Part shown: positions 1 through 64,000 of the stretch, one piece after another
Numbering within the stretch: the first letter of the stretch is position 1
How the letters are laid out: every line of letters begins with the position of its first letter
Source: Aliiroseovarius salicola
GTDB lineage: Bacteria; Pseudomonadota; Alphaproteobacteria; Rhodobacterales; Rhodobacteraceae
NCBI RefSeq assembly: GCF_027891095.1
Contig: NZ_JAQIIO010000003.1
Coordinates: 124,001-188,000, forward strand
DNA: 64,000 nt
Direction: 5' to 3'
Translations under genes and position numbers: made by a program
Notes under the pieces: generated by a model
Told to the model about the DNA's origin: nothing
Seen by the model: only the letters and a program-made list of their open reading frames with translations
Databases searched by the model: none

Positions 1-1
1 G

Positions 2-1612
2 AACGAGACAATGTACACGCTGATGGGCGGGGGAATTGCCGGGATCGTGAACCCGATCAACCCGCTTCTCGATGCTGAACAGGTGGCGGGTATTCTGCGC
101 GAAACCAATGCCAAGGTGCTTGTCACCCTGCGCGCGTTTCCCAAGGCCGAGGTGGCCCAGCTTGCCAATGAAGCCGTGGCGATGGCGCCCAATGTAAAGA
201 CGGTGCTCGAGATTGACCTCAACAAATACCTGAGCCCACCGAAAAGCTGGATTGTTCCGCTGGTGCGCCCGAAAGTGCCGGTCAAGCACAATGCGCGCGT
301 GTTGAACTTTAACGCGGAGCTGGCCAAGCAGAACAAGGTGCTGGATTTCACTGAAAGTGGTGAGGACCGCGTGGCGGCCTACTTCCACACCGGTGGCACA
401 ACCGGCACGCCGAAAGTGGCGCAGCACAAGAACTCTGGCATGGTCTATAACGGCTGGCTGGGCGCGAACCTTCTGTTCAACGAAAAAGACGTGATCATGT
501 GTCCGCTGCCGCTGTTCCACGTGTTTGCGGTGCACGTGATCTGGATGTCCTGCCTGATGTCAGGCGCGCATTTCGTGCATCCGACCCCGGCCGGCTATCG
601 CGGAGATGGTGTCTTTGACAACTTCTGGAAACTGATCGAGCGCTACAAAGTCACCTTCATGATCACCGTGCCGACCGCGATTTCCGCGCTGATGCAGCGC
701 CCGGTGGATGCGGATGTGTCGACACTCAAGACCGCGTTTTCGGGATCAGCCCCGCTGCCGATCGAGCTTTACAACCGCTTTGTAGACGCAACCGGCGTGA
801 ATATCGTCGAAGGTTATGGCCTGACCGAGGCCACCTGCCTCGTGTCCTGTAACCCGCCTGCGGGGGACAAGAAAGTCGGCTCGGTTGGTGTGCCGTTCCC
901 CTATTGCGAGGTGAAGATTCTGTCCTGCGACGAAAGCGGTACGATCCTCAAGGAGCATGGTGTGGATGAAGTGGGTGAGATCTGCCTGACCAACCCCGGT
1001 GTGTTTACCGGAAATACCTACACCGAAGCCGCAAAGAACGCTGGCATGTTTGCCGGTGGCACCTATATGCGCACCGGAGATCTTGGGCGTCTGGACGAGG
1101 ACGGATACCTCTGGATTACGGGGCGTGCGAAAGACCTGATCATCCGGGGTGGCCACAATATTGATCCGGCAGAGATCGAAGAATGTCTGGCAGGTCATGA
1201 GGCCATCGCAATGGTGGGTGCCATTGGTCAGCCCGACGCCTATTCGGGTGAACTTCCCTGCGCGTATGTAGAGCTTGTGGCCGGTGGGCAGACCACCCCC
1301 GAAGAGCTGCGGGACTATGCCAAGACGCATATCCACGAGAAAGCCGCCCTGCCGAAATATATCGAGATCCTGGATGAGCTGCCGAAAACCGCTGTTGGCA
1401 AGGTGTTCAAACCGGATCTGCGCAAGAAAGCCATCGCGCGGATTTATGACAAAGCGCTGGCCGATGCGGGGCACGACGCCTTCGTTGCCGAAGTGATCGA
1501 CGATAAGAAGCGCGGGTTGATTGCGCGACTGCGTGCCACGGGCGAGGTGGATTACGAAGCTGTCAGCCATTGTCTGGGTGAGTTTACCCGTCCCTTCGAG
1601 TGGATGGACTGA
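2..1612 (+). CDS. Acyl-CoA synthetase (AMP-binding), 5' end outside window
   Basis: Adenylate-forming enzyme that would activate a carboxylic or fatty acid to its CoA thioester through an acyl-AMP. The reading frame is open to the left edge (codons Asn-Glu-Thr precede the first Met at base 11), so the N-terminus is missing. Visible motifs in order: the phosphate-binding loop TGGTTGTPK near bases 390-415, EGYGLTEA, the YMRTGDLGRLDEDGYLWI adenylation motif, the RAKDLIIRGGHNI hinge, and the C-terminal catalytic lysine in PKTAVGKVFKPDLRK. Substrate cannot be told from sequence. A strong hairpin terminator follows the stop. Confidence 0.93.
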   Translation, partial: NETMYTLMGGGIAGIVNPINPLLDAEQVAGILRETNAKVLVTLRAFPKAEVAQLANEAVAMAPNVKTVLEIDLNKYLSPPKSWIVPLVRPKVPVKHNARVLNFNAELAKQNKVLDFTESGEDRVAAYFHTGGTTGTPKVAQHKNSGMVYNGWLGANLLFNEKDVIMCPLPLFHVFAVHVIWMSCLMSGAHFVHPTPAGYRGDGVFDNFWKLIERYKVTFMITVPTAISALMQRPVDADVSTLKTAFSGSAPLPIELYNRFVDATGVNIVEGYGLTEATCLVSCNPPAGDKKVGSVGVPFPYCEVKILSCDESGTILKEHGVDEVGEICLTNPGVFTGNTYTEAAKNAGMFAGGTYMRTGDLGRLDEDGYLWITGRAKDLIIRGGHNIDPAEIEECLAGHEAIAMVGAIGQPDAYSGELPCAYVELVAGGQTTPEELRDYAKTHIHEKAALPKYIEILDELPKTAVGKVFKPDLRKKAIARIYDKALADAGHDAFVAEVIDDKKRGLIARLRATGEVDYEAVSHCLGEFTRPFEWMD

Positions 1613-1656
1613 CCCCGCCGATGGGTTGATCGAAACACCTCTCTGAAAACATCAAA

Positions 1657-1690
1657 CATCCCCGTGCTGCCACGGGGATGTTATTTTTTT
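1657..1690 (+). terminator. Rho-independent terminator of the acyl-CoA synthetase gene
   Basis: A perfect 10-bp stem (CATCCCCGTG at 1657-1666, CACGGGGATG at 1671-1680) with a 4-nt loop is followed by a T-rich tract at 1681-1690. It lies 45 bases after the acyl-CoA synthetase stop and just past the end of the convergent outer membrane protein gene. Confidence 0.88.
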
Positions 1691-1708
1691 GGGCTGTGGG
1701 ATCTTGAT

Positions 1709-2317
1709 CTAGAACCGCCATATCCCGCGCAGATGCACGGTGGTGGCGTCGATAGCATTGGCAGACCCATTAAAGCTGGAAAACTCGTGGTACAGTACTT
1801 CAGCCCCAAATGAGAACCGGTCGGAAATCCGTTGTTCATATCCTGCACCTACGAAAAAACCCCCATCGCTGCCAAGCGAACTGGTTGAGGCATGGGCATA
1901 ACCAGCGGTGCCATAGATCAGCCCGCTGCCAACTTTACGCCCGCCGCGTGCTTTGACGCGCAGTATGTTTTCGAGCGTCGTGGCCGTGCCAACGTCAATC
2001 TCTGCAAAGTCGTAGTCGAGGCCAACGCCGAGAACCCAATCACCCATGTCAAAATCATAACCTGCAATGATGCCGCCAATAATGCCATCACCATTGGCCG
2101 CGCCAACAGACGCGTTCACATCGCCATAGCCGATCTGGGCACCGACATAGGGACCGGTCCAATCGGGGGTTGAGGCGCGGGAAATCTCTGTGAAAACAGG
2201 AGGAGATGAGACGTTGGGGGCATCCAGAGTGCCAGCCTGTACAGTTCCGGCTGTCGTGGCAACCAAACCAATCGCGATCACGGCAGAGAGCGCAGTGTTT
2301 TGAAGCGATATATGCAT
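1709..2317 (-). CDS. Small outer membrane beta-barrel protein (Omp25/OmpA-barrel type)
   Basis: Predicted outer membrane protein of about 202 residues. A Sec signal peptide (start MHISLQNT, hydrophobic core AVIAIGLVATTAG, cleavage near VQAG) leads into a barrel beginning with the WTGPYVGAQIGYG signature typical of alphaproteobacterial Omp25/Omp31-like porins, and the chain ends in an aromatic residue (HLRGIWRF), as barrel proteins usually do. The start at 2317 is preferred over the longer frame (2380) because AAAGGACGG lies just upstream of it and it gives a clean signal peptide. Exact function is unknown; structural or adhesion roles are typical for the family. Confidence 0.85.
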   Translation of the reverse strand: MHISLQNTALSAVIAIGLVATTAGTVQAGTLDAPNVSSPPVFTEISRASTPDWTGPYVGAQIGYGDVNASVGAANGDGIIGGIIAGYDFDMGDWVLGVGLDYDFAEIDVGTATTLENILRVKARGGRKVGSGLIYGTAGYAHASTSSLGSDGGFFVGAGYEQRISDRFSFGAEVLYHEFSSFNGSANAIDATTVHLRGIWRF

Positions 2318-2490
2318 AGCGTCCGTCCTTTCTGTCTGGAACTGGATCGTTCGGTCCGCAGACAGTTTTGCCGGATACATGCCAGCACGAAACGTACCGG
2401 TCGCGTGCTCCGGCAGTTTGTGACACCTGACGCTATAATATCAGAAAATGCGTCAACCTTCCAGAAACCGGCGGGCGGAGGGGGGCGGCA

Positions 2491-2517
2491 TAAAAAGGGC
2501 GCATCCCTGCGCCCTTT
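2491..2517 (-). terminator. Terminator of the luxI gene
   Basis: Perfect 9-bp stem (AAAGGGCGC at 2494-2502, GCGCCCTTT at 2509-2517) with a 6-nt loop. Read on the minus strand it is followed by a run of T. It lies 27 bases beyond the luxI stop, separating quorum-sensing transcription from the outer membrane protein gene. Confidence 0.85.
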
Positions 2518-2544
2518 AGATCTAATGCTCAGGCAGTGCCTGTT

Positions 2545-3132
2545 TTAGTGCAGTTTCGAAGTCAGATTGATGGTCACAACCTGATTGTCGACTCCATCGA
2601 GATGCATCACCCGACCGGCTGCATGCGCATCCAGCCTCAGCCGTTTGGCAAAGCGAGGCCAGGCCGCGGGGATCAATCCAAGCACCTGGGTTGCCCCCAG
2701 TTCGCGGGCGGATTTGGTCATCTCGCTGATCAGCATCCCATGCACGATATTGCGAATGCGCTGCGGCGTATCATGGGCGACAAAAACGCGACTCGATTCC
2801 CAGATGTTTTCTGCCATCGGGGCCTCGCCATACAGCAAATCCTGCGGGATTGAATCCAGCAGCCCGCGCTGCGCATCGCGGATCATGTAGGTATAGATCC
2901 CGCAGCTTGTGGTGGTGGGGGTCAGGCGAATGCCGGCCAGAATACGGCCGAACTCATGTACCGCGACCCAGCGACTGGCTGGTGTGTCGTATTGGTCGTA
3001 TTCCATGCCCATCGCTTCGGGCAGGTCCCAATTGTTTTGCACAATGAAGCTTTGCCGTCTAGCGCGAAGAAGATTCGCAAAAAGCTCGCCATGGTTGTGT
3101 AAGTTTTCGAACGAAAGAGTGGTGGTTTGCAT
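2545..3132 (-). CDS. luxI: Acyl-homoserine-lactone synthase (LuxI family)
   Basis: Makes an N-acyl-homoserine lactone signal from S-adenosylmethionine and an acyl carrier. The 195-residue protein is the usual LuxI size and shows the N-terminal RRQSFIVQNNWDLP stretch (conserved Arg, Phe, Trp), the DQYDTP acidic motif, and the ESSRVFV segment matching the conserved catalytic-domain Glu/Arg. The ATG at 3132 has GGAGGGAAC directly before it; the upstream in-frame ATG at 3165 lacks this. It lies 76 bases downstream of the luxR gene on the same strand. Acyl chain length cannot be predicted. Confidence 0.93.
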   Translation of the reverse strand: MQTTTLSFENLHNHGELFANLLRARRQSFIVQNNWDLPEAMGMEYDQYDTPASRWVAVHEFGRILAGIRLTPTTTSCGIYTYMIRDAQRGLLDSIPQDLLYGEAPMAENIWESSRVFVAHDTPQRIRNIVHGMLISEMTKSARELGATQVLGLIPAAWPRFAKRLRLDAHAAGRVMHLDGVDNQVVTINLTSKLH

Positions 3133-3196
3133 GTTCCCTCCAGGTTTGGTTGAGCAAATAGGCAAATCCTGTGGCAGCGGAGTTTGCCCGGGGTGG

Positions 3197-3221
3197 CCGT
3201 CTGACTTGCTAAATCAGACGG
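3197..3221. promoter_or_regulatory. 25-bp dyad at luxR end / luxI upstream, possible LuxR binding site
   Basis: Perfect 8-bp arms CCGTCTGA (3197-3204) and TCAGACGG (3214-3221) around 9 bases, with TT/AA also pairing inside. It spans the luxR stop codon, about 65-90 bases upstream of the luxI start. It contains CTG-N11-CAG, close to but one base longer than the usual CTG-N10-CAG lux box. There is no T tract on either strand, so an operator or transcript hairpin is more likely than a terminator. Confidence 0.45.
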
Positions 3222-3820
3222 TAATCTTTGGCGCGCTGAATCGCTTCTGCGGATGTCCGCGCAAATAGTTTCTTACGGGCTGAGGTCAGCCGCGCTTTTA
3301 AAGCACTTTCCGAAATACCCAACAGGGCGGCGCCATTAGCATACCGCTCTCCCGAGGCGAGGATTTGCAGCGCCTCGATCTCGGCCGGGGTCAGGCTGTC
3401 AGGGGGTTGGCTTTCATGATGCAGTCGCAGGATCACACCGCTAATGGTTGCGATCTCTTCATCGGTAAATTCGCGGTCACCGCGGGCCACGCTGGCCACA
3501 GTGCGCGAGGTCATCGGCCCACAGGAGACACAGACGCCATAGATCAGGCCAAACTCCTTGGCTTGATCCATGATTCCGAACGGATCAGGAAGTGCAATGT
3601 CGCTCCAGCGGATGGCGCCGGTATGAGAAATGCCCGTGGCGATTAGCGGATCGCGCAGGGCATAGGCGTTTTGGGTGTAATGGTCGGTCCAGGCCTGTGG
3701 AAAGGTCTGGAAGGTCATGAGCGGAGAGGCAAATCGAATGTGCAATCCAATAAAATACCCCGCCTGAGCCAAGGGGGCCAACTCGGATAACAAAGAATCG
3801 ATACTCTGATTTCGTCCCAT
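3209..3820 (-). CDS. luxR: LuxR-family autoinducer-binding transcriptional regulator
   Basis: Quorum-sensing regulator expected to bind the lactone made by the adjacent LuxI. Of its 203 residues the N-terminal two thirds match the autoinducer-binding fold (HIRFASPL, the Trp/Asp pair IRWSDI, and the DPFGIMDQAKEFGL segment corresponding to the conserved Asp and following residues), and the C-terminus is a GerE/LuxR helix-turn-helix (LTPAEIEALQILASGE, then ESALKARLTSARKKL). It is slightly shorter than typical LuxR proteins (about 240). The ATG at 3820 has a weak ribosome site. It is transcribed toward luxI. Confidence 0.9.
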   Translation of the reverse strand: MGRNQSIDSLLSELAPLAQAGYFIGLHIRFASPLMTFQTFPQAWTDHYTQNAYALRDPLIATGISHTGAIRWSDIALPDPFGIMDQAKEFGLIYGVCVSCGPMTSRTVASVARGDREFTDEEIATISGVILRLHHESQPPDSLTPAEIEALQILASGERYANGAALLGISESALKARLTSARKKLFARTSAEAIQRAKDYRLI

Positions 3821-4013
3821 GGTTAAATTCTGTTTACCTTAGTGGATCATTACAACCCAAAATTGCGACCTGCCGTGGGGTAATCCGCTTTAGGTCGTGA
3901 TTTTATAGGGGGAACGGACGCTATGTGGGATGTTTACCGCAATTGAGACCAAAAGACATAACAATCATCGGCGTCGGCCGAGTGAAAAAAAGGTCAGACT
4001 TTCAAGGGGAAGA

Positions 4014-4089
4014 TGGTGCTGTGAGGGAGGATTGAACTCCCGACCTCACCCTTACCAAGGGTGCGCTCTACCACTGAGCTACCACAGCA
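4014..4089 (-). tRNA. tRNA-Thr (GGT)
   Basis: 76-nt cloverleaf on the minus strand with encoded CCA. Acceptor stem TGCTGTG/CACAGCA, D-arm GTAGCTCAGTGGTAGAGC, anticodon loop CTTGGTAAG (anticodon GGT) and T-loop GTTCAATCC are all visible. Confidence 0.97.
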
Positions 4090-4179
4090 TCTCTGTTGTG
4101 GGGCGGGGAATAATCATATTCGACGAAGGGCGCAAGCCCCTTCTGGACCCTTTTTTTCGTCTGGGGTAAATAATTCGGC

Positions 4180-4341
4180 ATGGAAAAGAAAAACGCACCT
4201 GCAAAGCCCAGTAAAAAAGGGCAAACTCGCGAAGATCGGTTGAAAGCTGCGCTGAAGGCAAATATGGGCCGACGCAAGGCGCAGGCCCGTGTACGGGCAG
4301 TAAACAAGGCTGATCAGGCCGAAACCGAGAATAAAGATTAA
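4180..4341 (+). CDS. 53-residue basic conserved small protein upstream of murA
   Basis: Short reading frame ATG 4180 to TAA 4339-4341. The product is highly charged: a Lys/Pro-rich start ([17 protein letters not shown]), then [20 protein letters not shown], ending QAETENKD. No membrane segment or cysteine is present, and the middle should form a positively charged helix that could bind nucleic acid (inference). It ends 14 bases before murA, so it is probably co-transcribed. I recall small frames like this before murA in related genomes, which supports reality; function unknown. Confidence 0.75.
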
Positions 4342-4355
4342 GAGAGGCGGTTCAA

Positions 4356-5621
4356 ATGGATTCTATTGTGGTGACAGGCGGAGGGGAACTCCGTGGTGAA
4401 ATTCCGATTGCCGGGGCGAAAAACGCCTGTTTGACACTGATGCCGGCGACGCTTCTAAGCGAAGAACCGCTGACGCTGACCAATGCGCCGCGCCTGTCGG
4501 ATATCAAGACGATGACGCAGTTGCTCGAATCGCTGGGGGCGGAAGCGGCCTCGATGCAGGATGGGCAGGTTCTGACCATGTCGAGCCATGACCTCGACAA
4601 TCACGTGGCCGAATATGACATCGTACGCAAGATGCGCGCTTCGAACCTAGTGCTGGGGCCAATGCTGGCGCGTCTGGGCCACGCGGTTGTGTCGCTGCCC
4701 GGTGGCTGTGCCATTGGCGCCCGTCCGATGGATCTGCACATCTATGGGCTTGAGAAGCTGGGTGCTGAGATTGACCTCAGGGATGGTTACCTGCACGCGA
4801 AGGCGCCGCGCGGTTTGAAAGGCGCTGAGATCGAGCTGTCTTTTGCGTCGGTGGGCGCAACGGAAAATATCCTGATGGCCTCCACTTTGGCCAAAGGCAC
4901 CACGGTTATTCGAAATGCCGCGCGCGAGCCGGAGATCGTCGATCTGGCGACCTGTCTGCGTAAGATGGGCGCGCAGATCGAAGGGGACGGCACCTCTGAG
5001 ATTGTAGTTCAGGGTGTGGATCGCCTGCATGGGGCCACGCACCCCGTTGTCACCGACCGGATTGAGCTGGGCACCTATATGCTGGCCCCGGCCATTGCCG
5101 GCGGTGAGGTTGAGTGCCTTGGCGGTCGCATTTCTCTGGTCGAAAACTTTTGTGAAAAACTGGATGCGGCCGGTATTCAGGTGGAAGAGACCAAACGTGG
5201 CCTCAAAGTTGCTCGCAAAAATGGGCGCGTATCGGCGGTGGATGTAACCACCGAACCCTTCCCCGGTTTCCCGACTGATTTGCAGGCGCAAATGATGGCG
5301 ATGCTTTGTACCGCCGAAGGCACCTCGACGCTTCATGAAACGATTTTTGAGAACCGCTTCATGCACGCCCCTGAACTCACCCGGATGGGCGCCAATATCG
5401 AAGTGCATGGCGGGACCGCGACGGTGCATGGCGTTGAGAAGCTCAAGGGCGCGCCGGTGATGGCCACCGATCTGCGCGCCTCAGTATCGCTGATCCTTGC
5501 AGGGATGGCGGCGGAAGGCGAGACCATCGTCAGCCGCGTCTATCACTTGGATCGCGGCTATGAGAAAGTGGTGCGCAAGCTGTCCTCGATCGGGGCCAAG
5601 ATCGAACGTATCAAGGAGTGA
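4356..5621 (+). CDS. murA: UDP-N-acetylglucosamine 1-carboxyvinyltransferase
   Basis: First committed cytoplasmic step of peptidoglycan synthesis: transfers enolpyruvate from PEP to UDP-GlcNAc. The 421 residues match the family length. Visible are the substrate-binding GAKNACL near residue 20, the PEP-reactive cysteine in [15 protein letters not shown] (fosfomycin target), and the C-terminal [17 protein letters not shown] motif. GTTCAAATG precedes with an AGAGAGG ribosome site. The stop overlaps the next gene, whose DUF2948 partner is a frequent neighbour in this group. Confidence 0.98.
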
Positions 5622-6103
5622 TGAGCGACATGCATGACGCACGGTTTGAAGATGGGGGCGAAGAGGCGCTGCGCCTGCTCGCCTATGATCAGGAGGACCT
5701 GCAGGTCCTGTCCACATTGACACAGGATGCGGTGTTTCCGGCATCGGAAATGTCATGGGAGGCTGGCAAGCGGCGATTTTCCCTGCTCATTAACCGGTTT
5801 CGCTGGGAAGACATGCAATCTGCACAGACGCGCGGGCGTGACGTGGAGCGGGTCCAGTCGGTTTTGTCGGTCTCGGATGTTCAGAAAGTGCGCAGTCAGG
5901 GTGTTTCGCGTGACGCGGACACGATCCTGTCGCTTCTGTCGATAAGTTTTGAGGCAGGAGAAGATGGTACCGGAGTGGTGGAATTGACGCTGGCGGGCGA
6001 CGGGGCCATTCAGTTGGAGGTCGAGACTCTGGATGTGACGCTTCAGGACGTGACGCGGCCGTATCTTGCACCTTCGAAGCACACGCCGGAGCATCCGGAG
6101 TAA
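5621..6103 (+). CDS. DUF2948 family protein
   Basis: About 160 residues of unknown function. The frame after the start (MHDARFEDGGEEALRLLAYDQEDLQVLSTLTQDAVF, read as two parts) and the LLINRFRWED segment are characteristic of DUF2948. It is soluble, without signal peptide or metal motifs. The start is ambiguous: ATG 5621 overlaps the murA TGA and sits close to AAGGAG, while ATG 5630 gives the more usual N-terminus for the family. It lies in a tight operon between murA and hisD. Confidence 0.85.
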   Translation: MSDMHDARFEDGGEEALRLLAYDQEDLQVLSTLTQDAVFPASEMSWEAGKRRFSLLINRFRWEDMQSAQTRGRDVERVQSVLSVSDVQKVRSQGVSRDADTILSLLSISFEAGEDGTGVVELTLAGDGAIQLEVETLDVTLQDVTRPYLAPSKHTPEHPE

Positions 6104-6166
6104 GAGGGGCGCCGCCCCTCGCGAGGCACGCTCGCTCACCCCGAGGTATTTTCGGCAAGAAAAAAG
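6104..6166. repeat. Dispersed extragenic repeat, copy 1
   Basis: A GC-rich hairpin (GAGGGGCGCCGCCCCTC, 6104-6120) is followed by CTCACCCCGAGGTATTTTCG and GCAAGAAAAAAG. The same order of parts recurs inverted at 9712-9770, in degenerate form at 9644-9700, and in simplified forms near 40381 and 63915. It sits between DUF2948 and hisD. Confidence 0.8.
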
Positions 6167-6234
6167 CGCCGGAGGGCGGGGAGGGCTTGAGCGTAGGGGG
6201 GCAGGTCGATAGGAGAAGGGCAAAGGAGATCGAA

Positions 6235-7542
6235 ATGCCCCAGTTTCTGAACAGTCAGGATGCCGATTTCGAGGCGCGTTTTGCCGAGCTTCTATCGATG
6301 AAGCGTGAGGACAGCCCTGAGGTGGATGACATCGTGGCGGGCATCATTGCAGATGTACGCACCCGTGGCGATGCCGCGGTTCTGGAATTGACGGCGAAGT
6401 TTGACCGGCTGGAACTGGATGCGGGCGGATTGCGGTTTTCAGAAGCCGAGATCGAGGCGGAATGTGCCAAAGTATCAGAAACGGATCGGGCGGCACTGGA
6501 ACTGGCGGCGGCGCGGATCCGGGCTTATCACGAGAAGCAATTGCCACAGGATGCGATGTGGACCGATGCCAGCGGGGTTGATCTGGGTTGGCGCTGGACG
6601 CCGGTGTCGGCCGCTGGGCTTTATGTGCCCGGCGGGCTGGCGACCTATCCTTCTTCGGTTCTGATGAACGCGATCCCGGCCAAGGTGGCTGGGGTCGAAC
6701 GTTTGGCGATCACCGTGCCGACGCCTGATGGGGTGGTGAACCCGCTCGTACTGTTGGCGGCAAAGATTTCCGGTGTGGACGAGGTTTACCGCGTAGGTGG
6801 CGCGCAGGCGGTGGCCGCGCTCGCCTATGGCACCGAGAGCATTGCACCCGTTGACAAGATCACCGGTCCGGGCAATGCCTTTGTGGCGGCGGCCAAACGG
6901 CGGGTCTTTGGCAAGGTGGGGATCGACATGATTGCGGGTCCGTCCGAGATCCTGGTGATTGCTGATGCCGATAACAATGCCGATTGGTTGGCGCTGGACC
7001 TGATGAGCCAGGCTGAACATGACGAAAGCGCACAGTCGATCCTGATCACAACCGATGAAGCATTTGGGCGCGCGGTGGCCGAGGCGGTCGACAAGCGTCT
7101 TGAAACGCTCGAAAGGCGCAAGATCGCGGGTGCAAGCTGGCGTGATTTCGGCGCGGTGATCACCGTGCGTGATCTGGACGAGGCGGCGGTGCTGTCGAAC
7201 CGGATCGCTCCCGAGCATTTGGAACTTTGCGTGGAGGACCCGGATGCGCTGGGCGAGAAATGCACCCACGCGGGCGCAATCTTCCTGGGCCAGTTTACGC
7301 CGGAAGCTATTGGTGACTATGTGGGTGGGCCGAACCACGTGCTGCCCACCGCCCGTTCGGCCCGCTTTTCATCAGGCCTTTCGGTGATGGATTTTGTAAA
7401 ACGCACCACATTGGCACGGATGACCCCTGCCGCCCTTGCCGCCATTGGCCCGGCAGCCGAAGCCCTTGCCATTTCCGAAAGCCTCGAGGCGCATGGATTG
7501 TCCGTGCGTGCGCGGCTGGAAGCGTTGAACGAGCAGACCTGA
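6235..7542 (+). CDS. hisD: Histidinol dehydrogenase
   Basis: Zinc- and NAD-dependent enzyme for the last two steps of histidine synthesis (L-histidinol to L-histidine). 435 residues. Motifs seen: PGGLATYPSSVLMNA, GGAQAVAALAYGT, GPGNAFVAAAKR, DMIAGPSEILV, the zinc/catalytic region QAEHDESAQ, and APEHLEL. The start at 6235 follows AAGGAGATCGAA; an upstream in-frame start at 6187 would lie in the repeat-derived leader. Four bases separate it from UPF0262. Confidence 0.97.
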   Translation: MPQFLNSQDADFEARFAELLSMKREDSPEVDDIVAGIIADVRTRGDAAVLELTAKFDRLELDAGGLRFSEAEIEAECAKVSETDRAALELAAARIRAYHEKQLPQDAMWTDASGVDLGWRWTPVSAAGLYVPGGLATYPSSVLMNAIPAKVAGVERLAITVPTPDGVVNPLVLLAAKISGVDEVYRVGGAQAVAALAYGTESIAPVDKITGPGNAFVAAAKRRVFGKVGIDMIAGPSEILVIADADNNADWLALDLMSQAEHDESAQSILITTDEAFGRAVAEAVDKRLETLERRKIAGASWRDFGAVITVRDLDEAAVLSNRIAPEHLELCVEDPDALGEKCTHAGAIFLGQFTPEAIGDYVGGPNHVLPTARSARFSSGLSVMDFVKRTTLARMTPAALAAIGPAAEALAISESLEAHGLSVRARLEALNEQT

Positions 7543-7546
7543 GATC

Positions 7547-8029
7547 ATGAGCACCAACCGCATCACCCATATCAATATCGATGAAACCGGGCTTGCTGCC
7601 CCCACTCCTGCGATTGAGCAGGAACGGAAAGTGGCGATTTTTGATCTTCTCGAAGACAATTCCTTTGAGCTTGTGGCACGGGGCGATCACGTCGTGCCGG
7701 ATGGCCCCTATCATCTGGGCCTTGGCATCCGCGAAAAGCGTCTGGTCTTGGACGCCAAGACCGAAAGTGGTGATCAGGCGGGCGCCGTTGTGTTGTCTCT
7801 TGGCCCGTTTCGGCAGGTGGTGAAAGACTATTTCGCAATCTGTGAAAGCTATTTCGATGCGGTGAAAAAGCTGCCCCCCAGCCAGATCGAAGCCATCGAC
7901 ATGGCACGGCGCGGCATTCACAATGAAGGCGCGCGCGTGTTGCAAGAGCGTCTGGAAGGCAAAGCTGAGATCGACCTTGATACCGCGCGCCGCCTGTTCA
8001 CCCTGATTTGCGTTCTGCATTGGGGGTAA
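7547..8029 (+). CDS. UPF0262 family protein
   Basis: 160-residue uncharacterised protein, recognised by ITHINIDETGL, the FDLLEDNSFEL segment, GPYHLGLGIREKRLVLD, and IDMARRGIHNEGA. All are typical of the alphaproteobacterial UPF0262 family. No membrane or signal segment. It is tightly packed between hisD and a phosphatase-like gene, so it is likely part of the same transcript. Function unknown. Confidence 0.88.
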   Translation: MSTNRITHINIDETGLAAPTPAIEQERKVAIFDLLEDNSFELVARGDHVVPDGPYHLGLGIREKRLVLDAKTESGDQAGAVVLSLGPFRQVVKDYFAICESYFDAVKKLPPSQIEAIDMARRGIHNEGARVLQERLEGKAEIDLDTARRLFTLICVLHWG

Positions 8030-8032
8030 TGC

Positions 8033-8488
8033 ATGGTTAGTCGCCCCCACTCGGTTCTGTTTTGTTGCGATCATAATTCGGTGCGTTCACCGATGGCTGA
8101 AGGGATGATGAAGGCCTTCTATGGTCAAGATATCTATGTGCAATCGGCAGGCGTGCATTCCGAATTGGAAATCGACGGGTTTGCGATTGCGGTCTGCGAT
8201 GAGCTAGGGATTGAACTGTCCGGCCACAGGGTGCGCAGCTTTGACCAGATGGAAGAATGGGGGGATGACCTGTCGAGCTTTGATCTGGTGGTGGCCCTGT
8301 CACCAGCCAGCCAGCATCGGGCGCAGGAACTGACCCGGCACTATCATTTGGATGTGATTTATTGGCCGATCCTCGACCCAACCGGGATTGGAGCACGCCG
8401 AGAAGAAAAGCTCGACGCTTATCGACAGGCACGCGATCAGATCCGCAACAAGATGCTCGAGCTGTTTGGGGTGCCAACAGAGGCGTAA
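8033..8488 (+). CDS. Low-molecular-weight phosphatase / arsenate reductase-like protein
   Basis: 151-residue protein of the LMW tyrosine phosphatase fold. The catalytic P-loop C-X5-R is seen as CDHNSVRSP near residue 12, and the general-acid region is DPTG in YWPILDPTG (LMW-PTPs normally have a DP pair here). The tandem Cys-Cys before the loop is a small oddity. True substrate (phosphotyrosine, arsenate or other) is undetermined; there are no ars genes nearby, and co-location with murA-hisD argues for a housekeeping role. Confidence 0.85.
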   Translation: MVSRPHSVLFCCDHNSVRSPMAEGMMKAFYGQDIYVQSAGVHSELEIDGFAIAVCDELGIELSGHRVRSFDQMEEWGDDLSSFDLVVALSPASQHRAQELTRHYHLDVIYWPILDPTGIGARREEKLDAYRQARDQIRNKMLELFGVPTEA

Positions 8489-8651
8489 GCCCCTCCTCTC
8501 AGGTGCAATGTCGGAGTTAATCTCTTTTGGTCTGCTCGGCCACCCCAGTGCAGTGTTCCGCGGTGCATATAGGATGTGAGGTGTCGCTTTCCGACTTGTG
8601 CCATGCTTGATCCAACTGCAATTTGCGGGAAACCGGAAATTGGGAGGGGAC

Positions 8652-9047
8652 ATGAGCCGCGAAACGATCCAGCGCTATTATGATGCGTTCAACGCAGGTG
8701 ACATTGCACGCATGGTGGCCTGTCTGTCGGATGACTTTGTGCATGATGTGAACGAAGGCGACCGGCGCGTGGGGAAAGACGCCTTTGGGTCGTTTTGTGC
8801 GCATATGAGCGAGACCTATAAGGAACGGCTTACGGATATCGTGGTGATGGTCAGTAACGACGGTACGCGCGGCTCGGCTGAATTTACCGTAAACGGGACA
8901 TATCTCAAGACCGACCCGGGCCTTCCTGAGGCACGTGGGCAGACCTATGTGCTGCCGGCTGGTGCGTTCTTTTCGTTAAAAAACGGGCTGATCACGCGTG
9001 TGACCACCTATTACAACCTCAATGACTGGATCCGGCAGGTGTCATGA
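8652..9047 (+). CDS. NTF2-like / SnoaL-fold protein
   Basis: 131-residue protein with the ketosteroid-isomerase/SnoaL fold signature: YYDAFNAGDIARMVACLSDD, the following HDVNEG, then YVLPAGAFFSLKNGLITRVTTYYNL, a classic last strand pair. Start 8652 chosen for GGGAGGGGAC directly upstream. Its stop overlaps the next gene (GNAT) by 4 bases, so the two are translationally coupled, and a nitrilase-family amidase follows. The fold often forms a small-molecule pocket; substrate unknown. Confidence 0.85.
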   Translation: MSRETIQRYYDAFNAGDIARMVACLSDDFVHDVNEGDRRVGKDAFGSFCAHMSETYKERLTDIVVMVSNDGTRGSAEFTVNGTYLKTDPGLPEARGQTYVLPAGAFFSLKNGLITRVTTYYNLNDWIRQVS

Positions 9048-9637
9048 GTGCATTGGTTGACGTCCGCCCCCTGACCGGCGCTGAGCTGGAGGCGCATCTG
9101 GAAGATGTGGCCCGGCTGCGCATGGAGGTATTTCGCGCCTGGCCCTATCTTTATGATGGCTCGTTTGAATATGAACACCGCTATCTGCAAAGCTTTCGTG
9201 ACAGCACCGGGGCCATTCTGGTGGGTGCTTTTAACGGGGATCAACTGGTAGGTGCAGCTACGGGCACGCCGATGGAAGATCATGCTGATGATTTTGCCGC
9301 CGCCTTTGAAGGCACCGGATATGATCTGGGCAACATCTTCTATAATGCCGAAAGCGTGCTCTTGCCCGGGTATCGGGGCCAAGGGATCGGCCATCGGTTT
9401 TTTGACTTGCGAGAAGCGCATGCCCGCGCGCTTGGGCGTGGATATGCGGCGTTTTGTGGCGTGATCCGCCCGGATGATCATCCGGCGCGTCCGCAGGACT
9501 ATCATCCGCTGGATGAGTTTTGGAAAAAGCGGGGATATGGCAAGTTGGACGGTGTTCAGGCCGAATTTTCGTGGAAGGATGTTGAAAAAATCCAAGAAGA
9601 TGCAAAGCGGCTTCAGTTCTGGATCCGCGCGTTGTGA
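9044..9637 (+). CDS. GNAT-family N-acetyltransferase
   Basis: 197-residue acetyl-CoA-dependent acetyltransferase. The acetyl-CoA binding motif A is LLPGYRGQGIGHRFFDLREAHAR (RGQGIG is the diagnostic loop), followed by ARPQDYHPLDEFWKKRGY, the usual motif B. It overlaps the NTF2-like gene and is followed, after a repeat block, by a carbon-nitrogen hydrolase. I recall fused GNAT/carbon-nitrogen hydrolase proteins in other bacteria, which supports a joint pathway such as acylation and deamidation of a small amine (inference). Confidence 0.9.
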   Translation: MSALVDVRPLTGAELEAHLEDVARLRMEVFRAWPYLYDGSFEYEHRYLQSFRDSTGAILVGAFNGDQLVGAATGTPMEDHADDFAAAFEGTGYDLGNIFYNAESVLLPGYRGQGIGHRFFDLREAHARALGRGYAAFCGVIRPDDHPARPQDYHPLDEFWKKRGYGKLDGVQAEFSWKDVEKIQEDAKRLQFWIRAL

Positions 9638-9643
9638 CCGGGC

Positions 9644-9770
9644 AGGGGCTTTGCCCCTCGGACTTTGTCCTCACCCCAAGGTATTTGGAGCAAGAAAAAA
9701 GGGCGCCTGTTTTTTTCTTGCCGAAAATACCTCGGGGTGAGCCTCGAAGAGGCGAGGGGCAGCGCCCCTG
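9644..9770. repeat. Two dispersed repeats head to head forming a long inverted repeat / terminator
   Basis: Copy 2a (9644-9700) reads AGGGGCTTTGCCCCT then CTCACCCCAAGGTATTTGGA then GCAAGAAAAAA. Copy 2b (9712-9770) is the same family reversed, with TTTTTTTCTTGC, then the complement of the GGTATTTTCGG part, then a GGGGCAGCGCCCC hairpin. The facing A and T tracts and arms should fold into one extended hairpin, likely a bidirectional terminator between the GNAT and amidase genes. Confidence 0.8.
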
Positions 9771-9788
9771 ATTGATATGAGGAAGACC

Positions 9789-10682
9789 ATGACCAAAGTG
9801 ACGATCGCCGCCGCGGCTTATCCGATTGACTGGCAAGACAGCTGGGCAGGGTATCAATTGAAAATAGCCCACTGGATCGAAGACGCTGTCGGGCAGGGTG
9901 CCGACCTTCTGGTGTTTCCTGAATATGGAGCAATGGAATTGGCCTCACTGGCTGGTCGGGATGTGGCGATGGACATTCAAGGCTCCATGCGGGCTGTGAG
10001 CGAGCGAATGGAGGAGATGAGTGCGTTCTTGTCGGGGTTGGCCGCGCAGCACAAGGTGTACATCCTTGGCCCCTCGGGACCGTGCTTTGACCCGGCCTTC
10101 TCCCGGCCAGTTAATCGAGCGCTGTTTTTCACGCCGGACGGAGTGCAGATCCCCCATGACAAGCAAATCATGACGAGATGGGAACGCGATCCGATGGATG
10201 TGCAGGGCGGTGCTCCGCTTACCGTCATGGAGACCATGCTGGGCAAGATCGGTGTGCTGATCTGTTATGACAGCGAATTTCCCTTGCTGGGCCGCACCCT
10301 GATTGAGGCCGGGGCCGAGATCATCCTTGTGCCCTCTGCCACCGAAGGTCTGTCCGGTTATACCCGCGTGCGGGTGGGCGCGATGGCGCGCGCGCTTGAG
10401 GGGCAGTGTATTGTGGTCCATGCGCCGACGCAGGGGAGCGCAGAGTGGAATGAAGTCGTCGATGTGAACACAGGGGCCGCTGCCATTTATGGCCCACCCG
10501 ATATGGGGTTCCCGGAAAATGGCATTCTTGCAGAAGGGCGCTTTGATACACCCGGCTGGACCATCGCAGAAGTGGATCTTGCAGCGCTGCACAATGTGCG
10601 CCGTGACGGGCAGGTGCTCAACAAAACCCATTGGAATGAACAGGAAAGTCGCATTCTGAGGGTCACAAATGTCACTTTGTGA
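9789..10682 (+). CDS. Carbon-nitrogen hydrolase (nitrilase superfamily)
   Basis: 297-residue cytoplasmic amidase/nitrilase-like enzyme. The Glu-Lys-Cys triad is seen: Glu in VFPEYGAME, Lys in PHDKQIMTRWE, and Cys in GVLICYDSEFP; a second Glu lies in LVPSATEGLSGY. Start 9789 is preferred over ATG 9777 because GAGGAAG lies 5 bases upstream of it. Downstream of a GNAT gene; in other genomes these two functions are found fused. Substrate unknown. Confidence 0.9.
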   Translation: MTKVTIAAAAYPIDWQDSWAGYQLKIAHWIEDAVGQGADLLVFPEYGAMELASLAGRDVAMDIQGSMRAVSERMEEMSAFLSGLAAQHKVYILGPSGPCFDPAFSRPVNRALFFTPDGVQIPHDKQIMTRWERDPMDVQGGAPLTVMETMLGKIGVLICYDSEFPLLGRTLIEAGAEIILVPSATEGLSGYTRVRVGAMARALEGQCIVVHAPTQGSAEWNEVVDVNTGAAAIYGPPDMGFPENGILAEGRFDTPGWTIAEVDLAALHNVRRDGQVLNKTHWNEQESRILRVTNVTL

Positions 10683-10771
10683 TGAGATCGCCGAATATCC
10701 CTTGAAAACCCGCGCGTTTAGGACCATTTAAAGGGCGCCCGTAATGGACGGGTTTTAACTCAGGAGTGAAC

Positions 10772-10990
10772 ATGGCCAAGGAAGAACTGCTCGAATTCCC
10801 CGGTGTCGTGAAGGAACTCCTGCCGAATGCGACGTTTCGGGTCGAGCTGGAAAACGGCCATGAAATCATCGCACATACGGCAGGCAAGATGCGCAAAAAC
10901 CGCATCCGTGTTCTGGCTGGCGACAAGGTGCAAGTCGAAATGACCCCCTATGATCTGACCAAGGGTCGGATCAACTACCGCTTCAAGTAA
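10772..10990 (+). CDS. infA: Translation initiation factor IF-1
   Basis: 72-residue single OB-fold (S1-like) ribosomal A-site factor, of standard length. Diagnostic stretches: [38 protein letters not shown], and the end [12 protein letters not shown]. Start 10772 with CAGGAG five bases upstream; the GTG two codons earlier lies inside the ribosome site and is not used. A small hairpin (CCCGT/ACGGG at 10738-10752, then TTTT) precedes it. Confidence 0.98.
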
Positions 10991-10999
10991 CCGGATCAG

Positions 11000-11587
11000 A
11001 TGGGCATGAGCCGCCCTAAGCTGATTCTCGGATCTGGAAGCCCGCGAAGGGCCGAGTTGTTGGGTCAGCTCGGCCTTTGTGCTGATGAGGTGCGCCCACC
11101 GGATGTGGATGAAACGCCCCTCAAGGGCGAGTTGCCGCTGAATTACTGTCGCCGCATTGCAGGCGCCAAGGCCGACGCCATGAATGTGGCGGCGGATGAG
11201 GTGGTGTTGTGCGCTGACACAACCGTGGCGCTGGGTCGCCGGATTATGGGTAAACCCCGTGACGAAGACGAAGCCGCCGCGTTTCTGCGTGCGCTGGCTG
11301 GACGCCGCCACAAGGTGATCACCTCGGTTGTGGTGCGCAACGCCACCGGGCGCTGGGCGCGGGACGTTGTGACCGCCGTCAAACTGAAACGCCTGTCGGA
11401 TCAAGAGCTTGCCAGCTATCTCGCGTCAAAGGACTGGCAGGGTAAGGCGGGCGCCTATGCCATTCAGGGACCAGCGGGAGCGTTTGTTACGTGGCTACAA
11501 GGCAGCTATACCGCTGTGGTCGGCCTTCCGGTGCATGAAACCGCTGGGCTGCTGGTGGCCGCCGGATATCCGCTCTACGACATATAA
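11000..11587 (+). CDS. maf: Maf-family nucleotide pyrophosphatase
   Basis: 195-residue house-cleaning NTP pyrophosphatase. Seen: the N-terminal [11 protein letters not shown] loop, the acidic [33 protein letters not shown], and the C-terminal YAIQGPAG and [14 protein letters not shown] motifs. The conserved-motif Gly-Ser-Gly form at the loop resembles the YceF/YhdE branch but does not fix dTTP, UTP or m7GTP specificity. Nine bases after infA; start 11000 or 11006. Confidence 0.93.
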
Positions 11588-11599
11588 AAGGACAAGATC

Positions 11600-12634
11600 A
11601 TGAAGGGCAGCATCGTTGCGCTCGACACATATAAGGGCCGCATGGCCGCCGCCCACATTGTCGACGGGCAATTGGATGACCTTCTGATCGAACCACCCGA
11701 GCAATATGCGCTGCCCGGAGCAATCTATCGTGCAATCTGCGACCGCCCACTGAAGGGGCAGGGGGGCATGATGCTGCGTCTGCCCGACGGTGAAACGGCA
11801 TTTTTGCGTCAGGGCAAGGGGCTGTCGCCCGGACAGGCCATTCTTGTGCAGGTGATCGGATTTGCCGAGGCCGGCAAGGCGGTGCCAGTCACGCAGAAGG
11901 TGCTCTTTAAAAGTCGCTACGCCATTGTCACCCCGGGTGCGCCTGGCCTGAACATCAGTCGAGCGATCCGCGATGAAGAAGAGCGTGAACGGCTGATGGA
12001 AATCGCCAATGAAGTGATGGCCGACGCTGAGGAAGGCCTGATCCTGCGCTCCATTTCTGTGAGCGGGTCTGATGATGAGGTGGCAGAAGATATCGCGGGC
12101 ATGCTGGAATTGTCCCGCGCCGTTTTGGGTGACGCCGAAGGACGTGAACCGGAACTGCTGGTGGACGGAGCGGATGCCCATGCGCTGGCCTGGCGCGAGT
12201 GGGAGATGCCGGATCAGCTCGACGATGCGGAGGGGGCGTTTGAGCGTCACAGCGTCGAAGATCTGATTGACGAGGCATTGGGTGCACGGGTGCGATTGCC
12301 TGGTGGCGCCTTTGCCTTTGTCGAACCCACCCGTGCCTTGGTGGCGGTGGATGTGAACACTGGCCCCGACGCCAGTCCGGCCGCGGGCCTCAAGGCCAAT
12401 ATCGCTCTGGCCAAAGTGTTGCCGCGTGCGCTGCGTGTGCGTGGATTGGGCGGGCAGATCGTGGTCGATTTCGCCCCCAGCCCCAAGAAAGAGCGACGCC
12501 AGATCGAAACCGCGCTTCGCAATGCGTTTAAGGCAGACGGGGTGGAAACCTCGATGGCGGGTTGGACCGTTCTGGGCAATTTCGAACTGCAAAGGAAGCG
12601 TGAACGCATCGCGCTCAAAGAGAGCCTGTCATGA
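11600..12634 (+). CDS. rng: Ribonuclease E/G family protein, short form
   Basis: 344 residues, clearly shorter than RNase G (about 490) or RNase E. The catalytic DNase I-like half is present: the magnesium-binding aspartates in LVAVDVNTG and GGQIVVDFAP, and an S1-like N-terminal part with LRLPDGETAFLRQGKGLSPGQAILVQ. The zinc-link and C-terminal scaffold are absent. A full-size RNase E elsewhere in the genome is likely, so this is probably a separate short paralogue. It overlaps yacG by 4 bases. Confidence 0.88.
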   Translation: MKGSIVALDTYKGRMAAAHIVDGQLDDLLIEPPEQYALPGAIYRAICDRPLKGQGGMMLRLPDGETAFLRQGKGLSPGQAILVQVIGFAEAGKAVPVTQKVLFKSRYAIVTPGAPGLNISRAIRDEEERERLMEIANEVMADAEEGLILRSISVSGSDDEVAEDIAGMLELSRAVLGDAEGREPELLVDGADAHALAWREWEMPDQLDDAEGAFERHSVEDLIDEALGARVRLPGGAFAFVEPTRALVAVDVNTGPDASPAAGLKANIALAKVLPRALRVRGLGGQIVVDFAPSPKKERRQIETALRNAFKADGVETSMAGWTVLGNFELQRKRERIALKESLS

Positions 12635-12825
12635 GCTGCCCGATCTGTTCCAAGGAAAGCAATCAGAAGTATCGCCCTTTCTGCTCGCGTCGCTGTGCAG
12701 ATGTGGATTTGGGGCGTTGGCTCAACGGGTCTTATGCCGTTCCGGCGGACGCTCCTGAGGATGTGGATGAGGTGATGGAAGAGATGGCGAAGGCGCTTTC
12801 AGAAAAATCTTCACGTCCGCACTAA
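12631..12825 (+). CDS. yacG: DNA gyrase inhibitor YacG, zinc-binding
   Basis: 64-residue zinc-ribbon protein. Four cysteines are spaced CPIC and PFCSRRC, followed by ADVDLGRWLNGSYAVP, the hallmark of YacG. In E. coli this protein binds GyrB and inhibits DNA gyrase. It is translationally coupled to the RNase gene (ATGA overlap) and followed by tRNA-Phe. Confidence 0.95.
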   Translation: MSCPICSKESNQKYRPFCSRRCADVDLGRWLNGSYAVPADAPEDVDEVMEEMAKALSEKSSRPH

Positions 12826-12903
12826 AAAAGCGATTTTTCCTCTGGACACCCCCGCCCCCCCCGACTAGAAACCCGCTACCCGAACGATGAAACGTTCACC
12901 CGT

Positions 12904-12978
12904 GCCCGGGTAGCTCAGGGGTAGAGCAGTGGATTGAAAATCCTCGTGTCGGTGGTTCGATTCCGCCCCCGGGCACCA
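12904..12978 (+). tRNA. tRNA-Phe (GAA)
   Basis: 75-nt cloverleaf with encoded CCA: acceptor GCCCGGG/CCCGGGC, D-arm GTAGCTCAGGGGTAGAGC, anticodon stem-loop GGATTGAAAATCC (anticodon GAA), and T-loop GGTTCGATTCC. The 3' neighbourhood carries a possible gene remnant, and tRNA ends are common integration sites. Confidence 0.97.
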
Positions 12979-13073
12979 CTTAATCAAAGTCAGATAAATA
13001 AATCAGTGGATTAGGTGATTTGAAGATCTGTCTGCCCTACTCATGTCCCCATCAATTGGTTTTGATGCGATCG

Positions 13074-13268
13074 CTATTTAATAGTCTCGGTTTTGGTTGA
13101 GGTATTGCTCATGCCTTTTGGCATCTTGGGCCGTTCGGGCTCGTAGTCATCCCAACTTTTTTCAAACCGGGTGGGGAATGGAACGAAACGGGCCCGTTTC
13201 GGTTTGTGAACACGCGAGAGTGCCCCAATGACAAATCGCAAATGCCCCGCCTGATCCTTGGTCAGTTG
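13074..13268 (-). pseudogene. Possible 3' remnant of a gene, next to tRNA-Phe
   Basis: The minus strand holds an open frame of about 64 codons with protein-like composition but no early ATG, starting just after an in-frame TAA (13269-13271). It reads QLTKDQAGHLRFVIGALSRV, then HKPKRARFVPFPTRFEKSWD, then DYEPERPKMPKGMSNT before a TAG. I do not recognise the family. Possible explanations are a truncated accessory gene (for example from a lost island at tRNA-Phe), a CTG-started small gene, or chance. The rest of 12979-13293 shows nothing. Confidence 0.35.
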
Positions 13269-13293
13269 TTAGCGGATTCCCAGTGCGGTGAGA

Positions 13294-14343
13294 TCAGCGT
13301 AGACCTTGGTTGATGCTGTCCAAGACCCGGCTGCCTGGGCAAAGTTCATCTTTGTCCAGCTCGTTGAGCGGTTTGTTTGCCAGGTTCAGCAGTTGGTTGA
13401 GATCCTGCGAGTTTGGATCAAGGTGCAGAAGCCCGGTCAGAATCTTGTCTTCTGCTTCGGCCTTCTGGATAGCCTGCATTGCTGCGGCCCTATCATCTGT
13501 CGCATAGTCGGAGCTGGCCTTTTGCAGGTGGATGACCGACCCGTCATGAAGCGTAACCGTCTGGCTGGTGCCCGCTTCGTATTGGGTGCGGATCTCTTCT
13601 CGCATTGGAATGAAATCAAGCTGCATCGCGTCCACATGTGCGCGGGTTTCGGCATAGCTCTTCGTGGAGCCCGCATGGTTGTTGAAGGTCACGCAGGGTG
13701 ACACGACATCAATGAAGGCAAAACCTTTGTGGGCCATGGCAGCGCGGATCAGCGGCTCCAGCTGTTCCTTGTCACCCGAGAAGCTGCGGGCAACAAAGCT
13801 GGCACCCTGCAGCAACGCAAGGCTGGCGAGGTCGATGCCGTCAAACGGGTTCACTGCGCCGCCTTTGGCGACCGACCCAAGATCGGCGGTTGCACTGTCC
13901 TGTCCCTTGGTCAGGCCGTAACAGCCATTGTTTGCCACGATATAGGTCATGTTCACATTGCGACGGATCAGGTGAACGAATTGCCCCATGCCAATGGATG
14001 CGGTGTCGCCATCACCGGACACGCCGATATAGGTGAGTTCGCGATTGGCAAGGCTTGCTCCGGTAGCAACAGATGGCATGCGCCCGTGAACCGAGTTGAA
14101 GCCATGGCTCCGGCCTAGAAAATAGGTGGGCATCTTTGACGAACAGCCAATACCTGAAAGCTTGGCGATGCGATGCGGCGGGATGGCGGACTTGAAACAG
14201 GCATTTCGGATTGCGGCCGAGATACTGTCATGGCCGCAGCCCGCGCAGAGGGTCGAGATCGCCCCGTCATAATCGGCCACAGAATAGCCCAGCGAGTTGG
14301 TGGGCAGCTTAGGGTGACGGAATTTCGGTTTCACATAAGACAT
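13294..14343 (-). CDS. korB: 2-oxoacid oxidoreductase, beta (ThDP) subunit, KorB-like
   Basis: 349-residue thiamine-diphosphate subunit that would decarboxylate a 2-oxoacid to acyl-CoA with release of electrons. Seen: CAGCGHDSISAAIRNA (iron-sulfur/ThDP region), GIGCSSKMPTYF, the ThDP-Mg motif GDGDTASIGMGQF ending with NNGCYGLTKGQ, and HKGFAFIDVVSPCVTFNNH. It is the last gene of a tightly overlapping three-gene operon (1-base overlap with the alpha gene). The C-terminal 50 residues are lineage-specific extension. Confidence 0.93.
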   Translation of the reverse strand: MSYVKPKFRHPKLPTNSLGYSVADYDGAISTLCAGCGHDSISAAIRNACFKSAIPPHRIAKLSGIGCSSKMPTYFLGRSHGFNSVHGRMPSVATGASLANRELTYIGVSGDGDTASIGMGQFVHLIRRNVNMTYIVANNGCYGLTKGQDSATADLGSVAKGGAVNPFDGIDLASLALLQGASFVARSFSGDKEQLEPLIRAAMAHKGFAFIDVVSPCVTFNNHAGSTKSYAETRAHVDAMQLDFIPMREEIRTQYEAGTSQTVTLHDGSVIHLQKASSDYATDDRAAAMQAIQKAEAEDKILTGLLHLDPNSQDLNQLLNLANKPLNELDKDELCPGSRVLDSINQGLR

Positions 14344-16223
14344 CAGGCGGTCTCCGGACGAAGCGCCACCACATCGGCGCTATGGGTGTTCAGGGTTTCG
14401 CGGATTTTACCGGCGATTGCGCGGGCGGTGATCGGCGTGCCGGAATAGTTCAGCACCGAGGTGAGCTTGTCCGGTGCAATCTGGCATTCGTTCATGATCA
14501 ACTGCCGCATCTGACCATCCCGGTTTTGTTCGATCACAAAGACCAGATCATGGTCGTGGATGAAATCATCCAGATCGTTGTGGAACGGGAAGGCGCGAAT
14601 ACGCATCGTGTCGATCGGTATCCCTTCTTCCGCCAGAATTTCAACGGCCTCGTAAGATGGTGAGGCTGATGTGCCGAAAAACAATGTGCCGATCTTCAGC
14701 TTGGTCTTGGGCTTTTTCACCTCAATGGGCGGGTGCGTTTTCGGGGTTGGAACATAGGTCTTTGCGGTGTCGAACTTGCGCAACAGCCGGTCAACGTTCT
14801 GCACGTAATCCTCGCCGCTTTCCGAATAGACCGCCATTTCATTCTTTGATGACCCGCGGGTGAAGTAAGCGCCTTTGTCGGGGTGTGTGCCCGGCAGGGT
14901 GCGAAAGCAGATGCCATCGCCATCCACGTCCAGATAACGCCCCCATTTTTCGGCCTCATCCAGTCCTTGGGCATCAAGGACCTTACCGCGATCCATTTCG
15001 TATTTGTCGTCCCATTCCAGCGGAGGGGACATCCAATCATTCATTCCTAGATCCAGATCGCTCATCAGGATCACCGGGGTTTGCAGCCGTTCGGACAGGT
15101 CGAAGGCTTCCACGGTCATGTCAAAGCATTCGCGTGGTGTGGCCGGGAACAACAGAACCTGTTTGGTGTCGCCATGGCTGGCATAGGCAGCGGCCAAAAC
15201 GTCGGATTGCTGGCTGCGAGTGGGCATACCCGTCGACGGACCCGAGCGTTGCACGTTGATCAGAACCACCGGCACTTCGGCGAAATAGGCGAGCCCCAGG
15301 AATTCACTCATCAACGATAACCCCGGTCCCGAGGTTGCGGTAAAGGCACGGGCTCCGTTCCAGTTGGCACCGACCACCATGCCAATGGCTGCAAGTTCAT
15401 CCTCGGCCTGAACAATGGCGTAGTTGCGCTTGCCGGTGCCCGGATCAATGCGCAGGCGCTCGGCATATTTGGAAAACGCATCGACCACTGATGTCGAGGG
15501 GGTGATCGGATACCAGGCCGCCACGGTGGCCCCGCCATAGATCGCACCAAGGGCCGCGGCAGTGTTGCCGTTCATCAGGATGTGTTCGCTTTCCGCAATA
15601 TGCGGCGCGTCGGCGTTGCCATTCTCAAGCCGGATCGCCAGCGGGCATTTGTAATTCTCAAGCGCGTATTGATACCCAATTTCCAGAGCTTGAACGTTGG
15701 ATGAAATCAGCTTCTCCTTGCCTTTGAACTGGTCAGCCAGCAGGTCTTTCACCATTGACAGGTCCATGTTCAGAAGGGCGGCAAGCGCGCCGACATAAAC
15801 CACGTTTTTCAAGAGTTGCTGGAGTCTCGGGACCTCAAATTCCTGCATGCACATCTGGGTCAGCGGGATGCCGATATAGGTGATATCGTCCCGTTTGAGA
15901 TGGGTCGGAAGTGGCTTAGTGGAATCGTAAAGGAAATACCCGCCCGGATCGACGCTTGCCACGTCCTTCTCCATGCTCTGCGGATTGACGCAAACCATCA
16001 GATCCACCCCGCCGCGCCGCCCGAGATAGCCGTTTTTGGAAACACGTACCTCATACCATGTGGGCAAGCCCTGAATGTTTGACGGGAAGATGTTGCGCGG
16101 GCTGACCGGGATCCCCATGCGGAAAATTGTCTTGGCGAACAGGTGGTTGGCACTGGCCGACCCTGTGCCGTTCACATTGGCAAACTTCACGACGAAATCG
16201 TTGACACCTTTGATCTTTTTCAT
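14343..16223 (-). CDS. korA: 2-oxoacid oxidoreductase, fused gamma/alpha subunit, KorA-like
   Basis: 626-residue fusion. Residues about 1-190 are the gamma domain (GTGSASANHLFAKTIFRMGI, then GRRGGVDLMVCVN); from about 220 on is the alpha pyrimidine-binding domain (GNTAAALGAIYGGATVAAWY, PITPSTSVVDAF, ATSGPGLSLMSEFLGLAYFA, EVPVVLINVQRSGPSTGMPT), with a C-terminal transketolase-like domain. The fusion is typical of 2-oxoglutarate/2-oxoacid:acceptor enzymes. It overlaps both neighbours, indicating fixed stoichiometry. Confidence 0.94.
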   Translation of the reverse strand: MKKIKGVNDFVVKFANVNGTGSASANHLFAKTIFRMGIPVSPRNIFPSNIQGLPTWYEVRVSKNGYLGRRGGVDLMVCVNPQSMEKDVASVDPGGYFLYDSTKPLPTHLKRDDITYIGIPLTQMCMQEFEVPRLQQLLKNVVYVGALAALLNMDLSMVKDLLADQFKGKEKLISSNVQALEIGYQYALENYKCPLAIRLENGNADAPHIAESEHILMNGNTAAALGAIYGGATVAAWYPITPSTSVVDAFSKYAERLRIDPGTGKRNYAIVQAEDELAAIGMVVGANWNGARAFTATSGPGLSLMSEFLGLAYFAEVPVVLINVQRSGPSTGMPTRSQQSDVLAAAYASHGDTKQVLLFPATPRECFDMTVEAFDLSERLQTPVILMSDLDLGMNDWMSPPLEWDDKYEMDRGKVLDAQGLDEAEKWGRYLDVDGDGICFRTLPGTHPDKGAYFTRGSSKNEMAVYSESGEDYVQNVDRLLRKFDTAKTYVPTPKTHPPIEVKKPKTKLKIGTLFFGTSASPSYEAVEILAEEGIPIDTMRIRAFPFHNDLDDFIHDHDLVFVIEQNRDGQMRQLIMNECQIAPDKLTSVLNYSGTPITARAIAGKIRETLNTHSADVVALRPETA

Positions 16224-18013
16224 GAGACCTCCATCAGGTCCGGGGTCGCCTTGGCGACATTATAGGTGAACAGCTTCATGTCCCAGGCGGCAGTCGGGCA
16301 ACGCTCGGCGCAAAGACCGCAATGCAGGCAGACATCTTCATCCTTGACCAGAACCTTGCCGGTATTCAGCGTTTGCGAGACATAGATGTCCTGTTCGGGA
16401 TCGTCGGCGGGCACCATCAGGTTTGCCCGCAGCTCCTCTTCCGGGGCGTTTTGGATGAAATTGATACAGCTGGTGGGGCAAATATCCGCGCAGGCGTCGC
16501 ATTCAATGCAACTGTCCGCCGTAAAGACCGTCTGGGCATCGCAGTTCAGGCAGCGTTCCGCCTGAACAAAGGCGGTTTCCAGATCAAAGCCCAGCTCGAC
16601 CTCAAGGTCGCGATCTTTCAGCGCCTCGCCTAGCTCGACCAGAGGGACAGCCTCGCGTTTGTCATTGACCGGAATGGAATCATAGCTCCATTCATGTATC
16701 CCCATCTTTTGGCTGATTAGCGTCACATTCGGGGCAGGGCGCTTTTCAAGATCCTTGCCGCGACAATAGAGGTCGATCGACACCGCGGCCTTGTGGCCGT
16801 GGGCCACGGCGGTGATGATATTGGCCGGACCAAAAGCGGCGTCCCCACCAAAGAACACGTCCTTGCGGGTCGACTGGAACGTCTCGTCATCATTGATGAT
16901 CGGCGTGCCCCAGCTGGTAAAGCGAATGCCGGTTTCCTTTTCGATCCAGGGGAAGGCGTTTTCCTGACCGATGGCAATCAGCACGTCATCACATTCAAAG
17001 AATGCAGGTTCCTCACCGGTTGGGACAAGCTCGCGGCGCCCGTCTTCGTGATATTTTGGCTCGACCTTTTCAAAGGTCATACCCACCAGCTTGCCCTTCT
17101 TCAGGACAAACTCCTTGGGGACGTGATTATCGATGATCGGGATGCCTTCGTGAATGGCGTCCTCTTTCTCCCAAGGCGAGGCCTTCATATCCTCGAAGGG
17201 CGAGCGCACGATCACCTTGACGTCCTCGCCGCCCAATCGGCGTGAGGTGCGGCAGCAATCCATAGCCGTGTTGCCACCTCCCAGAACGATGACCTTCTTG
17301 CCGATCTTCTTGGTGTGCTCGAAGGCCACATTGGCAAGCCAGTCCAGCCCGATATGGATGTTTTTGTCGGCTTTCTTGCGACCGGGCAGCTTGGGCAGGT
17401 CGCGCCCGCGCGGCGCGCCGCTTCCGACAAAGACCGCATCATATCCATTGGTCAGGATGTCCGCCATGCTGTCGACATAGGTGTTGAAATGGGCCGTGAT
17501 CCCCATATCCATCACATAGCCAACCTCTTCATCCAGCACGCTTTCAGGCAATCGGAACGAGGGGATTTCAGAGCGCATGAACCCCCCGGCCTTTGCGTTT
17601 GCATCGTAAAGATGCAGCTCGTACCCGAGCGGCGCCAGATCGCGCGCCACGGTCAACGAGGCGGGGCCGCCGCCGATCAGAGCGATCTTTTTTCCGTTGG
17701 GCTTTCCGGCACGCGGTAGACGAGAGGACACATCTTCCTTGAAATCTGCCGCCACCCGTTTCAGCCGACAGATGGCCACGGGTTCCTCTTCCACCCTGCC
17801 GCGCCGACAGACCGGTTCACAGGGGCGATCACAGGTCCGGCCCAGAACACCGGGGAAGACATTGCTTTCCCAGTTCACCAGATAGGCATCGGTATAGCGC
17901 TGTTGTGAAATGAGGCGGATATAGGCGGGCACCGGAGTATGTGCCGGGCAGGCAAACTGACAATCAACAACTTTATGAAAGTACTCAGGATCGGTAACGT
18001 TGGTCGGTTTCAA
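16220..18013 (-). CDS. GltD-like FAD/NAD(P) oxidoreductase with [4Fe-4S] clusters, electron-transfer subunit
   Basis: 597 residues. An N-terminal cluster domain (CQFACPAHTPVPAYI, then CDRPCEPVCRR) is followed by an FAD-binding GGGPASLTVA near residue 112, an NAD(P) site GGGNTAMDCC near 240, and two C-terminal ferredoxin motifs (CIECDACADICPTSC and CLHCGLCAERCP). It starts with TTG at 18013, seven bases after GGAG. First gene of the operon with the alpha and beta subunits, it should pass electrons from the ThDP enzyme to NAD(P)+. A similar KorABC arrangement is known for a 2-oxoglutarate:NADP+ oxidoreductase of Azoarcus evansii; substrate here is not proven. Confidence 0.9.
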   Translation of the reverse strand: MKPTNVTDPEYFHKVVDCQFACPAHTPVPAYIRLISQQRYTDAYLVNWESNVFPGVLGRTCDRPCEPVCRRGRVEEEPVAICRLKRVAADFKEDVSSRLPRAGKPNGKKIALIGGGPASLTVARDLAPLGYELHLYDANAKAGGFMRSEIPSFRLPESVLDEEVGYVMDMGITAHFNTYVDSMADILTNGYDAVFVGSGAPRGRDLPKLPGRKKADKNIHIGLDWLANVAFEHTKKIGKKVIVLGGGNTAMDCCRTSRRLGGEDVKVIVRSPFEDMKASPWEKEDAIHEGIPIIDNHVPKEFVLKKGKLVGMTFEKVEPKYHEDGRRELVPTGEEPAFFECDDVLIAIGQENAFPWIEKETGIRFTSWGTPIINDDETFQSTRKDVFFGGDAAFGPANIITAVAHGHKAAVSIDLYCRGKDLEKRPAPNVTLISQKMGIHEWSYDSIPVNDKREAVPLVELGEALKDRDLEVELGFDLETAFVQAERCLNCDAQTVFTADSCIECDACADICPTSCINFIQNAPEEELRANLMVPADDPEQDIYVSQTLNTGKVLVKDEDVCLHCGLCAERCPTAAWDMKLFTYNVAKATPDLMEVS

Positions 18014-18255
18014 TTACAGCTCCTATCGATTGGCTGAAATGTGCAGAGCGGCAAACTCAGGAAACCTTGAGGGAGGGCTTGTGTAAAGCCTCCAAACGTC
18101 AATTTCAGTCGTTTTTTCACGCAATATTGTCGCATTGAATGGAAAATATCCGTGGCTGACCCGGTGCTGAAGGTAATCAAGGTCGTGCGCACTGTGATGC
18201 AGCGGCTTCTGAGGGCATCAAAAACAACAAAAAGATGGGTGCGCCACGGGGCGGA

Positions 18256-19269
18256 TCAGGCCGAGTTTCGGATCACCATCTGACCAAGAAATTGCTGGTT
18301 TTCGGTCTGTTCCAGCTCGCCACTCAGCAAGGTCACAAGCCGTTCCGCCATCCGTGTTATCGGTTGGCGATAGGTCGTGATCCGGTAATTCGGATTGGCT
18401 GCGGCTGGAACGTCGTCAAACCCGGTGACCGCCACGTCTTCGGGGATGCGCAGGTTAAAATGGTGGCGCAATGCATCCATCGCCCCGATGGCAAGCGCGT
18501 CATTTTCGCAGACAATCACATCCGGGAACGCGTCTGGTTGGCGCTCTGACAGCCTGTCAATGATTGCGGAATAGGCCATGCCGGGGTCATAGCTTGGCAC
18601 GTCTGCCACCTCTGGCGTCATGCCGCGATGCTCTTGCCAGCGAGCGACAAAAGCCTCTTGCCGGGTCAGATGGGCGGATTTGGTTTGCGGTCCGGCCAGA
18701 AAGAACGGGCGCTGATAGTCGCGCCCCATCACATAATCCGCGATCTCGGTCATCGCGGCGTGATCATCAACACTGATTGAGATCGTGTCAGGGTTTTCCG
18801 AGTTGCGTGCGAAGATGATCAGCTTTTTCACCCGCCGCGCGCCGAGGGCTGCCGACAGCACATCGTCATCGAACTGCACCCCAATCAGGATCGCCGCGTC
18901 CACGCGGCGTTGGCTGGCTGACAAAAGAGCGCCAGGGGCGTCATCCTTGTCGAGCATGTTGACCAACAGCGTATCCCAGCCGTTCTTGCGCAATACCCGG
19001 GTCAGACGCTCCATCATGACCAGCTTGTGTGGATTGCTGAAATCATCCACCAGAAGCGCCACCAGATTGCTGCGGTCCGACGCGAGGGATGCGGCCAGAA
19101 GGTTGGGGGCGTATCCCAGTTTTTCAGCGGCCTCCATCACCGTCTGGCGGCTTTTGGCGGAAATCGATGCATTGGGTTTGAACGCGCGGTTCACCGTCCA
19201 GCGCGAGACGCCGGCGGCTTGTGCCACGTCATCGGCAGTTACCTCATTGGCATCTTTTCTGTCGCTCAT
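18256..19269 (-). CDS. LacI-family transcriptional regulator
   Basis: 337-residue repressor-type regulator. The N-terminal helix-turn-helix reads VTADDVAQAAGVSRWTVNRAF, followed by the hinge helix region LGYAPNLLAASLASDRSNLV and a periplasmic-binding-protein-like sensor domain ending in the typical DVAVTGFDDVPAAANPNYRI. Start 19269 is chosen for AGGAGG upstream; the longer frame would run through the operator. It is divergent from two Gfo/Idh/MocA dehydrogenases, and the shared 140-bp promoter carries a double operator, so it very likely controls the catabolic cluster and itself. Confidence 0.92.
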   Translation of the reverse strand: MSDRKDANEVTADDVAQAAGVSRWTVNRAFKPNASISAKSRQTVMEAAEKLGYAPNLLAASLASDRSNLVALLVDDFSNPHKLVMMERLTRVLRKNGWDTLLVNMLDKDDAPGALLSASQRRVDAAILIGVQFDDDVLSAALGARRVKKLIIFARNSENPDTISISVDDHAAMTEIADYVMGRDYQRPFFLAGPQTKSAHLTRQEAFVARWQEHRGMTPEVADVPSYDPGMAYSAIIDRLSERQPDAFPDVIVCENDALAIGAMDALRHHFNLRIPEDVAVTGFDDVPAAANPNYRITTYRQPITRMAERLVTLLSGELEQTENQQFLGQMVIRNSA

Positions 19270-19323
19270 CGCATCGGCCTCCTCTGGGCACCCTAGCCTT
19301 AGAATTGGCGCCTGACCATCACA

Positions 19324-19363
19324 TTTGCTCGCGCGTGCAAAAAATCTTGCACGCGCGAGCAAA
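19324..19363. promoter_or_regulatory. Double LacI-type operator (nested inverted repeat)
   Basis: Two perfect 17-bp arms (TTTGCTCGCGCGTGCAA, 19324-19340; TTGCACGCGCGAGCAAA, 19347-19363) flank AAAATC. Each arm also contains a nearly symmetric 16-bp LacI-type site with central CGCG (TTGC-N8-GCAA, 14 of 16 positions symmetric), centred 22 bp apart, two helical turns. Two repressor dimers could therefore bind the same face of the DNA between lacI and the divergent dehydrogenase gene. Confidence 0.85.
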
Positions 19364-19409
19364 GAGGTGTTGAGTGTTGGCGACTCATCAAGGGATTCGG
19401 GAGATTGAG

Positions 19410-20408
19410 ATGCTGAGAGTAGGTTTGCTTGGGGCAGGGCGTATTGGTCAGGTCCATGCGGTCAATATTGCCGGGCATGCGCTGAGCGAGTTGGTGGCGG
19501 TCTCGGATTTCCATGCTCCCGCTGCAAAGTCGCTGGCCGCCCAATATGGCGCTGACGTAAAAAGTTCAGAGGAAATCCTCGCGGATCCGTCAATCGACGC
19601 AGTCTTGATTGCCACGCCAACCGACACCCATTCCGACCTGATCGAAGCCGCGGTTGCCGCTGGGAAGGGTGTGCTCTGCGAAAAGCCGGTTGATCTGTCT
19701 CTGGCCCGCGCAAAAGCGTGCCTTGCTGCCACGGATGGGGCCACCAAACCGATCATGATCGGATTCAATCGGCGATTTGATCCCAATTTTTCAGCCCTTC
19801 AGCGGGCCGCCGCACAGGGGGAGATCGGCAAAGCTGAACTCCTCTCCGTCACCTCTTTTGATCCGGCGCCCCCCCCGGTGGACTATGTGAAAGTCTCCGG
19901 TGGCCTGTTTCGGGACATGATGATTCATGATTTTGACATGGCAAACTTCCTGATGAGGGACACTCCGATCAGCATTTCAGCAGTGGGGAGCGCGATCATT
20001 GATCCCGCCATCGGAGCCGCAGGCGATGTGGATACCGCCGTGGTGACCATGACCTACGGCGATGGGCGCATTGCGGTCATCAAAAACTCGCGCCGGGCCG
20101 CATACGGATATGATCAACGGGTTGAGCTTCTTGGGTCCGAGGGGCTTCTGGCCGCTGACAACATGCTGGAGAACACGGTTTCGAAATCCACCAAGGCCGG
20201 GGTGACAGGTGCCAAGCCCGAACATTTCTTTCTGGAACGTTATCAGAAAGCCTATGTGGCCGAATGGCAGGCCTTCATCGATGCGATGCTGAATGGAGCT
20301 CCGGTGCCGGTGTCACTGGAAGATGGGGTGATGGCCCTGGCAATGGCCGAAGCAGCGACGAGGTCAGCGAGTGTCGGGCGCACGGTTTTGCTAAGTGAGA
20401 TTGTCTAA
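19410..20408 (+). CDS. Gfo/Idh/MocA oxidoreductase, inositol 2-dehydrogenase-like
   Basis: 332-residue NAD(P)-dependent sugar/cyclitol dehydrogenase. The N-terminal Rossmann site is MLRVGLLGAGRIGQVHAVNI, the catalytic Lys is in LCEKPVDLS, and the C-terminal domain has FNRRFDPNF and GGLFRDMMIHDFDMANFLM, the latter including the catalytic Asp/His pair seen in inositol dehydrogenases (IolG). Start 19410 has GGGAGATTGAG upstream; it opens the operon just after the LacI double operator. iolG-like, but substrate (myo-inositol, a derivative, or a sugar) is inferred. Confidence 0.88.
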   Translation: MLRVGLLGAGRIGQVHAVNIAGHALSELVAVSDFHAPAAKSLAAQYGADVKSSEEILADPSIDAVLIATPTDTHSDLIEAAVAAGKGVLCEKPVDLSLARAKACLAATDGATKPIMIGFNRRFDPNFSALQRAAAQGEIGKAELLSVTSFDPAPPPVDYVKVSGGLFRDMMIHDFDMANFLMRDTPISISAVGSAIIDPAIGAAGDVDTAVVTMTYGDGRIAVIKNSRRAAYGYDQRVELLGSEGLLAADNMLENTVSKSTKAGVTGAKPEHFFLERYQKAYVAEWQAFIDAMLNGAPVPVSLEDGVMALAMAEAATRSASVGRTVLLSEIV

Positions 20409-20411
20409 ACC

Positions 20412-21518
20412 ATGTCAGGTCAACCAAAGACAATTGGGGTTGGATTGCTGGGCACCGGGTTCATGGGCAAATGCCATGCCCTTGCCTGGCAACAGGTTGC
20501 CGCGACATTTGGGACGACGCATCCAAGGTTGGAACTTCTGGCCGACGTTGATGTTGAAGTGGCCAAACACGCGGCGCAACAATTCGGATTTTCCCGGGCA
20601 ACGGATGACTGGCATTCGGTTGTGACTGATCCCGCCGTGGACGTTGTCTCGATCACCACCCCCAATGGGTTGCATCGCCCGATGGCAGAGGCAGCGCTGA
20701 AAGCTGGCAAACATGTCTGGCTGGAAAAGCCCATGTCTTCGACATTGGACGATGCACAAGCGCTGGTCGACTGTGCGGCCTCTCATCCCGGGCAGGTCAC
20801 GATATTGGGGTATAGTTTCCTCCGGTCCCCCGCCTTTCAGGCCGCTCGCAAGATGGTTGCGCAGGGAGAGATCGGAACCCCGGTGTGTATCCGGGGCGTG
20901 TATGACGAAGATTATTGCGCTAATCCTGAATTGCCCTGGAGCTGGCGCATGACGCGCGCGCAAGGCGGGCTGGGCGCGCTTGGGGATCTGGGGTGTCACC
21001 TCGTCAGCCAGATGTGCGCATTGCTGGGCCCGGTGACAGAGGTCATTGGGCAAACGCATACTTCCATTACGACACGACAGTCACCGGATGGTTCCAAGCC
21101 GGTCGAAAACGAAGATGTCGCATCTGCCATGATACGGTTTGTCTCTGGTGCGCATGGTACGTTTTCAACGTCGCGCGTCGCCCATGGGCGCAAATGCCGG
21201 TTGCAGTGGGAGCTTCAGGGCACCGACGGCACCATTGCCTTTGATCATGAAAACATGAACGAGCTCTGGGTGTGCCGGGCGGGTGAAGCCGGGTTCACGC
21301 GACACCTCAGCGGACCTGATCAACCTGATTTTGCTGCCTTTTGCCCGGCGCCTGGCCATGGGTTTGGCTTTAACGACCTGAAGGTCATCGAAGCCCGCGA
21401 TCTTATACGGGCCATTGAGGGGGGCGCCAATGCGGGACCAGATTTTGTTGAAGGGCTGGAAATCGAACGGATCATACATGCCATTGCCTCTTCACATGGT
21501 CATGCGATCAGTTTGTAG
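20412..21518 (+). CDS. Gfo/Idh/MocA oxidoreductase, second paralogue
   Basis: 368-residue NAD(P)-dependent dehydrogenase, three bases after the first. Rossmann motif [20 protein letters not shown], lysine motif [13 protein letters not shown], and the C-terminal [22 protein letters not shown] with the conserved Asp and His. It is unlike its neighbour in sequence, so the two probably act on different substrates or steps. It closes the first transcription unit before a 157-base gap to the dioxygenase. Confidence 0.86.
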
Positions 21519-21565
21519 AGGGTGCGATGCCGAAGAGGCCTCAGTGCAATATTACGGCTGGTCGC

Positions 21566-21582
21566 TTGAGTGTTGAACTCAA
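21566..21582. promoter_or_regulatory. Inverted repeat upstream of the PhyH gene
   Basis: TTGAGT (21566-21571) and ACTCAA (21577-21582) around GTTGA, in the 157-base gap between the second dehydrogenase and the dioxygenase gene. Size and position would suit an operator, but it does not resemble the TTGC...GCAA site found before the first dehydrogenase. Confidence 0.3.
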
Positions 21583-21675
21583 TTCTCTGGAAAACATGAT
21601 GAATTTGTTTGGTTTGACCTAAGTTTCACCGCCCCATCCGGGGTTAACATCACCACCAACGGAAAGGACATTACC

Positions 21676-22851
21676 ATGGTGGACTATGAATTCGGATATA
21701 TCCCTTACTTTGATCGCGAAAGCTGCGATCTGGACGAATTCAAGGTGTTGACCTCACAGGCACTTGAGCTGGGGCAGGTACCCCATGCGGCTGAGGTCGC
21801 CAAGAACGTGCCGATCTATGACATGAATGCGCTGCGCAGTTCTTTGGAAGATCCGGAAAAACGGCGTGCCCTGATGGCGGAATGGGCTTGGGTGCTGGGC
21901 CGGTCTTCGGGTGTCGTCGTGCTGAAAGCGGCCTATGCTGATACGGGGCCTGTTGATGCCGCCACCGCGATTTACCAACAGGTGATTGCGGATGAGCGCA
22001 AAGGGGCGGCCGGAAGCGGAGATCATTTCGCGGCAGCAGGCGCCAATGACCGGATCTGGAACTCGCTCCAGAAACTTTGCGAACGTGATCCGCAGGTCTT
22101 TGCCCGCTATTTCGCCAACACGGCGATTGCCGCGATCTGCGAAGCGTGGCTGGGACCGAACTACCAGATGACCGCGCAGGTCAATCAGGTACGCCCCGGC
22201 GGCGCGGCGCAGGATGCGCATCGCGATTATCATCTGGGGTTCCAGACCTCGGATGTGGCCGAAACATACCCCGCCCATATGCATGACCTGTCGGCGGCGC
22301 TTACGCTGCAGGGGGCGGTGGCGCATTCGGATATGCCGGTGGTGTCTGGCCCGACCAAACTCCTGCCGTTCTCGCAACTTTATCGCCCCGGCTATGTGGC
22401 GTGGCGGCGTGAGGATTTCCGGGTGTATTTCGAAGAAAGCCACATCCAGCTTCCGCTGGAAAAGGGGGATGCGGTGTTCTTCAATCCGGCGCTCTTTCAT
22501 GCGGCGGGGGCCAATACCAGCGAAGATATCGAGCGGATGGCGAACCTGTTGCAGGTCTCGTCCGCCTTTGGTCGCGCGATGGAAAGTGTCGACAGGCTGG
22601 GGATGTCAAAACGGCTTTATCCGGCACTTCAGGCGCTGGGCGATACATTGACACCGGCCGAACGAAAGGCGGCGATTGCCGCCTGCGGAGAGGGATATTC
22701 CTTCCCGACCAACCTCGACACCGATCCGCCAACCGGGGGGCTGGCCCCAGAAACACAAGCGGCGCTTCTTGGTCGAGCATTCGACGAAGGGTCGTCGGCA
22801 GAGGCCGTCGTCACCGCGCTTGAGGCACAGGTCAAACGCCGCGAGGCATGA
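21676..22851 (+). CDS. Phytanoyl-CoA dioxygenase (PhyH) family Fe(II)/2-oxoglutarate oxygenase
   Basis: 391-residue putative 2-oxoglutarate-dependent hydroxylase. The metal site is visible as H-x-D in AQDAHRDYHLGFQ and the distal His in FFNPALFHAAGANTS, followed by Arg in DIERMANLLQVS for 2-oxoglutarate. The protein is longer than classic PhyH enzymes. It overlaps the short lead of iolB, and its place in a cyclitol/sugar cluster suggests hydroxylation or oxidative demethylation of a polyol derivative (inference). Confidence 0.85.
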   Translation: MVDYEFGYIPYFDRESCDLDEFKVLTSQALELGQVPHAAEVAKNVPIYDMNALRSSLEDPEKRRALMAEWAWVLGRSSGVVVLKAAYADTGPVDAATAIYQQVIADERKGAAGSGDHFAAAGANDRIWNSLQKLCERDPQVFARYFANTAIAAICEAWLGPNYQMTAQVNQVRPGGAAQDAHRDYHLGFQTSDVAETYPAHMHDLSAALTLQGAVAHSDMPVVSGPTKLLPFSQLYRPGYVAWRREDFRVYFEESHIQLPLEKGDAVFFNPALFHAAGANTSEDIERMANLLQVSSAFGRAMESVDRLGMSKRLYPALQALGDTLTPAERKAAIAACGEGYSFPTNLDTDPPTGGLAPETQAALLGRAFDEGSSAEAVVTALEAQVKRREA

Positions 22852-22907
22852 TAGAAAACAGGGGCCGCGCTCAGGCGCGGCTCGATTCGAGTTTGAGGGG
22901 GCAGACC

Positions 22908-23714
22908 ATGGCAGATCTTCTGCGTAAACCATTTGGAAACCACGGTAAGGTGCATGACATCACGCCGGAAAGCGCAGGGTGGCGCTATGTAGGCTTCGGC
23001 CTTTACAAGCTCCGTGCAGGTGAAAGCGCCGAGGAACTGACCGGTGATCGCGAGGTGATCCTGGTGATGGTCGAAGGCAAAGCCCAGATCACCGCTGCCG
23101 GACAGGATTGGGGCGTTCTCGGGGATCGCATGAATGTCTTTGAAAAGACTCCGCCGCATTGCCTCTATGTGCCGAACGGGTCCGAGTGGAAAGCCACGGC
23201 GGAAACCGAGTGTACGGTTGCGGTCTGCACGGCGCCGGGCAAAAGCGGTCATGAAGCGCGGCGGATTGGTCCCGATGGCATCACGCTCACCGAACGCGGC
23301 AAAGGTACGAACACGCGCTACATCAACAATATCGCCATGGAAGCGGAAGATTACGCCGACAGCTTGCTGGTGACCGAAGTGTTCACCCCGGCAGGCCACT
23401 GGTCGTCCTTCCCGTCGCATCGCCATGACGAAGATGATTTTCCACGGATCACCTATCTGGAAGAGACCTATTACCACCGCCTGAACCCCGCGGACGGGTT
23501 TGGCATCCAGCGCGTCTATACCGATGATGGCGGGCTTGATGAAACCATGGCGGTGAATGACGGCGACGTGGTCCTTGTCCCGCGCGGACATCATCCCTGC
23601 GGGGCGCCATACGGGTTCGAGATGTATTATCTCAACGTGATGGCAGGGCCATTGCGCAAATGGCGGTTCGTCCCGGCCCCCGAAGTGGAATGGATCATGG
23701 AGCGGGACGCCTGA
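22908..23714 (+). CDS. iolB: 5-deoxy-glucuronate isomerase
   Basis: Isomerises 5-deoxy-D-glucuronate to 2-deoxy-5-keto-D-gluconate in myo-inositol breakdown. 268 residues of a two-cupin protein; recognisable stretches are GWRYVGFGLYKLRAGES, the metal-ligand region SSFPSHRHDEDDFPRITYLEE (His/His/Glu), and FGIQRVYTDDGGLDE with PRGHHPCGAPYG. Start 22908 follows GAGGGGGCAGACC; the earlier ATG 22848 lies in the previous gene's end. The other iol genes (C, D, E) are not in this window. Confidence 0.93.
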   Translation: MADLLRKPFGNHGKVHDITPESAGWRYVGFGLYKLRAGESAEELTGDREVILVMVEGKAQITAAGQDWGVLGDRMNVFEKTPPHCLYVPNGSEWKATAETECTVAVCTAPGKSGHEARRIGPDGITLTERGKGTNTRYINNIAMEAEDYADSLLVTEVFTPAGHWSSFPSHRHDEDDFPRITYLEETYYHRLNPADGFGIQRVYTDDGGLDETMAVNDGDVVLVPRGHHPCGAPYGFEMYYLNVMAGPLRKWRFVPAPEVEWIMERDA

Positions 23715-24469
23715 TGCCAGATTTTGCCAATTATCCCAGCCTTCAAGGCAAAACGGTCTTCATCACCGGAGGGGCATCGGGGATCGGTGCGGAGACCGTG
23801 AAAGCCTTTGCAGAGCAGGGGGCCAAGGTGGGGGTTGTCGATCTCGATGAAACTGCGGCCAGTGATCTCCTGTCTGGTCTCGATGGGGATCATGCATTTG
23901 TCCGATGCGATCTTCGTGACATAGCGGCGTTGCAAAAGGCGTTTGATGAGCTCGCGGACGGACTGGGACCAGCACAGGTATTGGTGAACAACGCGGCGCG
24001 CGATGATCGGCACAATTGGGCGGATGTGACACCTGACTATTGGGATGAACGCATGAACACCAACCTGCGCCACATGTTCTTTGCCATCCAGTCGGTTGCG
24101 CCTGGAATGATTGCTGCCGGTGGTGGGTCGATCATCAACATAGGGTCGAACTCTTGGTGGGAGGCAGGCGGGGGGTTCCCGGCATACACAACCGCCAAGG
24201 CGGCCGTGCACGGCCTCACCCGCACCATGGCGCGCGATCTTGGCCAGCACCACATTCGCGTCAATACCGTGGTGCCCGGGTGGATCATGACAGATCGCCA
24301 GAAAGAACTTTGGGTGACACCCGAGGCGCTGGGTAAGCAAGTCGAGCGTCAATGCCTGCCAGATCCGATTGATCCGGTGTATGTCGCACGGATGGTGTTG
24401 TTTCTCGCTTCGGATGACGCGGCCATGTGCAGCGCAAACAATTTCATGGTCGAAGCCGGGTCGATCTGA
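23714..24469 (+). CDS. SDR-family oxidoreductase, sugar-dehydrogenase (XylB)-like
   Basis: 251-residue short-chain dehydrogenase. NAD site TGGASGIGAETVKAF, catalytic Ser in INIGSNSWWEAGGG and Tyr/Lys in AYTTAKAAVHG. The segments YPSLQGKTVFITGG, NNAARDDRHNWADVT, YWDERMNTNLRHM and VLFLASDDAAMC resemble Caulobacter-type D-xylose/aldose 1-dehydrogenase (XylB) from memory. TGATG overlap with iolB shows coupling. Probable role: oxidation of an aldose or cyclitol intermediate of the cluster. Confidence 0.85.
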   Translation: MPDFANYPSLQGKTVFITGGASGIGAETVKAFAEQGAKVGVVDLDETAASDLLSGLDGDHAFVRCDLRDIAALQKAFDELADGLGPAQVLVNNAARDDRHNWADVTPDYWDERMNTNLRHMFFAIQSVAPGMIAAGGGSIINIGSNSWWEAGGGFPAYTTAKAAVHGLTRTMARDLGQHHIRVNTVVPGWIMTDRQKELWVTPEALGKQVERQCLPDPIDPVYVARMVLFLASDDAAMCSANNFMVEAGSI

Positions 24470-24612
24470 GCGCTGATCCGCTTTTGTCGAGTTCGCTCTC
24501 CTTGTCCGACTCACCTTATCGTGTGCATACTGGTTACATCCACCAAACGGCGCCTTGGCTGCGCATTCCAACTGGTCCGCGACCAGGTGCCTTCGCAACG
24601 ACGGAGGAAAAC

Positions 24613-25083
24613 ATGACTATTTCTGCACGTTTGGAACATCACCTGAGCGATCTCGGATTGCACTATTCGATGATCCCACATCCCTATGCCGCCACCGCGG
24701 CCGAAGTGGCCGAGGCAGCACATGTTCCCGGAGATCACCTTGCTAAATCAGTGCTTATCCACATGGAGGAAGGCCCGATGCTGGCGGTGGTGCCAAGCAA
24801 CCAACAGGTTGATCTGACAGCCCTTCAGTCCTTGATGCAAAAGCGTTTGGGGCTGGCGCCAGAAACCGAGATGAAAGAAGTGTTTAATGATTGTGATCTT
24901 GGGGCGGCCCCACCGGTCGGTGAAGCCTATGACGTGCCAACCATCGTGGATGACAGTCTGTCCGGGCTTGATAAGATCTGGTTTGAAGGCGGCGACCACA
25001 CCACGCTGATCGAAATGCGGGGGCGCGACTTCGACAAAATGATGAAAGATGCAGAGCACGGATCATTCTGCTGCCTGCACTAA
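24613..25083 (+). CDS. YbaK/EbsC-type aminoacyl-tRNA deacylase
   Basis: 156-residue protein of the YbaK/ProX editing fold, which hydrolyses mischarged aminoacyl-tRNAs. Seen: the HPYAATAAEVAEAAHVPGD lead, LAKSVLIHMEEGPMLAVVPSNQQVD (substrate-binding Lys), and VFNDCDLGAAPPVGEAYDVPTIVD, a typical family core. Start 24613 follows GGAGGAAA. It stands alone between the catabolic cluster and the nap operon. Which aminoacyl-tRNA it edits is unknown. Confidence 0.88.
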   Translation: MTISARLEHHLSDLGLHYSMIPHPYAATAAEVAEAAHVPGDHLAKSVLIHMEEGPMLAVVPSNQQVDLTALQSLMQKRLGLAPETEMKEVFNDCDLGAAPPVGEAYDVPTIVDDSLSGLDKIWFEGGDHTTLIEMRGRDFDKMMKDAEHGSFCCLH

Positions 25084-25527
25084 GCGGTGATGAAAGCTCT
25101 TGAAACAGGACTTTGGGAGGAGGTCGCCTATTTCTCCTCTCTTTGTTCCCGTAACGCTTTGCCAACTCGATGAGATGTGCTGACCACATTGGGGCGGGAA
25201 TCGATATTGTGAGGGGCAAAGCGGGGAGGCGGTTACATGCACTTGTAAAAAGGGGCTGAAAACCGCGTCTTGTGGGTGGCGACGAAAAAATAATTAACAC
25301 CCCCCCCCTGAGCGTGTTTTCACAACGGATCAGGTCGGATTGTCGTTGTGATTATCTGGCTTTTACAGTGTGTTACCGCTCTTTTCATAACGCTTTCATA
25401 AAACTGGATTTATTTACATCCTGACGCATTTCTTCACAAGCCGCGAAAATTTTGATCTAGGTCAAACGGTCGCGATCTCCATGGCGTTATGGGTAGTTCA
25501 GCAAGCCAGAAAAGCGAGCCATGACCC
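25084..25527. other. Intergenic region upstream of napF
   Basis: 444 bases without a gene between the YbaK-type gene and napF. It contains a C8 tract (25302-25309 area), AT-rich sequence, and the FNR-type site at 25452-25465; no further reading frame of note is seen. The long gap fits a regulated promoter. Confidence 0.5.
25452..25465. promoter_or_regulatory. FNR/Crp-family binding site upstream of nap operon
   Basis: TTGAT-CTAG-GTCAA, one position off the symmetric TTGAT-N4-ATCAA FNR consensus. Its centre lies about 69 bases before the napF start; a class II start site 41 bases downstream would fall near base 25500. This is consistent with oxygen- or NO-responsive control of periplasmic nitrate reduction. 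Confidence 0.75.
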
Positions 25528-26031
25528 TTGAATAACACCCCATCAAGACGCGCCTTTTTAAGAGGCAAGGTCAATGAGACCCTTCGCCCACGGCCCCCGG
25601 GCGCCGCTGGCGATATTGCGTTTCATGATGACTGCACCCAGTGCGGAGATTGTGCGCGTGCCTGTCCGGAAGGGATCATCATGCGCGACGGTGACGGTTT
25701 GCCGGTTCTCAATGTGTCCCGAGGGGCTTGCACATTCTGCAATGCCTGCATCGACGCCTGCGAACCCGGTGCCCTGTTATCCGAGCGCCCTTTCCCCTGG
25801 CGGGTGGCTGCTCAATCCTCGTGCCTGTCCATGAGCGGTGTGCAATGCCGCGCCTGTCAGGACCATTGTGACCTGGGCGCGATCCGCTTTCAGCTGCAAC
25901 CGGGCGGATCCGCCCAGCCGCTGTTCGATCTGGACGCCTGCACCGGATGTGGGGGCTGTATTTCCCCGTGCCCGGTTGGCGCCATTGAATTCACCCAAAT
26001 CCAACCGCAAACGGAGGCCCGCCCATGCTGA
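25528..26031 (+). CDS. napF: Ferredoxin-type protein NapF
   Basis: 167-residue cytoplasmic iron-sulfur protein thought to help mature or feed NapA. Three [4Fe-4S] motifs are visible: CTQCGDCARACPEG, CTFCNACIDACEPG and CTGCGGCISPCPVG, with a fourth partial Cys set CRACQDHCDLG between. N-terminus SRRAFLRG is typical. It must start at TTG 25528; an ATG seven bases earlier is out of frame and encodes only MTLE. It overlaps napD by 7 bases. Confidence 0.95.
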   Translation: MNNTPSRRAFLRGKVNETLRPRPPGAAGDIAFHDDCTQCGDCARACPEGIIMRDGDGLPVLNVSRGACTFCNACIDACEPGALLSERPFPWRVAAQSSCLSMSGVQCRACQDHCDLGAIRFQLQPGGSAQPLFDLDACTGCGGCISPCPVGAIEFTQIQPQTEARPC

Positions 26032-26294
26032 ATATCTGCGGCTGCCTGGTACATACAATGCCCGATATGACCGATCAGGTCATGGCAGCGATCAATGCCA
26101 CAGAGGGCGGCGAAGTCCATGCCCATGAAGACGGTCGCATCGTCGTGACCGTCGAAGACACGTCCGAGATGCGTGCATCAGACCAGATCATGGAGATGCA
26201 TCAGATCCCGGGCGTGATCACCGTAACCCTGACCTATCACCATTTCGAAGAGCTCGACGAGAACGTCGATGGTTCTTCGCCGACCAAACACTAA
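26025..26294 (+). CDS. napD: NapD, Tat-signal chaperone of NapA
   Basis: 89-residue cytoplasmic chaperone that binds the twin-arginine signal of NapA until its molybdenum cofactor is inserted. NICGCLVHTMPDM near the N-terminus, the GGEVHAHEDGRIVVTVE strand, and ITVTLTYHHFEELD near the end are typical of NapD. Starts inside the end of napF (7-base overlap) and lies 15 bases before napA. Confidence 0.95.
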   Translation: MLNICGCLVHTMPDMTDQVMAAINATEGGEVHAHEDGRIVVTVEDTSEMRASDQIMEMHQIPGVITVTLTYHHFEELDENVDGSSPTKH

Positions 26295-26309
26295 AACGGG
26301 AGACCCATC

Positions 26310-28805
26310 ATGACCACGTCCCGCCGCTCTTTCCTGAAAGCCAGCGCCGCCGCCGCAACCGCGTCGGCCGCTGGGATCACCCTGCCGAATGCGGCCACCG
26401 CGCAAGTGCGCAAGCCTGACATTCGCTGGGACAAAGCCGCCTGCCGCTTCTGCGGAACGGGCTGTTCTGTTCTTGTCGGGGTGAAAGATGGCAAAGTTGT
26501 TGCCACCCAAGGTGACCCGGAAGCTCCGGTGAACCGCGGGTTGAACTGCATCAAAGGCTATTTCCTGTCGAAAATCATGTACGGCAAGGACCGTCTGACC
26601 ACACCGCTTCTGCGCATGACCAACGGCGTCTATGACAAAGAAGGCGAGTTTACCCCGATCAGCTGGGATCAAGCCTTCGACATCATGGCCGAGAAATGGA
26701 AAGACGCGCTCGCCAAGAAGGGCCCGACTTCTGTTGGTATGTTCGGCTCTGGCCAATGGACCGTCTGGGAAGGCTATGCTGCCGCCAAGTTCATGAAGGC
26801 TGGCCTGCGGTCCAACAACATCGACCCCAACGCCCGCCACTGTATGGCGTCCGCCGTGGCAGCGTTCATGCGCACCTTCGGCATCGACGAGCCGATGGGC
26901 TGCTATGACGACCTTGAACACGCTGATACCTTCGTGCTCTGGGGCTCGAACATGGCTGAGATGCACCCGATCCTGTGGTCGCGTCTGACCGACACCCGCC
27001 TGACCAAACCGGGCGCAGAGGTGCATGTTCTGTCGACCTTCGAGCACCGCTCGTTCGAACTGGCCGACAATGGCATGATCTTCGAGCCGCAAACCGACCT
27101 CGCGATCCTGAACTACATCGCCAACTACATCATCCAGACCGGTGCGGTGAACCAGGAGTTCGTTGAGAGGAACGTCAACATCACCAAGACCAACACCGAC
27201 ATCGGATACGGTCTGCGCCCGACCCACGCACTGGAGCAGGCTGCAGAAAACCCATCCCATGAAGGCAAACACGGCAAGCTGACCCCGATTACCTTCGAGG
27301 AATATGCCGAAGCCGTGTCGAAATACACGTTGGAATACACAGCCGAGCTGTCGGGCGTACCCGCAGCCAAGCTGGAACGTCTGGCCAAGCAATATGCCGA
27401 TCCGAACCGGAAAATCATGTCGCTCTGGACCATGGGTTTCAATCAGCACACCCGCGGTTCCTGGGTGAACTCGCTGATGTACAACGTGCACCTGCTTGTT
27501 GGTAAGATCTCCGAGCCGGGCAACTCGCCCTTCTCGCTGACCGGTCAGCCGTCGGCTTGTGGTACCGCCCGTGAGGTTGGCACCTTTGCGCACCGTCTGC
27601 CTGCCGATATGGTGGTCATGAATGAAGCGCACCGCGACTTTGCAGAAGACAAGTGGATGCTGCCAAAAGGCACCATTCCGGCCAAGCCGGGCTTCCACGC
27701 CGTGCTGCAGCACCGCAAGCTGAAAGATGGCGACCTGAACGCATATTGGGTTCAGTGTACCAACAACATGCAAGCAGCCCCGAACATCAACGAAGAAGGC
27801 CTGCCGGGCTATCGCAACCCGGAAAACTTCATCGTCGTGTCTGATCCGTATCCGACCGTGACCGCAATGGCCGCTGACCTGATCCTGCCCACTGCGATGT
27901 GGGTCGAGAAGGAAGGCGCTTATGGTAACGCTGAACGCCGCACCCAGTTCTGGCGCCAGCAGGTGGATGCACCGGGTGAATCCAAGTCGGACGTGTGGCA
28001 GGTGATGGAATTCGCCAAACGCTTCAAAGTGGAAGAAGTCTGGCCGGAAGAGCTGATTGCTCAGAAACCGGAATATCGTGGCAAGACGCTTTACGAGATC
28101 CTGTTTGAAAACGGCAAGATCAACAAATATCCGCTGTCTGAAACCGCAGAAGGCTTTGGCAACGACGAGGCCAAGCACTTCGGCTACTACGTCCAAAAAG
28201 GTCTGTTCGAGGAATACGCCGATTTCGGTCGCGGCAAAGCCCACGACTTGGCAGATTTCGATACATACCACCAGGCCCGCGGTTTGCGTTGGCCAGTGGT
28301 TGACGGCAAGGAAACGCTCTACCGCTTCCGCGAGGGGTATGACCCCTATGTGAAGAAGGGCGAAGGCGTGAAATTCTACGGCAAGCCCGATGGCAAGGCG
28401 AACATCATTTTCGCCCCCTACGAGCCGCCTGCAGAAAGCCCGAATGAAGAGTTTGACCTCTGGCTGATCACTGGCCGTGTGCTGGAGCACTGGCATTCCG
28501 GTTCGATGACCCGCCGCGTGCCCGAACTGCACCGTTCGTTCCCGTCTGCCGTGGTGTTCATGCACCCGGAAGACGCCAAGGATCGTGGTCTGCGCCGCGG
28601 ACAGGAGATCGTGATTTCTTCGCCGCGCGGCGAGATGACCTCGCGGGTGGAAACCCGTGGTCGGAACAAACCGCCTCGTGGGTCGGTCTTCGTGCCCTGG
28701 TTCGACGAACACCAGCTGATCAACAAGCTGACGCTGGACGCAACTTGCCCGATCTCGAAAGAGACCGACTTCAAGAAGTGCGCCTGTAAAGTTGAGCGCG
28801 CCTGA
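26310..28805 (+). CDS. napA: Periplasmic nitrate reductase catalytic subunit
   Basis: 831-residue molybdoenzyme reducing nitrate to nitrite in the periplasm. A Tat signal begins [18 protein letters not shown]. The [4Fe-4S] cluster is bound by C45, C48, C52 and C80 (CRFCGTGC, then NCIKG). The molybdenum-ligand cysteine is at about residue 178 in [13 protein letters not shown]-binding segments such as [13 protein letters not shown] and VISSPRGEM are present. Length and order fit NapA. It is followed by napG, 31 bases on, in a napFDAGHBC layout. Confidence 0.98.
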
Positions 28806-28836
28806 TCCGATAACGGACTGATAAGGAAAGAAAGCC

Positions 28837-29700
28837 ATGTCCTCCGCCAACCGCAACACCACGCCCGTGAACCGGCGCCGCTTCCTGCAGGATGCGGCCC
28901 GGGTGGCTGGTGCTTGCGCGGTGGGGGGCATGGCACTCACAAAGCTTGCCACCGATGCACGCGCCCTTCCGGCGCAGGCGCTCCGCCCGCCCGGAGCGCT
29001 TCCAGAAGAGCATTTTCTGGCCGCGTGCATTCGTTGTGGGCTTTGCGTGCGGGATTGCCCCTATGACACGCTGAAACTGGCGGAACTGGGCCTTGATGGC
29101 GCGGCCACCGGCACACCGTTTTTCACCGCCCGCGATGTGCCTTGCGAAATGTGCGAGGACATCCCCTGCGTCGTGGCCTGCCCAACGGGCGCGCTTGACC
29201 ATGATCTGACGAATATCGACGACTCGCGCATGGGACTTGCGGTGTTGATCGACGAGGAGAAATGCCTCAATGCGCTCGGTCTGCGCTGTGATGTCTGCTA
29301 TCGCGTCTGCCCGGTGATCGATAAGGCGATCACGCTGGAACTGTCGCACAACCAGCGCTCGGGCGCCCATGCCATCTTCATGCCGGTTGTGCATTCCGAT
29401 CATTGCACCGGCTGCGGTAAATGCGAGAAATCCTGCGTTCTGCCCGGTGAGGCTGCAATCAAAGTGCTGCCGATCCGCGTGGCCACGGCAGATGCCGCTG
29501 ATCACTACCGGCTTGGCTGGGAAGAGGACACCCCTCTGGTCGACGAGCTGATCGACTTGCCGGACCGCCTGCCTGGACCGGGTACTGACAATCTTGTCGC
29601 CCCCGGTGGGTATCTGCCAGAAGGCATGCCGGATCCCAGCATGGAGGGCGGCTTTGCACCTTCTTACGGGCTTCCGGGAATTGGGGGGGCAGGGCAATGA
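28837..29700 (+). CDS. napG: Ferredoxin-type protein NapG
   Basis: 287-residue periplasmic quinol-linked electron carrier. It has a Tat-type N-terminus ([15 protein letters not shown]), then four [4Fe-4S] motifs: [35 protein letters not shown] and [11 protein letters not shown]. It passes electrons, with NapH, from menaquinol or ubiquinol toward NapC/NapB. It overlaps napH by 4 bases. Confidence 0.95.
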
Positions 29701-30620
29701 GCCAGACAACATCCCTTCCCGTCGGACGCGAAGCGGTTTTGGAAAAAGGCTGGTGGAAAGCCTATCAGTTCCTGATCCTGCGTCGCATCAGCCAGGTGTT
29801 CTTCCTTGGCATCTTCCTGCTTGGCCCTTGGGCCGGGATCTGGTGGGTGAAAGGTAATCTGGCCAGTTCACTAACCTTCGACATCCTGCCGCTGACCGAT
29901 CCTTTTGTGTTGCTGCAAGGTATGCTGGCCCAGCATTGGCCCGAGATGACCGCCATCATCGGAGCGCTGATTGTTGGCGTCGCCTATGCGCTCATTGGCG
30001 GGCGGGTCTATTGCAGCTGGGTCTGCCCGATCAACCCGGTCACCGATACGGCACATTGGCTGCATGACAAACTGGGGTTTGCCAAAGGTTGGCAGCCAAA
30101 ACGGAACACACGTTACTGGGTGCTGGGCATGGTTCTGGCTGTGTCTGCACTCACCGGCAGCATTGCATGGGAACTCGTCAATCCGATCTCGATGCTGCAT
30201 CGCGGTCTTATCTTTGGAATGGGTTTCGCCTGGACCTTTGTGCTCGCTGTCTTTGTCTTCGACCTCGTCGTATCACGGCGCGGCTGGTGCGGGCATCTCT
30301 GCCCGGTAGGGGCCTTCTATGGGCTTCTGGGAAAAGGTTCGATCCTGCGGGTCAGCGCCACCAAACGCGCCGAATGCGACGATTGCATGGACTGCTTTGC
30401 GGTCTGCCCCGAAATGCACGTGATTACGCCCGCCCTTCGCGGTGCGGACGCGGACACACCGATTATCCTGTCATCCGATTGCACCAATTGTGGACGTTGC
30501 ATCGACGTCTGCGCACCGGATGTCTTCACTTTCACCACCCGGTTCGATGAAACCCCCGCGCCCGCCCGCGCGGAACGCCGGAATACCAAACGTCAACCCG
30601 AGGCCAGTCGCGCGGCCTGA
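29697..30620 (+). CDS. napH: Quinol dehydrogenase membrane subunit NapH
   Basis: 307-residue inner-membrane protein with several hydrophobic helices ([21 protein letters not shown], then [27 protein letters not shown] and [11 protein letters not shown]), cytoplasmic Cys motifs CSWVCPINP and [12 protein letters not shown], and two C-terminal ferredoxin motifs [12 protein letters not shown] and [11 protein letters not shown]. Oxidises quinol with NapG. Downstream 20 bases is napB. Confidence 0.95.
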
Positions 30621-30640
30621 CAAAACACGGGAGTAGCCCA

Positions 30641-31066
30641 ATGAGAAAGCACTTTTTGATCAGCGCCATCGTCGTCCCGACGCTTCTGGCCAGCGCCGTC
30701 TGGGCGCAGAACGCCAGCGTTCAATCCCTGCGGGGCGCCGCAGTCGATGAACATATTGCAGTGGAGGATGTGTTCCACCAGGACAAGGATCGGTTCACCC
30801 GCAACTATCGCCAGCAGCCACCGCTCATTCCGCACTCGATCGACCAATACCAGATCGACCTGAAAGCGAACCGCTGCCTGTCCTGCCATGACTGGACCCA
30901 AGCAGGCGAGCGTAACGCACCGACGCTGTCGATGACCCACTATCAGGACCGTGAAGGCAACCAACTGGATGTTGTGGCCGGCACCCGCTGGTTCTGTAAC
31001 CAATGCCACGTACCGCAAGCTGACGCGCCTGCGCTGGTGGAAAACACGTTCGAGGCCTCGAACTGA
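30641..31066 (+). CDS. napB: Periplasmic nitrate reductase diheme cytochrome c
   Basis: 141-residue small subunit that delivers electrons to NapA. A Sec signal (MRKHFLISAIVVPTLLASAVWA) precedes two heme c sites, CLSCH and CNQCH. The RQQPPLIPHSIDQYQIDL and CLSCHDWTQAGERNAPTLS stretches are characteristic of NapB. Starts after a GGGAG ribosome site. Confidence 0.96.
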   Translation: MRKHFLISAIVVPTLLASAVWAQNASVQSLRGAAVDEHIAVEDVFHQDKDRFTRNYRQQPPLIPHSIDQYQIDLKANRCLSCHDWTQAGERNAPTLSMTHYQDREGNQLDVVAGTRWFCNQCHVPQADAPALVENTFEASN

Positions 31067-31098
31067 GGCGCGGATGAGGAAGGGAAAGGATAACAGAT

Positions 31099-31803
31099 AT
31101 GTCTGACGCAAATCCCGGGTTCATCCGCCGCACATGGCGCTGGTTCTGGACACCGACAGGAGCGATCTCATTGGGCGCGCTTCTCGTTTCCGGCTTTGTT
31201 GCCGGGGTGGTGTTCTGGGGCGGCTTCAACTGGGCGCTCGAGATGACCAACAAGGAAGAATTCTGTATCTCGTGCCACGAGATGCAAGACAACGCTTTCG
31301 CCGAATATCAGGGCTCGGTGCACCAGAACAACAGTTCGGGCGTGCGCGCCACTTGCCCGGATTGTCACGTGCCGAAGGATTGGGGCCCGAAGATCATTCG
31401 CAAGATCAAGGCCACCAAAGAGCTCTATGGTCACTTCATCACCAAATCGATCTGGACCCGCGAGAAATTCGAGGATCTTCGCATCGATCTGGCGGCCAAT
31501 GAATGGCGTCGAATGAAGTCGACAAACTCGCAAGAGTGCCGCAACTGCCACAATTTCGAGTACATGGACTTTACGGCTCAGGAAAACCGAGCTGCCGACA
31601 ACCACCAGGTTGCGCTGGATGAGGGCAAGACCTGTATCGATTGCCACCAGGGCATCGCGCATGAATTGCCCGAAGGCTGGCAGGACCGCTACGAGCAGGT
31701 TGTGCAGGAAATGGCCGCTGCCGGTGAACTGACCCTGCCGGATGGTCGTCAGGTCGCTGACGCCAAAGGCGAGATCGAAGGATTCCTGACCTCGGGCAAC
31801 TGA
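31099..31803 (+). CDS. napC: Tetraheme cytochrome c NapC
   Basis: 234-residue NapC/NirT-family membrane-anchored cytochrome. One N-terminal helix (TGAISLGALLVSGFVAGVVFWGG) precedes four heme c sites, CISCH, CPDCH, CRNCH and CIDCH. It connects the quinol pool to NapB/NapA. Last gene of the operon, closed by the terminator at 31834. Confidence 0.97.
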   Translation: MSDANPGFIRRTWRWFWTPTGAISLGALLVSGFVAGVVFWGGFNWALEMTNKEEFCISCHEMQDNAFAEYQGSVHQNNSSGVRATCPDCHVPKDWGPKIIRKIKATKELYGHFITKSIWTREKFEDLRIDLAANEWRRMKSTNSQECRNCHNFEYMDFTAQENRAADNHQVALDEGKTCIDCHQGIAHELPEGWQDRYEQVVQEMAAAGELTLPDGRQVADAKGEIEGFLTSGN

Positions 31804-31833
31804 TCTGGGATATGGATCTCAACAACAATGATG

Positions 31834-31860
31834 AAGGGCCGGGCATTGCCTGGCCCTTTT
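31834..31860 (+). terminator. Terminator of the nap operon
   Basis: AAGGGCCGGGC (31834-31844), loop ATT, then GCCTGGCCCTT (31848-31858), pairing throughout with one G-T wobble, followed by TT and C-rich sequence. It lies 31 bases after the napC stop and separates the operon from the DUF2478 gene. Confidence 0.9.
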
Positions 31861-31923
31861 CCGTTGACCGCAACAGATGGCCGCGACAGACCCATTCTTT
31901 TTGTCGCAATTTGCCCCTCTCCC

Positions 31924-31937
31924 TTGACCCTGCTCAA
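31924..31937. promoter_or_regulatory. FNR/NNR-type site before DUF2478 gene
   Basis: CCTTGA-CCCTGC-TCAAGG is a perfect inverted repeat (31922-31939) containing TTGA-N6-TCAA, the core of FNR/NNR-family boxes. Its centre is about 62 bases before the DUF2478 start, close to the spacing seen at napF, suggesting parallel control. Confidence 0.65.
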
Positions 31938-31992
31938 GGTCTTCCCTTTTCTGCTGCATTAGGTCGTGCTTGAAGCGCTGAAGGAGACACCC

Positions 31993-32511
31993 ATGAAACT
32001 CGCTTTTACCATCGCACCAGGGCGCGGAGAGACCAACGTTCTTTTGGCTGAAATTGCCGAAGATCTGATAGCCCGCAAGGTTCGCGTGGTTGGCACGGTC
32101 CAGATCGATACCGATCGTGGCGAAGACCGCAAATGCGACATGGATGTGATGGTGCTGCCGGACGGGCCGCTCATTCGTATTTCTGAGGATCGCGGAGTGG
32201 GCGCGCGTGGATGTCGTCTGGACGCAGATGCGCTGGAAGGGGCTGTGGCGGATACCGAAGCGGTGCTGGCCCTCAGAGGAGAGCAACGGGCTGATCTGCT
32301 TCTGGTCAACAAGTTTGGCAAGCATGAGGCCGAAGGTCGCGGGTTCCGTGCTGCCATCGCCACCGCGCTGGAGCGGGACATTCCGGTTCTGGTTGGGGTG
32401 AATAAGCTCAACCGTGAGGCTTTTGAAGCGTTCTGTGGCGAGGCGGCCGAGGAATTGCCTGCCGATACTGCCGCCATTTCTGCCTGGATCGACAGGGCGC
32501 TCGCCCCCTGA
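31993..32511 (+). CDS. DUF2478 family protein, nucleotide-binding-like
   Basis: 172-residue soluble protein. The start MKLAFTIAPGRGETNVLLAE has the position of a degenerate P-loop (APGRGETN in place of a canonical GxxxxGK), followed by GTVQIDTDRGEDRKCDMDV and a NTPase-like VLVGVNKLN near the end. I recognise it as DUF2478, which I recall near molybdenum-cofactor or nitrate/nitrogen oxide genes. It has its own FNR-like promoter and sits 190 bases after napC, suggesting a role in anaerobic metalloenzyme use or cofactor handling (inference). Confidence 0.85.
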   Translation: MKLAFTIAPGRGETNVLLAEIAEDLIARKVRVVGTVQIDTDRGEDRKCDMDVMVLPDGPLIRISEDRGVGARGCRLDADALEGAVADTEAVLALRGEQRADLLLVNKFGKHEAEGRGFRAAIATALERDIPVLVGVNKLNREAFEAFCGEAAEELPADTAAISAWIDRALAP

Positions 32512-32579
32512 CATCTCCTTCGGGTGCTTGGCAAGACCCCGCCCTTGGCACCCATCTGTAGTTCGAGATATTGTGGAGA

Positions 32580-32594
32580 GAACAAAACGGGAAC
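32580..32594. promoter_or_regulatory. LexA (SOS) box of imuA-imuB-dnaE2
   Basis: GAAC-AAAACGG-GAAC is a perfect GAAC-N7-GAAC, the reverse of the alphaproteobacterial LexA consensus GTTC-N7-GTTC. It ends 10 bases before the imuA start, so LexA should block the promoter or early elongation. Confidence 0.92.
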
Positions 32595-32604
32595 ATAATG
32601 GGGT

Positions 32605-33258
32605 ATGTCGACACGATTCGCGGACCTCTTTCCGCCCCGGCGCGGTCGCACCCATGAGGTGACCGGGGCAGGGGCACATGCCTTTGCCGCCCTCTTGGCT
32701 GGGCGGCTGAAGGGGGATGTGGTGTGGCTGATCGAGGCCTGGCGGTCAGATACGCTCAACCCGTTGGGGATCTTTCCCTTTTGCGATCCGAGCAAGCTGT
32801 TGATGGTCCATGCGCCCAGCCCGACCGATCTCCTGGCGGCGATGGAAGAGGCGCTGCGATCCGGCTCTGTGGCGCTGGTGGTTGCTGAGGTTTCCGAGGC
32901 GCTGTCGCTCAAGGCCGGACGGCGCTTGCAACTGGCGGCTGAGGCCGGGCGGGTGACGGGGCTGGTGATCATCCCCGAGGGCAAAGGCTCCAACGCGGCC
33001 CAGACCCGGTGGCGGGCAGAGCCTCTGCCGCCTGCGCAGACCACGCTCTCGGATCACCGGCCGGGGCCACCGCGCTGGCGCTGGTCGCTGGTCAAGAACA
33101 AGGCAGGCGCAACACCTGCCTGGGATGTGATGTGGACCCTCTCTGGGAAGGAGGACAGGCATGATGAATACGCTGACATTCACACCGGAAAAACGGGTCA
33201 TCTCTCTGTGGTTGCCGCGTCTGGCGAGCGAGCGGTATCTGCGCCGCTTCCCCTCTGA
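32605..33258 (+). CDS. imuA: ImuA, RecA-like mutasome protein
   Basis: 217-residue member of the ImuA/SulA-related family that works with ImuB and DnaE2 in SOS mutagenesis. GAGAHAFAALLAG, WLIEAWRSDTLNPLGIFPFCD, and ALVVAEVSEALSLKAGRRLQLAAE are typical. It starts after the LexA box. Its frame runs 98 bases into imuB before stopping; the overlap is unusually long but no interrupting stop is seen, and the last 35 residues read as low-complexity, so the true C-terminus may be shorter in related genes. Confidence 0.88.
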   Translation: MSTRFADLFPPRRGRTHEVTGAGAHAFAALLAGRLKGDVVWLIEAWRSDTLNPLGIFPFCDPSKLLMVHAPSPTDLLAAMEEALRSGSVALVVAEVSEALSLKAGRRLQLAAEAGRVTGLVIIPEGKGSNAAQTRWRAEPLPPAQTTLSDHRPGPPRWRWSLVKNKAGATPAWDVMWTLSGKEDRHDEYADIHTGKTGHLSVVAASGERAVSAPLPL

Positions 33259-34651
33259 CGGTCCCTTTGCCATCACCGCGCAAGAGGCCAATGCCAACCG
33301 GGTGGTCTGCCTGAACGCCGCAGGTGAACAGGCGGGGCTGTCCCGTGGCATGGGCCTGTCAGATGCACGCGCGCTTTGCCCTGATCTGCGCACGGGCATT
33401 CGGGACGAGCATGGGGATGCGCGGTTCCTGCTGGGGCTGGCCCGCTGGGCGCAGCGTTACTGCCCCTGGGTGGCGCGCGATGGGGCGGATGGGTTGCTTC
33501 TGGATATCACCGGATCCGCCCATTTGATGGGGGGCGAAACGGCACTTCTGGCGGATCTGCGTGCGCGATTGTCCCGTGTGGGGATGACCACCCGTCTGGG
33601 TCTGGCCGATACCCGCGGGGCGGCCTGGGCGCTGGCGCGCTATGGCGAAGGGGTGGCCCCGGTGGGGGGCACAAGCGCCGCCCTTGTGGCCCTTCCCGTG
33701 GCGGGGCTGCGCCTTGATCCCAAAGAGGTGGTCACCCTGCAGCGGCTGGGTCTCAAAACCATAGGACAACTGATGGATCTGCCCCGCGCCACCTTGGGGC
33801 AGCGCTTTGGTGGCGGGGTTCTGATGCGGCTTGATCAGGCGCTGGGCGATCAGGGCGAGGCGCTTTCGCCCGAGGGCCAGGCGCCCCATTTTGCCACCCG
33901 CCTGACCCTGCCCGAACCGATTGGACTGACCGCAGATGTGATGGCCGGGCTGGAACGCCTGTTGCCGCAGCTTTGCGACCGGCTTGCCCGGTATGAGATG
34001 GGCGCGCGGCGCATGGTGCTGATCTGTCGCCGGGTGGATCGCGGCGCGCAGGAGGTCGACCTGCGCCTTGCCCGCCCAATGCGCGATCCGCACCGGATCC
34101 TGCCGCTGTTTGAACGCGGGGTGGGCGAGCTGGATGCAGGCTTTGGCATTGACCAGATGCGGCTGCTGGCCCGAGAGGTCGAGGCGCTGCCCACCGAACA
34201 GCTCACCCGCTTGCAAGAGAGCCGCCAGGACGGGGTGGCCGACCTTGTGACGCGGCTTGGCAACCGGGTTGGGCTGGAAAACATTCGCCGCTTTCTGCCT
34301 GCCGACAGCCATATTCCCGAACGCAGTTTTCTGGTTGCTCCCGCCGCATGGTCCGCGCCGGACCCCGGCTGGTCTGTCAGCCACCCGCGCCCCTTGCAGC
34401 TTTTCCCACCGGAACCGATTGCCGGGCAGGGTGCTACCCCGCCCATTCGGTTTCGCTGGCGGCGCATGGCGCTTTCAGTGGCGCGGGCCACGGGGCCAGA
34501 GCGGATTGCCCCGGAATGGTGGCTTGAGGATGAGGCGTGGCAGCGTGGTGTGCGCGATTACTGGCGGATTGAAACCCGGCAGGGGCGCAGGTTGTGGCTT
34601 TATCACACGCCGCAAAACCCCGGCTGGTTTGTGCAGGGGGCGTTTGCATGA
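33161..34651 (+). CDS. imuB: ImuB, Y-family DNA polymerase-like scaffold
   Basis: 496-residue Y-family-like protein. The fingers/palm region is seen (SLWLPRLASERYLRRFP, then GLLLDITGSAHLMGGE, where the second catalytic acidic pair is absent), as is the HhH and little-finger half with TIGQLMDLPRATLGQRFGG. ImuB family members lack the full catalytic set and instead recruit DnaE2 and the clamp. Start 33161 follows AAGGAGG. It overlaps dnaE2 (ATGA). Confidence 0.93.
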   Translation: MMNTLTFTPEKRVISLWLPRLASERYLRRFPSDGPFAITAQEANANRVVCLNAAGEQAGLSRGMGLSDARALCPDLRTGIRDEHGDARFLLGLARWAQRYCPWVARDGADGLLLDITGSAHLMGGETALLADLRARLSRVGMTTRLGLADTRGAAWALARYGEGVAPVGGTSAALVALPVAGLRLDPKEVVTLQRLGLKTIGQLMDLPRATLGQRFGGGVLMRLDQALGDQGEALSPEGQAPHFATRLTLPEPIGLTADVMAGLERLLPQLCDRLARYEMGARRMVLICRRVDRGAQEVDLRLARPMRDPHRILPLFERGVGELDAGFGIDQMRLLAREVEALPTEQLTRLQESRQDGVADLVTRLGNRVGLENIRRFLPADSHIPERSFLVAPAAWSAPDPGWSVSHPRPLQLFPPEPIAGQGATPPIRFRWRRMALSVARATGPERIAPEWWLEDEAWQRGVRDYWRIETRQGRRLWLYHTPQNPGWFVQGAFA

Positions 34652-37600
34652 GCGATCCGACAGATCACCCCCCCTTCCTGCCGCATGAGGGGATGCCCTA
34701 TGCCGAGCTCTGCGTGATGACGAATTTCACCTTCCTGACCGGCGCCTCGCACCCGGAAGAGATGGTGACTCGTGCCACCGAACTGGGCCTCTCCGCGATC
34801 GCCATCACCGACCGCAATTCGCTGGCCGGGGTGGTGCGGGCGTTTGCGGCACTGAAAGAGCTGCGGCGGCAAACGGAAGAGGGGATCCGGATCCGATCAG
34901 AGCGGCGGGTTGATCCGTCCTCGCGGCAAGAGATCACGGAGGGTGGCGTGCTTATCCGACCCGAAAACCTGCGCCTGCCCAAGCTTATCGTGGGCGCGCG
35001 TCTCGTGCTTAAGGACAGCCCAGTGGACTGGGTCGCCCTGCCACGGGATCGCGCCGCCTATCACCGCCTGTGCCGCCTTCTGACCCTTGGTAAGCGCCGG
35101 GCCGAAAAGGGCGCGTGCCATCTGACCCTGCGCGATCTTCTGGACGGCTGTGCGGGTATGACCCTGATCGCCCTGCCGCCTGATACACACCATGCCGAGC
35201 CGATCCGCCGCATGGCGCGACGCTATCCGGGCCATGTCTATCTCGGGGCCGCCCCGCGCTATGACGGGTCGGATCAGGGGTGGTTCGATGCCTGTCTGCG
35301 CCTGTCGCACCAGACCGCCGCGCCGATGGTGGCAGTGGGGGATGTGATGATGCATCACGGATCCCGCAGAAAACTTGCGGATGTGCTGACTTGCGTGCGC
35401 GAGGGGCTGACCATCGATACAATCGGCACCCGTGCGCTGCCCAATGCTGAACGTCGCCTGAAGCGGCCTTCCGATATGGCCCGGCTTTACCATCGCCACC
35501 CTGCCGCCCTGCGTCGCACCGGAGAGATTGCGGCGCGGTGTGGCTTTGACCTTTCCGAACTCAGCTATGAATACCCGGATGAGATCGGTGGCGGAGAGGA
35601 TCCAATGGCGCGGCTCTCTCGACTGGCCCATGAAGGGCTGGCCCGTCGCTATCCCCAAGGGGCCAGCGACAAGGCACGAGCACAGTTGGAGAAGGAGTTA
35701 AAACTCGTCAAGCGCCTTGATTTCCCCACTTATTTCCTGACCGTGCATGATATTGTGCAATTCGCCAGATCGCAGAGGATCCTTTGTCAGGGGCGTGGGT
35801 CTGCCGCCAATTCGATCATCTGTTACCTGTTGGGCATCACCGATGTGGGGCCGGAAACCATCACCATGGTGGTGGAGCGGTTTGTCTCGGAACATCGCGG
35901 CGAACCCCCGGACATCGACGTGGATTTTGAACATGAACGGCGCGAGGAGGTGATCCAGCATATCTATGACACCTATGGCCGCCATCGCGCCGGGCTCTGT
36001 GCCACGGTGATCCATTTCCGCTCCCGTGCCGCGATCCGTGAGGTGGGCAAGGTGATGGGGCTGAGCCAGGACGTGCTGGGTCATATCTCGGGCCGCATGT
36101 GGGGATCATCGTCGCGTGGTGTGGACGAAGACCGGGTGCGGGAAGTGGGGCTAGACCCGGAAGATCCGCGCCTTGCCATGACCCTGCGGCTGATCAGCGA
36201 AATCATCGGATTCCCCCGTCACCTCAGCCAGCATGTGGGCGGGTTTGTCATCACACGGGGACGGTTGGATGAGCTGGTGCCGGTGGAAAATGCCGCAATG
36301 GAAGATCGTACGGTGATCGAATGGGACAAGGATGATATCGACACGCTGGGCATCCTCAAGGTCGATGTGCTGTCCTTGGGCATGCTGACCTGCATCCGCA
36401 AATGTTTTGCCGAAGTGGCGGGTTTTGGCGGCCCGGAGCTGACGATTGCCACCGTGCCGCAGGATGATACCGCCACCTATGACATGCTCTGCAAGGCCGA
36501 TGCGGTGGGGGTCTTTCAGGTGGAAAGTCGCGCCCAGATGAATTTCCTGCCCCGGATGAAACCGCGCAAATTCTACGATCTGGTGATTGAGGTGGCCATC
36601 GTGCGCCCCGGTCCCATTCAGGGCGGTATGGTGCATCCCTATATCAAGCGTCGCCAGGGACTTGAAAAGGTTGAATTTCCATCCGAGGAGCTTAAGGCCG
36701 TGCTTGGCAAGACCAATGGGGTGCCACTGTTTCAGGAACAGGCGATGCAGATCGCCGTAGTGGGGGCGGGGTTCAGCCCCGAAGAGGCCGACCACCTGCG
36801 CCGCTCGCTGGCCACTTTCCGCAAGATGGGCACCATCGGCACGTTCCGGGACCGGTTCACTCGGGGTATGCTCAATCGCGGCTATACCGAAGATTTCGCG
36901 GATCGCTGTTTCAGCCAGATCGAGGGGTTTGGCGAATATGGCTTCCCGGAAAGCCACGCGGCGGCCTTTGCCATGCTCACCTATGTCTCGTCCTGGCTGA
37001 AATGCCACCACCCGGCGGAATTTGCCTGTGCGTTGCTGAACTCTCAACCGATGGGATTCTATGCGCCTGCCCAGATCGTACGGGATGCGCGGGAGCATGG
37101 GATCGAGATCCGGCCCATCTGCGTGAATGCCTCCGACTGGGACAACCGGCTGGAGCGGCGCGCGGATGGCACACTGGCGCTCAGACTCGGGTTTCGTCAG
37201 ATCAAAGGGTTTCGTGAGGAGGATGCGGGTTGGATTGTGGCCGCGCGGGGCAATGGGTATCACGATGTGCAGACTCTTTGGCGCCGGGCCGGGATTGGCC
37301 CCGCGCCGCTGGAACGGTTGGCCGAGGCGGACGCCTTCACCGGCATGGGGCTGACGCGCCGTGATGCGCTGTGGCAGATCAAATCGATCCGGTCCGATAA
37401 GCCCCTGCCGCTTCTGGATGATCCGATGGATGGGGAAGCGGTGTATGAACCCGATGTGGATCTGCCGACCATGAATCTGGGCGAAGAGGTGGTTGAGGAT
37501 TACGTCTCGATGCGCCTGTCCCTGCGTGCCCATCCGGTGGAACTTTTGCGTCCGCGCCTGCCGGGCCTCACCCCGCATGACCGGTTGAACAAGGTGCCTT

Positions 37601-37995
37601 TGGGGCGGGTGTCGGTCGCCGGTCTGGTGATCACACGGCAACGGCCCGGCACGGCGTCGGGGGTGATTTTCCTGACGCTGGAGGATGAGACCGGGGTCTG
37701 CAATGTGGTTGTCTGGCCAAAGGTTTACGAGAAATTCCGTGTTGCCGTTATCGGTGGGCGACTGCTTAAAGTCACCGGCTATCTGCAGCGCGAGGGGATC
37801 GTCGTGCATCTGATCGCGCAACAGGTTGAGGACCTGTCAGACAAGCTTGCCGAACTGGGCCACCCGATGCCCGAGGTGATCGGAGAGACCCTGCCGCAAG
37901 CCGACGAAGCCCCGCGCCCTCGCCAGAAACCAGCCGCAGCCCGCCACCCGCGCGAACAGGCAAAACGGCTGTTTCCCAGCCGAGATTTTCATTGA
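34648..37995 (+). CDS. dnaE2: Error-prone DNA polymerase DnaE2
   Basis: 1115-residue C-family polymerase for translesion synthesis. N-terminal PHP domain (PYAELCVMTNFTFLTGASHPEE, then AITDRNSLAGVVRAFAALKE), catalytic core with CQGRGSAANSIICYLLG, PPDIDVDFEHERREEVIQHI, and helix-hairpin-helix/OB domains. The start at 34648 (ATGA overlap with imuB) is preferred to 34594. It is the third gene of the SOS cassette controlled by the LexA box at 32580. Confidence 0.96.
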   Translation: MSDPTDHPPFLPHEGMPYAELCVMTNFTFLTGASHPEEMVTRATELGLSAIAITDRNSLAGVVRAFAALKELRRQTEEGIRIRSERRVDPSSRQEITEGGVLIRPENLRLPKLIVGARLVLKDSPVDWVALPRDRAAYHRLCRLLTLGKRRAEKGACHLTLRDLLDGCAGMTLIALPPDTHHAEPIRRMARRYPGHVYLGAAPRYDGSDQGWFDACLRLSHQTAAPMVAVGDVMMHHGSRRKLADVLTCVREGLTIDTIGTRALPNAERRLKRPSDMARLYHRHPAALRRTGEIAARCGFDLSELSYEYPDEIGGGEDPMARLSRLAHEGLARRYPQGASDKARAQLEKELKLVKRLDFPTYFLTVHDIVQFARSQRILCQGRGSAANSIICYLLGITDVGPETITMVVERFVSEHRGEPPDIDVDFEHERREEVIQHIYDTYGRHRAGLCATVIHFRSRAAIREVGKVMGLSQDVLGHISGRMWGSSSRGVDEDRVREVGLDPEDPRLAMTLRLISEIIGFPRHLSQHVGGFVITRGRLDELVPVENAAMEDRTVIEWDKDDIDTLGILKVDVLSLGMLTCIRKCFAEVAGFGGPELTIATVPQDDTATYDMLCKADAVGVFQVESRAQMNFLPRMKPRKFYDLVIEVAIVRPGPIQGGMVHPYIKRRQGLEKVEFPSEELKAVLGKTNGVPLFQEQAMQIAVVGAGFSPEEADHLRRSLATFRKMGTIGTFRDRFTRGMLNRGYTEDFADRCFSQIEGFGEYGFPESHAAAFAMLTYVSSWLKCHHPAEFACALLNSQPMGFYAPAQIVRDAREHGIEIRPICVNASDWDNRLERRADGTLALRLGFRQIKGFREEDAGWIVAARGNGYHDVQTLWRRAGIGPAPLERLAEADAFTGMGLTRRDALWQIKSIRSDKPLPLLDDPMDGEAVYEPDVDLPTMNLGEEVVEDYVSMRLSLRAHPVELLRPRLPGLTPHDRLNKVPLGRVSVAGLVITRQRPGTASGVIFLTLEDETGVCNVVVWPKVYEKFRVAVIGGRLLKVTGYLQREGIVVHLIAQQVEDLSDKLAELGHPMPEVIGETLPQADEAPRPRQKPAAARHPREQAKRLFPSRDFH

Positions 37996-38078
37996 GGAAG
38001 GGACGCGTCGCACAGAAGGGTGCTATGTCACAAACACACTGCTCGCGACTGCCATATCCTGAAATGTCGGGGGGGAAG

Positions 38079-38164
38079 TGGTGGGCGACCTTGGAATCGA
38101 ACCAAGCGTGCGTCTCCGCGAGGGAGTTACAGTCCCCTGCCACACCTTGCGGCCTGTCGCCCAC
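38079..38164 (-). tRNA. tRNA-Tyr (GTA)
   Basis: 86-nt class II tRNA on the minus strand with encoded CCA and a long variable arm (CTCCCTCGCGGAGACGC region). Acceptor GTGGGCG/CGCCCAC, anticodon loop CTGTAAC (anticodon GTA), T-loop GGTTCGATTCC. It sits between dnaE2 and rlmB and converges with dnaE2. Confidence 0.97.
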
Positions 38165-38319
38165 TTCCTTTGCGCCTCAGCGCTGGAATGGAGGCTGATT
38201 AAACCGCCACATCGCGGGGGTCAAGCCGAAAAAGCACCGAATTTGGCTTGTCTCTCGACGCGCTTCGCCGCATTGTCCGGGTCTCTTTATTTTATTGGGC
38301 GCAGAGGGCGGACAGGGTC

Positions 38320-39102
38320 ATGAAAAAACCCAAATGGGCGGTGGAAAAGGAAAAGGCGAAAAAGGCAGCGGCGGCGGAAACCGTCTGGCTGTTTGGCTTG
38401 CACGCGGTGCGGGATGCGCTTTTGAACCCGAAGCGGGAAAAGCTGCGACTCATCGTGACGAAAAACGCGTCTGACAAGCTGGCGGATGCGATTGGCGAAA
38501 GCGGCATGGCGCCGGAAATGGTGGACCCGCGCAAATTCCCCAAAGTGCTGGATCCGCAATCGGTGCATCAGGGGGCCGCTTTGGAAGTGAAGCCCCTGAA
38601 ATGGGGCAGTCTTGCCGACCGTGCAGTGGATGCGGGCGAGGGGCTGCCGATCATGGTGCTTTTGGATCGTGTGACCGATCCACATAACGTGGGTGCCATT
38701 CTCCGCTCGGCAGAAGTGTTCGGTGCCAATGCAGTGGTCGGCACCGCGCGTGGATCGGCACCCGAAACCGGGGCGCTGGCCAAAACGGCATCTGGTGCGC
38801 TGGAACGTCAGCCCTATGTACGCATCCGCAATCTGGCCGAAGCGATGGAAGAGCTGAAGGCGATGGGATATGTGGTGCTGGGGATGGATGGAGAGGCCGA
38901 TGAGACCATCGAAACCGCGTTGGGCAATTTCCCCGACCGTCCCGTAGCGCTTGTGCTGGGGGCTGAAGGGCCGGGGCTTCGTGAAAAGACCAAAGCGACC
39001 TGCGACCAACTGGTGAAAATACCCTTTGCGCGTGAGTTTGGATCTTTGAACGTCTCCAATGCTGCGGCTGTGGCGCTTTATGCGACCCGGAGCTCACGCT
39101 GA
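38320..39102 (+). CDS. rlmB: 23S rRNA (guanosine-2'-O-)-methyltransferase RlmB
   Basis: 260-residue SPOUT-class methyltransferase (2'-O-methylation of a 23S rRNA guanosine). The N-terminal substrate-binding domain ends near 95, followed by the knotted domain: DRVTDPHNVGAILRSAEVFGA (AdoMet motif), LVLGAEGPGLREKT, and LNVSNAAAVALYA. A Lys-rich start (MKKPKWAVEKEKAKKAA) is common here. Start 38320 is preferred to 38248, which lies in non-coding leader. Adjacent to tRNA-Tyr on the opposite strand. Confidence 0.94.
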   Translation: MKKPKWAVEKEKAKKAAAAETVWLFGLHAVRDALLNPKREKLRLIVTKNASDKLADAIGESGMAPEMVDPRKFPKVLDPQSVHQGAALEVKPLKWGSLADRAVDAGEGLPIMVLLDRVTDPHNVGAILRSAEVFGANAVVGTARGSAPETGALAKTASGALERQPYVRIRNLAEAMEELKAMGYVVLGMDGEADETIETALGNFPDRPVALVLGAEGPGLREKTKATCDQLVKIPFAREFGSLNVSNAAAVALYATRSSR

Positions 39103-39197
39103 CAAACGCCCTGATCAACTCATCCTGACATTCGAGTGAGGCGGGGTGAAATGTCCCGCCAATAAGGGCAGATTGTGTGGGGAAAAGGAGATCCTAC

Positions 39198-39671
39198 ATG
39201 TCGAAATTAATGCTCTCGCGCCGCAACCTTCTGACCGGTCTAATCGCCGCCCCGCTTGCAAGTGCTGCCCTGATCCACCCGGCGATGGCGGCCAATGCAC
39301 CCGTTTACACCGAAGATGGCATCGCCTGGGACGGTTATGATCCGGTGGCTTATTTCACCAAAGGTGCGCCGACCGCAGGGAATGCTGATTTCTCATTGGA
39401 ATATATGGGAGCGACGGTGTTGTTCTCATCCGCCGAGACCCGAGACATGTTTGCAGAAAACCCTGATAAATATGCTCCGCAATTTGGTGGCTACTGCGCC
39501 TATGCTGCCAGCAAAGGCTATATTGCCCCTACCGTGCCAGAGGCCTGGACCGTGCATGAGGACAAACTTTACCTGAACTTCAGCCTGCGGGCCCGCGAAC
39601 TCTGGTCGAAGGATATTCCTGGCAATATTGCCAAGGGCAATGCCAATTGGCCCGGTATCCTGAATGGCTGA
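39198..39671 (+). CDS. Tat-exported YHS-domain protein
   Basis: 157 residues. A Tat-type signal (SRRNLLTGLIAAPLASAALI, cleavage near AMA-AN) precedes a YHS domain (DGIAWDGYDPVAYFTKGAPT, then GGYCAYAASKGYI). YHS domains bind metals, often copper or heme-linked systems; no metal genes are adjacent. Start 39198 follows AAGGAGATCCTAC. Followed by a 240-base intergenic region containing a structured RNA candidate. Confidence 0.87.
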   Translation: MSKLMLSRRNLLTGLIAAPLASAALIHPAMAANAPVYTEDGIAWDGYDPVAYFTKGAPTAGNADFSLEYMGATVLFSSAETRDMFAENPDKYAPQFGGYCAYAASKGYIAPTVPEAWTVHEDKLYLNFSLRARELWSKDIPGNIAKGNANWPGILNG

Positions 39672-39748
39672 TACTCATCTGCACACGTCTCTTCACAGGG
39701 TCGTGTGCTGATCTTTAAGCCTCGCCGATAAATCATAGGTATTGATCA

Positions 39749-39834
39749 GATAGCGGGACGGAACCCCGTTATCGTTTACACTGTCCCTCGTTCCGAAAAC
39801 TGCGCCCCGGCCCAAGCTGTGGGCGCTTTTTTTT
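39749..39834 (+). ncRNA. Candidate small RNA or structured 3' element ending in a terminator
   Basis: Within the gap 39672-39911 a hairpin GATAGCGGG (39749-39757) / CCCGTTATC (39765-39773), complete with one G-U wobble, is followed by a terminator with arms GCGCCC (39802-39807) / GGGCGC (39821-39826) and an eight-T run. The terminator lies 130 bases from the YHS stop, too far for a simple gene end, so an independent transcript or long 3' UTR is plausible. The 5' end is not determined. Confidence 0.4.
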
Positions 39835-39911
39835 ATTCGGTGGTGGCCTTGCGACGCCACGTCCTGCGACTTGCCTATTGAAAACAGGTGGTTCAGTGAT
39901 AATTGCAGTAT

Positions 39912-40373
39912 ATGGACCAGATGAATGTCGATGCCCACCTTGCGCATATTCTAACAACCACTCGTGTGATTGGGCTTGTAGGGGTATCCAACAAACCTGA
40001 GCGGGCCAGCCATCGTGTGGCGGGATTTCTTGCGCGTAAAGGCTACCGGGTGATTGGTGTAAATCCCGGGTTGGCGGGAAAAGAGATGTTTGGCGAGGTG
40101 ATTGTCGCAGATGTGCGATCGCTTCCCCCGGAAACCGACATGATTGATCTGTTCCGAAATTCAGATGCAATAGGGCCAATTGTGGACGGCGCGCTTGAGG
40201 CGCTTCCTAATCTGCGTACGATCTGGATGCAGTTGGATATTTTCAATGCTGATGCGCGTGAGAAGGCAGAGGCGAGGGGCATTCAAGTGATAGAAAATCG
40301 CTGTCCGAAAATTGAATATCCGCGCCTCTTTGGGGATCGCTCTTTGGCCGAGTTGCAAGAGTTGTCAGCCTAG
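39912..40373 (+). CDS. CoA-binding (YccU-like) protein
   Basis: 153-residue CoA_binding_2 domain protein. The Rossmann-like motif VIGLVGVSNKPERASHRVA and YRVIGVNPGLAGKEMFGE are diagnostic, with LRTIWMQLDIFNADAREKAEARG later. Function in cells unknown. Start is uncertain: ATG 39912 or 39921; neither has a strong ribosome site. It ends just before a dispersed repeat and the convergent hisE. Confidence 0.85.
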   Translation: MDQMNVDAHLAHILTTTRVIGLVGVSNKPERASHRVAGFLARKGYRVIGVNPGLAGKEMFGEVIVADVRSLPPETDMIDLFRNSDAIGPIVDGALEALPNLRTIWMQLDIFNADAREKAEARGIQVIENRCPKIEYPRLFGDRSLAELQELSA

Positions 40374-40378
40374 ACAAG

Positions 40379-40428
40379 CTGGGGGCTTTGCCCCCAGACC
40401 CCCAGGATATTTATCGTCAGAAGAAAAG
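40379..40428. repeat. Dispersed extragenic repeat, simplified copy 3
   Basis: A CTGGGGGCTTTGCCCCCAG hairpin (40379-40397) followed by ACCCCCAGGATATTTATCG and an A-rich GAAGAAAAGG. Same layout as the 6104 and 9644 copies (GC hairpin, CCCC-AGGxTATTT, A-rich tail). It lies between the convergent CoA-binding gene and hisE and may act as terminator for both. Confidence 0.7.
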
Positions 40429-40450
40429 GCTGCTGTTCCGGGTGAGTGGG

Positions 40451-40762
40451 TTAGCTGCGTGCTTCTTTTTCTGCGATGCCCGATAGGCCCTGGCGACGCG
40501 CAAGCTCGGTCAATACGTCATCAAGTGCCACGTCGCGGGCGGCAAGCATGACCAGCAAATGGTAAAGCACGTCGGCGGCCTCGTAGGTGAGATTTTCGCG
40601 GTCATTCTTGGCGGCGGCAATGATGGCTTCGATCGCTTCTTCGCCGAACTTTTCAGCGCATTTTTCCGGGCCCTTGGAGAGGAGTTTCGCGGTCCAAGAG
40701 CTGTCCGGGTCTGCGGATTTGCGCGCCTCGATGGTGGCTTCGAGTGTTTTCAGGATATCCAT
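40451..40762 (-). CDS. hisE: Phosphoribosyl-ATP pyrophosphatase
   Basis: 103-residue enzyme of the second histidine step, hydrolysing PR-ATP to PR-AMP. Motifs: LEATIEARKSADPDSSWTAKLL, KCAEKFGEEAIEAIIAA and YEAADVLYHLLVMLAAR, the metal-binding Glu/Asp helices of the family. Directly after hisF (1-base gap). Confidence 0.96.
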   Translation of the reverse strand: MDILKTLEATIEARKSADPDSSWTAKLLSKGPEKCAEKFGEEAIEAIIAAAKNDRENLTYEAADVLYHLLVMLAARDVALDDVLTELARRQGLSGIAEKEARS

Positions 40763-40763
40763 A

Positions 40764-41561
40764 TCAGTCGAGCCTCATTTCTATTCCGGCGGCTTGCATA
40801 TGTTCTTTTGCTTCGCGGATTGTGTATTCGCCGAAATGGAAGATCGAGGCGGCGAGAACGGCAGAAGCGCCACCTTTGGTCACGCCTTCTACGAGGTGAT
40901 CAAGAGTGCCCACACCTCCCGAGGCGATCACCGGCACATGCACCGCGTCCGACACGGCGCGGGTGAGGGGCAGGTTGAAACCGGCTTTGGTGCCGTCACG
41001 GTCCATCGAGGTGAGCAGGATTTCCCCAGCCCCCTTCGCTTCCATCAACTTGGCAAATTCCACCGCGTCGATCGGGTTACCATCGGCATCCAGCGCGGCT
41101 TTGCGTCCGCCATGGGTAAAGATGCCCCATTTGTTGGGGATGCCGTTTTCGTCATGTCCGATGGTCTTGGCGTCGATGGCGACCACGATGCACTGCGACC
41201 CGAACCGGTCGGCCGAGCGCGCGACCACATCGGGGTCGGCCACCGCGGCGGAGTTGAAGCTGACCTTGTCAGCCCCGGCCAAGAGCAAGTCGCGCACATC
41301 ATTTGGGCTGCGCACACCGCCGCCGATGGTCAGCGGCATAAAACACTGTTCTGCCGTACGGGTGGCGAGGTCGTACATTGTGCCGCGATTTTCATGGGTG
41401 GCTTTGATGTCAAGAAAGCAAAGCTCATCCGCGCCTGCAGCATCATAGGCGCGCGCCTGCTCAACCGGGTCGCCCGCGTCAATCAGGTCTACGAAGTTGA
41501 CACCTTTCACCGTGCGGCCTTCGGCCACGTCGAGGCAGGGGATGATCCGGGTCTTGAGCAT
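40764..41561 (-). CDS. hisF: Imidazole glycerol phosphate synthase, cyclase subunit
   Basis: 265-residue (beta/alpha)8 barrel that joins PRFAR-derived imidazole ring closure with ammonia from HisH. Seen: [19 protein letters not shown] (catalytic Asp), [34 protein letters not shown] (second catalytic Asp) and [13 protein letters not shown]. Follows the lipocalin-like gene and precedes hisE. Confidence 0.97.
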
Positions 41562-41597
41562 GTTCGGTCCAATCGGTTGCGCCGCGTCGGTAGCGGT

Positions 41598-42044
41598 TTA
41601 GTTGCTGTTGGTCTGCGATGTAAGCCTTTGCCATGTCAAGACGGCAACGCCCCGCTTGGGGCCAAAGCTTGTTTCCGGTGCGGACAAGGTCAGGATATCT
41701 CCCTCGATCCTGGCAAAACGCTCCATGTCCTGTCCAACCCAGTCGGGAGAGACACTGATTTCAACACTGTGAGTCACGCGGTTGCCTCGGGTCGAGTATC
41801 GACCGCAGTATGAAAAGTGCTCAGCAAGAGCTTTACGTGCAGCCTCTGCACTGGCTGATACAGTGTCACCAAGCGGCGGGCGGTCGGGGGCCATGATATG
41901 CGCCGCCATAAACCTGTCTTCACCATAGTGCAGACGCCCAATCGGCGCGTCACCAAAAGGATCGGCAAAGGATCCGTCGGTGAATTCAAGCTGGTAGGAG
42001 ATCAGCGCCCAGGTTCCGACAAGCTGGGCGGCGGTCAGTGTCAC
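41598..42044 (-). CDS. Lipocalin-like domain protein inside the his operon
   Basis: 148-residue soluble protein with the lipocalin-like (Lipocalin_5) signature: [18 protein letters not shown], then [18 protein letters not shown], ending in a beta strand [10 protein letters not shown]. No signal peptide, so cytoplasmic. It overlaps hisA by 4 bases and lies 36 bases before hisF. The role in histidine synthesis, if any, is unknown; related proteins bind small hydrophobic ligands. Confidence 0.83.
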
Positions 42045-42760
42045 TTGAGCACCGCCAACGCTTCTTTCAGGTCAATCGCCCCGTCATAGAGCGCGCGGCC
42101 TGAGATGGCACCGTTCAGCGCTACGCCGCAGTCGCGAAGCGCAATCAGGTCGTCCATCGAGCTTACGCCACCCGAAGCGATCACCGGGATCGAGACCGCG
42201 CGGGCGAGGTCGGCGGTGGCTTCGATGTTCGGGCCTTGCATGGCGCCGTCACGGTTGATGTCGGTATAGATGATGGCAGACACGCCAGCATCCTCAAAGG
42301 ATTTGGCGAGATCGGTGACCATCACGTCAGTTTCCTTGGCCCAGCCTTTGGTCGCCACACGCCCGTTGCGGGCGTCAATGCCCACAGCGACTTTGCCAGG
42401 GAATTCGCGTGCGGCTTCGCGCACCAGATCGGGGTTTTCCACGGCAACCGTGCCGAGGATCACGCGGCTGAGCCCCTTTTCGATCCAGGTAGAGATGGTG
42501 GCCATGTCGCGAATGCCGCCGCCCAGCTGGGCGGGCACGTCGATGGCAGCAAGAATACCCTCGACAGCGCTCGCGTTCACGGGTTCACCGGCAAAGGCGC
42601 CATTGAGGTCCACCAGATGGATCCAGTCGCAACCCGCATCGGCAAAAGCCTTGGCTTGCGCGGCAGGGTCATCGTTGAACACTGTCGCTGCCTCCATCTC
42701 GCCGCGCAACAGGCGCACGCATTGGCCGTCTTTCAGGTCGATGGCGGGATAGAGGATCAT
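42041..42760 (-). CDS. hisA: ProFAR isomerase HisA
   Basis: 239-residue (beta/alpha)8 barrel that isomerises ProFAR to PRFAR. Seen: [20 protein letters not shown] (catalytic Asp), [46 protein letters not shown] (second Asp) and [13 protein letters not shown]. First of four same-strand overlapping or adjacent genes hisA, lipocalin, hisF, hisE. Confidence 0.97.
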
Positions 42761-42922
42761 GGCATATTCCTATGTGCTGTCGTGATGCAGATTGCGGGCC
42801 TTTTGCCATGTCGGCGGGGCTTTGCCAAGCGTGCGCTCCCGCCACGTCAAGGTTGCCAGAGAAAAAATGCCCCGGCAGGATGTCGAAAACAAAAGTCAAA
42901 GACATGTTTCAGGGAGAAACAG

Positions 42923-43306
42923 ATGAAAAAGTTAATGGTTGCCGCTGCAATCAGCTTTGGGATTGCGGCCCCGGCACTGGCGGACCCGGTGTTGGGAACT
43001 TGGAAAACGCAGGTGGATGACGGGCATTATGCGCATATCGAGATGTCGAAATGCGGGTCAGAGATCTGCGGTGTGATTGCCAAAGCATTTGACGCCAAGG
43101 GCGAGATTTCTTCTCCGAATGTCGGTAAGAACCTGGTCTGGGGCATGAAGGCTCAGGGTGGTGGATCTTACAAAAAGGGCACGATCTGGCAGCCTTCGAC
43201 CGGCAAAGAATACAATTCCAAAATGTCGCTGGCTGGCGATGTCCTGAAAGTTTCAGGCTGCGTGCTGGTGATCTGCAAGAAGCAAACCTGGACACGGGTT
43301 AAGTAA
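42923..43306 (+). CDS. DUF2147 secreted protein
   Basis: 127-residue exported protein. Signal MKKLMVAAAISFGIAAPALA then DPVLGTWKTQVDDGHYAHIEM, the DUF2147 start, with disulfide-type cysteines (CGSEICG and CVLVICKK). Start 42923 follows AGGGAGAAACAG. It lies head to head with hisA and is convergent with hisH; not obviously part of histidine metabolism. Function unknown. Confidence 0.88.
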   Translation: MKKLMVAAAISFGIAAPALADPVLGTWKTQVDDGHYAHIEMSKCGSEICGVIAKAFDAKGEISSPNVGKNLVWGMKAQGGGSYKKGTIWQPSTGKEYNSKMSLAGDVLKVSGCVLVICKKQTWTRVK

Positions 43307-43342
43307 CCGAACGCCACCACTCACGGCACCACTCACGGGGGT

Positions 43343-43373
43343 AAGCGCCGGGGTATATTTTGCCCCGGCGCTT
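43343..43373. terminator. Bidirectional terminator between DUF2147 and hisH
   Basis: Perfect 11-bp stem AAGCGCCGGGG (43343-43353) and CCCCGGCGCTT (43363-43373), loop TATATTTTG, followed by a short T tract on the plus strand. It separates convergent genes. A 12-bp tandem duplication CACCACTCACGG lies just before (43315-43338). Confidence 0.8.
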
Positions 43374-43398
43374 TCCTGTTCGGACCTGAGGTATCCGG

Positions 43399-44037
43399 CT
43401 AGGGCGTCCAGGTCAGGAAATTTGAAATCATCTTCAGACCGGTGGCCTGACTTTTCTCCGGGTGAAACTGCGTACCGATGATGTTGTCACGCCCGACGAT
43501 AGCCGTGATATCCCCCGCATAGTCGCAATAAGCCAAGCGCTGAGCCGGATTTTTTACTGTCATGTGATAGGAATGTACGAAATAGACATGTTCGCCCGTA
43601 TCAATCCCGTCCAACACAGGGTGAGGATGGTCAATGATCAGGTCATTCCACCCCATATGAGGCACTTTGAAGCTGGGATCTGACGGGGTGATCTTCACCA
43701 CGTCGCCGGGGATCCAGTCAAACCCTGCCGTATCTTCATATTCATGGCTTACGGTGGCAAGCATCTGCATACCTACGCAGATCCCCATGAAGGGGCGTCC
43801 CTTTTGCATGACCGCCTCATCCACCGCCTCAAAGATACCCCGATGATCATCGAGCTGTTTCTTACAGGCCGGAAAGGCGCCATCGCCAGGGAGCACGATC
43901 CTGTCAGCGCGGGCCACATCTTCGGGTGATGGGCTGACGATCACACTTCCCGCGCCGGTTTCCGCTGCCATGCGCTGAAAGGCTTTCTCGGCAGAGTGAA
44001 GATTGCCGCTGTCGTAGTCGATGATCACGGTGAGCAT
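43399..44037 (-). CDS. hisH: Imidazole glycerol phosphate synthase, glutaminase subunit
   Basis: 212-residue class I glutamine amidotransferase. Catalytic Cys in PFMGICVGMQML, and His/Glu in IIGTQFHPEKSQ. Supplies ammonia to HisF. Start 44037 (MLTVIIDYDSGN) follows GGAGGACCTC; the longer frame (44058) is not needed. It is separated from hisA by DUF2147 and from hisB by about 490 bases. Confidence 0.97.
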   Translation of the reverse strand: MLTVIIDYDSGNLHSAEKAFQRMAAETGAGSVIVSPSPEDVARADRIVLPGDGAFPACKKQLDDHRGIFEAVDEAVMQKGRPFMGICVGMQMLATVSHEYEDTAGFDWIPGDVVKITPSDPSFKVPHMGWNDLIIDHPHPVLDGIDTGEHVYFVHSYHMTVKNPAQRLAYCDYAGDITAIVGRDNIIGTQFHPEKSQATGLKMISNFLTWTP

Positions 44038-44525
44038 GAGGTCCTCCGGGTTGCGCATCTGATCTCGCCCAGAACCGCGCCGGGGTCAATACTGTCTGTT
44101 CGCTCTGCATGTTGAAGAGGATGGGAAAACCGGCTTGAGGAGCTGGCTCGGATCATCACCACGGGGTCTAAGTCCCAGATTTGGGGTTATTTAATTTAAC
44201 AAGTTAATGTTAGGGGAGGTTGGCGACTCAGATATTGACCGGCATGGATATGCCGTGTTTTTTGGCAGGGTTGGCGCGTGTTTGCGCCAGGATAGTAACG
44301 AGTTTCGGATCGCCACTTATTGGCGGCACCTGTAATGGTCTCTCGGCAGTCCTGGCCAATTGCCAGCTATTGATCTTGCTCTCTTCTCAGGGGGCTGGAT
44401 CTATGCCGAGGGCATTGGTTGGCCCGCGCCTCTGATCCGGTCAAACCGGGCATATCCCCAAGATTGCAGAGCGTGCGGGTCAACCTTTCGTCGGTTGTGA
44501 CCCGGGTGTCCTCAGTCTCATTGAT
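44038..44525. other. Intergenic region between hisH and the hisB terminator
   Basis: About 490 bases without a convincing gene. It contains an AT-rich stretch with a TTAAC-AA-GTTAA inverted repeat (about 44195-44206), perhaps part of the hisH promoter. A 71-codon frame starting TTG at 44220 lacks support. Confidence 0.45.
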
Positions 44526-44554
44526 AAAAAAACCGCGCCGGGTGGGCGCGGTTT
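44526..44554 (-). terminator. Terminator of hisB
   Basis: AAACCGCGCC / GGCGCGGTTT type stem (44530-44539 with 44545-44554) read on the minus strand is followed by a run of seven T. It lies 30 bases beyond the hisB stop. Confidence 0.9.
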
Positions 44555-44584
44555 ACAAAGCTGAGTTCCTATGTGGGCACTATG

Positions 44585-45178
44585 TCAGAGTGCGCCCTTG
44601 GTTGATGGCAGGATATCCGCCATACGCGGGTCGGTTTCAACCGCCATGCGCAAAGCGCGCGCCACCGCTTTGAATGCAGCTTCGGCTACATGGTGCGCGT
44701 TGAAGCCGTGGATCTGATCCACATGCAGGGTAATCCCGCCATGGGTCGACAGCGCTTGGAAAAACTCTCTCACCAGCTCGGTATCAAAATTGCCGATCTT
44801 CGGTGCGGTGAAATCCACATTCCAGATCAGGAACGGGCGGGCCGACAGGTCGAGCGCCGCGCGCACCTGCGCATCATCCATCGGCAAGTGGCATTCGCCA
44901 TAACGACGGATCCCCTTCTTATCGCCAAGCGCCTGAGCCAATGCCTGACCCAGCGCAATACCGGTGTCTTCGACGGTGTGGTGATCATCGATGTGATAAT
45001 CGCCTTTGGCGCGGATTGTCATGTCAATGAGCGAGTGGCGCGACAGCTGGTCCAGCATGTGGTCAAAGAACCCCACACCGGTCTGGTTGTCGTATTTGCC
45101 TGTGCCATCGAGGTTGATCTCGACGCTGATCTTTGTCTCCGCGGTGCTGCGGCTGACTTTTGCGACGCGCATCAGCAT
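44585..45178 (-). CDS. hisB: Imidazoleglycerol-phosphate dehydratase
   Basis: 197-residue manganese enzyme of histidine synthesis. The paired His-rich metal motifs are visible: [17 protein letters not shown] with [13 protein letters not shown], and [17 protein letters not shown] with [17 protein letters not shown]. Start 45178 follows AAGGAAGGG. A weak -10-like TATAAA lies at 45200-45205. Not overlapped with hisH, but same strand. Confidence 0.97.
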
Positions 45179-45488
45179 GTCCCTTCCTTTGTTTGCTGCT
45201 TTATAGGCGGGGCGACCGCATCGTGGAAGCGGGCAAATCGTGTTTCATGTGGATCTGTGACTTTCTGGTGAGGCGGCGTGGAGTAGCCATTCAGACATGT
45301 CTGCGGGGGCGTAGAACCTTCTGGCTGCGAGTAGTGCGGGGCGGCGGGACGATCATCAGACATGCCGACCCAGAGTGTAAGGAAGTGGGATCGAACAGCA
45401 CGAAACACGCTTACCAGAACGCGTTCGGATCCCGACTGCCTGCGATTTCGCCACATTTGGCTGCGGCGAAAATATCGACCTTCTGACG
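45179..45488. other. Intergenic region upstream of hisB
   Basis: 310 bases between hisB and the GNAT-like gene. It probably carries the hisB promoter (TATAAA, 45200-45205 on the minus strand). A perfect palindrome CAGACATGTCTG (45292-45303) could be an operator; a related TCAGACATG half occurs about 65 bases further (45356). No gene seen. Confidence 0.4.
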
Positions 45489-46205
45489 TCAGGCGGCCAA
45501 AGAGGGAAGCGTTTCTGCTGTGGGAAGCTTGAGCAGAAAGCTCAGATCGTCGTGGCTCATGTAGACCATGAAGGCGCGCATCGGATCGGTTTTGTCCCGG
45601 TTATGCCATGTCAGAGCCCCCGGATCTGAATGCATATAGCCTTCACGTTCCATCAGTCCGCGATAGGCCAGTTGTTCAGGCATGAAACCGAACACATGAT
45701 CCGGGGACCAGCGCAGTACGCAGGTGGCCATAGCAAAGCGGGCCAGTATGCCGGGCAGGCCGGTGCCGCGAAAGCGCTGGTCGGGTTTTACCCAAAGCTC
45801 CCCATGGTAAAATACCTGTCCGGTGATCCGATGTGCGCCCGGACCCGGTCGGTAGCTTGACCGCTCCATGTCCAGATCCATTCCCGAGGGGGGGAATTCC
45901 CGGAAGTTATAAGACAGATAGTCGGACAGCTGCACACCACCCAGTTCAAACTTGCGCATCGCCTGCGTGTGGACAAGCTCTCCTTCCATGGTCCAGCCAA
46001 GGATCCAGAACGCGTTGTCATCATGCAGATCGTGACGCTCGGGATTGAACGGTTGTCCAAGTGCCTGCTCTTTGCGGTGTTTGGCCAGAACCTCGGCGTA
46101 ATGCTCGAAATCTGATCCGATTTCGAGCCTCAGCCCCTTGCTTTCAGTCAGGTTGAGAACAGCCGACACATATTGCGCGCCGGTAAAAGTATCGTGGATT
46201 GTCAT
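45489..46205 (-). CDS. GNAT-like hypothetical protein paired with a LysR-type regulator
   Basis: 238 residues, no recognised family name. The segment DQRFRGTGLPGILARFAMA resembles the acetyl-CoA loop of GNAT enzymes (RGTG), and PEQLAYRGLMEREGYMH resembles the motif B helix, so an acyltransferase fold is likely (inference). Start 46205 follows AAGGGAGATACTT. The LysR-type gene lies 63 bases upstream on the same strand. It is not a LuxI-type signal synthase: the LuxI Arg/Phe/Trp and acidic residues are missing. Confidence 0.6.
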   Translation of the reverse strand: MTIHDTFTGAQYVSAVLNLTESKGLRLEIGSDFEHYAEVLAKHRKEQALGQPFNPERHDLHDDNAFWILGWTMEGELVHTQAMRKFELGGVQLSDYLSYNFREFPPSGMDLDMERSSYRPGPGAHRITGQVFYHGELWVKPDQRFRGTGLPGILARFAMATCVLRWSPDHVFGFMPEQLAYRGLMEREGYMHSDPGALTWHNRDKTDPMRAFMVYMSHDDLSFLLKLPTAETLPSLAA

Positions 46206-46268
46206 AAGTATCTCCCTTGCAACCATTGATAGGGAGAAGATAACCTAAGGGTGTTTTCACGTCTTATT

Positions 46269-47156
46269 TTAAGGTGTTAAATCTACCTTGGGTGGTTTGA
46301 TGGACATGATTTTATCAACTGGCATCTCTGTGCGCATATGCTCTGGTAGACCCTCGATCAATATGTTGTGGGTTCGGTCTACCAGCGTCGCAAGGGCAAA
46401 GCTTCCGTCGGGGAATCGGCATCCCATGGCGAGGCGCTGATATGATATGGGTTCTAGCCCTACTTCGGGGTTGCGCTGCATTTTGGTAACGATGTGGTCA
46501 AGCCGCAGACCATGTGTGTTCATGACGTCCCGAAATGGCTCAGTCAAAAGGCGTGCAAATCCCTCGCCACCGGGCAATTCAGAGATGTTACGCCCAATTG
46601 AGCTGTGTTCCCATGTCCAGCCAAACCATGTTGCGTATGACGACTTGTCTCCAACTTCGGTGCAGATCCAGTTTTCGTCGGCGGGCCGGAACATCATCAG
46701 ATAGGGTCGCAGCGCGCTGAAGGCTTTGCTTTCGATCCTTCCCTCGGAACGGGCCCACATCTGGAAACCCCATCGCATCAGGTCCGAGCTGGTACGCCAC
46801 AATTCCGACAAAGGGTGCTGTTGCAGGAAATAAGGGACGGACCCTTCCTGAACTGCGAGATGGAAAAGCCCACTGCGCTGACTTGCTTCATTGTGCAACC
46901 ACGCCTCGGAGCGGGCCAGGAGTGTATTGGCCTCCCCCAGGCTGTCCTTGCCCAACTGGGTCAGGCTGTATTGTCGATCGTCCAGCTGAAATAGTGACCC
47001 GCCCTTATACTCCTCCAATAATGCAATATGCCGCCGCAGGGTTTGTCGGGTGCTTCCCAGCTCACGCACCGCCTGAGACAAGTTGAGCGTGCGCGCCAGC
47101 GTTGCAAATGAGCGCATCATCTCAAACAGGAGGGCGGGAGGCGGATCAGCAGGCAT
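46269..47156 (-). CDS. LysR-type helix-turn-helix regulator with atypical C-terminus
   Basis: 295 residues. The N-terminal winged helix is LysR-like (MMRSFATLARTLNLSQAVRE, then LGSTRQTLRRHIALLEEYKG and LFQLDDRQYSLTQLGK). The remaining 220 residues do not show the normal LysR effector domain; they carry Trp-rich stretches (WTCEVGD-like WICTEVGDKSSYATWFGWTW). Probably regulates its downstream GNAT-like neighbour. Upstream (47157-47384) are two GTTGACGT copies 50 bases apart and a CTTGT...ACAAG repeat. Confidence 0.75.
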   Translation of the reverse strand: MPADPPPALLFEMMRSFATLARTLNLSQAVRELGSTRQTLRRHIALLEEYKGGSLFQLDDRQYSLTQLGKDSLGEANTLLARSEAWLHNEASQRSGLFHLAVQEGSVPYFLQQHPLSELWRTSSDLMRWGFQMWARSEGRIESKAFSALRPYLMMFRPADENWICTEVGDKSSYATWFGWTWEHSSIGRNISELPGGEGFARLLTEPFRDVMNTHGLRLDHIVTKMQRNPEVGLEPISYQRLAMGCRFPDGSFALATLVDRTHNILIEGLPEHMRTEMPVDKIMSIKPPKVDLTP

Positions 47157-47384
47157 AGGGGTTTGGTGACCGTAAGGTTGTAAATTGGAGGATAGGGGTT
47201 GACGTAGCGGAAGGCAATCTTTCAGTTAAACTTGTTGTTTTACAAGCGTTGACGTTGCTCAATGGTAAATAAATCACCCATCACCTGTCAATTGTTGGTT
47301 TAAAATCGGTTATCCCTCATCAATTGCCAATTTATGCATTTATGACACTCTCGCTATACGGGAAACAAAGAAAATGGTGAGGAA

Positions 47385-47759
47385 ATGGTGCATCCAGTGG
47401 ACGCCCACGTAGGGCGAAAAGTAAGAGAGATCCGTCTGCTGCGGGGATTGACGCAGGCGAATGTTGCAGAGCAGCTTGGATTGTCATTTCAGCAATTGCA
47501 GAAATATGAAACGGGGCATAACCGGGTGTCGGCCAGTCGCATGTTTGAAATCGCGCGCTTGCTGAATGTTGAACCGGCCTATTTTTTCGAAGGCTACGAC
47601 GATGGCGCGGGAAAAACGTCCGAACATCTTGATGAGCGGACAGCCAAAGCGGCCAAGGCCCTGTCCTCAATCACTGACGAAGCGGTACGCAACCAGATCC
47701 AGACGATGATCATGGAACTGGCAGGGCGCAGCAGTGGCGAATTGCGCAAGTCCGCATAG
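47385..47759 (+). CDS. XRE-family helix-turn-helix regulator
   Basis: 124-residue small regulator. HTH at about residues 9-63 (VGRKVREIRLLRGLTQANVA, then EQLGLSFQQLQKYETGHNR), followed by MFEIARLLNVEPAYFFEGYD, typical of alphaproteobacterial XRE proteins. The C-terminal 50 residues may dimerise. Divergent from the LysR gene with a 228-base AT-rich spacer. Followed by two terminators and tRNA-Gly genes. Confidence 0.88.
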   Translation: MVHPVDAHVGRKVREIRLLRGLTQANVAEQLGLSFQQLQKYETGHNRVSASRMFEIARLLNVEPAYFFEGYDDGAGKTSEHLDERTAKAAKALSSITDEAVRNQIQTMIMELAGRSSGELRKSA

Positions 47760-47855
47760 GAATGCTTGCGCCGTATTCCGGGTGGCAAAAGCCGGGTGCG
47801 GCGATCGGTCCGAGCGATGCCTGAGATATGTCTTTAGCGCATGGGGTGGGACCTG

Positions 47856-47889
47856 AAAGGCGAATGGGGGAAACCTCGTTCGCCTTTTT
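47856..47889 (+). terminator. Terminator downstream of the XRE gene
   Basis: Perfect 9-bp arms AAAGGCGAA (47856-47864) and TTCGCCTTT (47879-47887) then TT. About 97 bases after the XRE stop, so a long 3' UTR or a separate small transcript is possible. Confidence 0.75.
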
Positions 47890-47909
47890 GCGTGTGAAAT
47901 CTGGCCAAC

Positions 47910-47940
47910 AAAAAAGCCCCCGAAAATCGGAGGCTTTTTT
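47910..47940 (-). terminator. Terminator of the tRNA-Gly transcript
   Basis: AAAAAAGCCCCCGA / TCGGAGGCTTTTTT (47910-47940), one mismatch in the stem, with A and T runs on the two sides so it can work in both directions. It immediately follows the first tRNA-Gly on the minus strand. Confidence 0.85.
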
Positions 47941-47943
47941 GAT

Positions 47944-48018
47944 TGGAGCGGGTGATGAGATTCGAACTCACGACATTTACCTTGGCAAGGTAACGCTCTA
48001 CCCCTGAGCTACACCCGC
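47944..48018 (-). tRNA. tRNA-Gly (GCC), copy 1
   Basis: 75-nt cloverleaf on the minus strand with CCA: acceptor GCGGGTG/CACCCGC, D-arm GTAGCTCAGGGGTAGAGC, anticodon loop CTTGGCAAG (anticodon GCC), T-loop GAGTTCGAATCTC. Identical to the copy 115 bases away. Confidence 0.97.
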
Positions 48019-48058
48019 ACCTATGAAACGCAACCTGGGTCTTGTTGCTATGGCCGAT

Positions 48059-48133
48059 TGGAGCGGGTGATGAGATTCGAACTCACGACATTTACCTTGG
48101 CAAGGTAACGCTCTACCCCTGAGCTACACCCGC
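48059..48133 (-). tRNA. tRNA-Gly (GCC), copy 2
   Basis: Identical in sequence to the previous tRNA-Gly, including the three bases after the CCA (a 78-base exact repeat). The 40-base spacer between them is unrelated. Together they probably form one transcript read on the minus strand. Confidence 0.97.
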
Positions 48134-48250
48134 GTCCTTCGGTGAGGCGTGATGTATGAAATCCCGCCGAAGGCTGCAAGAGGAAAATGCAATTTCCCCC
48201 CTCTTTTTTCGAGAAAGTGCGGATTGCCCCGAAAAACTCCGCAATTCTAA

Positions 48251-48640
48251 TCAAACCAGCGCGTGCAGGATATTTGCAAGCGCTGACAGGGCGATCATCA
48301 GGAGCGTCAGGGCCATCCCGGTCTTGCGTAGTGGGATGATCTGCGGCGTGCGCCCAAAGCCCACTGCGTGCATGATACGCCCGGTCAAAAGCATCAGACC
48401 CAGAAGATGCAAGCCCCATCCGGGCGCGCCCTGAATCTCTGCGAGAAGCAGCATCATCACACTGATTGGTACATATTCCATGCAATTGGCCTGGGTGCGC
48501 ATGGTTTTGATCATCAACCTGTTATCCGCGTCCCCGACCGATATTTTCTCGGTCTGCCGGGTGCGGATCACGCGGGCGCTCAGATACAGGAACAGAAGGG
48601 CCAGAAGACCCGCATAGATCGGGGTGACGGTCACGCTCAT
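48251..48640 (-). CDS. MAPEG-family membrane protein
   Basis: 129-residue four-helix integral membrane protein of the MAPEG type (eicosanoid/glutathione enzyme fold). Helices: IYAGLLALLFLYLSARVI, then YVPISVMMLLLAEI, GLHLLGLMLLTGRIMHAVGF and MALTLLMIALSALANIL. RTQANCMEYVPI is the typical conserved centre. Start 48640 chosen for GGAGTGTCTT upstream. Substrate unknown. Confidence 0.88.
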   Translation of the reverse strand: MSVTVTPIYAGLLALLFLYLSARVIRTRQTEKISVGDADNRLMIKTMRTQANCMEYVPISVMMLLLAEIQGAPGWGLHLLGLMLLTGRIMHAVGFGRTPQIIPLRKTGMALTLLMIALSALANILHALV

Positions 48641-48655
48641 AAGACACTCCAAAAA

Positions 48656-48690
48656 TGAAACACCCGGCCAGCATGGGCACTGACCGGGTG
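48656..48690 (-). terminator. Terminator of pyruvate carboxylase gene
   Basis: CACCCGG (48661-48667) and CCGGGTG (48684-48690), with CAGTG...TGCTG pairing inside through wobbles, followed on the minus strand by TTTCATTTTT. It lies 27 bases beyond the pyc stop, before the MAPEG gene. Confidence 0.8.
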
Positions 48691-48716
48691 ATTGCATAGG
48701 TTTACGTAGGTAGAGC

Positions 48717-51700
48717 TTATTCGAGTTCCACCAACAGGTCCTTGGCGTCGATCTGGCCACCGGCAGAGACATGCACCGCTTTCACAACCGCGTCGCGTTC
48801 GGCATGGATCCCAGTTTCCATCTTCATCGCCTCAATGGTGAGCAGCAGGTCGCCTTCGTGAACTTCTTGCCCTGCGCTCACGGCCACGCTGGCAACCACT
48901 CCCGGCATAGGCGCACCCACATGGGCGGCATTGCCTTCTTCGGCTTTTGGACGGCTGGTCGTGGAGGCTTTGACCAGACGGTTCGGCACGCGAATGACAC
49001 GTGGCTGGCCGTTCAGCTCGAAGAACACCTTAACTTCGCCGTTCTCGTCGGTCTCACCCACCGCCTGCAACAGGATCTCGAGTGTCTTGCCCGGATCGAT
49101 TTCTGCCTCGACCTCCTCACCCGGTTCCATGCCATAGAAGAAGGTCTTGGTGGGCAGGGTGCGGACTGGGCCATAGGTGCGGTGACGCCCCATGTAATCC
49201 AGGAACACCTTGGGATACATGAGATAGCCGTTCAGATCCTCGTCATCGACCTTGAACCCATTGAGCTCATTCGACAGGTCTGCGCGAGTGGTTTCCAGAT
49301 CAATCGGTTCCAGATGCTTGCCGGGGCGTTCGAGATTGGGGGCCTCATCCTTCAGCACCTTTTTCACGATGCTTTCAGGGAAACCACCGGGGGGTTGACC
49401 CAGGTTGCCGCGCATCATGTCGACGACGCTATCGGGGAAAGCCACGTCATGATCCGGGTCCTCGACCTCGTCTCGGGTGAGGTTCTGGCTGACCATCATC
49501 AGCGCCATGTCGCCCACCACCTTGGACGACGGCGTCACCTTCACGATGTCACCAAACATCTGGTTCACGTCGGCATAGCTCTGCGCCACTTCGGGCCAAC
49601 GTTCTTCCAGACCTAGCGAACGCGCCTGCGCTTTGAGGTTGGTGAACTGGCCGCCGGGCATCTCATGCAGATAAACCTCGGAGGCTGGTGAAGCGAGACC
49701 GCTTTCAAAGGCCACATATTGGCCGCGCACATGCTCCCAGTAATCGTTGATCTCGCGGATCGCTTCGATTGACAGGCCGGTGTCACGATCAGTGTGGCGC
49801 AGGGCTTCGACAATCGAACCCAGACAAGGTTGCGAGGTGCCGCCAGAGAAGGCGTCCATCGCCGCATCCACCGCATCCACACCCGCGGCTGAGGCCGCCA
49901 GAATGGTTGCGCCCGCAATGCCCGAGGTGTCATGAGTGTGGAAATGCACCGGGATCGAGATTTCGTCCTTCAGCGCCTTGATCAGCGCGGTGGCCGAGGC
50001 TGGTTTCAACAGACCCGCCATATCCTTGAGACCAATGATATGCGCACCGGCCGCTTCCAGTTCTTTCGCCATGCCGACATAGTATTTCAGGTCATATTTG
50101 GCGCGGTCCGGGTTCAGGATGTCGCCGGTGTAACAGACGGTGCCTTCGACGATCTTGCCGCTTTCATTCACCGCATCCATGGCGACGCGCATGTTTTCAA
50201 CCCAGTTAAGACTGTCGAACACGCGGAAGACGTCGATACCCTTTGCGGCCTCTTTCACGAAAGCCTGCACCACATTGTCTGGGTAATTGGTGTATCCCAC
50301 GCCGTTTGATGCGCGCAAAAGCATTTGCGTCAGCAGGTTCGGCATCCGCTCGCGCAGGTCGCGCAGACGCTGCCACGGGCATTCCTGCAAGAAGCGATAG
50401 GCCACGTCGAAAGTGGCGCCACCCCAGCATTCAACTGAGAACAGGTCCGGCAGGTTCGAGGCATATGCAGGGGCTGCCTTGATCATGTCGATCGAGCGCA
50501 TCCTTGTCGCCAGCAGCGACTGGTGCCCATCGCGCATGGTGGTGTCGGTCAGAAGCAGCTTCTTCTGATCCAGCATCCAGTCGGCCACAGCCTCGGCGCC
50601 CTTTTCCTCAAGCAAGTTGCGGGTGCCGGGTGTGATCTCTGTTCCATGGGCCGGAGCTTTTGGTGCCTTCAGACCTTCGGCGGGGGCGGCGCGGCCCTCG
50701 GTTTCCGGGTGACCGTTCACGGTGATATCCGCGATATAGGTCAGCACCTTGGTGCCGCGGTCGCGACGTTTCTTGAAGTTAAAGAGGTCCGGGGTCTCGT
50801 CGATGAATTTGGTGGTATATTCATTCGATAGGAAGGTCGGGTGCTTCAGCAGGTTTTCCACAAAGGCGATGTTGGTTGACACGCCGCGGATACGGAATTC
50901 GCGCAGCGCGCGGTCCATTCGCGCAATCGCCGCCTCCGGGGTCTGAGCATGTGCGGTGATCTTAACGAGCAGCGAGTCGTAGTAACGCGTGATCACCCCA
51001 CCCGCATAAGCGGTGCCGCCATCAAGGCGAATGCCCATGCCTGTGGCCGAGCGATAGGCGGTGATCCGGCCATAGTCGGGGATGAAGTTGTTTTGCGGGT
51101 CTTCCGTGGTGATCCGGGTTTGCAGGGCGTGACCGTTCAGGCGGATCTCGTCTTGCGAGGTTTTGCCTGTGGCTTCCGCCAGCGTCTTGCCCTCGGCAAT
51201 GCGCACCTGCGCCTGCACGATGTCGATACCGGTCACTTCTTCGGTTACGGTGTGTTCCACTTGAACGCGCGGGTTCACCTCAATGAAGTAGAACTTGCCG
51301 GTGTTCATATCCATCAGGAACTCAACGGTACCTGCACATTCATAGTTCACATGGGCACAGATCTTGCGGCCCAGCTCACAAATCTCGTTGCGCTGTTCTT
51401 CGGTCAGATAGGGGGCTGGCGCGCGTTCGACCACTTTCTGGTTGCGGCGCTGCACCGAGCAGTCACGTTCCCAAAGATGGTAAATCTCGCCATGGCTGTC
51501 ACCAAGGATCTGCACCTCAACGTGACGGGCGCGGGTGATCATCTTTTCCAGATAGCCTTCGCCATTGCCAAAGGCGGCTTCCGCCTCGCGGCGGCCTTCC
51601 AGAACCTTTTCTTCCAGTTCATCAGCAGAAAAGATCGGGCGCATGCCGCGACCACCGCCACCCCATGACGCCTTGAGCATCAACGGATAGCCAACCTCGT

Positions 51701-52154
51701 CCGCCTCAGCGCGGATCGCGTCCATATCATCGCCCAGAACCTCGGTGGCCGGGATCACGGGAACACCCGCTTTGACTGCAACTTTCCGGGCCGAGGCCTT
51801 GTCACCCAACGCGCGCATGGTGGCGGCTTTTGGACCAATAAAGGTGATGCCATTGGCTTCACAGGCATCCACGAAATCCGGATTTTCCGACAGAAGGCCG
51901 TAACCCGGGTGGATTGCATCCGCCCCGCTTTCCTTGGCCACGCGAATGATCTCGTCAATCGACAGATATGCGGCCACCGGCCCCATGCCTTCACCGATCT
52001 TATAGGCCTCGTCCGCCTTGAAACGGTGCAGGCCCAGCTTGTCTTCTTCAGCATAGACAGCAACGGTTTTCTTGCCCATCTCGTTGGCGGCTCGCATCAC
52101 ACGGATGGCAATTTCGCCTCGGTTGGCAATCAGGATTTTTTGAAACTCGCGCAT
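48717..52154 (-). CDS. pyc: Pyruvate carboxylase
   Basis: Anaplerotic biotin enzyme making oxaloacetate from pyruvate and bicarbonate. About 1145 residues with the full order: biotin carboxylase (KILIANRGEIAIRVMRAANE; ATP-grasp SWGGGGRGMRPI; ECAGTVEFLMDMNTGKFYFI), carboxyltransferase with metal-binding HFHTHDTSG, and C-terminal biotin carrier with biotinylated Lys in IEAMKMETG. ATG 52154 is preferred (GGGGAG six bases upstream); ATG 52160 is possible. Terminated by the hairpin at 48656. Confidence 0.98.
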   Translation of the reverse strand: MREFQKILIANRGEIAIRVMRAANEMGKKTVAVYAEEDKLGLHRFKADEAYKIGEGMGPVAAYLSIDEIIRVAKESGADAIHPGYGLLSENPDFVDACEANGITFIGPKAATMRALGDKASARKVAVKAGVPVIPATEVLGDDMDAIRAEADEVGYPLMLKASWGGGGRGMRPIFSADELEEKVLEGRREAEAAFGNGEGYLEKMITRARHVEVQILGDSHGEIYHLWERDCSVQRRNQKVVERAPAPYLTEEQRNEICELGRKICAHVNYECAGTVEFLMDMNTGKFYFIEVNPRVQVEHTVTEEVTGIDIVQAQVRIAEGKTLAEATGKTSQDEIRLNGHALQTRITTEDPQNNFIPDYGRITAYRSATGMGIRLDGGTAYAGGVITRYYDSLLVKITAHAQTPEAAIARMDRALREFRIRGVSTNIAFVENLLKHPTFLSNEYTTKFIDETPDLFNFKKRRDRGTKVLTYIADITVNGHPETEGRAAPAEGLKAPKAPAHGTEITPGTRNLLEEKGAEAVADWMLDQKKLLLTDTTMRDGHQSLLATRMRSIDMIKAAPAYASNLPDLFSVECWGGATFDVAYRFLQECPWQRLRDLRERMPNLLTQMLLRASNGVGYTNYPDNVVQAFVKEAAKGIDVFRVFDSLNWVENMRVAMDAVNESGKIVEGTVCYTGDILNPDRAKYDLKYYVGMAKELEAAGAHIIGLKDMAGLLKPASATALIKALKDEISIPVHFHTHDTSGIAGATILAASAAGVDAVDAAMDAFSGGTSQPCLGSIVEALRHTDRDTGLSIEAIREINDYWEHVRGQYVAFESGLASPASEVYLHEMPGGQFTNLKAQARSLGLEERWPEVAQSYADVNQMFGDIVKVTPSSKVVGDMALMMVSQNLTRDEVEDPDHDVAFPDSVVDMMRGNLGQPPGGFPESIVKKVLKDEAPNLERPGKHLEPIDLETTRADLSNELNGFKVDDEDLNGYLMYPKVFLDYMGRHRTYGPVRTLPTKTFFYGMEPGEEVEAEIDPGKTLEILLQAVGETDENGEVKVFFELNGQPRVIRVPNRLVKASTTSRPKAEEGNAAHVGAPMPGVVASVAVSAGQEVHEGDLLLTIEAMKMETGIHAERDAVVKAVHVSAGGQIDAKDLLVELE

Positions 52155-52313
52155 CGGCATCTCCCCTCGGTGTCGATGAGTGGTGTCTAAAGCGCCTCGG
52201 TTTCCGCCGGGTCAGGCGAGCACTGTGACGCGTTGGATATGCGGCGATTGGTAGGGAATGCTGCAACGCAGCGCAACTGTTTTGTTACAATTCTGCAGGA
52301 ATTCGGGCCAAAT

Positions 52314-52332
52314 TGGTAAATTTTCTTTACCA
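52314..52332. promoter_or_regulatory. Inverted repeat between dprA and pyc
   Basis: TGGTAAA (52314-52320) and TTTACCA (52326-52332) around TTTTC, about 160 bases upstream of the pyc start and just past the dprA stop. The AT-rich spacing would suit a regulator binding site; the regulator is unknown. Confidence 0.4.
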
Positions 52333-52362
52333 TTGTGTGGTGCCAACCTGTTTCGAATGTGC

Positions 52363-53526
52363 TCAGCTACGCGACAGCAGCCCTCCGGCCGCCCGGGTGA
52401 TTCGTCCTTCAAGTTCCAGCGAAACGATCTCCGCTGACAACTCCTGCGCCGGATGGCCCAGCTCCTGGATCAGTTGGTCTTCTGCCAGGGGACAGGTGCC
52501 CAGACGCGCCAAGATTAAGTCGTGCAGCTTGCTGGTTTCCGGCAGATTGCGCGACACGTGCGGGGCAGGGGATGGCCCCTGCGACTGAGCAGCATCTTGG
52601 CGGGAAACTTTTGGATGGGTCTGCGCAAATGCGCCGCGAAGCGCGTCGAATACGTCATCGGAGTGACGCACTAATGTGGCACCATCCCGAATGAGCATAT
52701 TGCACCCGGCGGCGCGGGCATCAAAGGGGTGGCCGGGCACCGCCAGCACGTCGCGCCCCTGATCAAGAGCATTGCGGGCGGTGATCAACGTACCGGATTT
52801 CGCAGCGGCTTCGACGACCACCACGGCCTGCGACAGACCGGATATGATCCGGTTGCGCATCGGGAAATGCCGGGCGTGCGGTGACAGTCCCACAGGTTGT
52901 TCAGAGGCGAGCACACCATTTTCGGCAATGCGATGGGCAAGATCTGCGTTTTCAGAAGGATAAATCAGATCGACTCCTCCCGGCATCACCGCCACGGTCC
53001 GGCCGTTTTCAAGCGCTGCTTCATGTGCCATGGTGTCAATCCCACGCGCCAGCCCCGAAACCACGACATAATTCGCTTCGGTCAGTTCCTTTGCCAATCG
53101 GCGCGCCATGCGCAGCCCCAGCGACGATGCATTACGTGCACCAGCGACGGCAATCATGGGCTTATTGAGATATGAGGGATCACCCTGCACCCATAAAAAC
53201 GGCGGTGCGTCGGGGATCTCAGCCAATTGGGCTGGATACGGCTCATGTCCATAAAAGATGAGCCTTGCCCCAGCATCCTTGCCCCGCTGTATTTCCTCTT
53301 CGACCTCAGAAAGCGGGCAGATTTGATAGTTTTTCACACCAGCAGCGCGGGCCACGTCGGGCAGCGCCTCAAGCGCAGTCTGGGCCGATCCATATTCCGT
53401 GAGCAGTTTGTAAAAGGTCGACACTCCAACCCGGCGTGACCGCAAGAGGCGGAGCCAGGCGAGCTCATCTTCCGCACTGAGGGGTGAGGGGGTGGGGTGG
53501 GGAGAAGGGAATAAATCCGCGGCCAT
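52363..53526 (-). CDS. dprA: DNA-processing protein DprA
   Basis: 387-residue loader of RecA onto incoming single-stranded DNA in natural transformation. The Rossmann fold is clear: MIAVAGARNASSLGLRMARR, VVSGLARGIDTMAHEAALE, VAVMPGGVDLIYPSEN and LAVPGHPFDARAAGCNMLI. A C-terminal winged-helix part (ILARLGTCPLAEDQLIQELG) follows. Start ATG 53526; TTG 53550 is an alternative. Confidence 0.95.
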   Translation of the reverse strand: MAADLFPSPHPTPSPLSAEDELAWLRLLRSRRVGVSTFYKLLTEYGSAQTALEALPDVARAAGVKNYQICPLSEVEEEIQRGKDAGARLIFYGHEPYPAQLAEIPDAPPFLWVQGDPSYLNKPMIAVAGARNASSLGLRMARRLAKELTEANYVVVSGLARGIDTMAHEAALENGRTVAVMPGGVDLIYPSENADLAHRIAENGVLASEQPVGLSPHARHFPMRNRIISGLSQAVVVVEAAAKSGTLITARNALDQGRDVLAVPGHPFDARAAGCNMLIRDGATLVRHSDDVFDALRGAFAQTHPKVSRQDAAQSQGPSPAPHVSRNLPETSKLHDLILARLGTCPLAEDQLIQELGHPAQELSAEIVSLELEGRITRAAGGLLSRS

Positions 53527-53634
53527 ACCTGTGTTCCGTCTCTTGCCCAATCACCATGCGCGGCCAATGGTTAACGCCCTCCTAACGGAACACAGAAAAC
53601 TTGTGGAAATTGGGAAATGTCCAGAAGAGGTGGC

Positions 53635-54117
53635 TCACTGCCCGCTCTGATACCTGTCTCTTGCGGAAGAGAAGGCTGCCCAGAATATGCTGCCCGCAAT
53701 GACGCCAATCAGAGTGAAAAGCACCACCGCCGGGAAGGGGCTTTGGCCGGGCATGTTCTGGATATCATTGAGATATATGCGAATTCCAGCAGCCCAAGAG
53801 ATCAGGATGCTTGCGCCAATCGCAAGCAAGCGGCTTTCACCCAGAAACTGGCTGAGGCTCCAGAACAGGGCAATGGTGAGGACCGCCAAAGGCGCCAGAT
53901 AGATTTGCCCGAAGGTGAAGGCCATGGCCATGAACAGAAGGAAGGTGAAAGGAGTGGCGATAAGCTCATGCTCCAACAGCGAGCCGCCGGTGAAAGCGAC
54001 CAGCCCTTCGATCAGGAAAAACGCGGCCCAAAGGCCGATGCCAAGACCAAAAAGTGCCAGGACCGTATAGATCCCGGCTTTCAGGTAAAGCATGGGGGTG
54101 TCAGTTGGTTCGTCCAT
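53635..54117 (-). CDS. Hypothetical integral membrane protein A
   Basis: 160 residues with four or five predicted transmembrane helices (GIYTVLALFGLGIGLWAAFF; FTFLLFMAMAFTFGQIYL; LAPLAVLTIALFW; LAIGASILISWAAGI; AVVLFTLIGVIAGSIFWA). No recognised family. The neighbouring gene on the same strand is also a 160-residue membrane protein, so the two may form a complex. Start ATG 54117. Confidence 0.65.
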   Translation of the reverse strand: MDEPTDTPMLYLKAGIYTVLALFGLGIGLWAAFFLIEGLVAFTGGSLLEHELIATPFTFLLFMAMAFTFGQIYLAPLAVLTIALFWSLSQFLGESRLLAIGASILISWAAGIRIYLNDIQNMPGQSPFPAVVLFTLIGVIAGSIFWAAFSSARDRYQSGQ

Positions 54118-54129
54118 CCCCGAACATGA

Positions 54130-54612
54130 TCATCTGATGCCAGAAGAGGCAATAGGCCGATCCGCAGGCTGGATATTCCGATTTCGGACGCGCTGCAGCA
54201 GGGCATCGAAAACCACTCCTGCCAAAAGTCCGGGTGGTAAGGCAATGAGCGCCAAGGTATCGAAAGATATGCTGCCATCGGATTCCGAAAGAAATATGGC
54301 TCCGATCAAAAGTGTATGGCTGCCCCCGATAGCCAGGGACAAAATCAGACCAGACGGTGCAAGCTGACTAGCGACCCAATAAATGATGGCAGGTATGCAC
54401 CCCAGGACCCCAGTGACGAGCGCACCGAGGATCATCATCAAGGACAGGCTCGCAACATAGGCGTAGAGGACCGTAATCCATCGGATCTCATGGAATGTAA
54501 GCAAATGCCCAACACCAGTGTTGATAATGAACAGGATGGTACCAAGCGCGACAAGCGCGGCCAGTGTGCCATAGCCCGCCAATAGGCATTGGGGCAGGCG
54601 CGGTGGCGTCAC
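54130..54612 (-). CDS. Hypothetical integral membrane protein B
   Basis: 160 residues, about five hydrophobic segments (LAGYGTLAALVALGTILFII; VLYAYVASLSLMMILGALVT; GVLGCIPAIIYWVAS; LILSLAIGGSHTLLIGAIFL; LALIALPPGLLAGVVFDALL). Unrecognised. It overlaps tldD by 4 bases and lies 12 bases before membrane protein A, so tldD-B-A is one likely transcript. Confidence 0.65.
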   Translation of the reverse strand: MTPPRLPQCLLAGYGTLAALVALGTILFIINTGVGHLLTFHEIRWITVLYAYVASLSLMMILGALVTGVLGCIPAIIYWVASQLAPSGLILSLAIGGSHTLLIGAIFLSESDGSISFDTLALIALPPGLLAGVVFDALLQRVRNRNIQPADRPIASSGIR

Positions 54613-56033
54613 ACCGCCGCCCCACCCACGGTCAACCCGCCGATCAGAAGCGTGGGTTGGCCCACGCCCACAGGCACCGATTGGCCCGCTTTGCCGCAGG
54701 TGCCCACGCCGGGATCAAGTGACATGTCATTGCCGATGGCACGGATCTGTTTCATCGCCTGCGGCCCGTCGCCGATCAGCGTGGCGCCTTTCACCGGGGC
54801 CACCACTTTGCCGTTCTTCACCAGATAGGCTTCGGTGCAGGAGAAGACAAACTTGCCATTGGTGATGTCGACCTGACCGCCGCCAAACCCGACTGCATGG
54901 ATGCCATCTTTCAACTCACCCAGAACCTCTTCGGGGGTGGCATCTCCGCTTTCCATGATGGTGTTGGTCATACGCGGCATGGGCGCATGGGCATAGCTTT
55001 CACGTCGACCGTTGCCGGTGGGGGCGACCCCCATCAGGCGGGCATTCTGGCGGTCCTGCATATAGCCCACCAGCACCCCGTCCTCGATCAGCACGGCGCG
55101 CCCGGTGGGCGTGCCTTCGTCATCTACGGAAAGTGATCCGCGCCGGTCGGGCAGCGTGCCATCATCCACCACGGTCACGCCCTTGGCAGCCACTTGCTGG
55201 CCGACGAGGCCCGAAAAGGCCGAAGTGCCTTTGCGGTTGAAATCACCCTCAAGCCCGTGCCCCACGGCTTCGTGCAACAGGATACCGGGCCAGCCATTGC
55301 CAAGCACCACATCCATCTCGCCTGCCGGTGCAGGGACCGCGTCCAGATTGACCAGCGCAATGCGCAGCGCCTCGCGGGCGTGCATCTGCCAGTTTTCTGG
55401 ATCAATCAGCCCACCAAGACCGATGCGGCCCCCACCACCCGATCCGCCACTTTCGCGCCGTCCGTCCTTCTCGACGATGACTGAGACATTTAGTCGCGTC
55501 ATCGGGCGTGTGTCCGAGACCAGTTTTCCGTCCGGGCGCAGGATGTGAACCTCTTGCAGGGAGGCCGCCATCGAGGCCGAGACCTGCACGACGCGGGGGT
55601 CGAGCCCGCGGGTGAAAGCGTCGATTTCGCGCAGGGTTTCGATTTTCACCGGAAACTCTGCATCCGCCATCGGATCGGCGTCGGTATAAAGCTTGCGATT
55701 GGTGGGCTGCGGCGCATCGGCCAAGGTGCCGCCACCATCTCCAACGGCCAATTTTGCAGTAGATGCGGCACGTTGCAGGGCGGTCTCGGAGATCTCGGTG
55801 GAGTGGGCATAGCCCGCGGTTTCACCTTTCACAGCCCGGAGGCCGAACCCTTCCGATGCATCATAGCTCGCGTTTTTCAACCGCCCATCGTCAAAGACAA
55901 GAGATTCGGAGCGTCGACGCTCCAGAAACAACTCGCCATCATCAGCGCCATTCGTGGCGTCAGACAGGATCTTTTGGGCACGATCCTGATCGAGATGGGT
56001 ATCAAACGGGTGGAAATCACTGGCGTTGGTCAT
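54609..56033 (-). CDS. tldD: Metalloprotease TldD
   Basis: 474-residue zinc peptidase of the TldD/PmbA family, which in E. coli helps mature microcin B17 and cleaves unfolded peptides. Metal site HEAVGHGLEGDF. GFGLRAVKGETAGYAHS near the start and GFGGGQVDITNGKFVFSC with EAYLVKNGKV near the end are family hallmarks. Start 56033 follows TTTTTTGAGG; the longer frame (56069) lacks this. Divergent from coxB with a structured spacer. Confidence 0.94.
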   Translation of the reverse strand: MTNASDFHPFDTHLDQDRAQKILSDATNGADDGELFLERRRSESLVFDDGRLKNASYDASEGFGLRAVKGETAGYAHSTEISETALQRAASTAKLAVGDGGGTLADAPQPTNRKLYTDADPMADAEFPVKIETLREIDAFTRGLDPRVVQVSASMAASLQEVHILRPDGKLVSDTRPMTRLNVSVIVEKDGRRESGGSGGGGRIGLGGLIDPENWQMHAREALRIALVNLDAVPAPAGEMDVVLGNGWPGILLHEAVGHGLEGDFNRKGTSAFSGLVGQQVAAKGVTVVDDGTLPDRRGSLSVDDEGTPTGRAVLIEDGVLVGYMQDRQNARLMGVAPTGNGRRESYAHAPMPRMTNTIMESGDATPEEVLGELKDGIHAVGFGGGQVDITNGKFVFSCTEAYLVKNGKVVAPVKGATLIGDGPQAMKQIRAIGNDMSLDPGVGTCGKAGQSVPVGVGQPTLLIGGLTVGGAAV

Positions 56034-56099
56034 CGGGTCCTCAAAAAACGGCGATTTGACATGGATCATTGCTTAACCTGAGAAGGTTTCCCTTGTCCC

Positions 56100-56141
56100 T
56101 TCCGTTGTAATATGGTTTCAAACCAAAGAGAAACAACGGAA
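56100..56141. promoter_or_regulatory. Nested inverted repeat in the tldD-coxB spacer
   Basis: Outer 9-bp arms TTCCGTTGT (56100-56108) and ACAACGGAA (56133-56141) enclose an inner 5-bp palindrome GGTTT-C-AAACC (56114-56124). It lies about 130 bases upstream of coxB and 67 bases before tldD. It has no T tract, so an operator or an RNA leader hairpin is more likely than a terminator. Confidence 0.55.
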
Positions 56142-56271
56142 TCTCATCAATATCCTTTGGACGTCGAAAAAGACTGCTTTTAGAGGAGAAGAAACCGTTG
56201 CCAGGAAGATGATCCGGGGTGTGGTCGAGTGACTGTCGGCAGGCCTCCGGGAACAGGGATGAAAAGACGAT

Positions 56272-57132
56272 ATGAAGCGTTTCAGCAGCGTGATTGCCAC
56301 TGCAACTGCGATCTTGGCCGCGACCCGCGCCACCGCACAGGAAAACCTGGAAGTGATCGGTAAACCGATTGATGGGGGTGTTGGTTTCCAGCCTGCCGTC
56401 ACCGATGTTGCCGTTGCCACCCAAGGGCTCGACAACTTGATCCTGTACATCATCACGGCCATTGCGTTGTTCGTGACGCTGCTTTTGGCTTGGTGCATCG
56501 TGCGCTTCAACCGCCGCGCCAATCCGGAACCCGCAACCTTCTCGCACCACACACCGATTGAGATCGCCTGGACCCTTATCCCGGTGATCATCCTGGTTTT
56601 CATTGGCGCCTTCTCGTTGCCGGTCCTGTTCAAGCAACAGGTGATTCCGGAAGGGGATGTTGTGATCAAGGCCACCGGATACCAGTGGTACTGGGGCTAT
56701 GAATATCCAGAGCATGAGTTCGCCTTTGACAGCTTCATGCTGGCAAAAGATGAGCTGGAGGCCAGCGGTTATTCGAAATCCGACTACCTGCTCGCCACCG
56801 ACACTGCCGTTGTCGTGCCGACCGGCAAAAAGGTTGTGGTACAGGTCACCGGTGCGGACGTGATCCACTCTTGGACCATCCCCGCCTTTGGTGTGAAACA
56901 AGACGCCGTTCCGGGTCGTCTGGCGGAACTGTGGTTCGAAGTTGAGCCGGGCAAGGAAGGCATCTATTTCGGTCAGTGTTCAGAGCTGTGCGGCAAGGAC
57001 CACTCTTACATGCCGATCACTGTAAAAGCCGTGACTCAGGACCAGTATGATGCCTGGCTCAAGGGCGCGATCGAGGAATATGCCGGTAACCCGGCCTCCA
57101 TTCCCGGTGTGGAACTGGCCTCGGCCGAATAA
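56272..57132 (+). CDS. coxB: Cytochrome c oxidase subunit II
   Basis: 286-residue CuA subunit of the aa3-type oxidase. A signal ([17 protein letters not shown], cleaved near ATAQ) is followed by two helices ([20 protein letters not shown] and [17 protein letters not shown]), then the soluble domain with the CuA ligands: His in [13 protein letters not shown], and [16 protein letters not shown] (C..E..C..H..M). [10 protein letters not shown] is typical of electron entry. Subunit I is elsewhere in the genome. Confidence 0.97.
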
Positions 57133-57247
57133 ACAGACGCAGATCGTCGGGCGCCACAGACCCTCTGAGGTGCTCGCCATCCGCCCGCCACGGTCCGGCA
57201 GCTTTCGAATGGAGCAGAGGGCAATGGCCAGCAATGCGTGAGGAAAG

Positions 57248-58201
57248 ATGAGCGACGCAAGCATTAATACAACCACCCAGACCGGCAGCCAGATTGGCGA
57301 TGCCGGATTTGGCGACTACTTCGCGCTGCTGAAACCGCGGGTCATGTCGCTTGTGGTGTTTACCGCCTTTGTTGGTCTGGTTGTGGCCCCTCAGGGCGTG
57401 CATCCGGTCATCGCTTTTGCATCAATCCTGTTCATCGCCGTGGGCGGAGGCGCGTCCGGTGCGCTCAATATGTGGTGGGACGCGGACATCGACCGCAAAA
57501 TGCGCCGCACTCAATCGCGTCCAATTCCATCGGGCCGGGTGACCGAAGGCGAAGCCTTTGCGCTGGGTATGACCCTATCGGTGTTTGCCTGCGTATTCCT
57601 TGCGCTGACTGCGAATTTTATGGCCGGGTTCCTGCTGGCCTTCACCATCTTCTTCTATGTGGCGATCTATACGATGTGGCTGAAGCGCTGGACGCCGCAG
57701 AATATCGTGATCGGGGGCGCCGCAGGTGCGTTTCCTCCGATGATTGGCTGGGCGGTGGCCACCGGGGGCGTTTCGATTGAAAGCATCCTGATGTTTGCTC
57801 TGACCTTCGCCTGGACCCCGCCGCATTTCTGGGCGCTCGCGCTTTTTACCAAGGGTGATTACGCCAATGCAGGCGTGCCGATGCTGACTGTGACCCACGG
57901 GCGCAAAGCGACACGTGCGCATATCCTTGGGTACACGCTGGTACTGGCTCTGGTTGCGGTTGCACTGGGTGTGACCTCGGTTGGTGGGCCGACCTATATG
58001 GCCATCGCCGTGGTGATGAACGCGATGTTCATTAAAGGTGCCTGGGATGTGTTCCGTCGCAATGACGATCATTCTGATGCCGACAATCACAAGTCCGAAC
58101 GCGGCCTGTTCAAACTGTCACTCATCTACCTCTTTGCACATTACGGTGCGCTGCTGATCGAAGCCGGGCTGAAACCCTACGGATTCGGAGGCTGGGGCTG
58201 A
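57248..58201 (+). CDS. ctaB: Protoheme IX farnesyltransferase (heme O synthase)
   Basis: 317-residue UbiA-family enzyme adding a farnesyl group to heme B for oxidase hemes. The [19 protein letters not shown] segment and [25 protein letters not shown] are diagnostic, with several transmembrane helices. The stop TGA overlaps the start of the next small gene (TGATG), so the oxidase-assembly genes are coupled. Confidence 0.96.
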
Positions 58202-58362
58202 TGTCATTCAAAGAAGATCATGAACTGCACAAGCGCCGTTTTAGCCGCAATATCGGGCTAGGCCTCGTGTTGATCGGTTTTGTCGCCCTTGTCTACGGCA
58301 TCACCGTCGTCAAGGTGGGCGAGCTTTACCAACCCGAGCAGGGTACGGAGGTTGCTGAATGA
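58201..58362 (+). CDS. 53-residue single-span membrane protein, CoxF-like
   Basis: Reading frame ATG 58201 to TGA 58360-58362: charged N-terminus ([17 protein letters not shown]), one transmembrane helix ([20 protein letters not shown]) and an acidic tail ([10 protein letters not shown]). Sits between ctaB and ctaG with 1- and 4-base overlaps. Small proteins in this position are called CoxF or oxidase-assembly peptides in related organisms; function not proven. Confidence 0.9.
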
Positions 58363-58943
58363 GCCTGTCAGCCCCGCAAAAAACGGCAATAAAGATGGTC
58401 GGTGTGGTGATCGTTATGGGATCGCTCTCCTGGGCCTCTGTTCCGTTTTACGACTGGTTCTGCCGGGTCACGGGATTCGGCGGGGTTACCGGTGTTGCGG
58501 ATGCAGGGTCGGATGTGGTGCTCGACAAAGAAATGCTGGTGCGCTTTGACGCCTCAAAAGAACGCGGCATGCCGTGGGAGTTCAAACCCCTTCAGCATGA
58601 AATGCGCATCAAGATCGGTGAGACGGGCCTGGCGTTTTACGAGGCCTATAACCCAACTGATCGCCCTGTCGCAGGCACCGCGAGCTATAATGTCGCCCCC
58701 TTCGCGGCCGGCGGTTATTTTACCAAGATCGACTGTTTCTGCTTTGAAGAGCAGGTGCTCCAACCCGGTGAGCGCGTGACCATGCCGGTCACTTTCTATG
58801 TCGACCCCGAACTGATCGACGACCGTGAAGCCAAATTCGTCAAGGCCATCACGCTGTCATACACTTTCCATGAAACTGACCTGCCGGAAGAGGTTGCTAG
58901 ACTGGCAATCGACCCCGCCGCGGGCAATACCGAGAACAACTGA
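58359..58943 (+). CDS. ctaG: Cytochrome c oxidase assembly protein CtaG (Cox11)
   Basis: 194-residue copper chaperone for the CuB site in subunit I. One N-terminal helix ([20 protein letters not shown], typical VPFYxxFC follows as [13 protein letters not shown]), and the copper-binding cysteines in [10 protein letters not shown]. The family length is standard. Overlaps the 53-residue gene and is followed by coxC. Confidence 0.96.
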
Positions 58944-58985
58944 GGGCTGGGCAACAGGCCTGTAGAATAGGGACCAGAAAACAAA

Positions 58986-59786
58986 ATGGCACATGCAAAG
59001 AACCACGATTATCATATTCTGCCGCCATCGGTGAATCCGTTCATCGGCGCGGTGTCGGGCTTTATCATGCTGTTTGGGGCTGTCCAGTGGATGGCAAACG
59101 ACATGCCTTGGCTGTTTTTCGCAGGCCTGATTGGCGTGCTCTATGTTATGTTCGCCTGGTGGTCGGATGTCGTTCATGAAGGTCAGACCGGAGATCACAC
59201 CCCGGTGGTGAAAATTGGCCTGCGCTATGGCGTGATCCTGTTCATCATGTCCGAAGTGATGTTCTTCTCGGCCTGGTTCTGGTCGTTCTTCAAGCACGCG
59301 CTGTACCCGATGACCGAAGGCTCGCCCGCGATTGATGGCGTCTGGCCGCCGGTGGGGATTGAAACCTTTGACCCTTGGCACCTGCCGCTGATCAACACGC
59401 TGATCCTGCTTCTGTCGGGTGCGGCCGTGACCTGGGCACACCACGCAATTGCCCATGAAAACAACCGCAAAGACCTGATCAACGGTCTGGCCATCGCGGT
59501 GATCCTCGGCGCGATCTTCACCGTGTTCCAGGCCTATGAATACAGCCACGCCGCCTTTGGCTTCTCGGGCAACATCTATGGCGTGAACTTCTTCATGGCG
59601 ACCGGCTTCCACGGTTTCCACGTGATCGTCGGCACCATCTTCCTCTTCGTCTGCATGTTGCGCGCGTTGAAGGGCCACTTCACCCCCGAAAGCCACGTCG
59701 GGTTCGAGGCAGCCGCCTGGTACTGGCACTTCGTGGACGTGGTCTGGTTGTTCCTCTTCGCCGCAGTCTACATCTGGGGCGGTTGA
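58986..59786 (+). CDS. coxC: Cytochrome c oxidase subunit III
   Basis: 266-residue seven-helix membrane subunit. [20 protein letters not shown] at the start and [56 protein letters not shown] and [20 protein letters not shown] are conserved subunit III stretches. Between ctaG and a SURF1 gene. Confidence 0.97.
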
Positions 59787-59870
59787 ACCTGATCCAAATT
59801 CGGTCCTAATTGGGGCGTGGGAGAGATCCCGCGCCCTTTCCCATTCCAAACCCCAGAAAGCTCCGCCTGA

Positions 59871-60569
59871 ATGAACTGGAAATTTATCATCGCAGCGTTC
59901 CTCAGCATGATTGTCCTCGCCATTTTTGTGTCGCTGGGCACGTGGCAGCTCTCTCGCCTCGAGGAGAAAGTGGCGTTGATTGCCAAGATTGAAGCGAAGA
60001 TAGGGGCGGATCCGGTGGACCTTCCAAAGTCGCCTGATGCGGAACAGGACAAGTATCTGCCCGTTTTTGTGAGCGGATCATTTGACGAAAACGGAGTGTT
60101 CATTCTTGCGTCCACCCGCGATTTTGGAGCAGGGCATCGAGTGGTGTCTGCCTTTGTCATGCCGGAGGGGCGGCGCATTCTTGTGGATCGAGGTTTTGTG
60201 CCGGTGCAATCCGGGCGGCCTGATCTTGAAGCGAGCGTGCCCATGACGCTCACCGGTAACGTGCACTGGCCCGATGAACGTGACAGCTATACGCCGGAAG
60301 ATGATATTGCGGGCAACATCTGGTTTGCACGCGATGTGGATAAGCTCGCCCGGCACCTGAACACAGAGCCGATTCTCATTGTGGCCCGCGACCAGACCGA
60401 CCCAGCGATCAAACCCATGCCCGTAACCTCATCCGGCATCCCAAACCGTCATCTGGAATATGTCGGGACGTGGTTTTTGCTCGCCATTACATGGTCGGTG
60501 ATGACAGGCTTTGCGCTTTGGCGTATGAAGCGCCGACGGTCCCAATCTGGACCACATGCCGACGCATAA
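59871..60569 (+). CDS. SURF1-family oxidase assembly protein
   Basis: 232-residue membrane protein with N- and C-terminal helices (FIIAAFLSMIVLAIFVSLGT and GTWFLLAITWSVMTGFALW) flanking a periplasmic domain. FVPVQSGRPDLEASVPMT and NIWFARDVDKLARHL are SURF1-like. Helps heme A insertion into subunit I. No extended intergenic sequence to thrC beyond 13 bases. Confidence 0.93.
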   Translation: MNWKFIIAAFLSMIVLAIFVSLGTWQLSRLEEKVALIAKIEAKIGADPVDLPKSPDAEQDKYLPVFVSGSFDENGVFILASTRDFGAGHRVVSAFVMPEGRRILVDRGFVPVQSGRPDLEASVPMTLTGNVHWPDERDSYTPEDDIAGNIWFARDVDKLARHLNTEPILIVARDQTDPAIKPMPVTSSGIPNRHLEYVGTWFLLAITWSVMTGFALWRMKRRRSQSGPHADA

Positions 60570-60582
60570 AGGAAAGACAGAA

Positions 60583-61968
60583 ATGCGCTATGTTTCGACC
60601 CGAGGAGAGGCCCCGGTTCTGAGTTTCGAAGACGCCATGCTGACCGGGCTTGCCCGTGATGGCGGCCTGTATGTGCCCGAAACTGTGCCGACCATGACCT
60701 CGGACGAGATCGCCGCCCTTGCGGGTGTGTCTTACGAAGAGGCCGCCTTCCGCGTGATGCGCCCCTTTGTCGAAGGCAGCTTTTCGGATGAAGAGTTCCG
60801 TGAGATCATCGCCAAGGCCTATGCGGGCTTTGGTCATGAGGCCCGCGCGCCGCTGGTGCAACTGGAATCCGGCCATTTCCTGCTGGAGCTGTTCCACGGC
60901 CCGACGCTGGCGTTCAAAGATTTCGCCATGCAACTGATCGGCCAGCTCTTCCAGGTGGCGCTCGCGAAACGCGGCGAGAAGATCACCATTGTGGGTGCAA
61001 CCTCGGGTGACACCGGTTCTGCCGCGATCGAGGCCTTCCGCGGGCTCGATAATGTGGATGTCTGCATCCTCTACCCGCATGGCCGCGTCTCTGACGTGCA
61101 GCGCCGCCAGATGACCACGCCGAGCGAGTCGAATGTGCACGCTTTGGCCGTAGATGGTGATTTCGACGATTGTCAGGCGCGCCTGAAGGACATGTTCAAT
61201 GATTTCGAGTTCCGGGATGAGGTGAAACTCGCCGGTGTGAACTCGATCAACTGGGGCCGGGTGTTGGCGCAGGTGGTTTACTATTTCACCTCGGCCGTGG
61301 CCCTTGGTGCGCCGCACCGCAAGGTTAGCTTCACCGTGCCGACCGGCAACTTTGGCGACATTTTTGCGGGCTATATCGCCAAGAAAAGGGGCCTGCCGAT
61401 TGACCAACTGGTGATTGCCACCAACCAGAACGACATTCTGCACCGCACGATGGAAACTGGCGCTTATACCAAAGGCGAAGTCACACCCTCGATTTCGCCC
61501 TCAATGGACATTCAGGTCAGCTCGAACTTTGAACGCGCGCTGTTTGACGCTTATGGGCGCGACGGCAAGGCGGTGCAAAGCCAGATGGCAGACCTCGCCT
61601 CGGGGGGCTTTACCATCTCGCAAGGGGCGATGGAATTCCTGAAGGAGCAATTCACCTCGGGCCGCGCTTCGGAAGATGAAACCTCGGCAGAAATCAAACG
61701 CAGCTTTGAAGCGACCAACGAAGTGCTGTGCCCGCACTCCGCCGTCGGCGTGAAAGTCGCGCGTGAACATCTGACAGATACCCCGATGATCACCCTCGCC
61801 ACGGCTCACCCGGCCAAATTCCCGGCCGCGGTCAAAGACGCTTGCGGGCAAGACGCGCCGCTGCCGCCCCGCATGGCTGACCTTTTTGACCGCGAAGAAC
61901 GCGTGACCCGCGTGGCCGGTGATCTTGATGCCCTCAAAGCGGTCATCCGCGAAAAGATTGGACGATAA
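60583..61968 (+). CDS. thrC: Threonine synthase
   Basis: 461-residue PLP enzyme converting O-phosphohomoserine to threonine. The PLP Lys is in HGPTLAFKDFAMQ, then TIVGATSGDTGSAAIEAFRG (phosphate loop), and FTVPTGNFGDIFAGYIAKK. It is the longer proteobacterial type. Start 60583 follows AAAGGAAAGACAG; the earlier 60556 start lies within the SURF1 tail. Five bases before the M16 peptidase. Confidence 0.97.
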   Translation: MRYVSTRGEAPVLSFEDAMLTGLARDGGLYVPETVPTMTSDEIAALAGVSYEEAAFRVMRPFVEGSFSDEEFREIIAKAYAGFGHEARAPLVQLESGHFLLELFHGPTLAFKDFAMQLIGQLFQVALAKRGEKITIVGATSGDTGSAAIEAFRGLDNVDVCILYPHGRVSDVQRRQMTTPSESNVHALAVDGDFDDCQARLKDMFNDFEFRDEVKLAGVNSINWGRVLAQVVYYFTSAVALGAPHRKVSFTVPTGNFGDIFAGYIAKKRGLPIDQLVIATNQNDILHRTMETGAYTKGEVTPSISPSMDIQVSSNFERALFDAYGRDGKAVQSQMADLASGGFTISQGAMEFLKEQFTSGRASEDETSAEIKRSFEATNEVLCPHSAVGVKVAREHLTDTPMITLATAHPAKFPAAVKDACGQDAPLPPRMADLFDREERVTRVAGDLDALKAVIREKIGR

Positions 61969-61973
61969 GCCAT

Positions 61974-63242
61974 ATGACAGTTGAAATCGGACGGCTGGCG
62001 AACGGGTTTCGCGTTGTGACCGAAAACATGCCGGGGTTGGCAAGTGCAAGCCTTGGCATCTGGGTCATGGCTGGTGGACGCCATGAAACCAAGGCGCAAA
62101 ATGGTATTGCGCATTTCCTTGAGCATATGGCGTTCAAGGGCACCGAGCGGCGCTCGTCTCTGGAAATCGCCGAAGCGATTGAAGATGTGGGTGGCTATAT
62201 CAACGCCTATACCTCGCGCGAGGTCACGGCCTATTACGCCCGGGTCCTGAAACAGGACGTTGCACTGGCTTTTGACGTGATTTCCGACATTGTGCTGAAC
62301 CCGGTGTTTGACTTGAACGAGATCGAAACCGAACGCGGTGTGATCCTGCAGGAAATCGGACAGGCGCTGGATACGCCGGATGACGTGATTTTCGACTGGT
62401 TGCAGGAGGAAGCCTTTCCGAACCAGCCGCTGGGCCGCACCATTCTGGGCCCGGTGGAACGCGTACAGGGATTCCAGCGTGCGGATCTGGCTGGGTTTGT
62501 GGCCCAGCACTACGGCCCAGAACGGCTGATCCTGTCTGCCGCTGGTGCGGTGGATCATGACGAGATCATGCGTCTGGCCGAGACCACCTTTGGCGGTCTG
62601 ACCCGCGGGTCGGAATATGCCGAGCCTACCGCCCAATGGGCCAGCGGTGAGCGGCATGAGATCCGTCCGGGGCTCGAGCAGGTGCATTTTGCGCTGGGGA
62701 TTGAGGCGCCGGGCTACCGCGACGATGCGTTTTACGCGGCCCAGCTTTTCAGCTCGGCCCTTGGTGGCGGCATGTCTTCGCGTCTGTTTCAGGAAGTCCG
62801 GGAAAAGCGTGGGCTGTGCTATTCGATCTATGCGCAGGTCGGCTGTTACGATGACACCGGCATGATGACGATCTACGCGGGTACTTCGAGCGATGATATC
62901 GCGGATCTGGCAGGGTTGACCATGCAGGAGCTTGCCCGTTCGGCAGAGGATATGAACGCGCGTGAAATGGAACGCGCCCGGGTGCAGATGAAAGCGGGGC
63001 TTCTGATGGGGCTTGAAAGCCCATCTGCGCGTGCCGAACGGTCTGCCCGTTTGCTGGGCATCTGGGACAGGGTGCCGGGTCTTCATGAAACCGTTGAGAA
63101 GATCGACGCGGTTACGTTGGACGAGATGCGAACCGTGGGCCGCGCGATGGCGCAAGACGGGGCCATGGCCATGGCGGTCTATGGTCCGGCAGAAAAGGCA
63201 TTGCCCCTGTCCGATCTGAGCGAACGCAGAAAGGCAGCGTGA
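61974..63242 (+). CDS. M16-family zinc peptidase (processing peptidase-like)
   Basis: 422-residue M16 metallopeptidase. The inverted zinc motif HxxEH is at residues 47-51 in IAHFLEHMAFKGT, with ETERGVILQEIGQALDTPD further on supplying the third ligand region. Resembles the mitochondrial processing peptidase beta branch. Follows thrC, overlaps the next gene by 1-3 bases (TGATG). Confidence 0.95.
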   Translation: MTVEIGRLANGFRVVTENMPGLASASLGIWVMAGGRHETKAQNGIAHFLEHMAFKGTERRSSLEIAEAIEDVGGYINAYTSREVTAYYARVLKQDVALAFDVISDIVLNPVFDLNEIETERGVILQEIGQALDTPDDVIFDWLQEEAFPNQPLGRTILGPVERVQGFQRADLAGFVAQHYGPERLILSAAGAVDHDEIMRLAETTFGGLTRGSEYAEPTAQWASGERHEIRPGLEQVHFALGIEAPGYRDDAFYAAQLFSSALGGGMSSRLFQEVREKRGLCYSIYAQVGCYDDTGMMTIYAGTSSDDIADLAGLTMQELARSAEDMNAREMERARVQMKAGLLMGLESPSARAERSARLLGIWDRVPGLHETVEKIDAVTLDEMRTVGRAMAQDGAMAMAVYGPAEKALPLSDLSERRKAA

Positions 63243-63841
63243 TGTTTGGCCCGTTTTCGACCCGTACACGCAAGAAGTTCCGGATCGAAACCGAGCGGAT
63301 GACGCTGCGCCCCCCTCTGCATGGTGACTATCGCGCCTGGTCGGCCTTGAGAGCGTCCAGCCAAGAATTTCTGACACCATGGGAACCCACATGGGCGGCA
63401 GATCACCTGAGCCGAAAGAGCTTCACCAACCGGGTTTATTGGGCAAATCGTTCGGTGGCAGGGGGCACGGCGCTGCCGCTATTCATGATCCGGCGCGAAG
63501 ATCAGATGCTATTGGGGGCGATCACGCTTGATAATATCCGGCGGGGGCCTTCGCAGGCGGGGACCACCGGCTATTGGGTGGGCGAGTGCTTTGCCCGTCA
63601 GGGCTACATGCGCGAAGGCTTGGAGGCCGTCGTCCATTATGCGTTTCATGATCTCGACCTGAGCCGACTTGAGGCCGGGTGCCTGCCTGAAAATGCCGCG
63701 TCGCGTGGGGTTTTAGAGAAGGTCGGGTTCAAATATGAAGGCGTGGCGCAGAGCTATCTTCAGATCAACGGGCGCTGGCGCAACCATGTTCTCTATGCCA
63801 ATCTGCGATCAGACCGGCGCGGGCGTACCTTAGTGGGGTAA
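63242..63841 (+). CDS. RimJ/RimL-like GNAT acetyltransferase
   Basis: 199 residues. Starts with RIETERMTLRPPLHGDYRAW, a RimJ/RimL start; later GTTGYWVGECFARQGYMREG with the acetyl-CoA loop and LSRLEAGCLPENAASRGVLEKVGF (motif B). Such enzymes usually acetylate ribosomal protein N-termini; the target here is unproven. Coupled to the M16 peptidase gene (TGATG), start ATG 63242. Confidence 0.93.
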   Translation: MFGPFSTRTRKKFRIETERMTLRPPLHGDYRAWSALRASSQEFLTPWEPTWAADHLSRKSFTNRVYWANRSVAGGTALPLFMIRREDQMLLGAITLDNIRRGPSQAGTTGYWVGECFARQGYMREGLEAVVHYAFHDLDLSRLEAGCLPENAASRGVLEKVGFKYEGVAQSYLQINGRWRNHVLYANLRSDRRGRTLVG

Positions 63842-63914
63842 GCCAGGGTCGACGGGCAGGGGGCTTCGGTTGGCACCTCAGCCCGCAGATGATGGCCTCG
63901 CTTCGCTCGGTTGC

Positions 63915-63950
63915 CTCCGGCGGAGGTATTTGATGCAAGAAAAAAAGAAG
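63915..63950. repeat. Dispersed extragenic repeat, partial copy 4
   Basis: CCTCCGGCGGAGG hairpin, then TATTTGATGCAAGAAAAAAA, matching the GGTATTT...CAAGAAAAAA tail of the copies at 6104 and 9644. It lies between the RimJ/RimL-like gene and the next start. Confidence 0.6.
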
Positions 63951-63955
63951 GTGTC

Positions 63956-64000
63956 ATGCGGAACGTGGATCAGGAATTTGAGGCGCAGTTGCGGGCTGGT
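63956..64000 (+). CDS. Start of the next gene, cut by the window edge
   Basis: ATG at 63956 after AAGAAGGTGTC. The 15 visible codons read MRNVDQEFEAQLRAG with no stop. Too short for identification; an FAD-binding oxidoreductase is a common neighbour at this position in related genomes, but this is a guess. Confidence 0.45.
   Translation, partial: MRNVDQEFEAQLRAG

Follow-up and report, generated by a model that had tools for sequence, protein, structure and literature searches.

A PhyH-family oxygenase associated with inositol catabolism genes is a candidate entry enzyme for inositol derivatives

The DNA analysed here is a 64-kb window of the marine-type bacterium Aliiroseovarius salicola (GCF_027891095.1, contig NZ_JAQIIO010000003.1), in which we studied a gene group at 19410-24469. 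All five genes originally predicted there are open frames at the correct positions. The first, iolG (19410..20408, + strand), encodes an inositol 2-dehydrogenase that scores 425.9 bits against TIGR04380 (cut-off 355) and is the only match above that cut-off in the genome. The second (20412..21518, + strand) encodes a scyllo-inositol-dehydrogenase-like enzyme of the Gfo/Idh/MocA type, which matches LgdA of Paracoccus laeviglucosivorans (PDB 5ya8) over its full length (residues 1-361, E 8.9e-145). Full-length homology to the characterised LgdA-type scyllo-inositol dehydrogenases (PDB 5ya8/6ktj) suggests that it may share their activity, and lgdA also sits in a putative inositol cluster, according to an excerpt of PMC5969746. 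The name levoglucosan dehydrogenase was rejected for this protein, which scored 281.5 against NF052479 (cut-off 650).

The third gene (21676..22851, + strand) encodes a 391-residue PhyH-family Fe(II)/2-oxoglutarate (2OG) oxygenase (Pfam PF05721, 102.5 bits against a gathering score of 22), hereafter PhyH, and is the novel part of the group. Its stop overlaps the ATG of iolB (ATGA at 22848). iolB itself (22848..23714, + strand) encodes a 5-deoxy-glucuronate isomerase (TIGR04378, 346.1 bits, cut-off 205), and its stop in turn overlaps the ATG of a short-chain dehydrogenase (SDR) gene (TGATG at 23712). The SDR (23714..24469, + strand) probably starts at 23714 rather than at 23660. It matches NF053674 with 311.3 bits, below the cut-off of 400, which makes the earlier label 'XylB-like' fair; plain XylB (D-xylose 1-dehydrogenase) was rejected on the same score. 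In iol operons of Ruegeria (for example, L099-L101, L103, L105 and L116), an SDR 75-77% identical to that of the window follows iolB. A LacI/GalR-family regulator (18256..19362, - strand), divergent from iolG, is a member of the gene group, although it lies beyond 19410-24469. It carries the Pfam LacI and Peripla_BP_3 domains, its true start is probably internal to the open frame, and a congener (L052/L096) has a homologue in the equivalent place that is 55% identical. A PDB search with this regulator returned sugar-binding proteins and LacI relatives.

Compared with the canonical myo-inositol pathway (iolG, E, D, B, C and J or DUF2090), the window holds iolG and iolB as true members. As originally predicted, iolC, iolD and iolE are missing from the 64-kb window: references for IolC, IolC-DUF2090, IolD and two IolE types gave no tblastn match at E 1e-6. 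The accompanying claim that the window lacks a transporter held for two sugar ABC sets, the only transporter families searched (tblastn, E 1e-6). The further step from the missing genes to an unusual pathway does not follow, because the steps in question sit on another contig (C28) of the same genome. This contig carries iolD, iolC, IolE-like and IolB-like genes, a class II aldolase gene and a gene for a rhizopine-type binding protein. IolD scores above its cut-off (791.6 against 715) and IolC just above (300.3 against 300), whereas the IolB homologue falls below the IolB cut-off. No protein in the genome reached the IolE cut-off of 290; the best, scoring 182-183, are on C28 and are thus IolE-like only. 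The binding protein likewise fails its rhizopine model, NF052284 (265 against 420). An incomplete or exotic inositol pathway was therefore rejected for this genome, and the C28 cluster is predicted to supply the rest of the pathway.

PhyH matches its Pfam family in sequence, ligands and fold. H182, D184 and H275 form the HxD...H set of iron ligands, and R287, 12 residues past the distal histidine, is by its position the putative 2OG-binding arginine; all four residues are conserved without exception across 121 sequences (112 distinct). An AF2 model (pLDDT 87.8) has the 2OG-oxygenase fold. Consistent with these features, the protein is predicted to turn over as an Fe(II)/2OG oxygenase. It differs from known members of the phytanoyl-CoA dioxygenase family in that no NCBIfam model matched it, even at E 10, and its nearest solved structures (PDB, Foldseek) are oxygenases only 13-19% identical, which inform on the fold only; neither comparison gave a hint of the substrate. 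By record taxonomies, the subfamily occurs in Alpha-, Beta- and Gammaproteobacteria and in one actinobacterium, and a search of viral contigs found no relatives.

We found relatives of PhyH almost only in genomes that encode iolD. In a sample of 390 genomes of the order (PhyH at E 1e-20 or better, iolD at E 1e-110), PhyH was present in 120, all of them iolD-positive, and in none of the 143 iolD-negative genomes. This nesting gave a Fisher p of 7e-31 on genome counts, which is not tree-aware; tallied by genus (PhyH in 47 and iolD in 85 of 139 genera), p was 7e-14, as a rough guide only. One carrier (G060) has an iolD match at only 1.9e-171, and in two of the 120 (G163 and G190) the sole PhyH copy contains stops. 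A sample of 398 genomes from across the phylum contained 79 with iolD, and these included every one of its 19 PhyH carriers, of which 11 are shared with the order sample. Outside the order, iolD accompanied PhyH in 13 of 14 carriers, and the exception is a genome that is 64% complete. The three samples overlap.

In part of the carriers, the gene neighbourhoods point the same way. PhyH occurs in iol clusters of Rhodobacterales, of other Pseudomonadota and of an actinobacterium, and the order iolE-PhyH-iolB was found in 18 of 80 named loci. An enzyme that works on a pathway intermediate could just as well occupy this place. In PhyH-less genomes, iolE lies directly before iolB in 17 of 20 iol loci (hand-picked); PhyH is therefore an inserted option in iol operons and not a core step, and we know of no oxygenase in the canonical pathway. 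A search within 9 kb for core iol genes (IolB, C, D or E types at 40% identity or more) found none at 54 of the 80 loci, of which 47 are LacI-PhyH pairs; 22 of the 80 loci are shorter than 19 kb. Of the original proposal, the tie between PhyH and the inositol pathway is thus what stands, on the nested co-occurrence with iolD and on the position in iol operons.

A divergent LacI-type regulator of its own faces PhyH in 52 of the 80 loci, with a direct repeat between the two genes. A 22-base pattern of this repeat, allowing 0 or 1 mismatch, had seven matches across 14 genomes, all of them at the LacI-PhyH locus. At two mismatches there were 10 further matches, all elsewhere, and a reversed control pattern gave 3; of 13 LacI-bearing genomes, 5 lacked the repeat pattern at the PhyH locus. 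A loose form of the repeat was present in 59 of 67 LacI-PhyH intergenic regions, 3 of them duplicates. The repeat suggests local control of PhyH. In the same 67 regions, CG-containing palindromes were perfect in one (L111), imperfect in another (L075) and absent from the other 65.

Together, these observations lead us to propose, with a probability of about 0.62, that PhyH is an optional entry oxygenase into inositol catabolism that acts on an inositol derivative. PhyH probably enables the use of some inositol-derived compound, and we infer that it acts ahead of IolG, not on a pathway intermediate. It would oxidise a derivative outside the reach of the core enzymes, releasing inositol or an inosose, which would then pass through IolG or the scyllo-inositol-type dehydrogenase to IolE, IolD, IolB, IolC and the aldolase. 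The reaction we favour would be O-demethylation of a methylated inositol of the pinitol, ononitol or sequoyitol type, which would also yield formaldehyde. Even within the entry-enzyme explanation this is a guess that we would put slightly short of even odds. A formaldehyde-handling gene was absent from the 28 largest recurring neighbour groups of PhyH. Methylated inositols are common in plants. An excerpt of PMC5789663 states that no component of Mimosa pudica root exudate is more concentrated than pinitol, and an O-methyl inositol substrate would fit both this and the rhizopine precedent considered below.

A doubtful but overlapping alternative is that PhyH is an entry enzyme for another derivative, hydroxylating a deoxy-inositol of the quercitol type or oxidatively deaminating an inosamine; because of the overlap, the odds given to the explanations do not sum to one. 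2OG oxygenases catalyse hydroxylation, oxidative deamination and O-demethylation alike, KanJ of kanamycin synthesis being an example of deamination, and rhizopine-type binding proteins adjoin some PhyH copies (L050 and others). However, the two such proteins scored, that on C28 and that at L050 (273 bits), both miss the NF052284 cut-off of 420, and the present evidence does not separate these reactions from demethylation.

Somewhat less probable, in our estimate, is that the substrate of PhyH is a pathway intermediate or a damaged by-product of the pathway (for example, an inosose, a diketo-deoxy-inositol or 5-deoxy-glucuronate), so that the enzyme would serve in a side branch or in repair. 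Its position exactly between iolE and iolB and its near restriction to iolD genomes would both be expected of such an enzyme, but 127 of the 247 iolD genomes of the order do without PhyH, and a LacI regulator of its own and a conserved repeat suit a separate substrate better than housekeeping repair.

PhyH is also plasmid-borne, often with an SDR. In Ruegeria sp. TM1040, a non-pathogenic carrier, the megaplasmid bears a LacI-PhyH pair. A LacI-PhyH-SDR cassette lies amid IS elements and toxin-antitoxin genes on one plasmid (L235) and on a conjugative plasmid in another case (L234), and on a Tsukamurella plasmid the trio lies within a cluster with iolD, iolB, iolC and iolG. A sugar oxygenase of unrelated role, travelling with iol genes on mobile plasmids as a passenger, might account for such cassettes, for the loci without core iol genes nearby and for one carrier (L218) in which a lactonase-like protein and a GH2 protein are encoded after the SDR, hinting at a sugar substrate there, but its nesting in iolD genomes in all three overlapping samples and its presence inside iol clusters of Rhodobacterales, other Pseudomonadota and an actinobacterium make this very improbable.

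The entry-enzyme explanation has a partial parallel in rhizopine (O-methyl inosamine) catabolism, which an excerpt of PMC5789663 connects with mocDEF, IolD and IolA. As far as the excerpts describe the rhizopine system (mocABC, mocDEF), both share an oxygenase, a rhizopine-type binding protein, a tie to the inositol pathway and a LacI-type regulator divergent from the oxygenase gene, the last being the arrangement at mocD in several rhizobia (excerpt of PMC3538637). The systems differ in that the two binding proteins here score below the rhizopine model and in the oxygenase itself. MocDEF is said, in work by Bahar from 1998, to be a ferredoxin-type oxygenase, whereas the enzyme here is of the PhyH family. 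It is conceivable, though we consider it unlikely, that a widespread, plasmid-borne LacI-PhyH module, often with the SDR, strips methyl groups from O-methyl inositols independently of the rhizopine ferredoxin-oxygenase route.

Our literature searches found no description of a PhyH oxygenase in inositol catabolism. An excerpt on phytanoyl-CoA dioxygenases and inositol gene clusters drew no link between the two. Rhizopine apart, the literature searches gave no account of bacterial genes that open methylated-inositol ethers. If the demethylating module is real, it would give inositol catabolism an oxidative entry not described so far, fed by O-methyl inositols, a large plant cyclitol pool. The association itself ties an unnamed oxygenase subfamily to a single pathway and to a class of substrates that can be tested. 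In favour of the entry-enzyme proposal, PhyH stands at one locus (L079) together with a Gfo/Idh enzyme and an ABC transporter of the rhizopine type.

We found that PhyH (window 21676-22851, plus strand) occurs with the inositol pathway, for which IolD served as the marker. In an order sample of 390 genomes, PhyH was present in 120 and IolD in 247 at a threshold of E 1e-110, with 246 exceeding the curated cut-off. All 120 PhyH carriers lay inside the 247 IolD genomes, and none of the 143 IolD-negative genomes carried PhyH (Fisher p 7e-31, a value that is too small because the genomes are related). Tallied by genus, PhyH occurred in 47 and IolD in 85 of 139 genera (p 7e-14). All 19 carriers in a phylum sample of 398 genomes, 11 of them already counted in the order sample, were among its 79 IolD genomes, and a class sample of 385 genomes contained nine carriers, six of them new. 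Outside the order, 13 of 14 carriers had IolD, the exception (G580) being a 64% complete genome; pooling all samples leaves 134 distinct carrier genomes, 133 of them with IolD. Among the 120 order-sample carriers, G163 and G190 each have a single PhyH copy, which contains stops. Decaying copies with internal stop codons were seen on G163:C17, G190:C4, G069:C1 and G336:C4 (genome:contig), and all four genomes have iolD.

Gene neighbourhoods were compared at 80 named loci, 22 of them shorter than 19 kb; these loci were the top-ranking ones among 259 relatives. The order iolE-PhyH-iolB occurred in 18 of these loci, and a divergent LacI gene, distinct from the LacI of the window, adjoined PhyH in 52. 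Core iol genes lay within 9 kb of PhyH in 26 loci and none did in 54, and eight had no reference-set neighbour within 600 bases. In a wider count of 134 loci (nine of which duplicate another locus of the set under a different name), the recognised families recurring within 4.5 kb of PhyH were this LacI (73), iolB (39), an ABC ATPase (30), iolE (28) and iolD (28). Smaller recurring groups comprised SDR, further iol, ABC and LacI genes, and several others resemble spurious opposite-strand frames. At 20 hand-picked control iol loci of PhyH-less genomes, iolE was followed directly by iolB in 17, and no recognised iolE-iolB pair was present in the other three. PhyH is therefore an optional insertion between iolE and iolB. 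One of the 17 control loci with that arrangement (L178), from a genus-mate of the Ruegeria loci, has the same SDR and an operon that is otherwise the same, without PhyH.

The features of PhyH look like those expected of an entry enzyme for a derivative, a reading that we propose because PhyH goes with the pathway, is dispensable for it (127 of the 247 iolD genomes of the order sample lack it) and often has its own regulator. PhyH would admit an inositol derivative into the pathway, with O-methyl inositol as the first choice and deoxy-inositol and inosamine next. The main rival explanation is that PhyH acts on an intermediate of the inositol pathway. The entry-enzyme reading has a precedent in the rhizopine system, in which an oxygenase likewise feeds the inositol pathway. 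Rhizopine is an O-methyl inosamine, and PMC5789663 links its use to mocDEF together with IolD and IolA; according to PMC3538637, a divergent LacI-type regulator accompanies the mocD operon in several rhizobia. The kind of system is known from rhizopine; the new part is the enzyme family and its reach. We found no account of a PhyH-family enzyme tied to bacterial inositol catabolism in the part of the open-access literature surveyed. In PMC7950203, RLV_6451, named as a phytanoyl-CoA dioxygenase, and a scyllo-inositol aminotransferase share the part of a table before the lentil-specific list; both are apparently pea-specific in Rhizobium leguminosarum bacteroids.

Residues H182, D184, H275 and R287 of PhyH were invariant in 121 sequences (112 distinct). 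An AlphaFold model built with 60 sequences (mean pLDDT 87.8, pTM 0.89) matched 2OG oxygenases in Foldseek, the best being 8zyb, TlxIJ, AndA and SptF, at 13-19% identity and a TM by query of about 0.45. The modelled fold is that of a 2OG oxygenase, with the corresponding chemistry likely, and the comparison is silent on substrate.

In the window, PhyH (PF05721, 102.5 bits) belongs to a compact group of five plus-strand genes (19410-24469). The group starts at 19410 with iolG (TIGR04380, 425.9 bits, cut-off 355), followed after 3 bases by a second Gfo/Idh/MocA enzyme, a gap of 157 bases, PhyH, iolB (TIGR04378, 346.1 bits, cut-off 205) and an SDR ending at 24469, whose best NCBIfam model is XylB (311.3 bits, under the cut-off of 400). 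PhyH and iolB share ATGA, and iolB and the SDR share TGATG, an overlap that places the SDR start codon probably at 23714. A LacI-type regulator (18256-19362) lies divergently upstream of iolG. The second Gfo/Idh/MocA enzyme matches the scyllo-inositol dehydrogenase of Paracoccus laeviglucosivorans (PDB 5ya8) over its full length (E 8.9e-145), and the Paracoccus gene is itself within a putative inositol cluster, according to PMC5969746. A congener locus (L052/L096) has the order LacI, iolG, iolE, PhyH, iolB, so that the window's scyllo-inositol-type dehydrogenase occupies the place of iolE.

A search of the 64-kb window for reference-set iolC, iolD, iolE and sugar ABC genes found none, bearing out the original prediction that iolC, iolD and iolE are missing there and, as far as those sugar ABC genes go, that the window has no transporter. 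Contig C28 of the same genome carries IolD (791.6 bits, cut-off 715), IolC (300.3 bits, cut-off 300) and, under their cut-offs, IolE-like (183 bits, cut-off 290) and IolB-like (149 bits, cut-off 205) proteins, a class II aldolase (scoring less than the listed aldolase models require) and a binding protein of rhizopine type (265 bits, cut-off 420), with Gfo/Idh/MocA genes interspersed. Given these iol genes, the genome seems capable of running the pathway. In Phaeobacter inhibens, an IolJ-like aldolase was placed in the inositol pathway from fitness data (PMC9007349).

Of 67 intergenic regions separating the divergent LacI from PhyH (three of them duplicates), 59 contain a loose form of a conserved direct repeat and 46 a stricter form. 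The sequence TTGATGNNTT, with a second copy 11 bases on, lies between the start codons of the regulator and PhyH (for example, at loci L070, L084, L095 and L139). LacI-type regulators normally bind palindromes, and a direct repeat is unusual. Scanning 14 genomes with a 22-base pattern at up to two mismatches gave 18 matches, eight of them at the LacI-PhyH locus (four exact, three with one mismatch and one with two). The ten elsewhere all had two mismatches, and a reversed control pattern gave three matches. The pattern was absent at the locus in five of the 13 LacI-bearing genomes scanned. Control of PhyH therefore seems local where this LacI adjoins it. The window genome had no match to the pattern, nor to this LacI at E 1e-10 in a search without its own positive control; the window PhyH therefore probably answers to the other LacI (18256-19362).

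At 14 distant loci, this LacI adjoined PhyH or an SDR-PhyH pair in eight and an iol gene lay nearby in six; one (L208) had neither. In the actinobacterium Tsukamurella, a LacI-PhyH-SDR trio sits in a cluster with iolD, iolB, iolC and iolG. PhyH matched 47 plasmid records, and we inspected 14 plasmid regions, ten picked by PhyH and four from a LacI search, of which one (L230) lacks PhyH. Among the ten, this LacI was beside PhyH or its SDR in eight, and an SDR like that of locus L218 was beside PhyH in six; the SDR was present in one of the three LacI-picked regions with PhyH. All three SDR proteins tested (L218, L081 and L220) exceeded model PRK06198. The window SDR and the SDR of L218 share only 30% identity. 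Plasmid-borne trios were seen in Rhizobium tumorigenes (L235, surrounded by IS elements and toxin-antitoxin genes), on a conjugative Ciceribacter plasmid (L234, with the LacI gene broken into two ORFs) and on pTiB21_90 (L227). Given these plasmid locations and the surroundings in L235, the trio may move as one unit. In L218 (10678-15007), PhyH is followed by the SDR, an SMP-30/gluconolactonase-like protein and a GH2 protein, a gene set that could mean that the substrate in this lineage derives from a glycoside.

Elsewhere in the window, a minus-strand three-gene operon (13294-18013) encodes a pair of 2-oxoacid:ferredoxin-oxidoreductase type and an Fe-S flavoprotein (Pfam matches POR, POR_N, TPP_enzyme_C, Fer4_20 and Pyr_redox_2). 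Downstream of the inositol genes, a periplasmic nitrate reductase-like group (25528-31803, plus strand) contains a molybdopterin oxidoreductase, several Fer4 proteins and a NapC-type cytochrome. An ORF pair (32605-34651, plus strand), the last encoding an IMS (Y-family polymerase-like) protein, resembles an imuA/imuB mutagenesis cassette.
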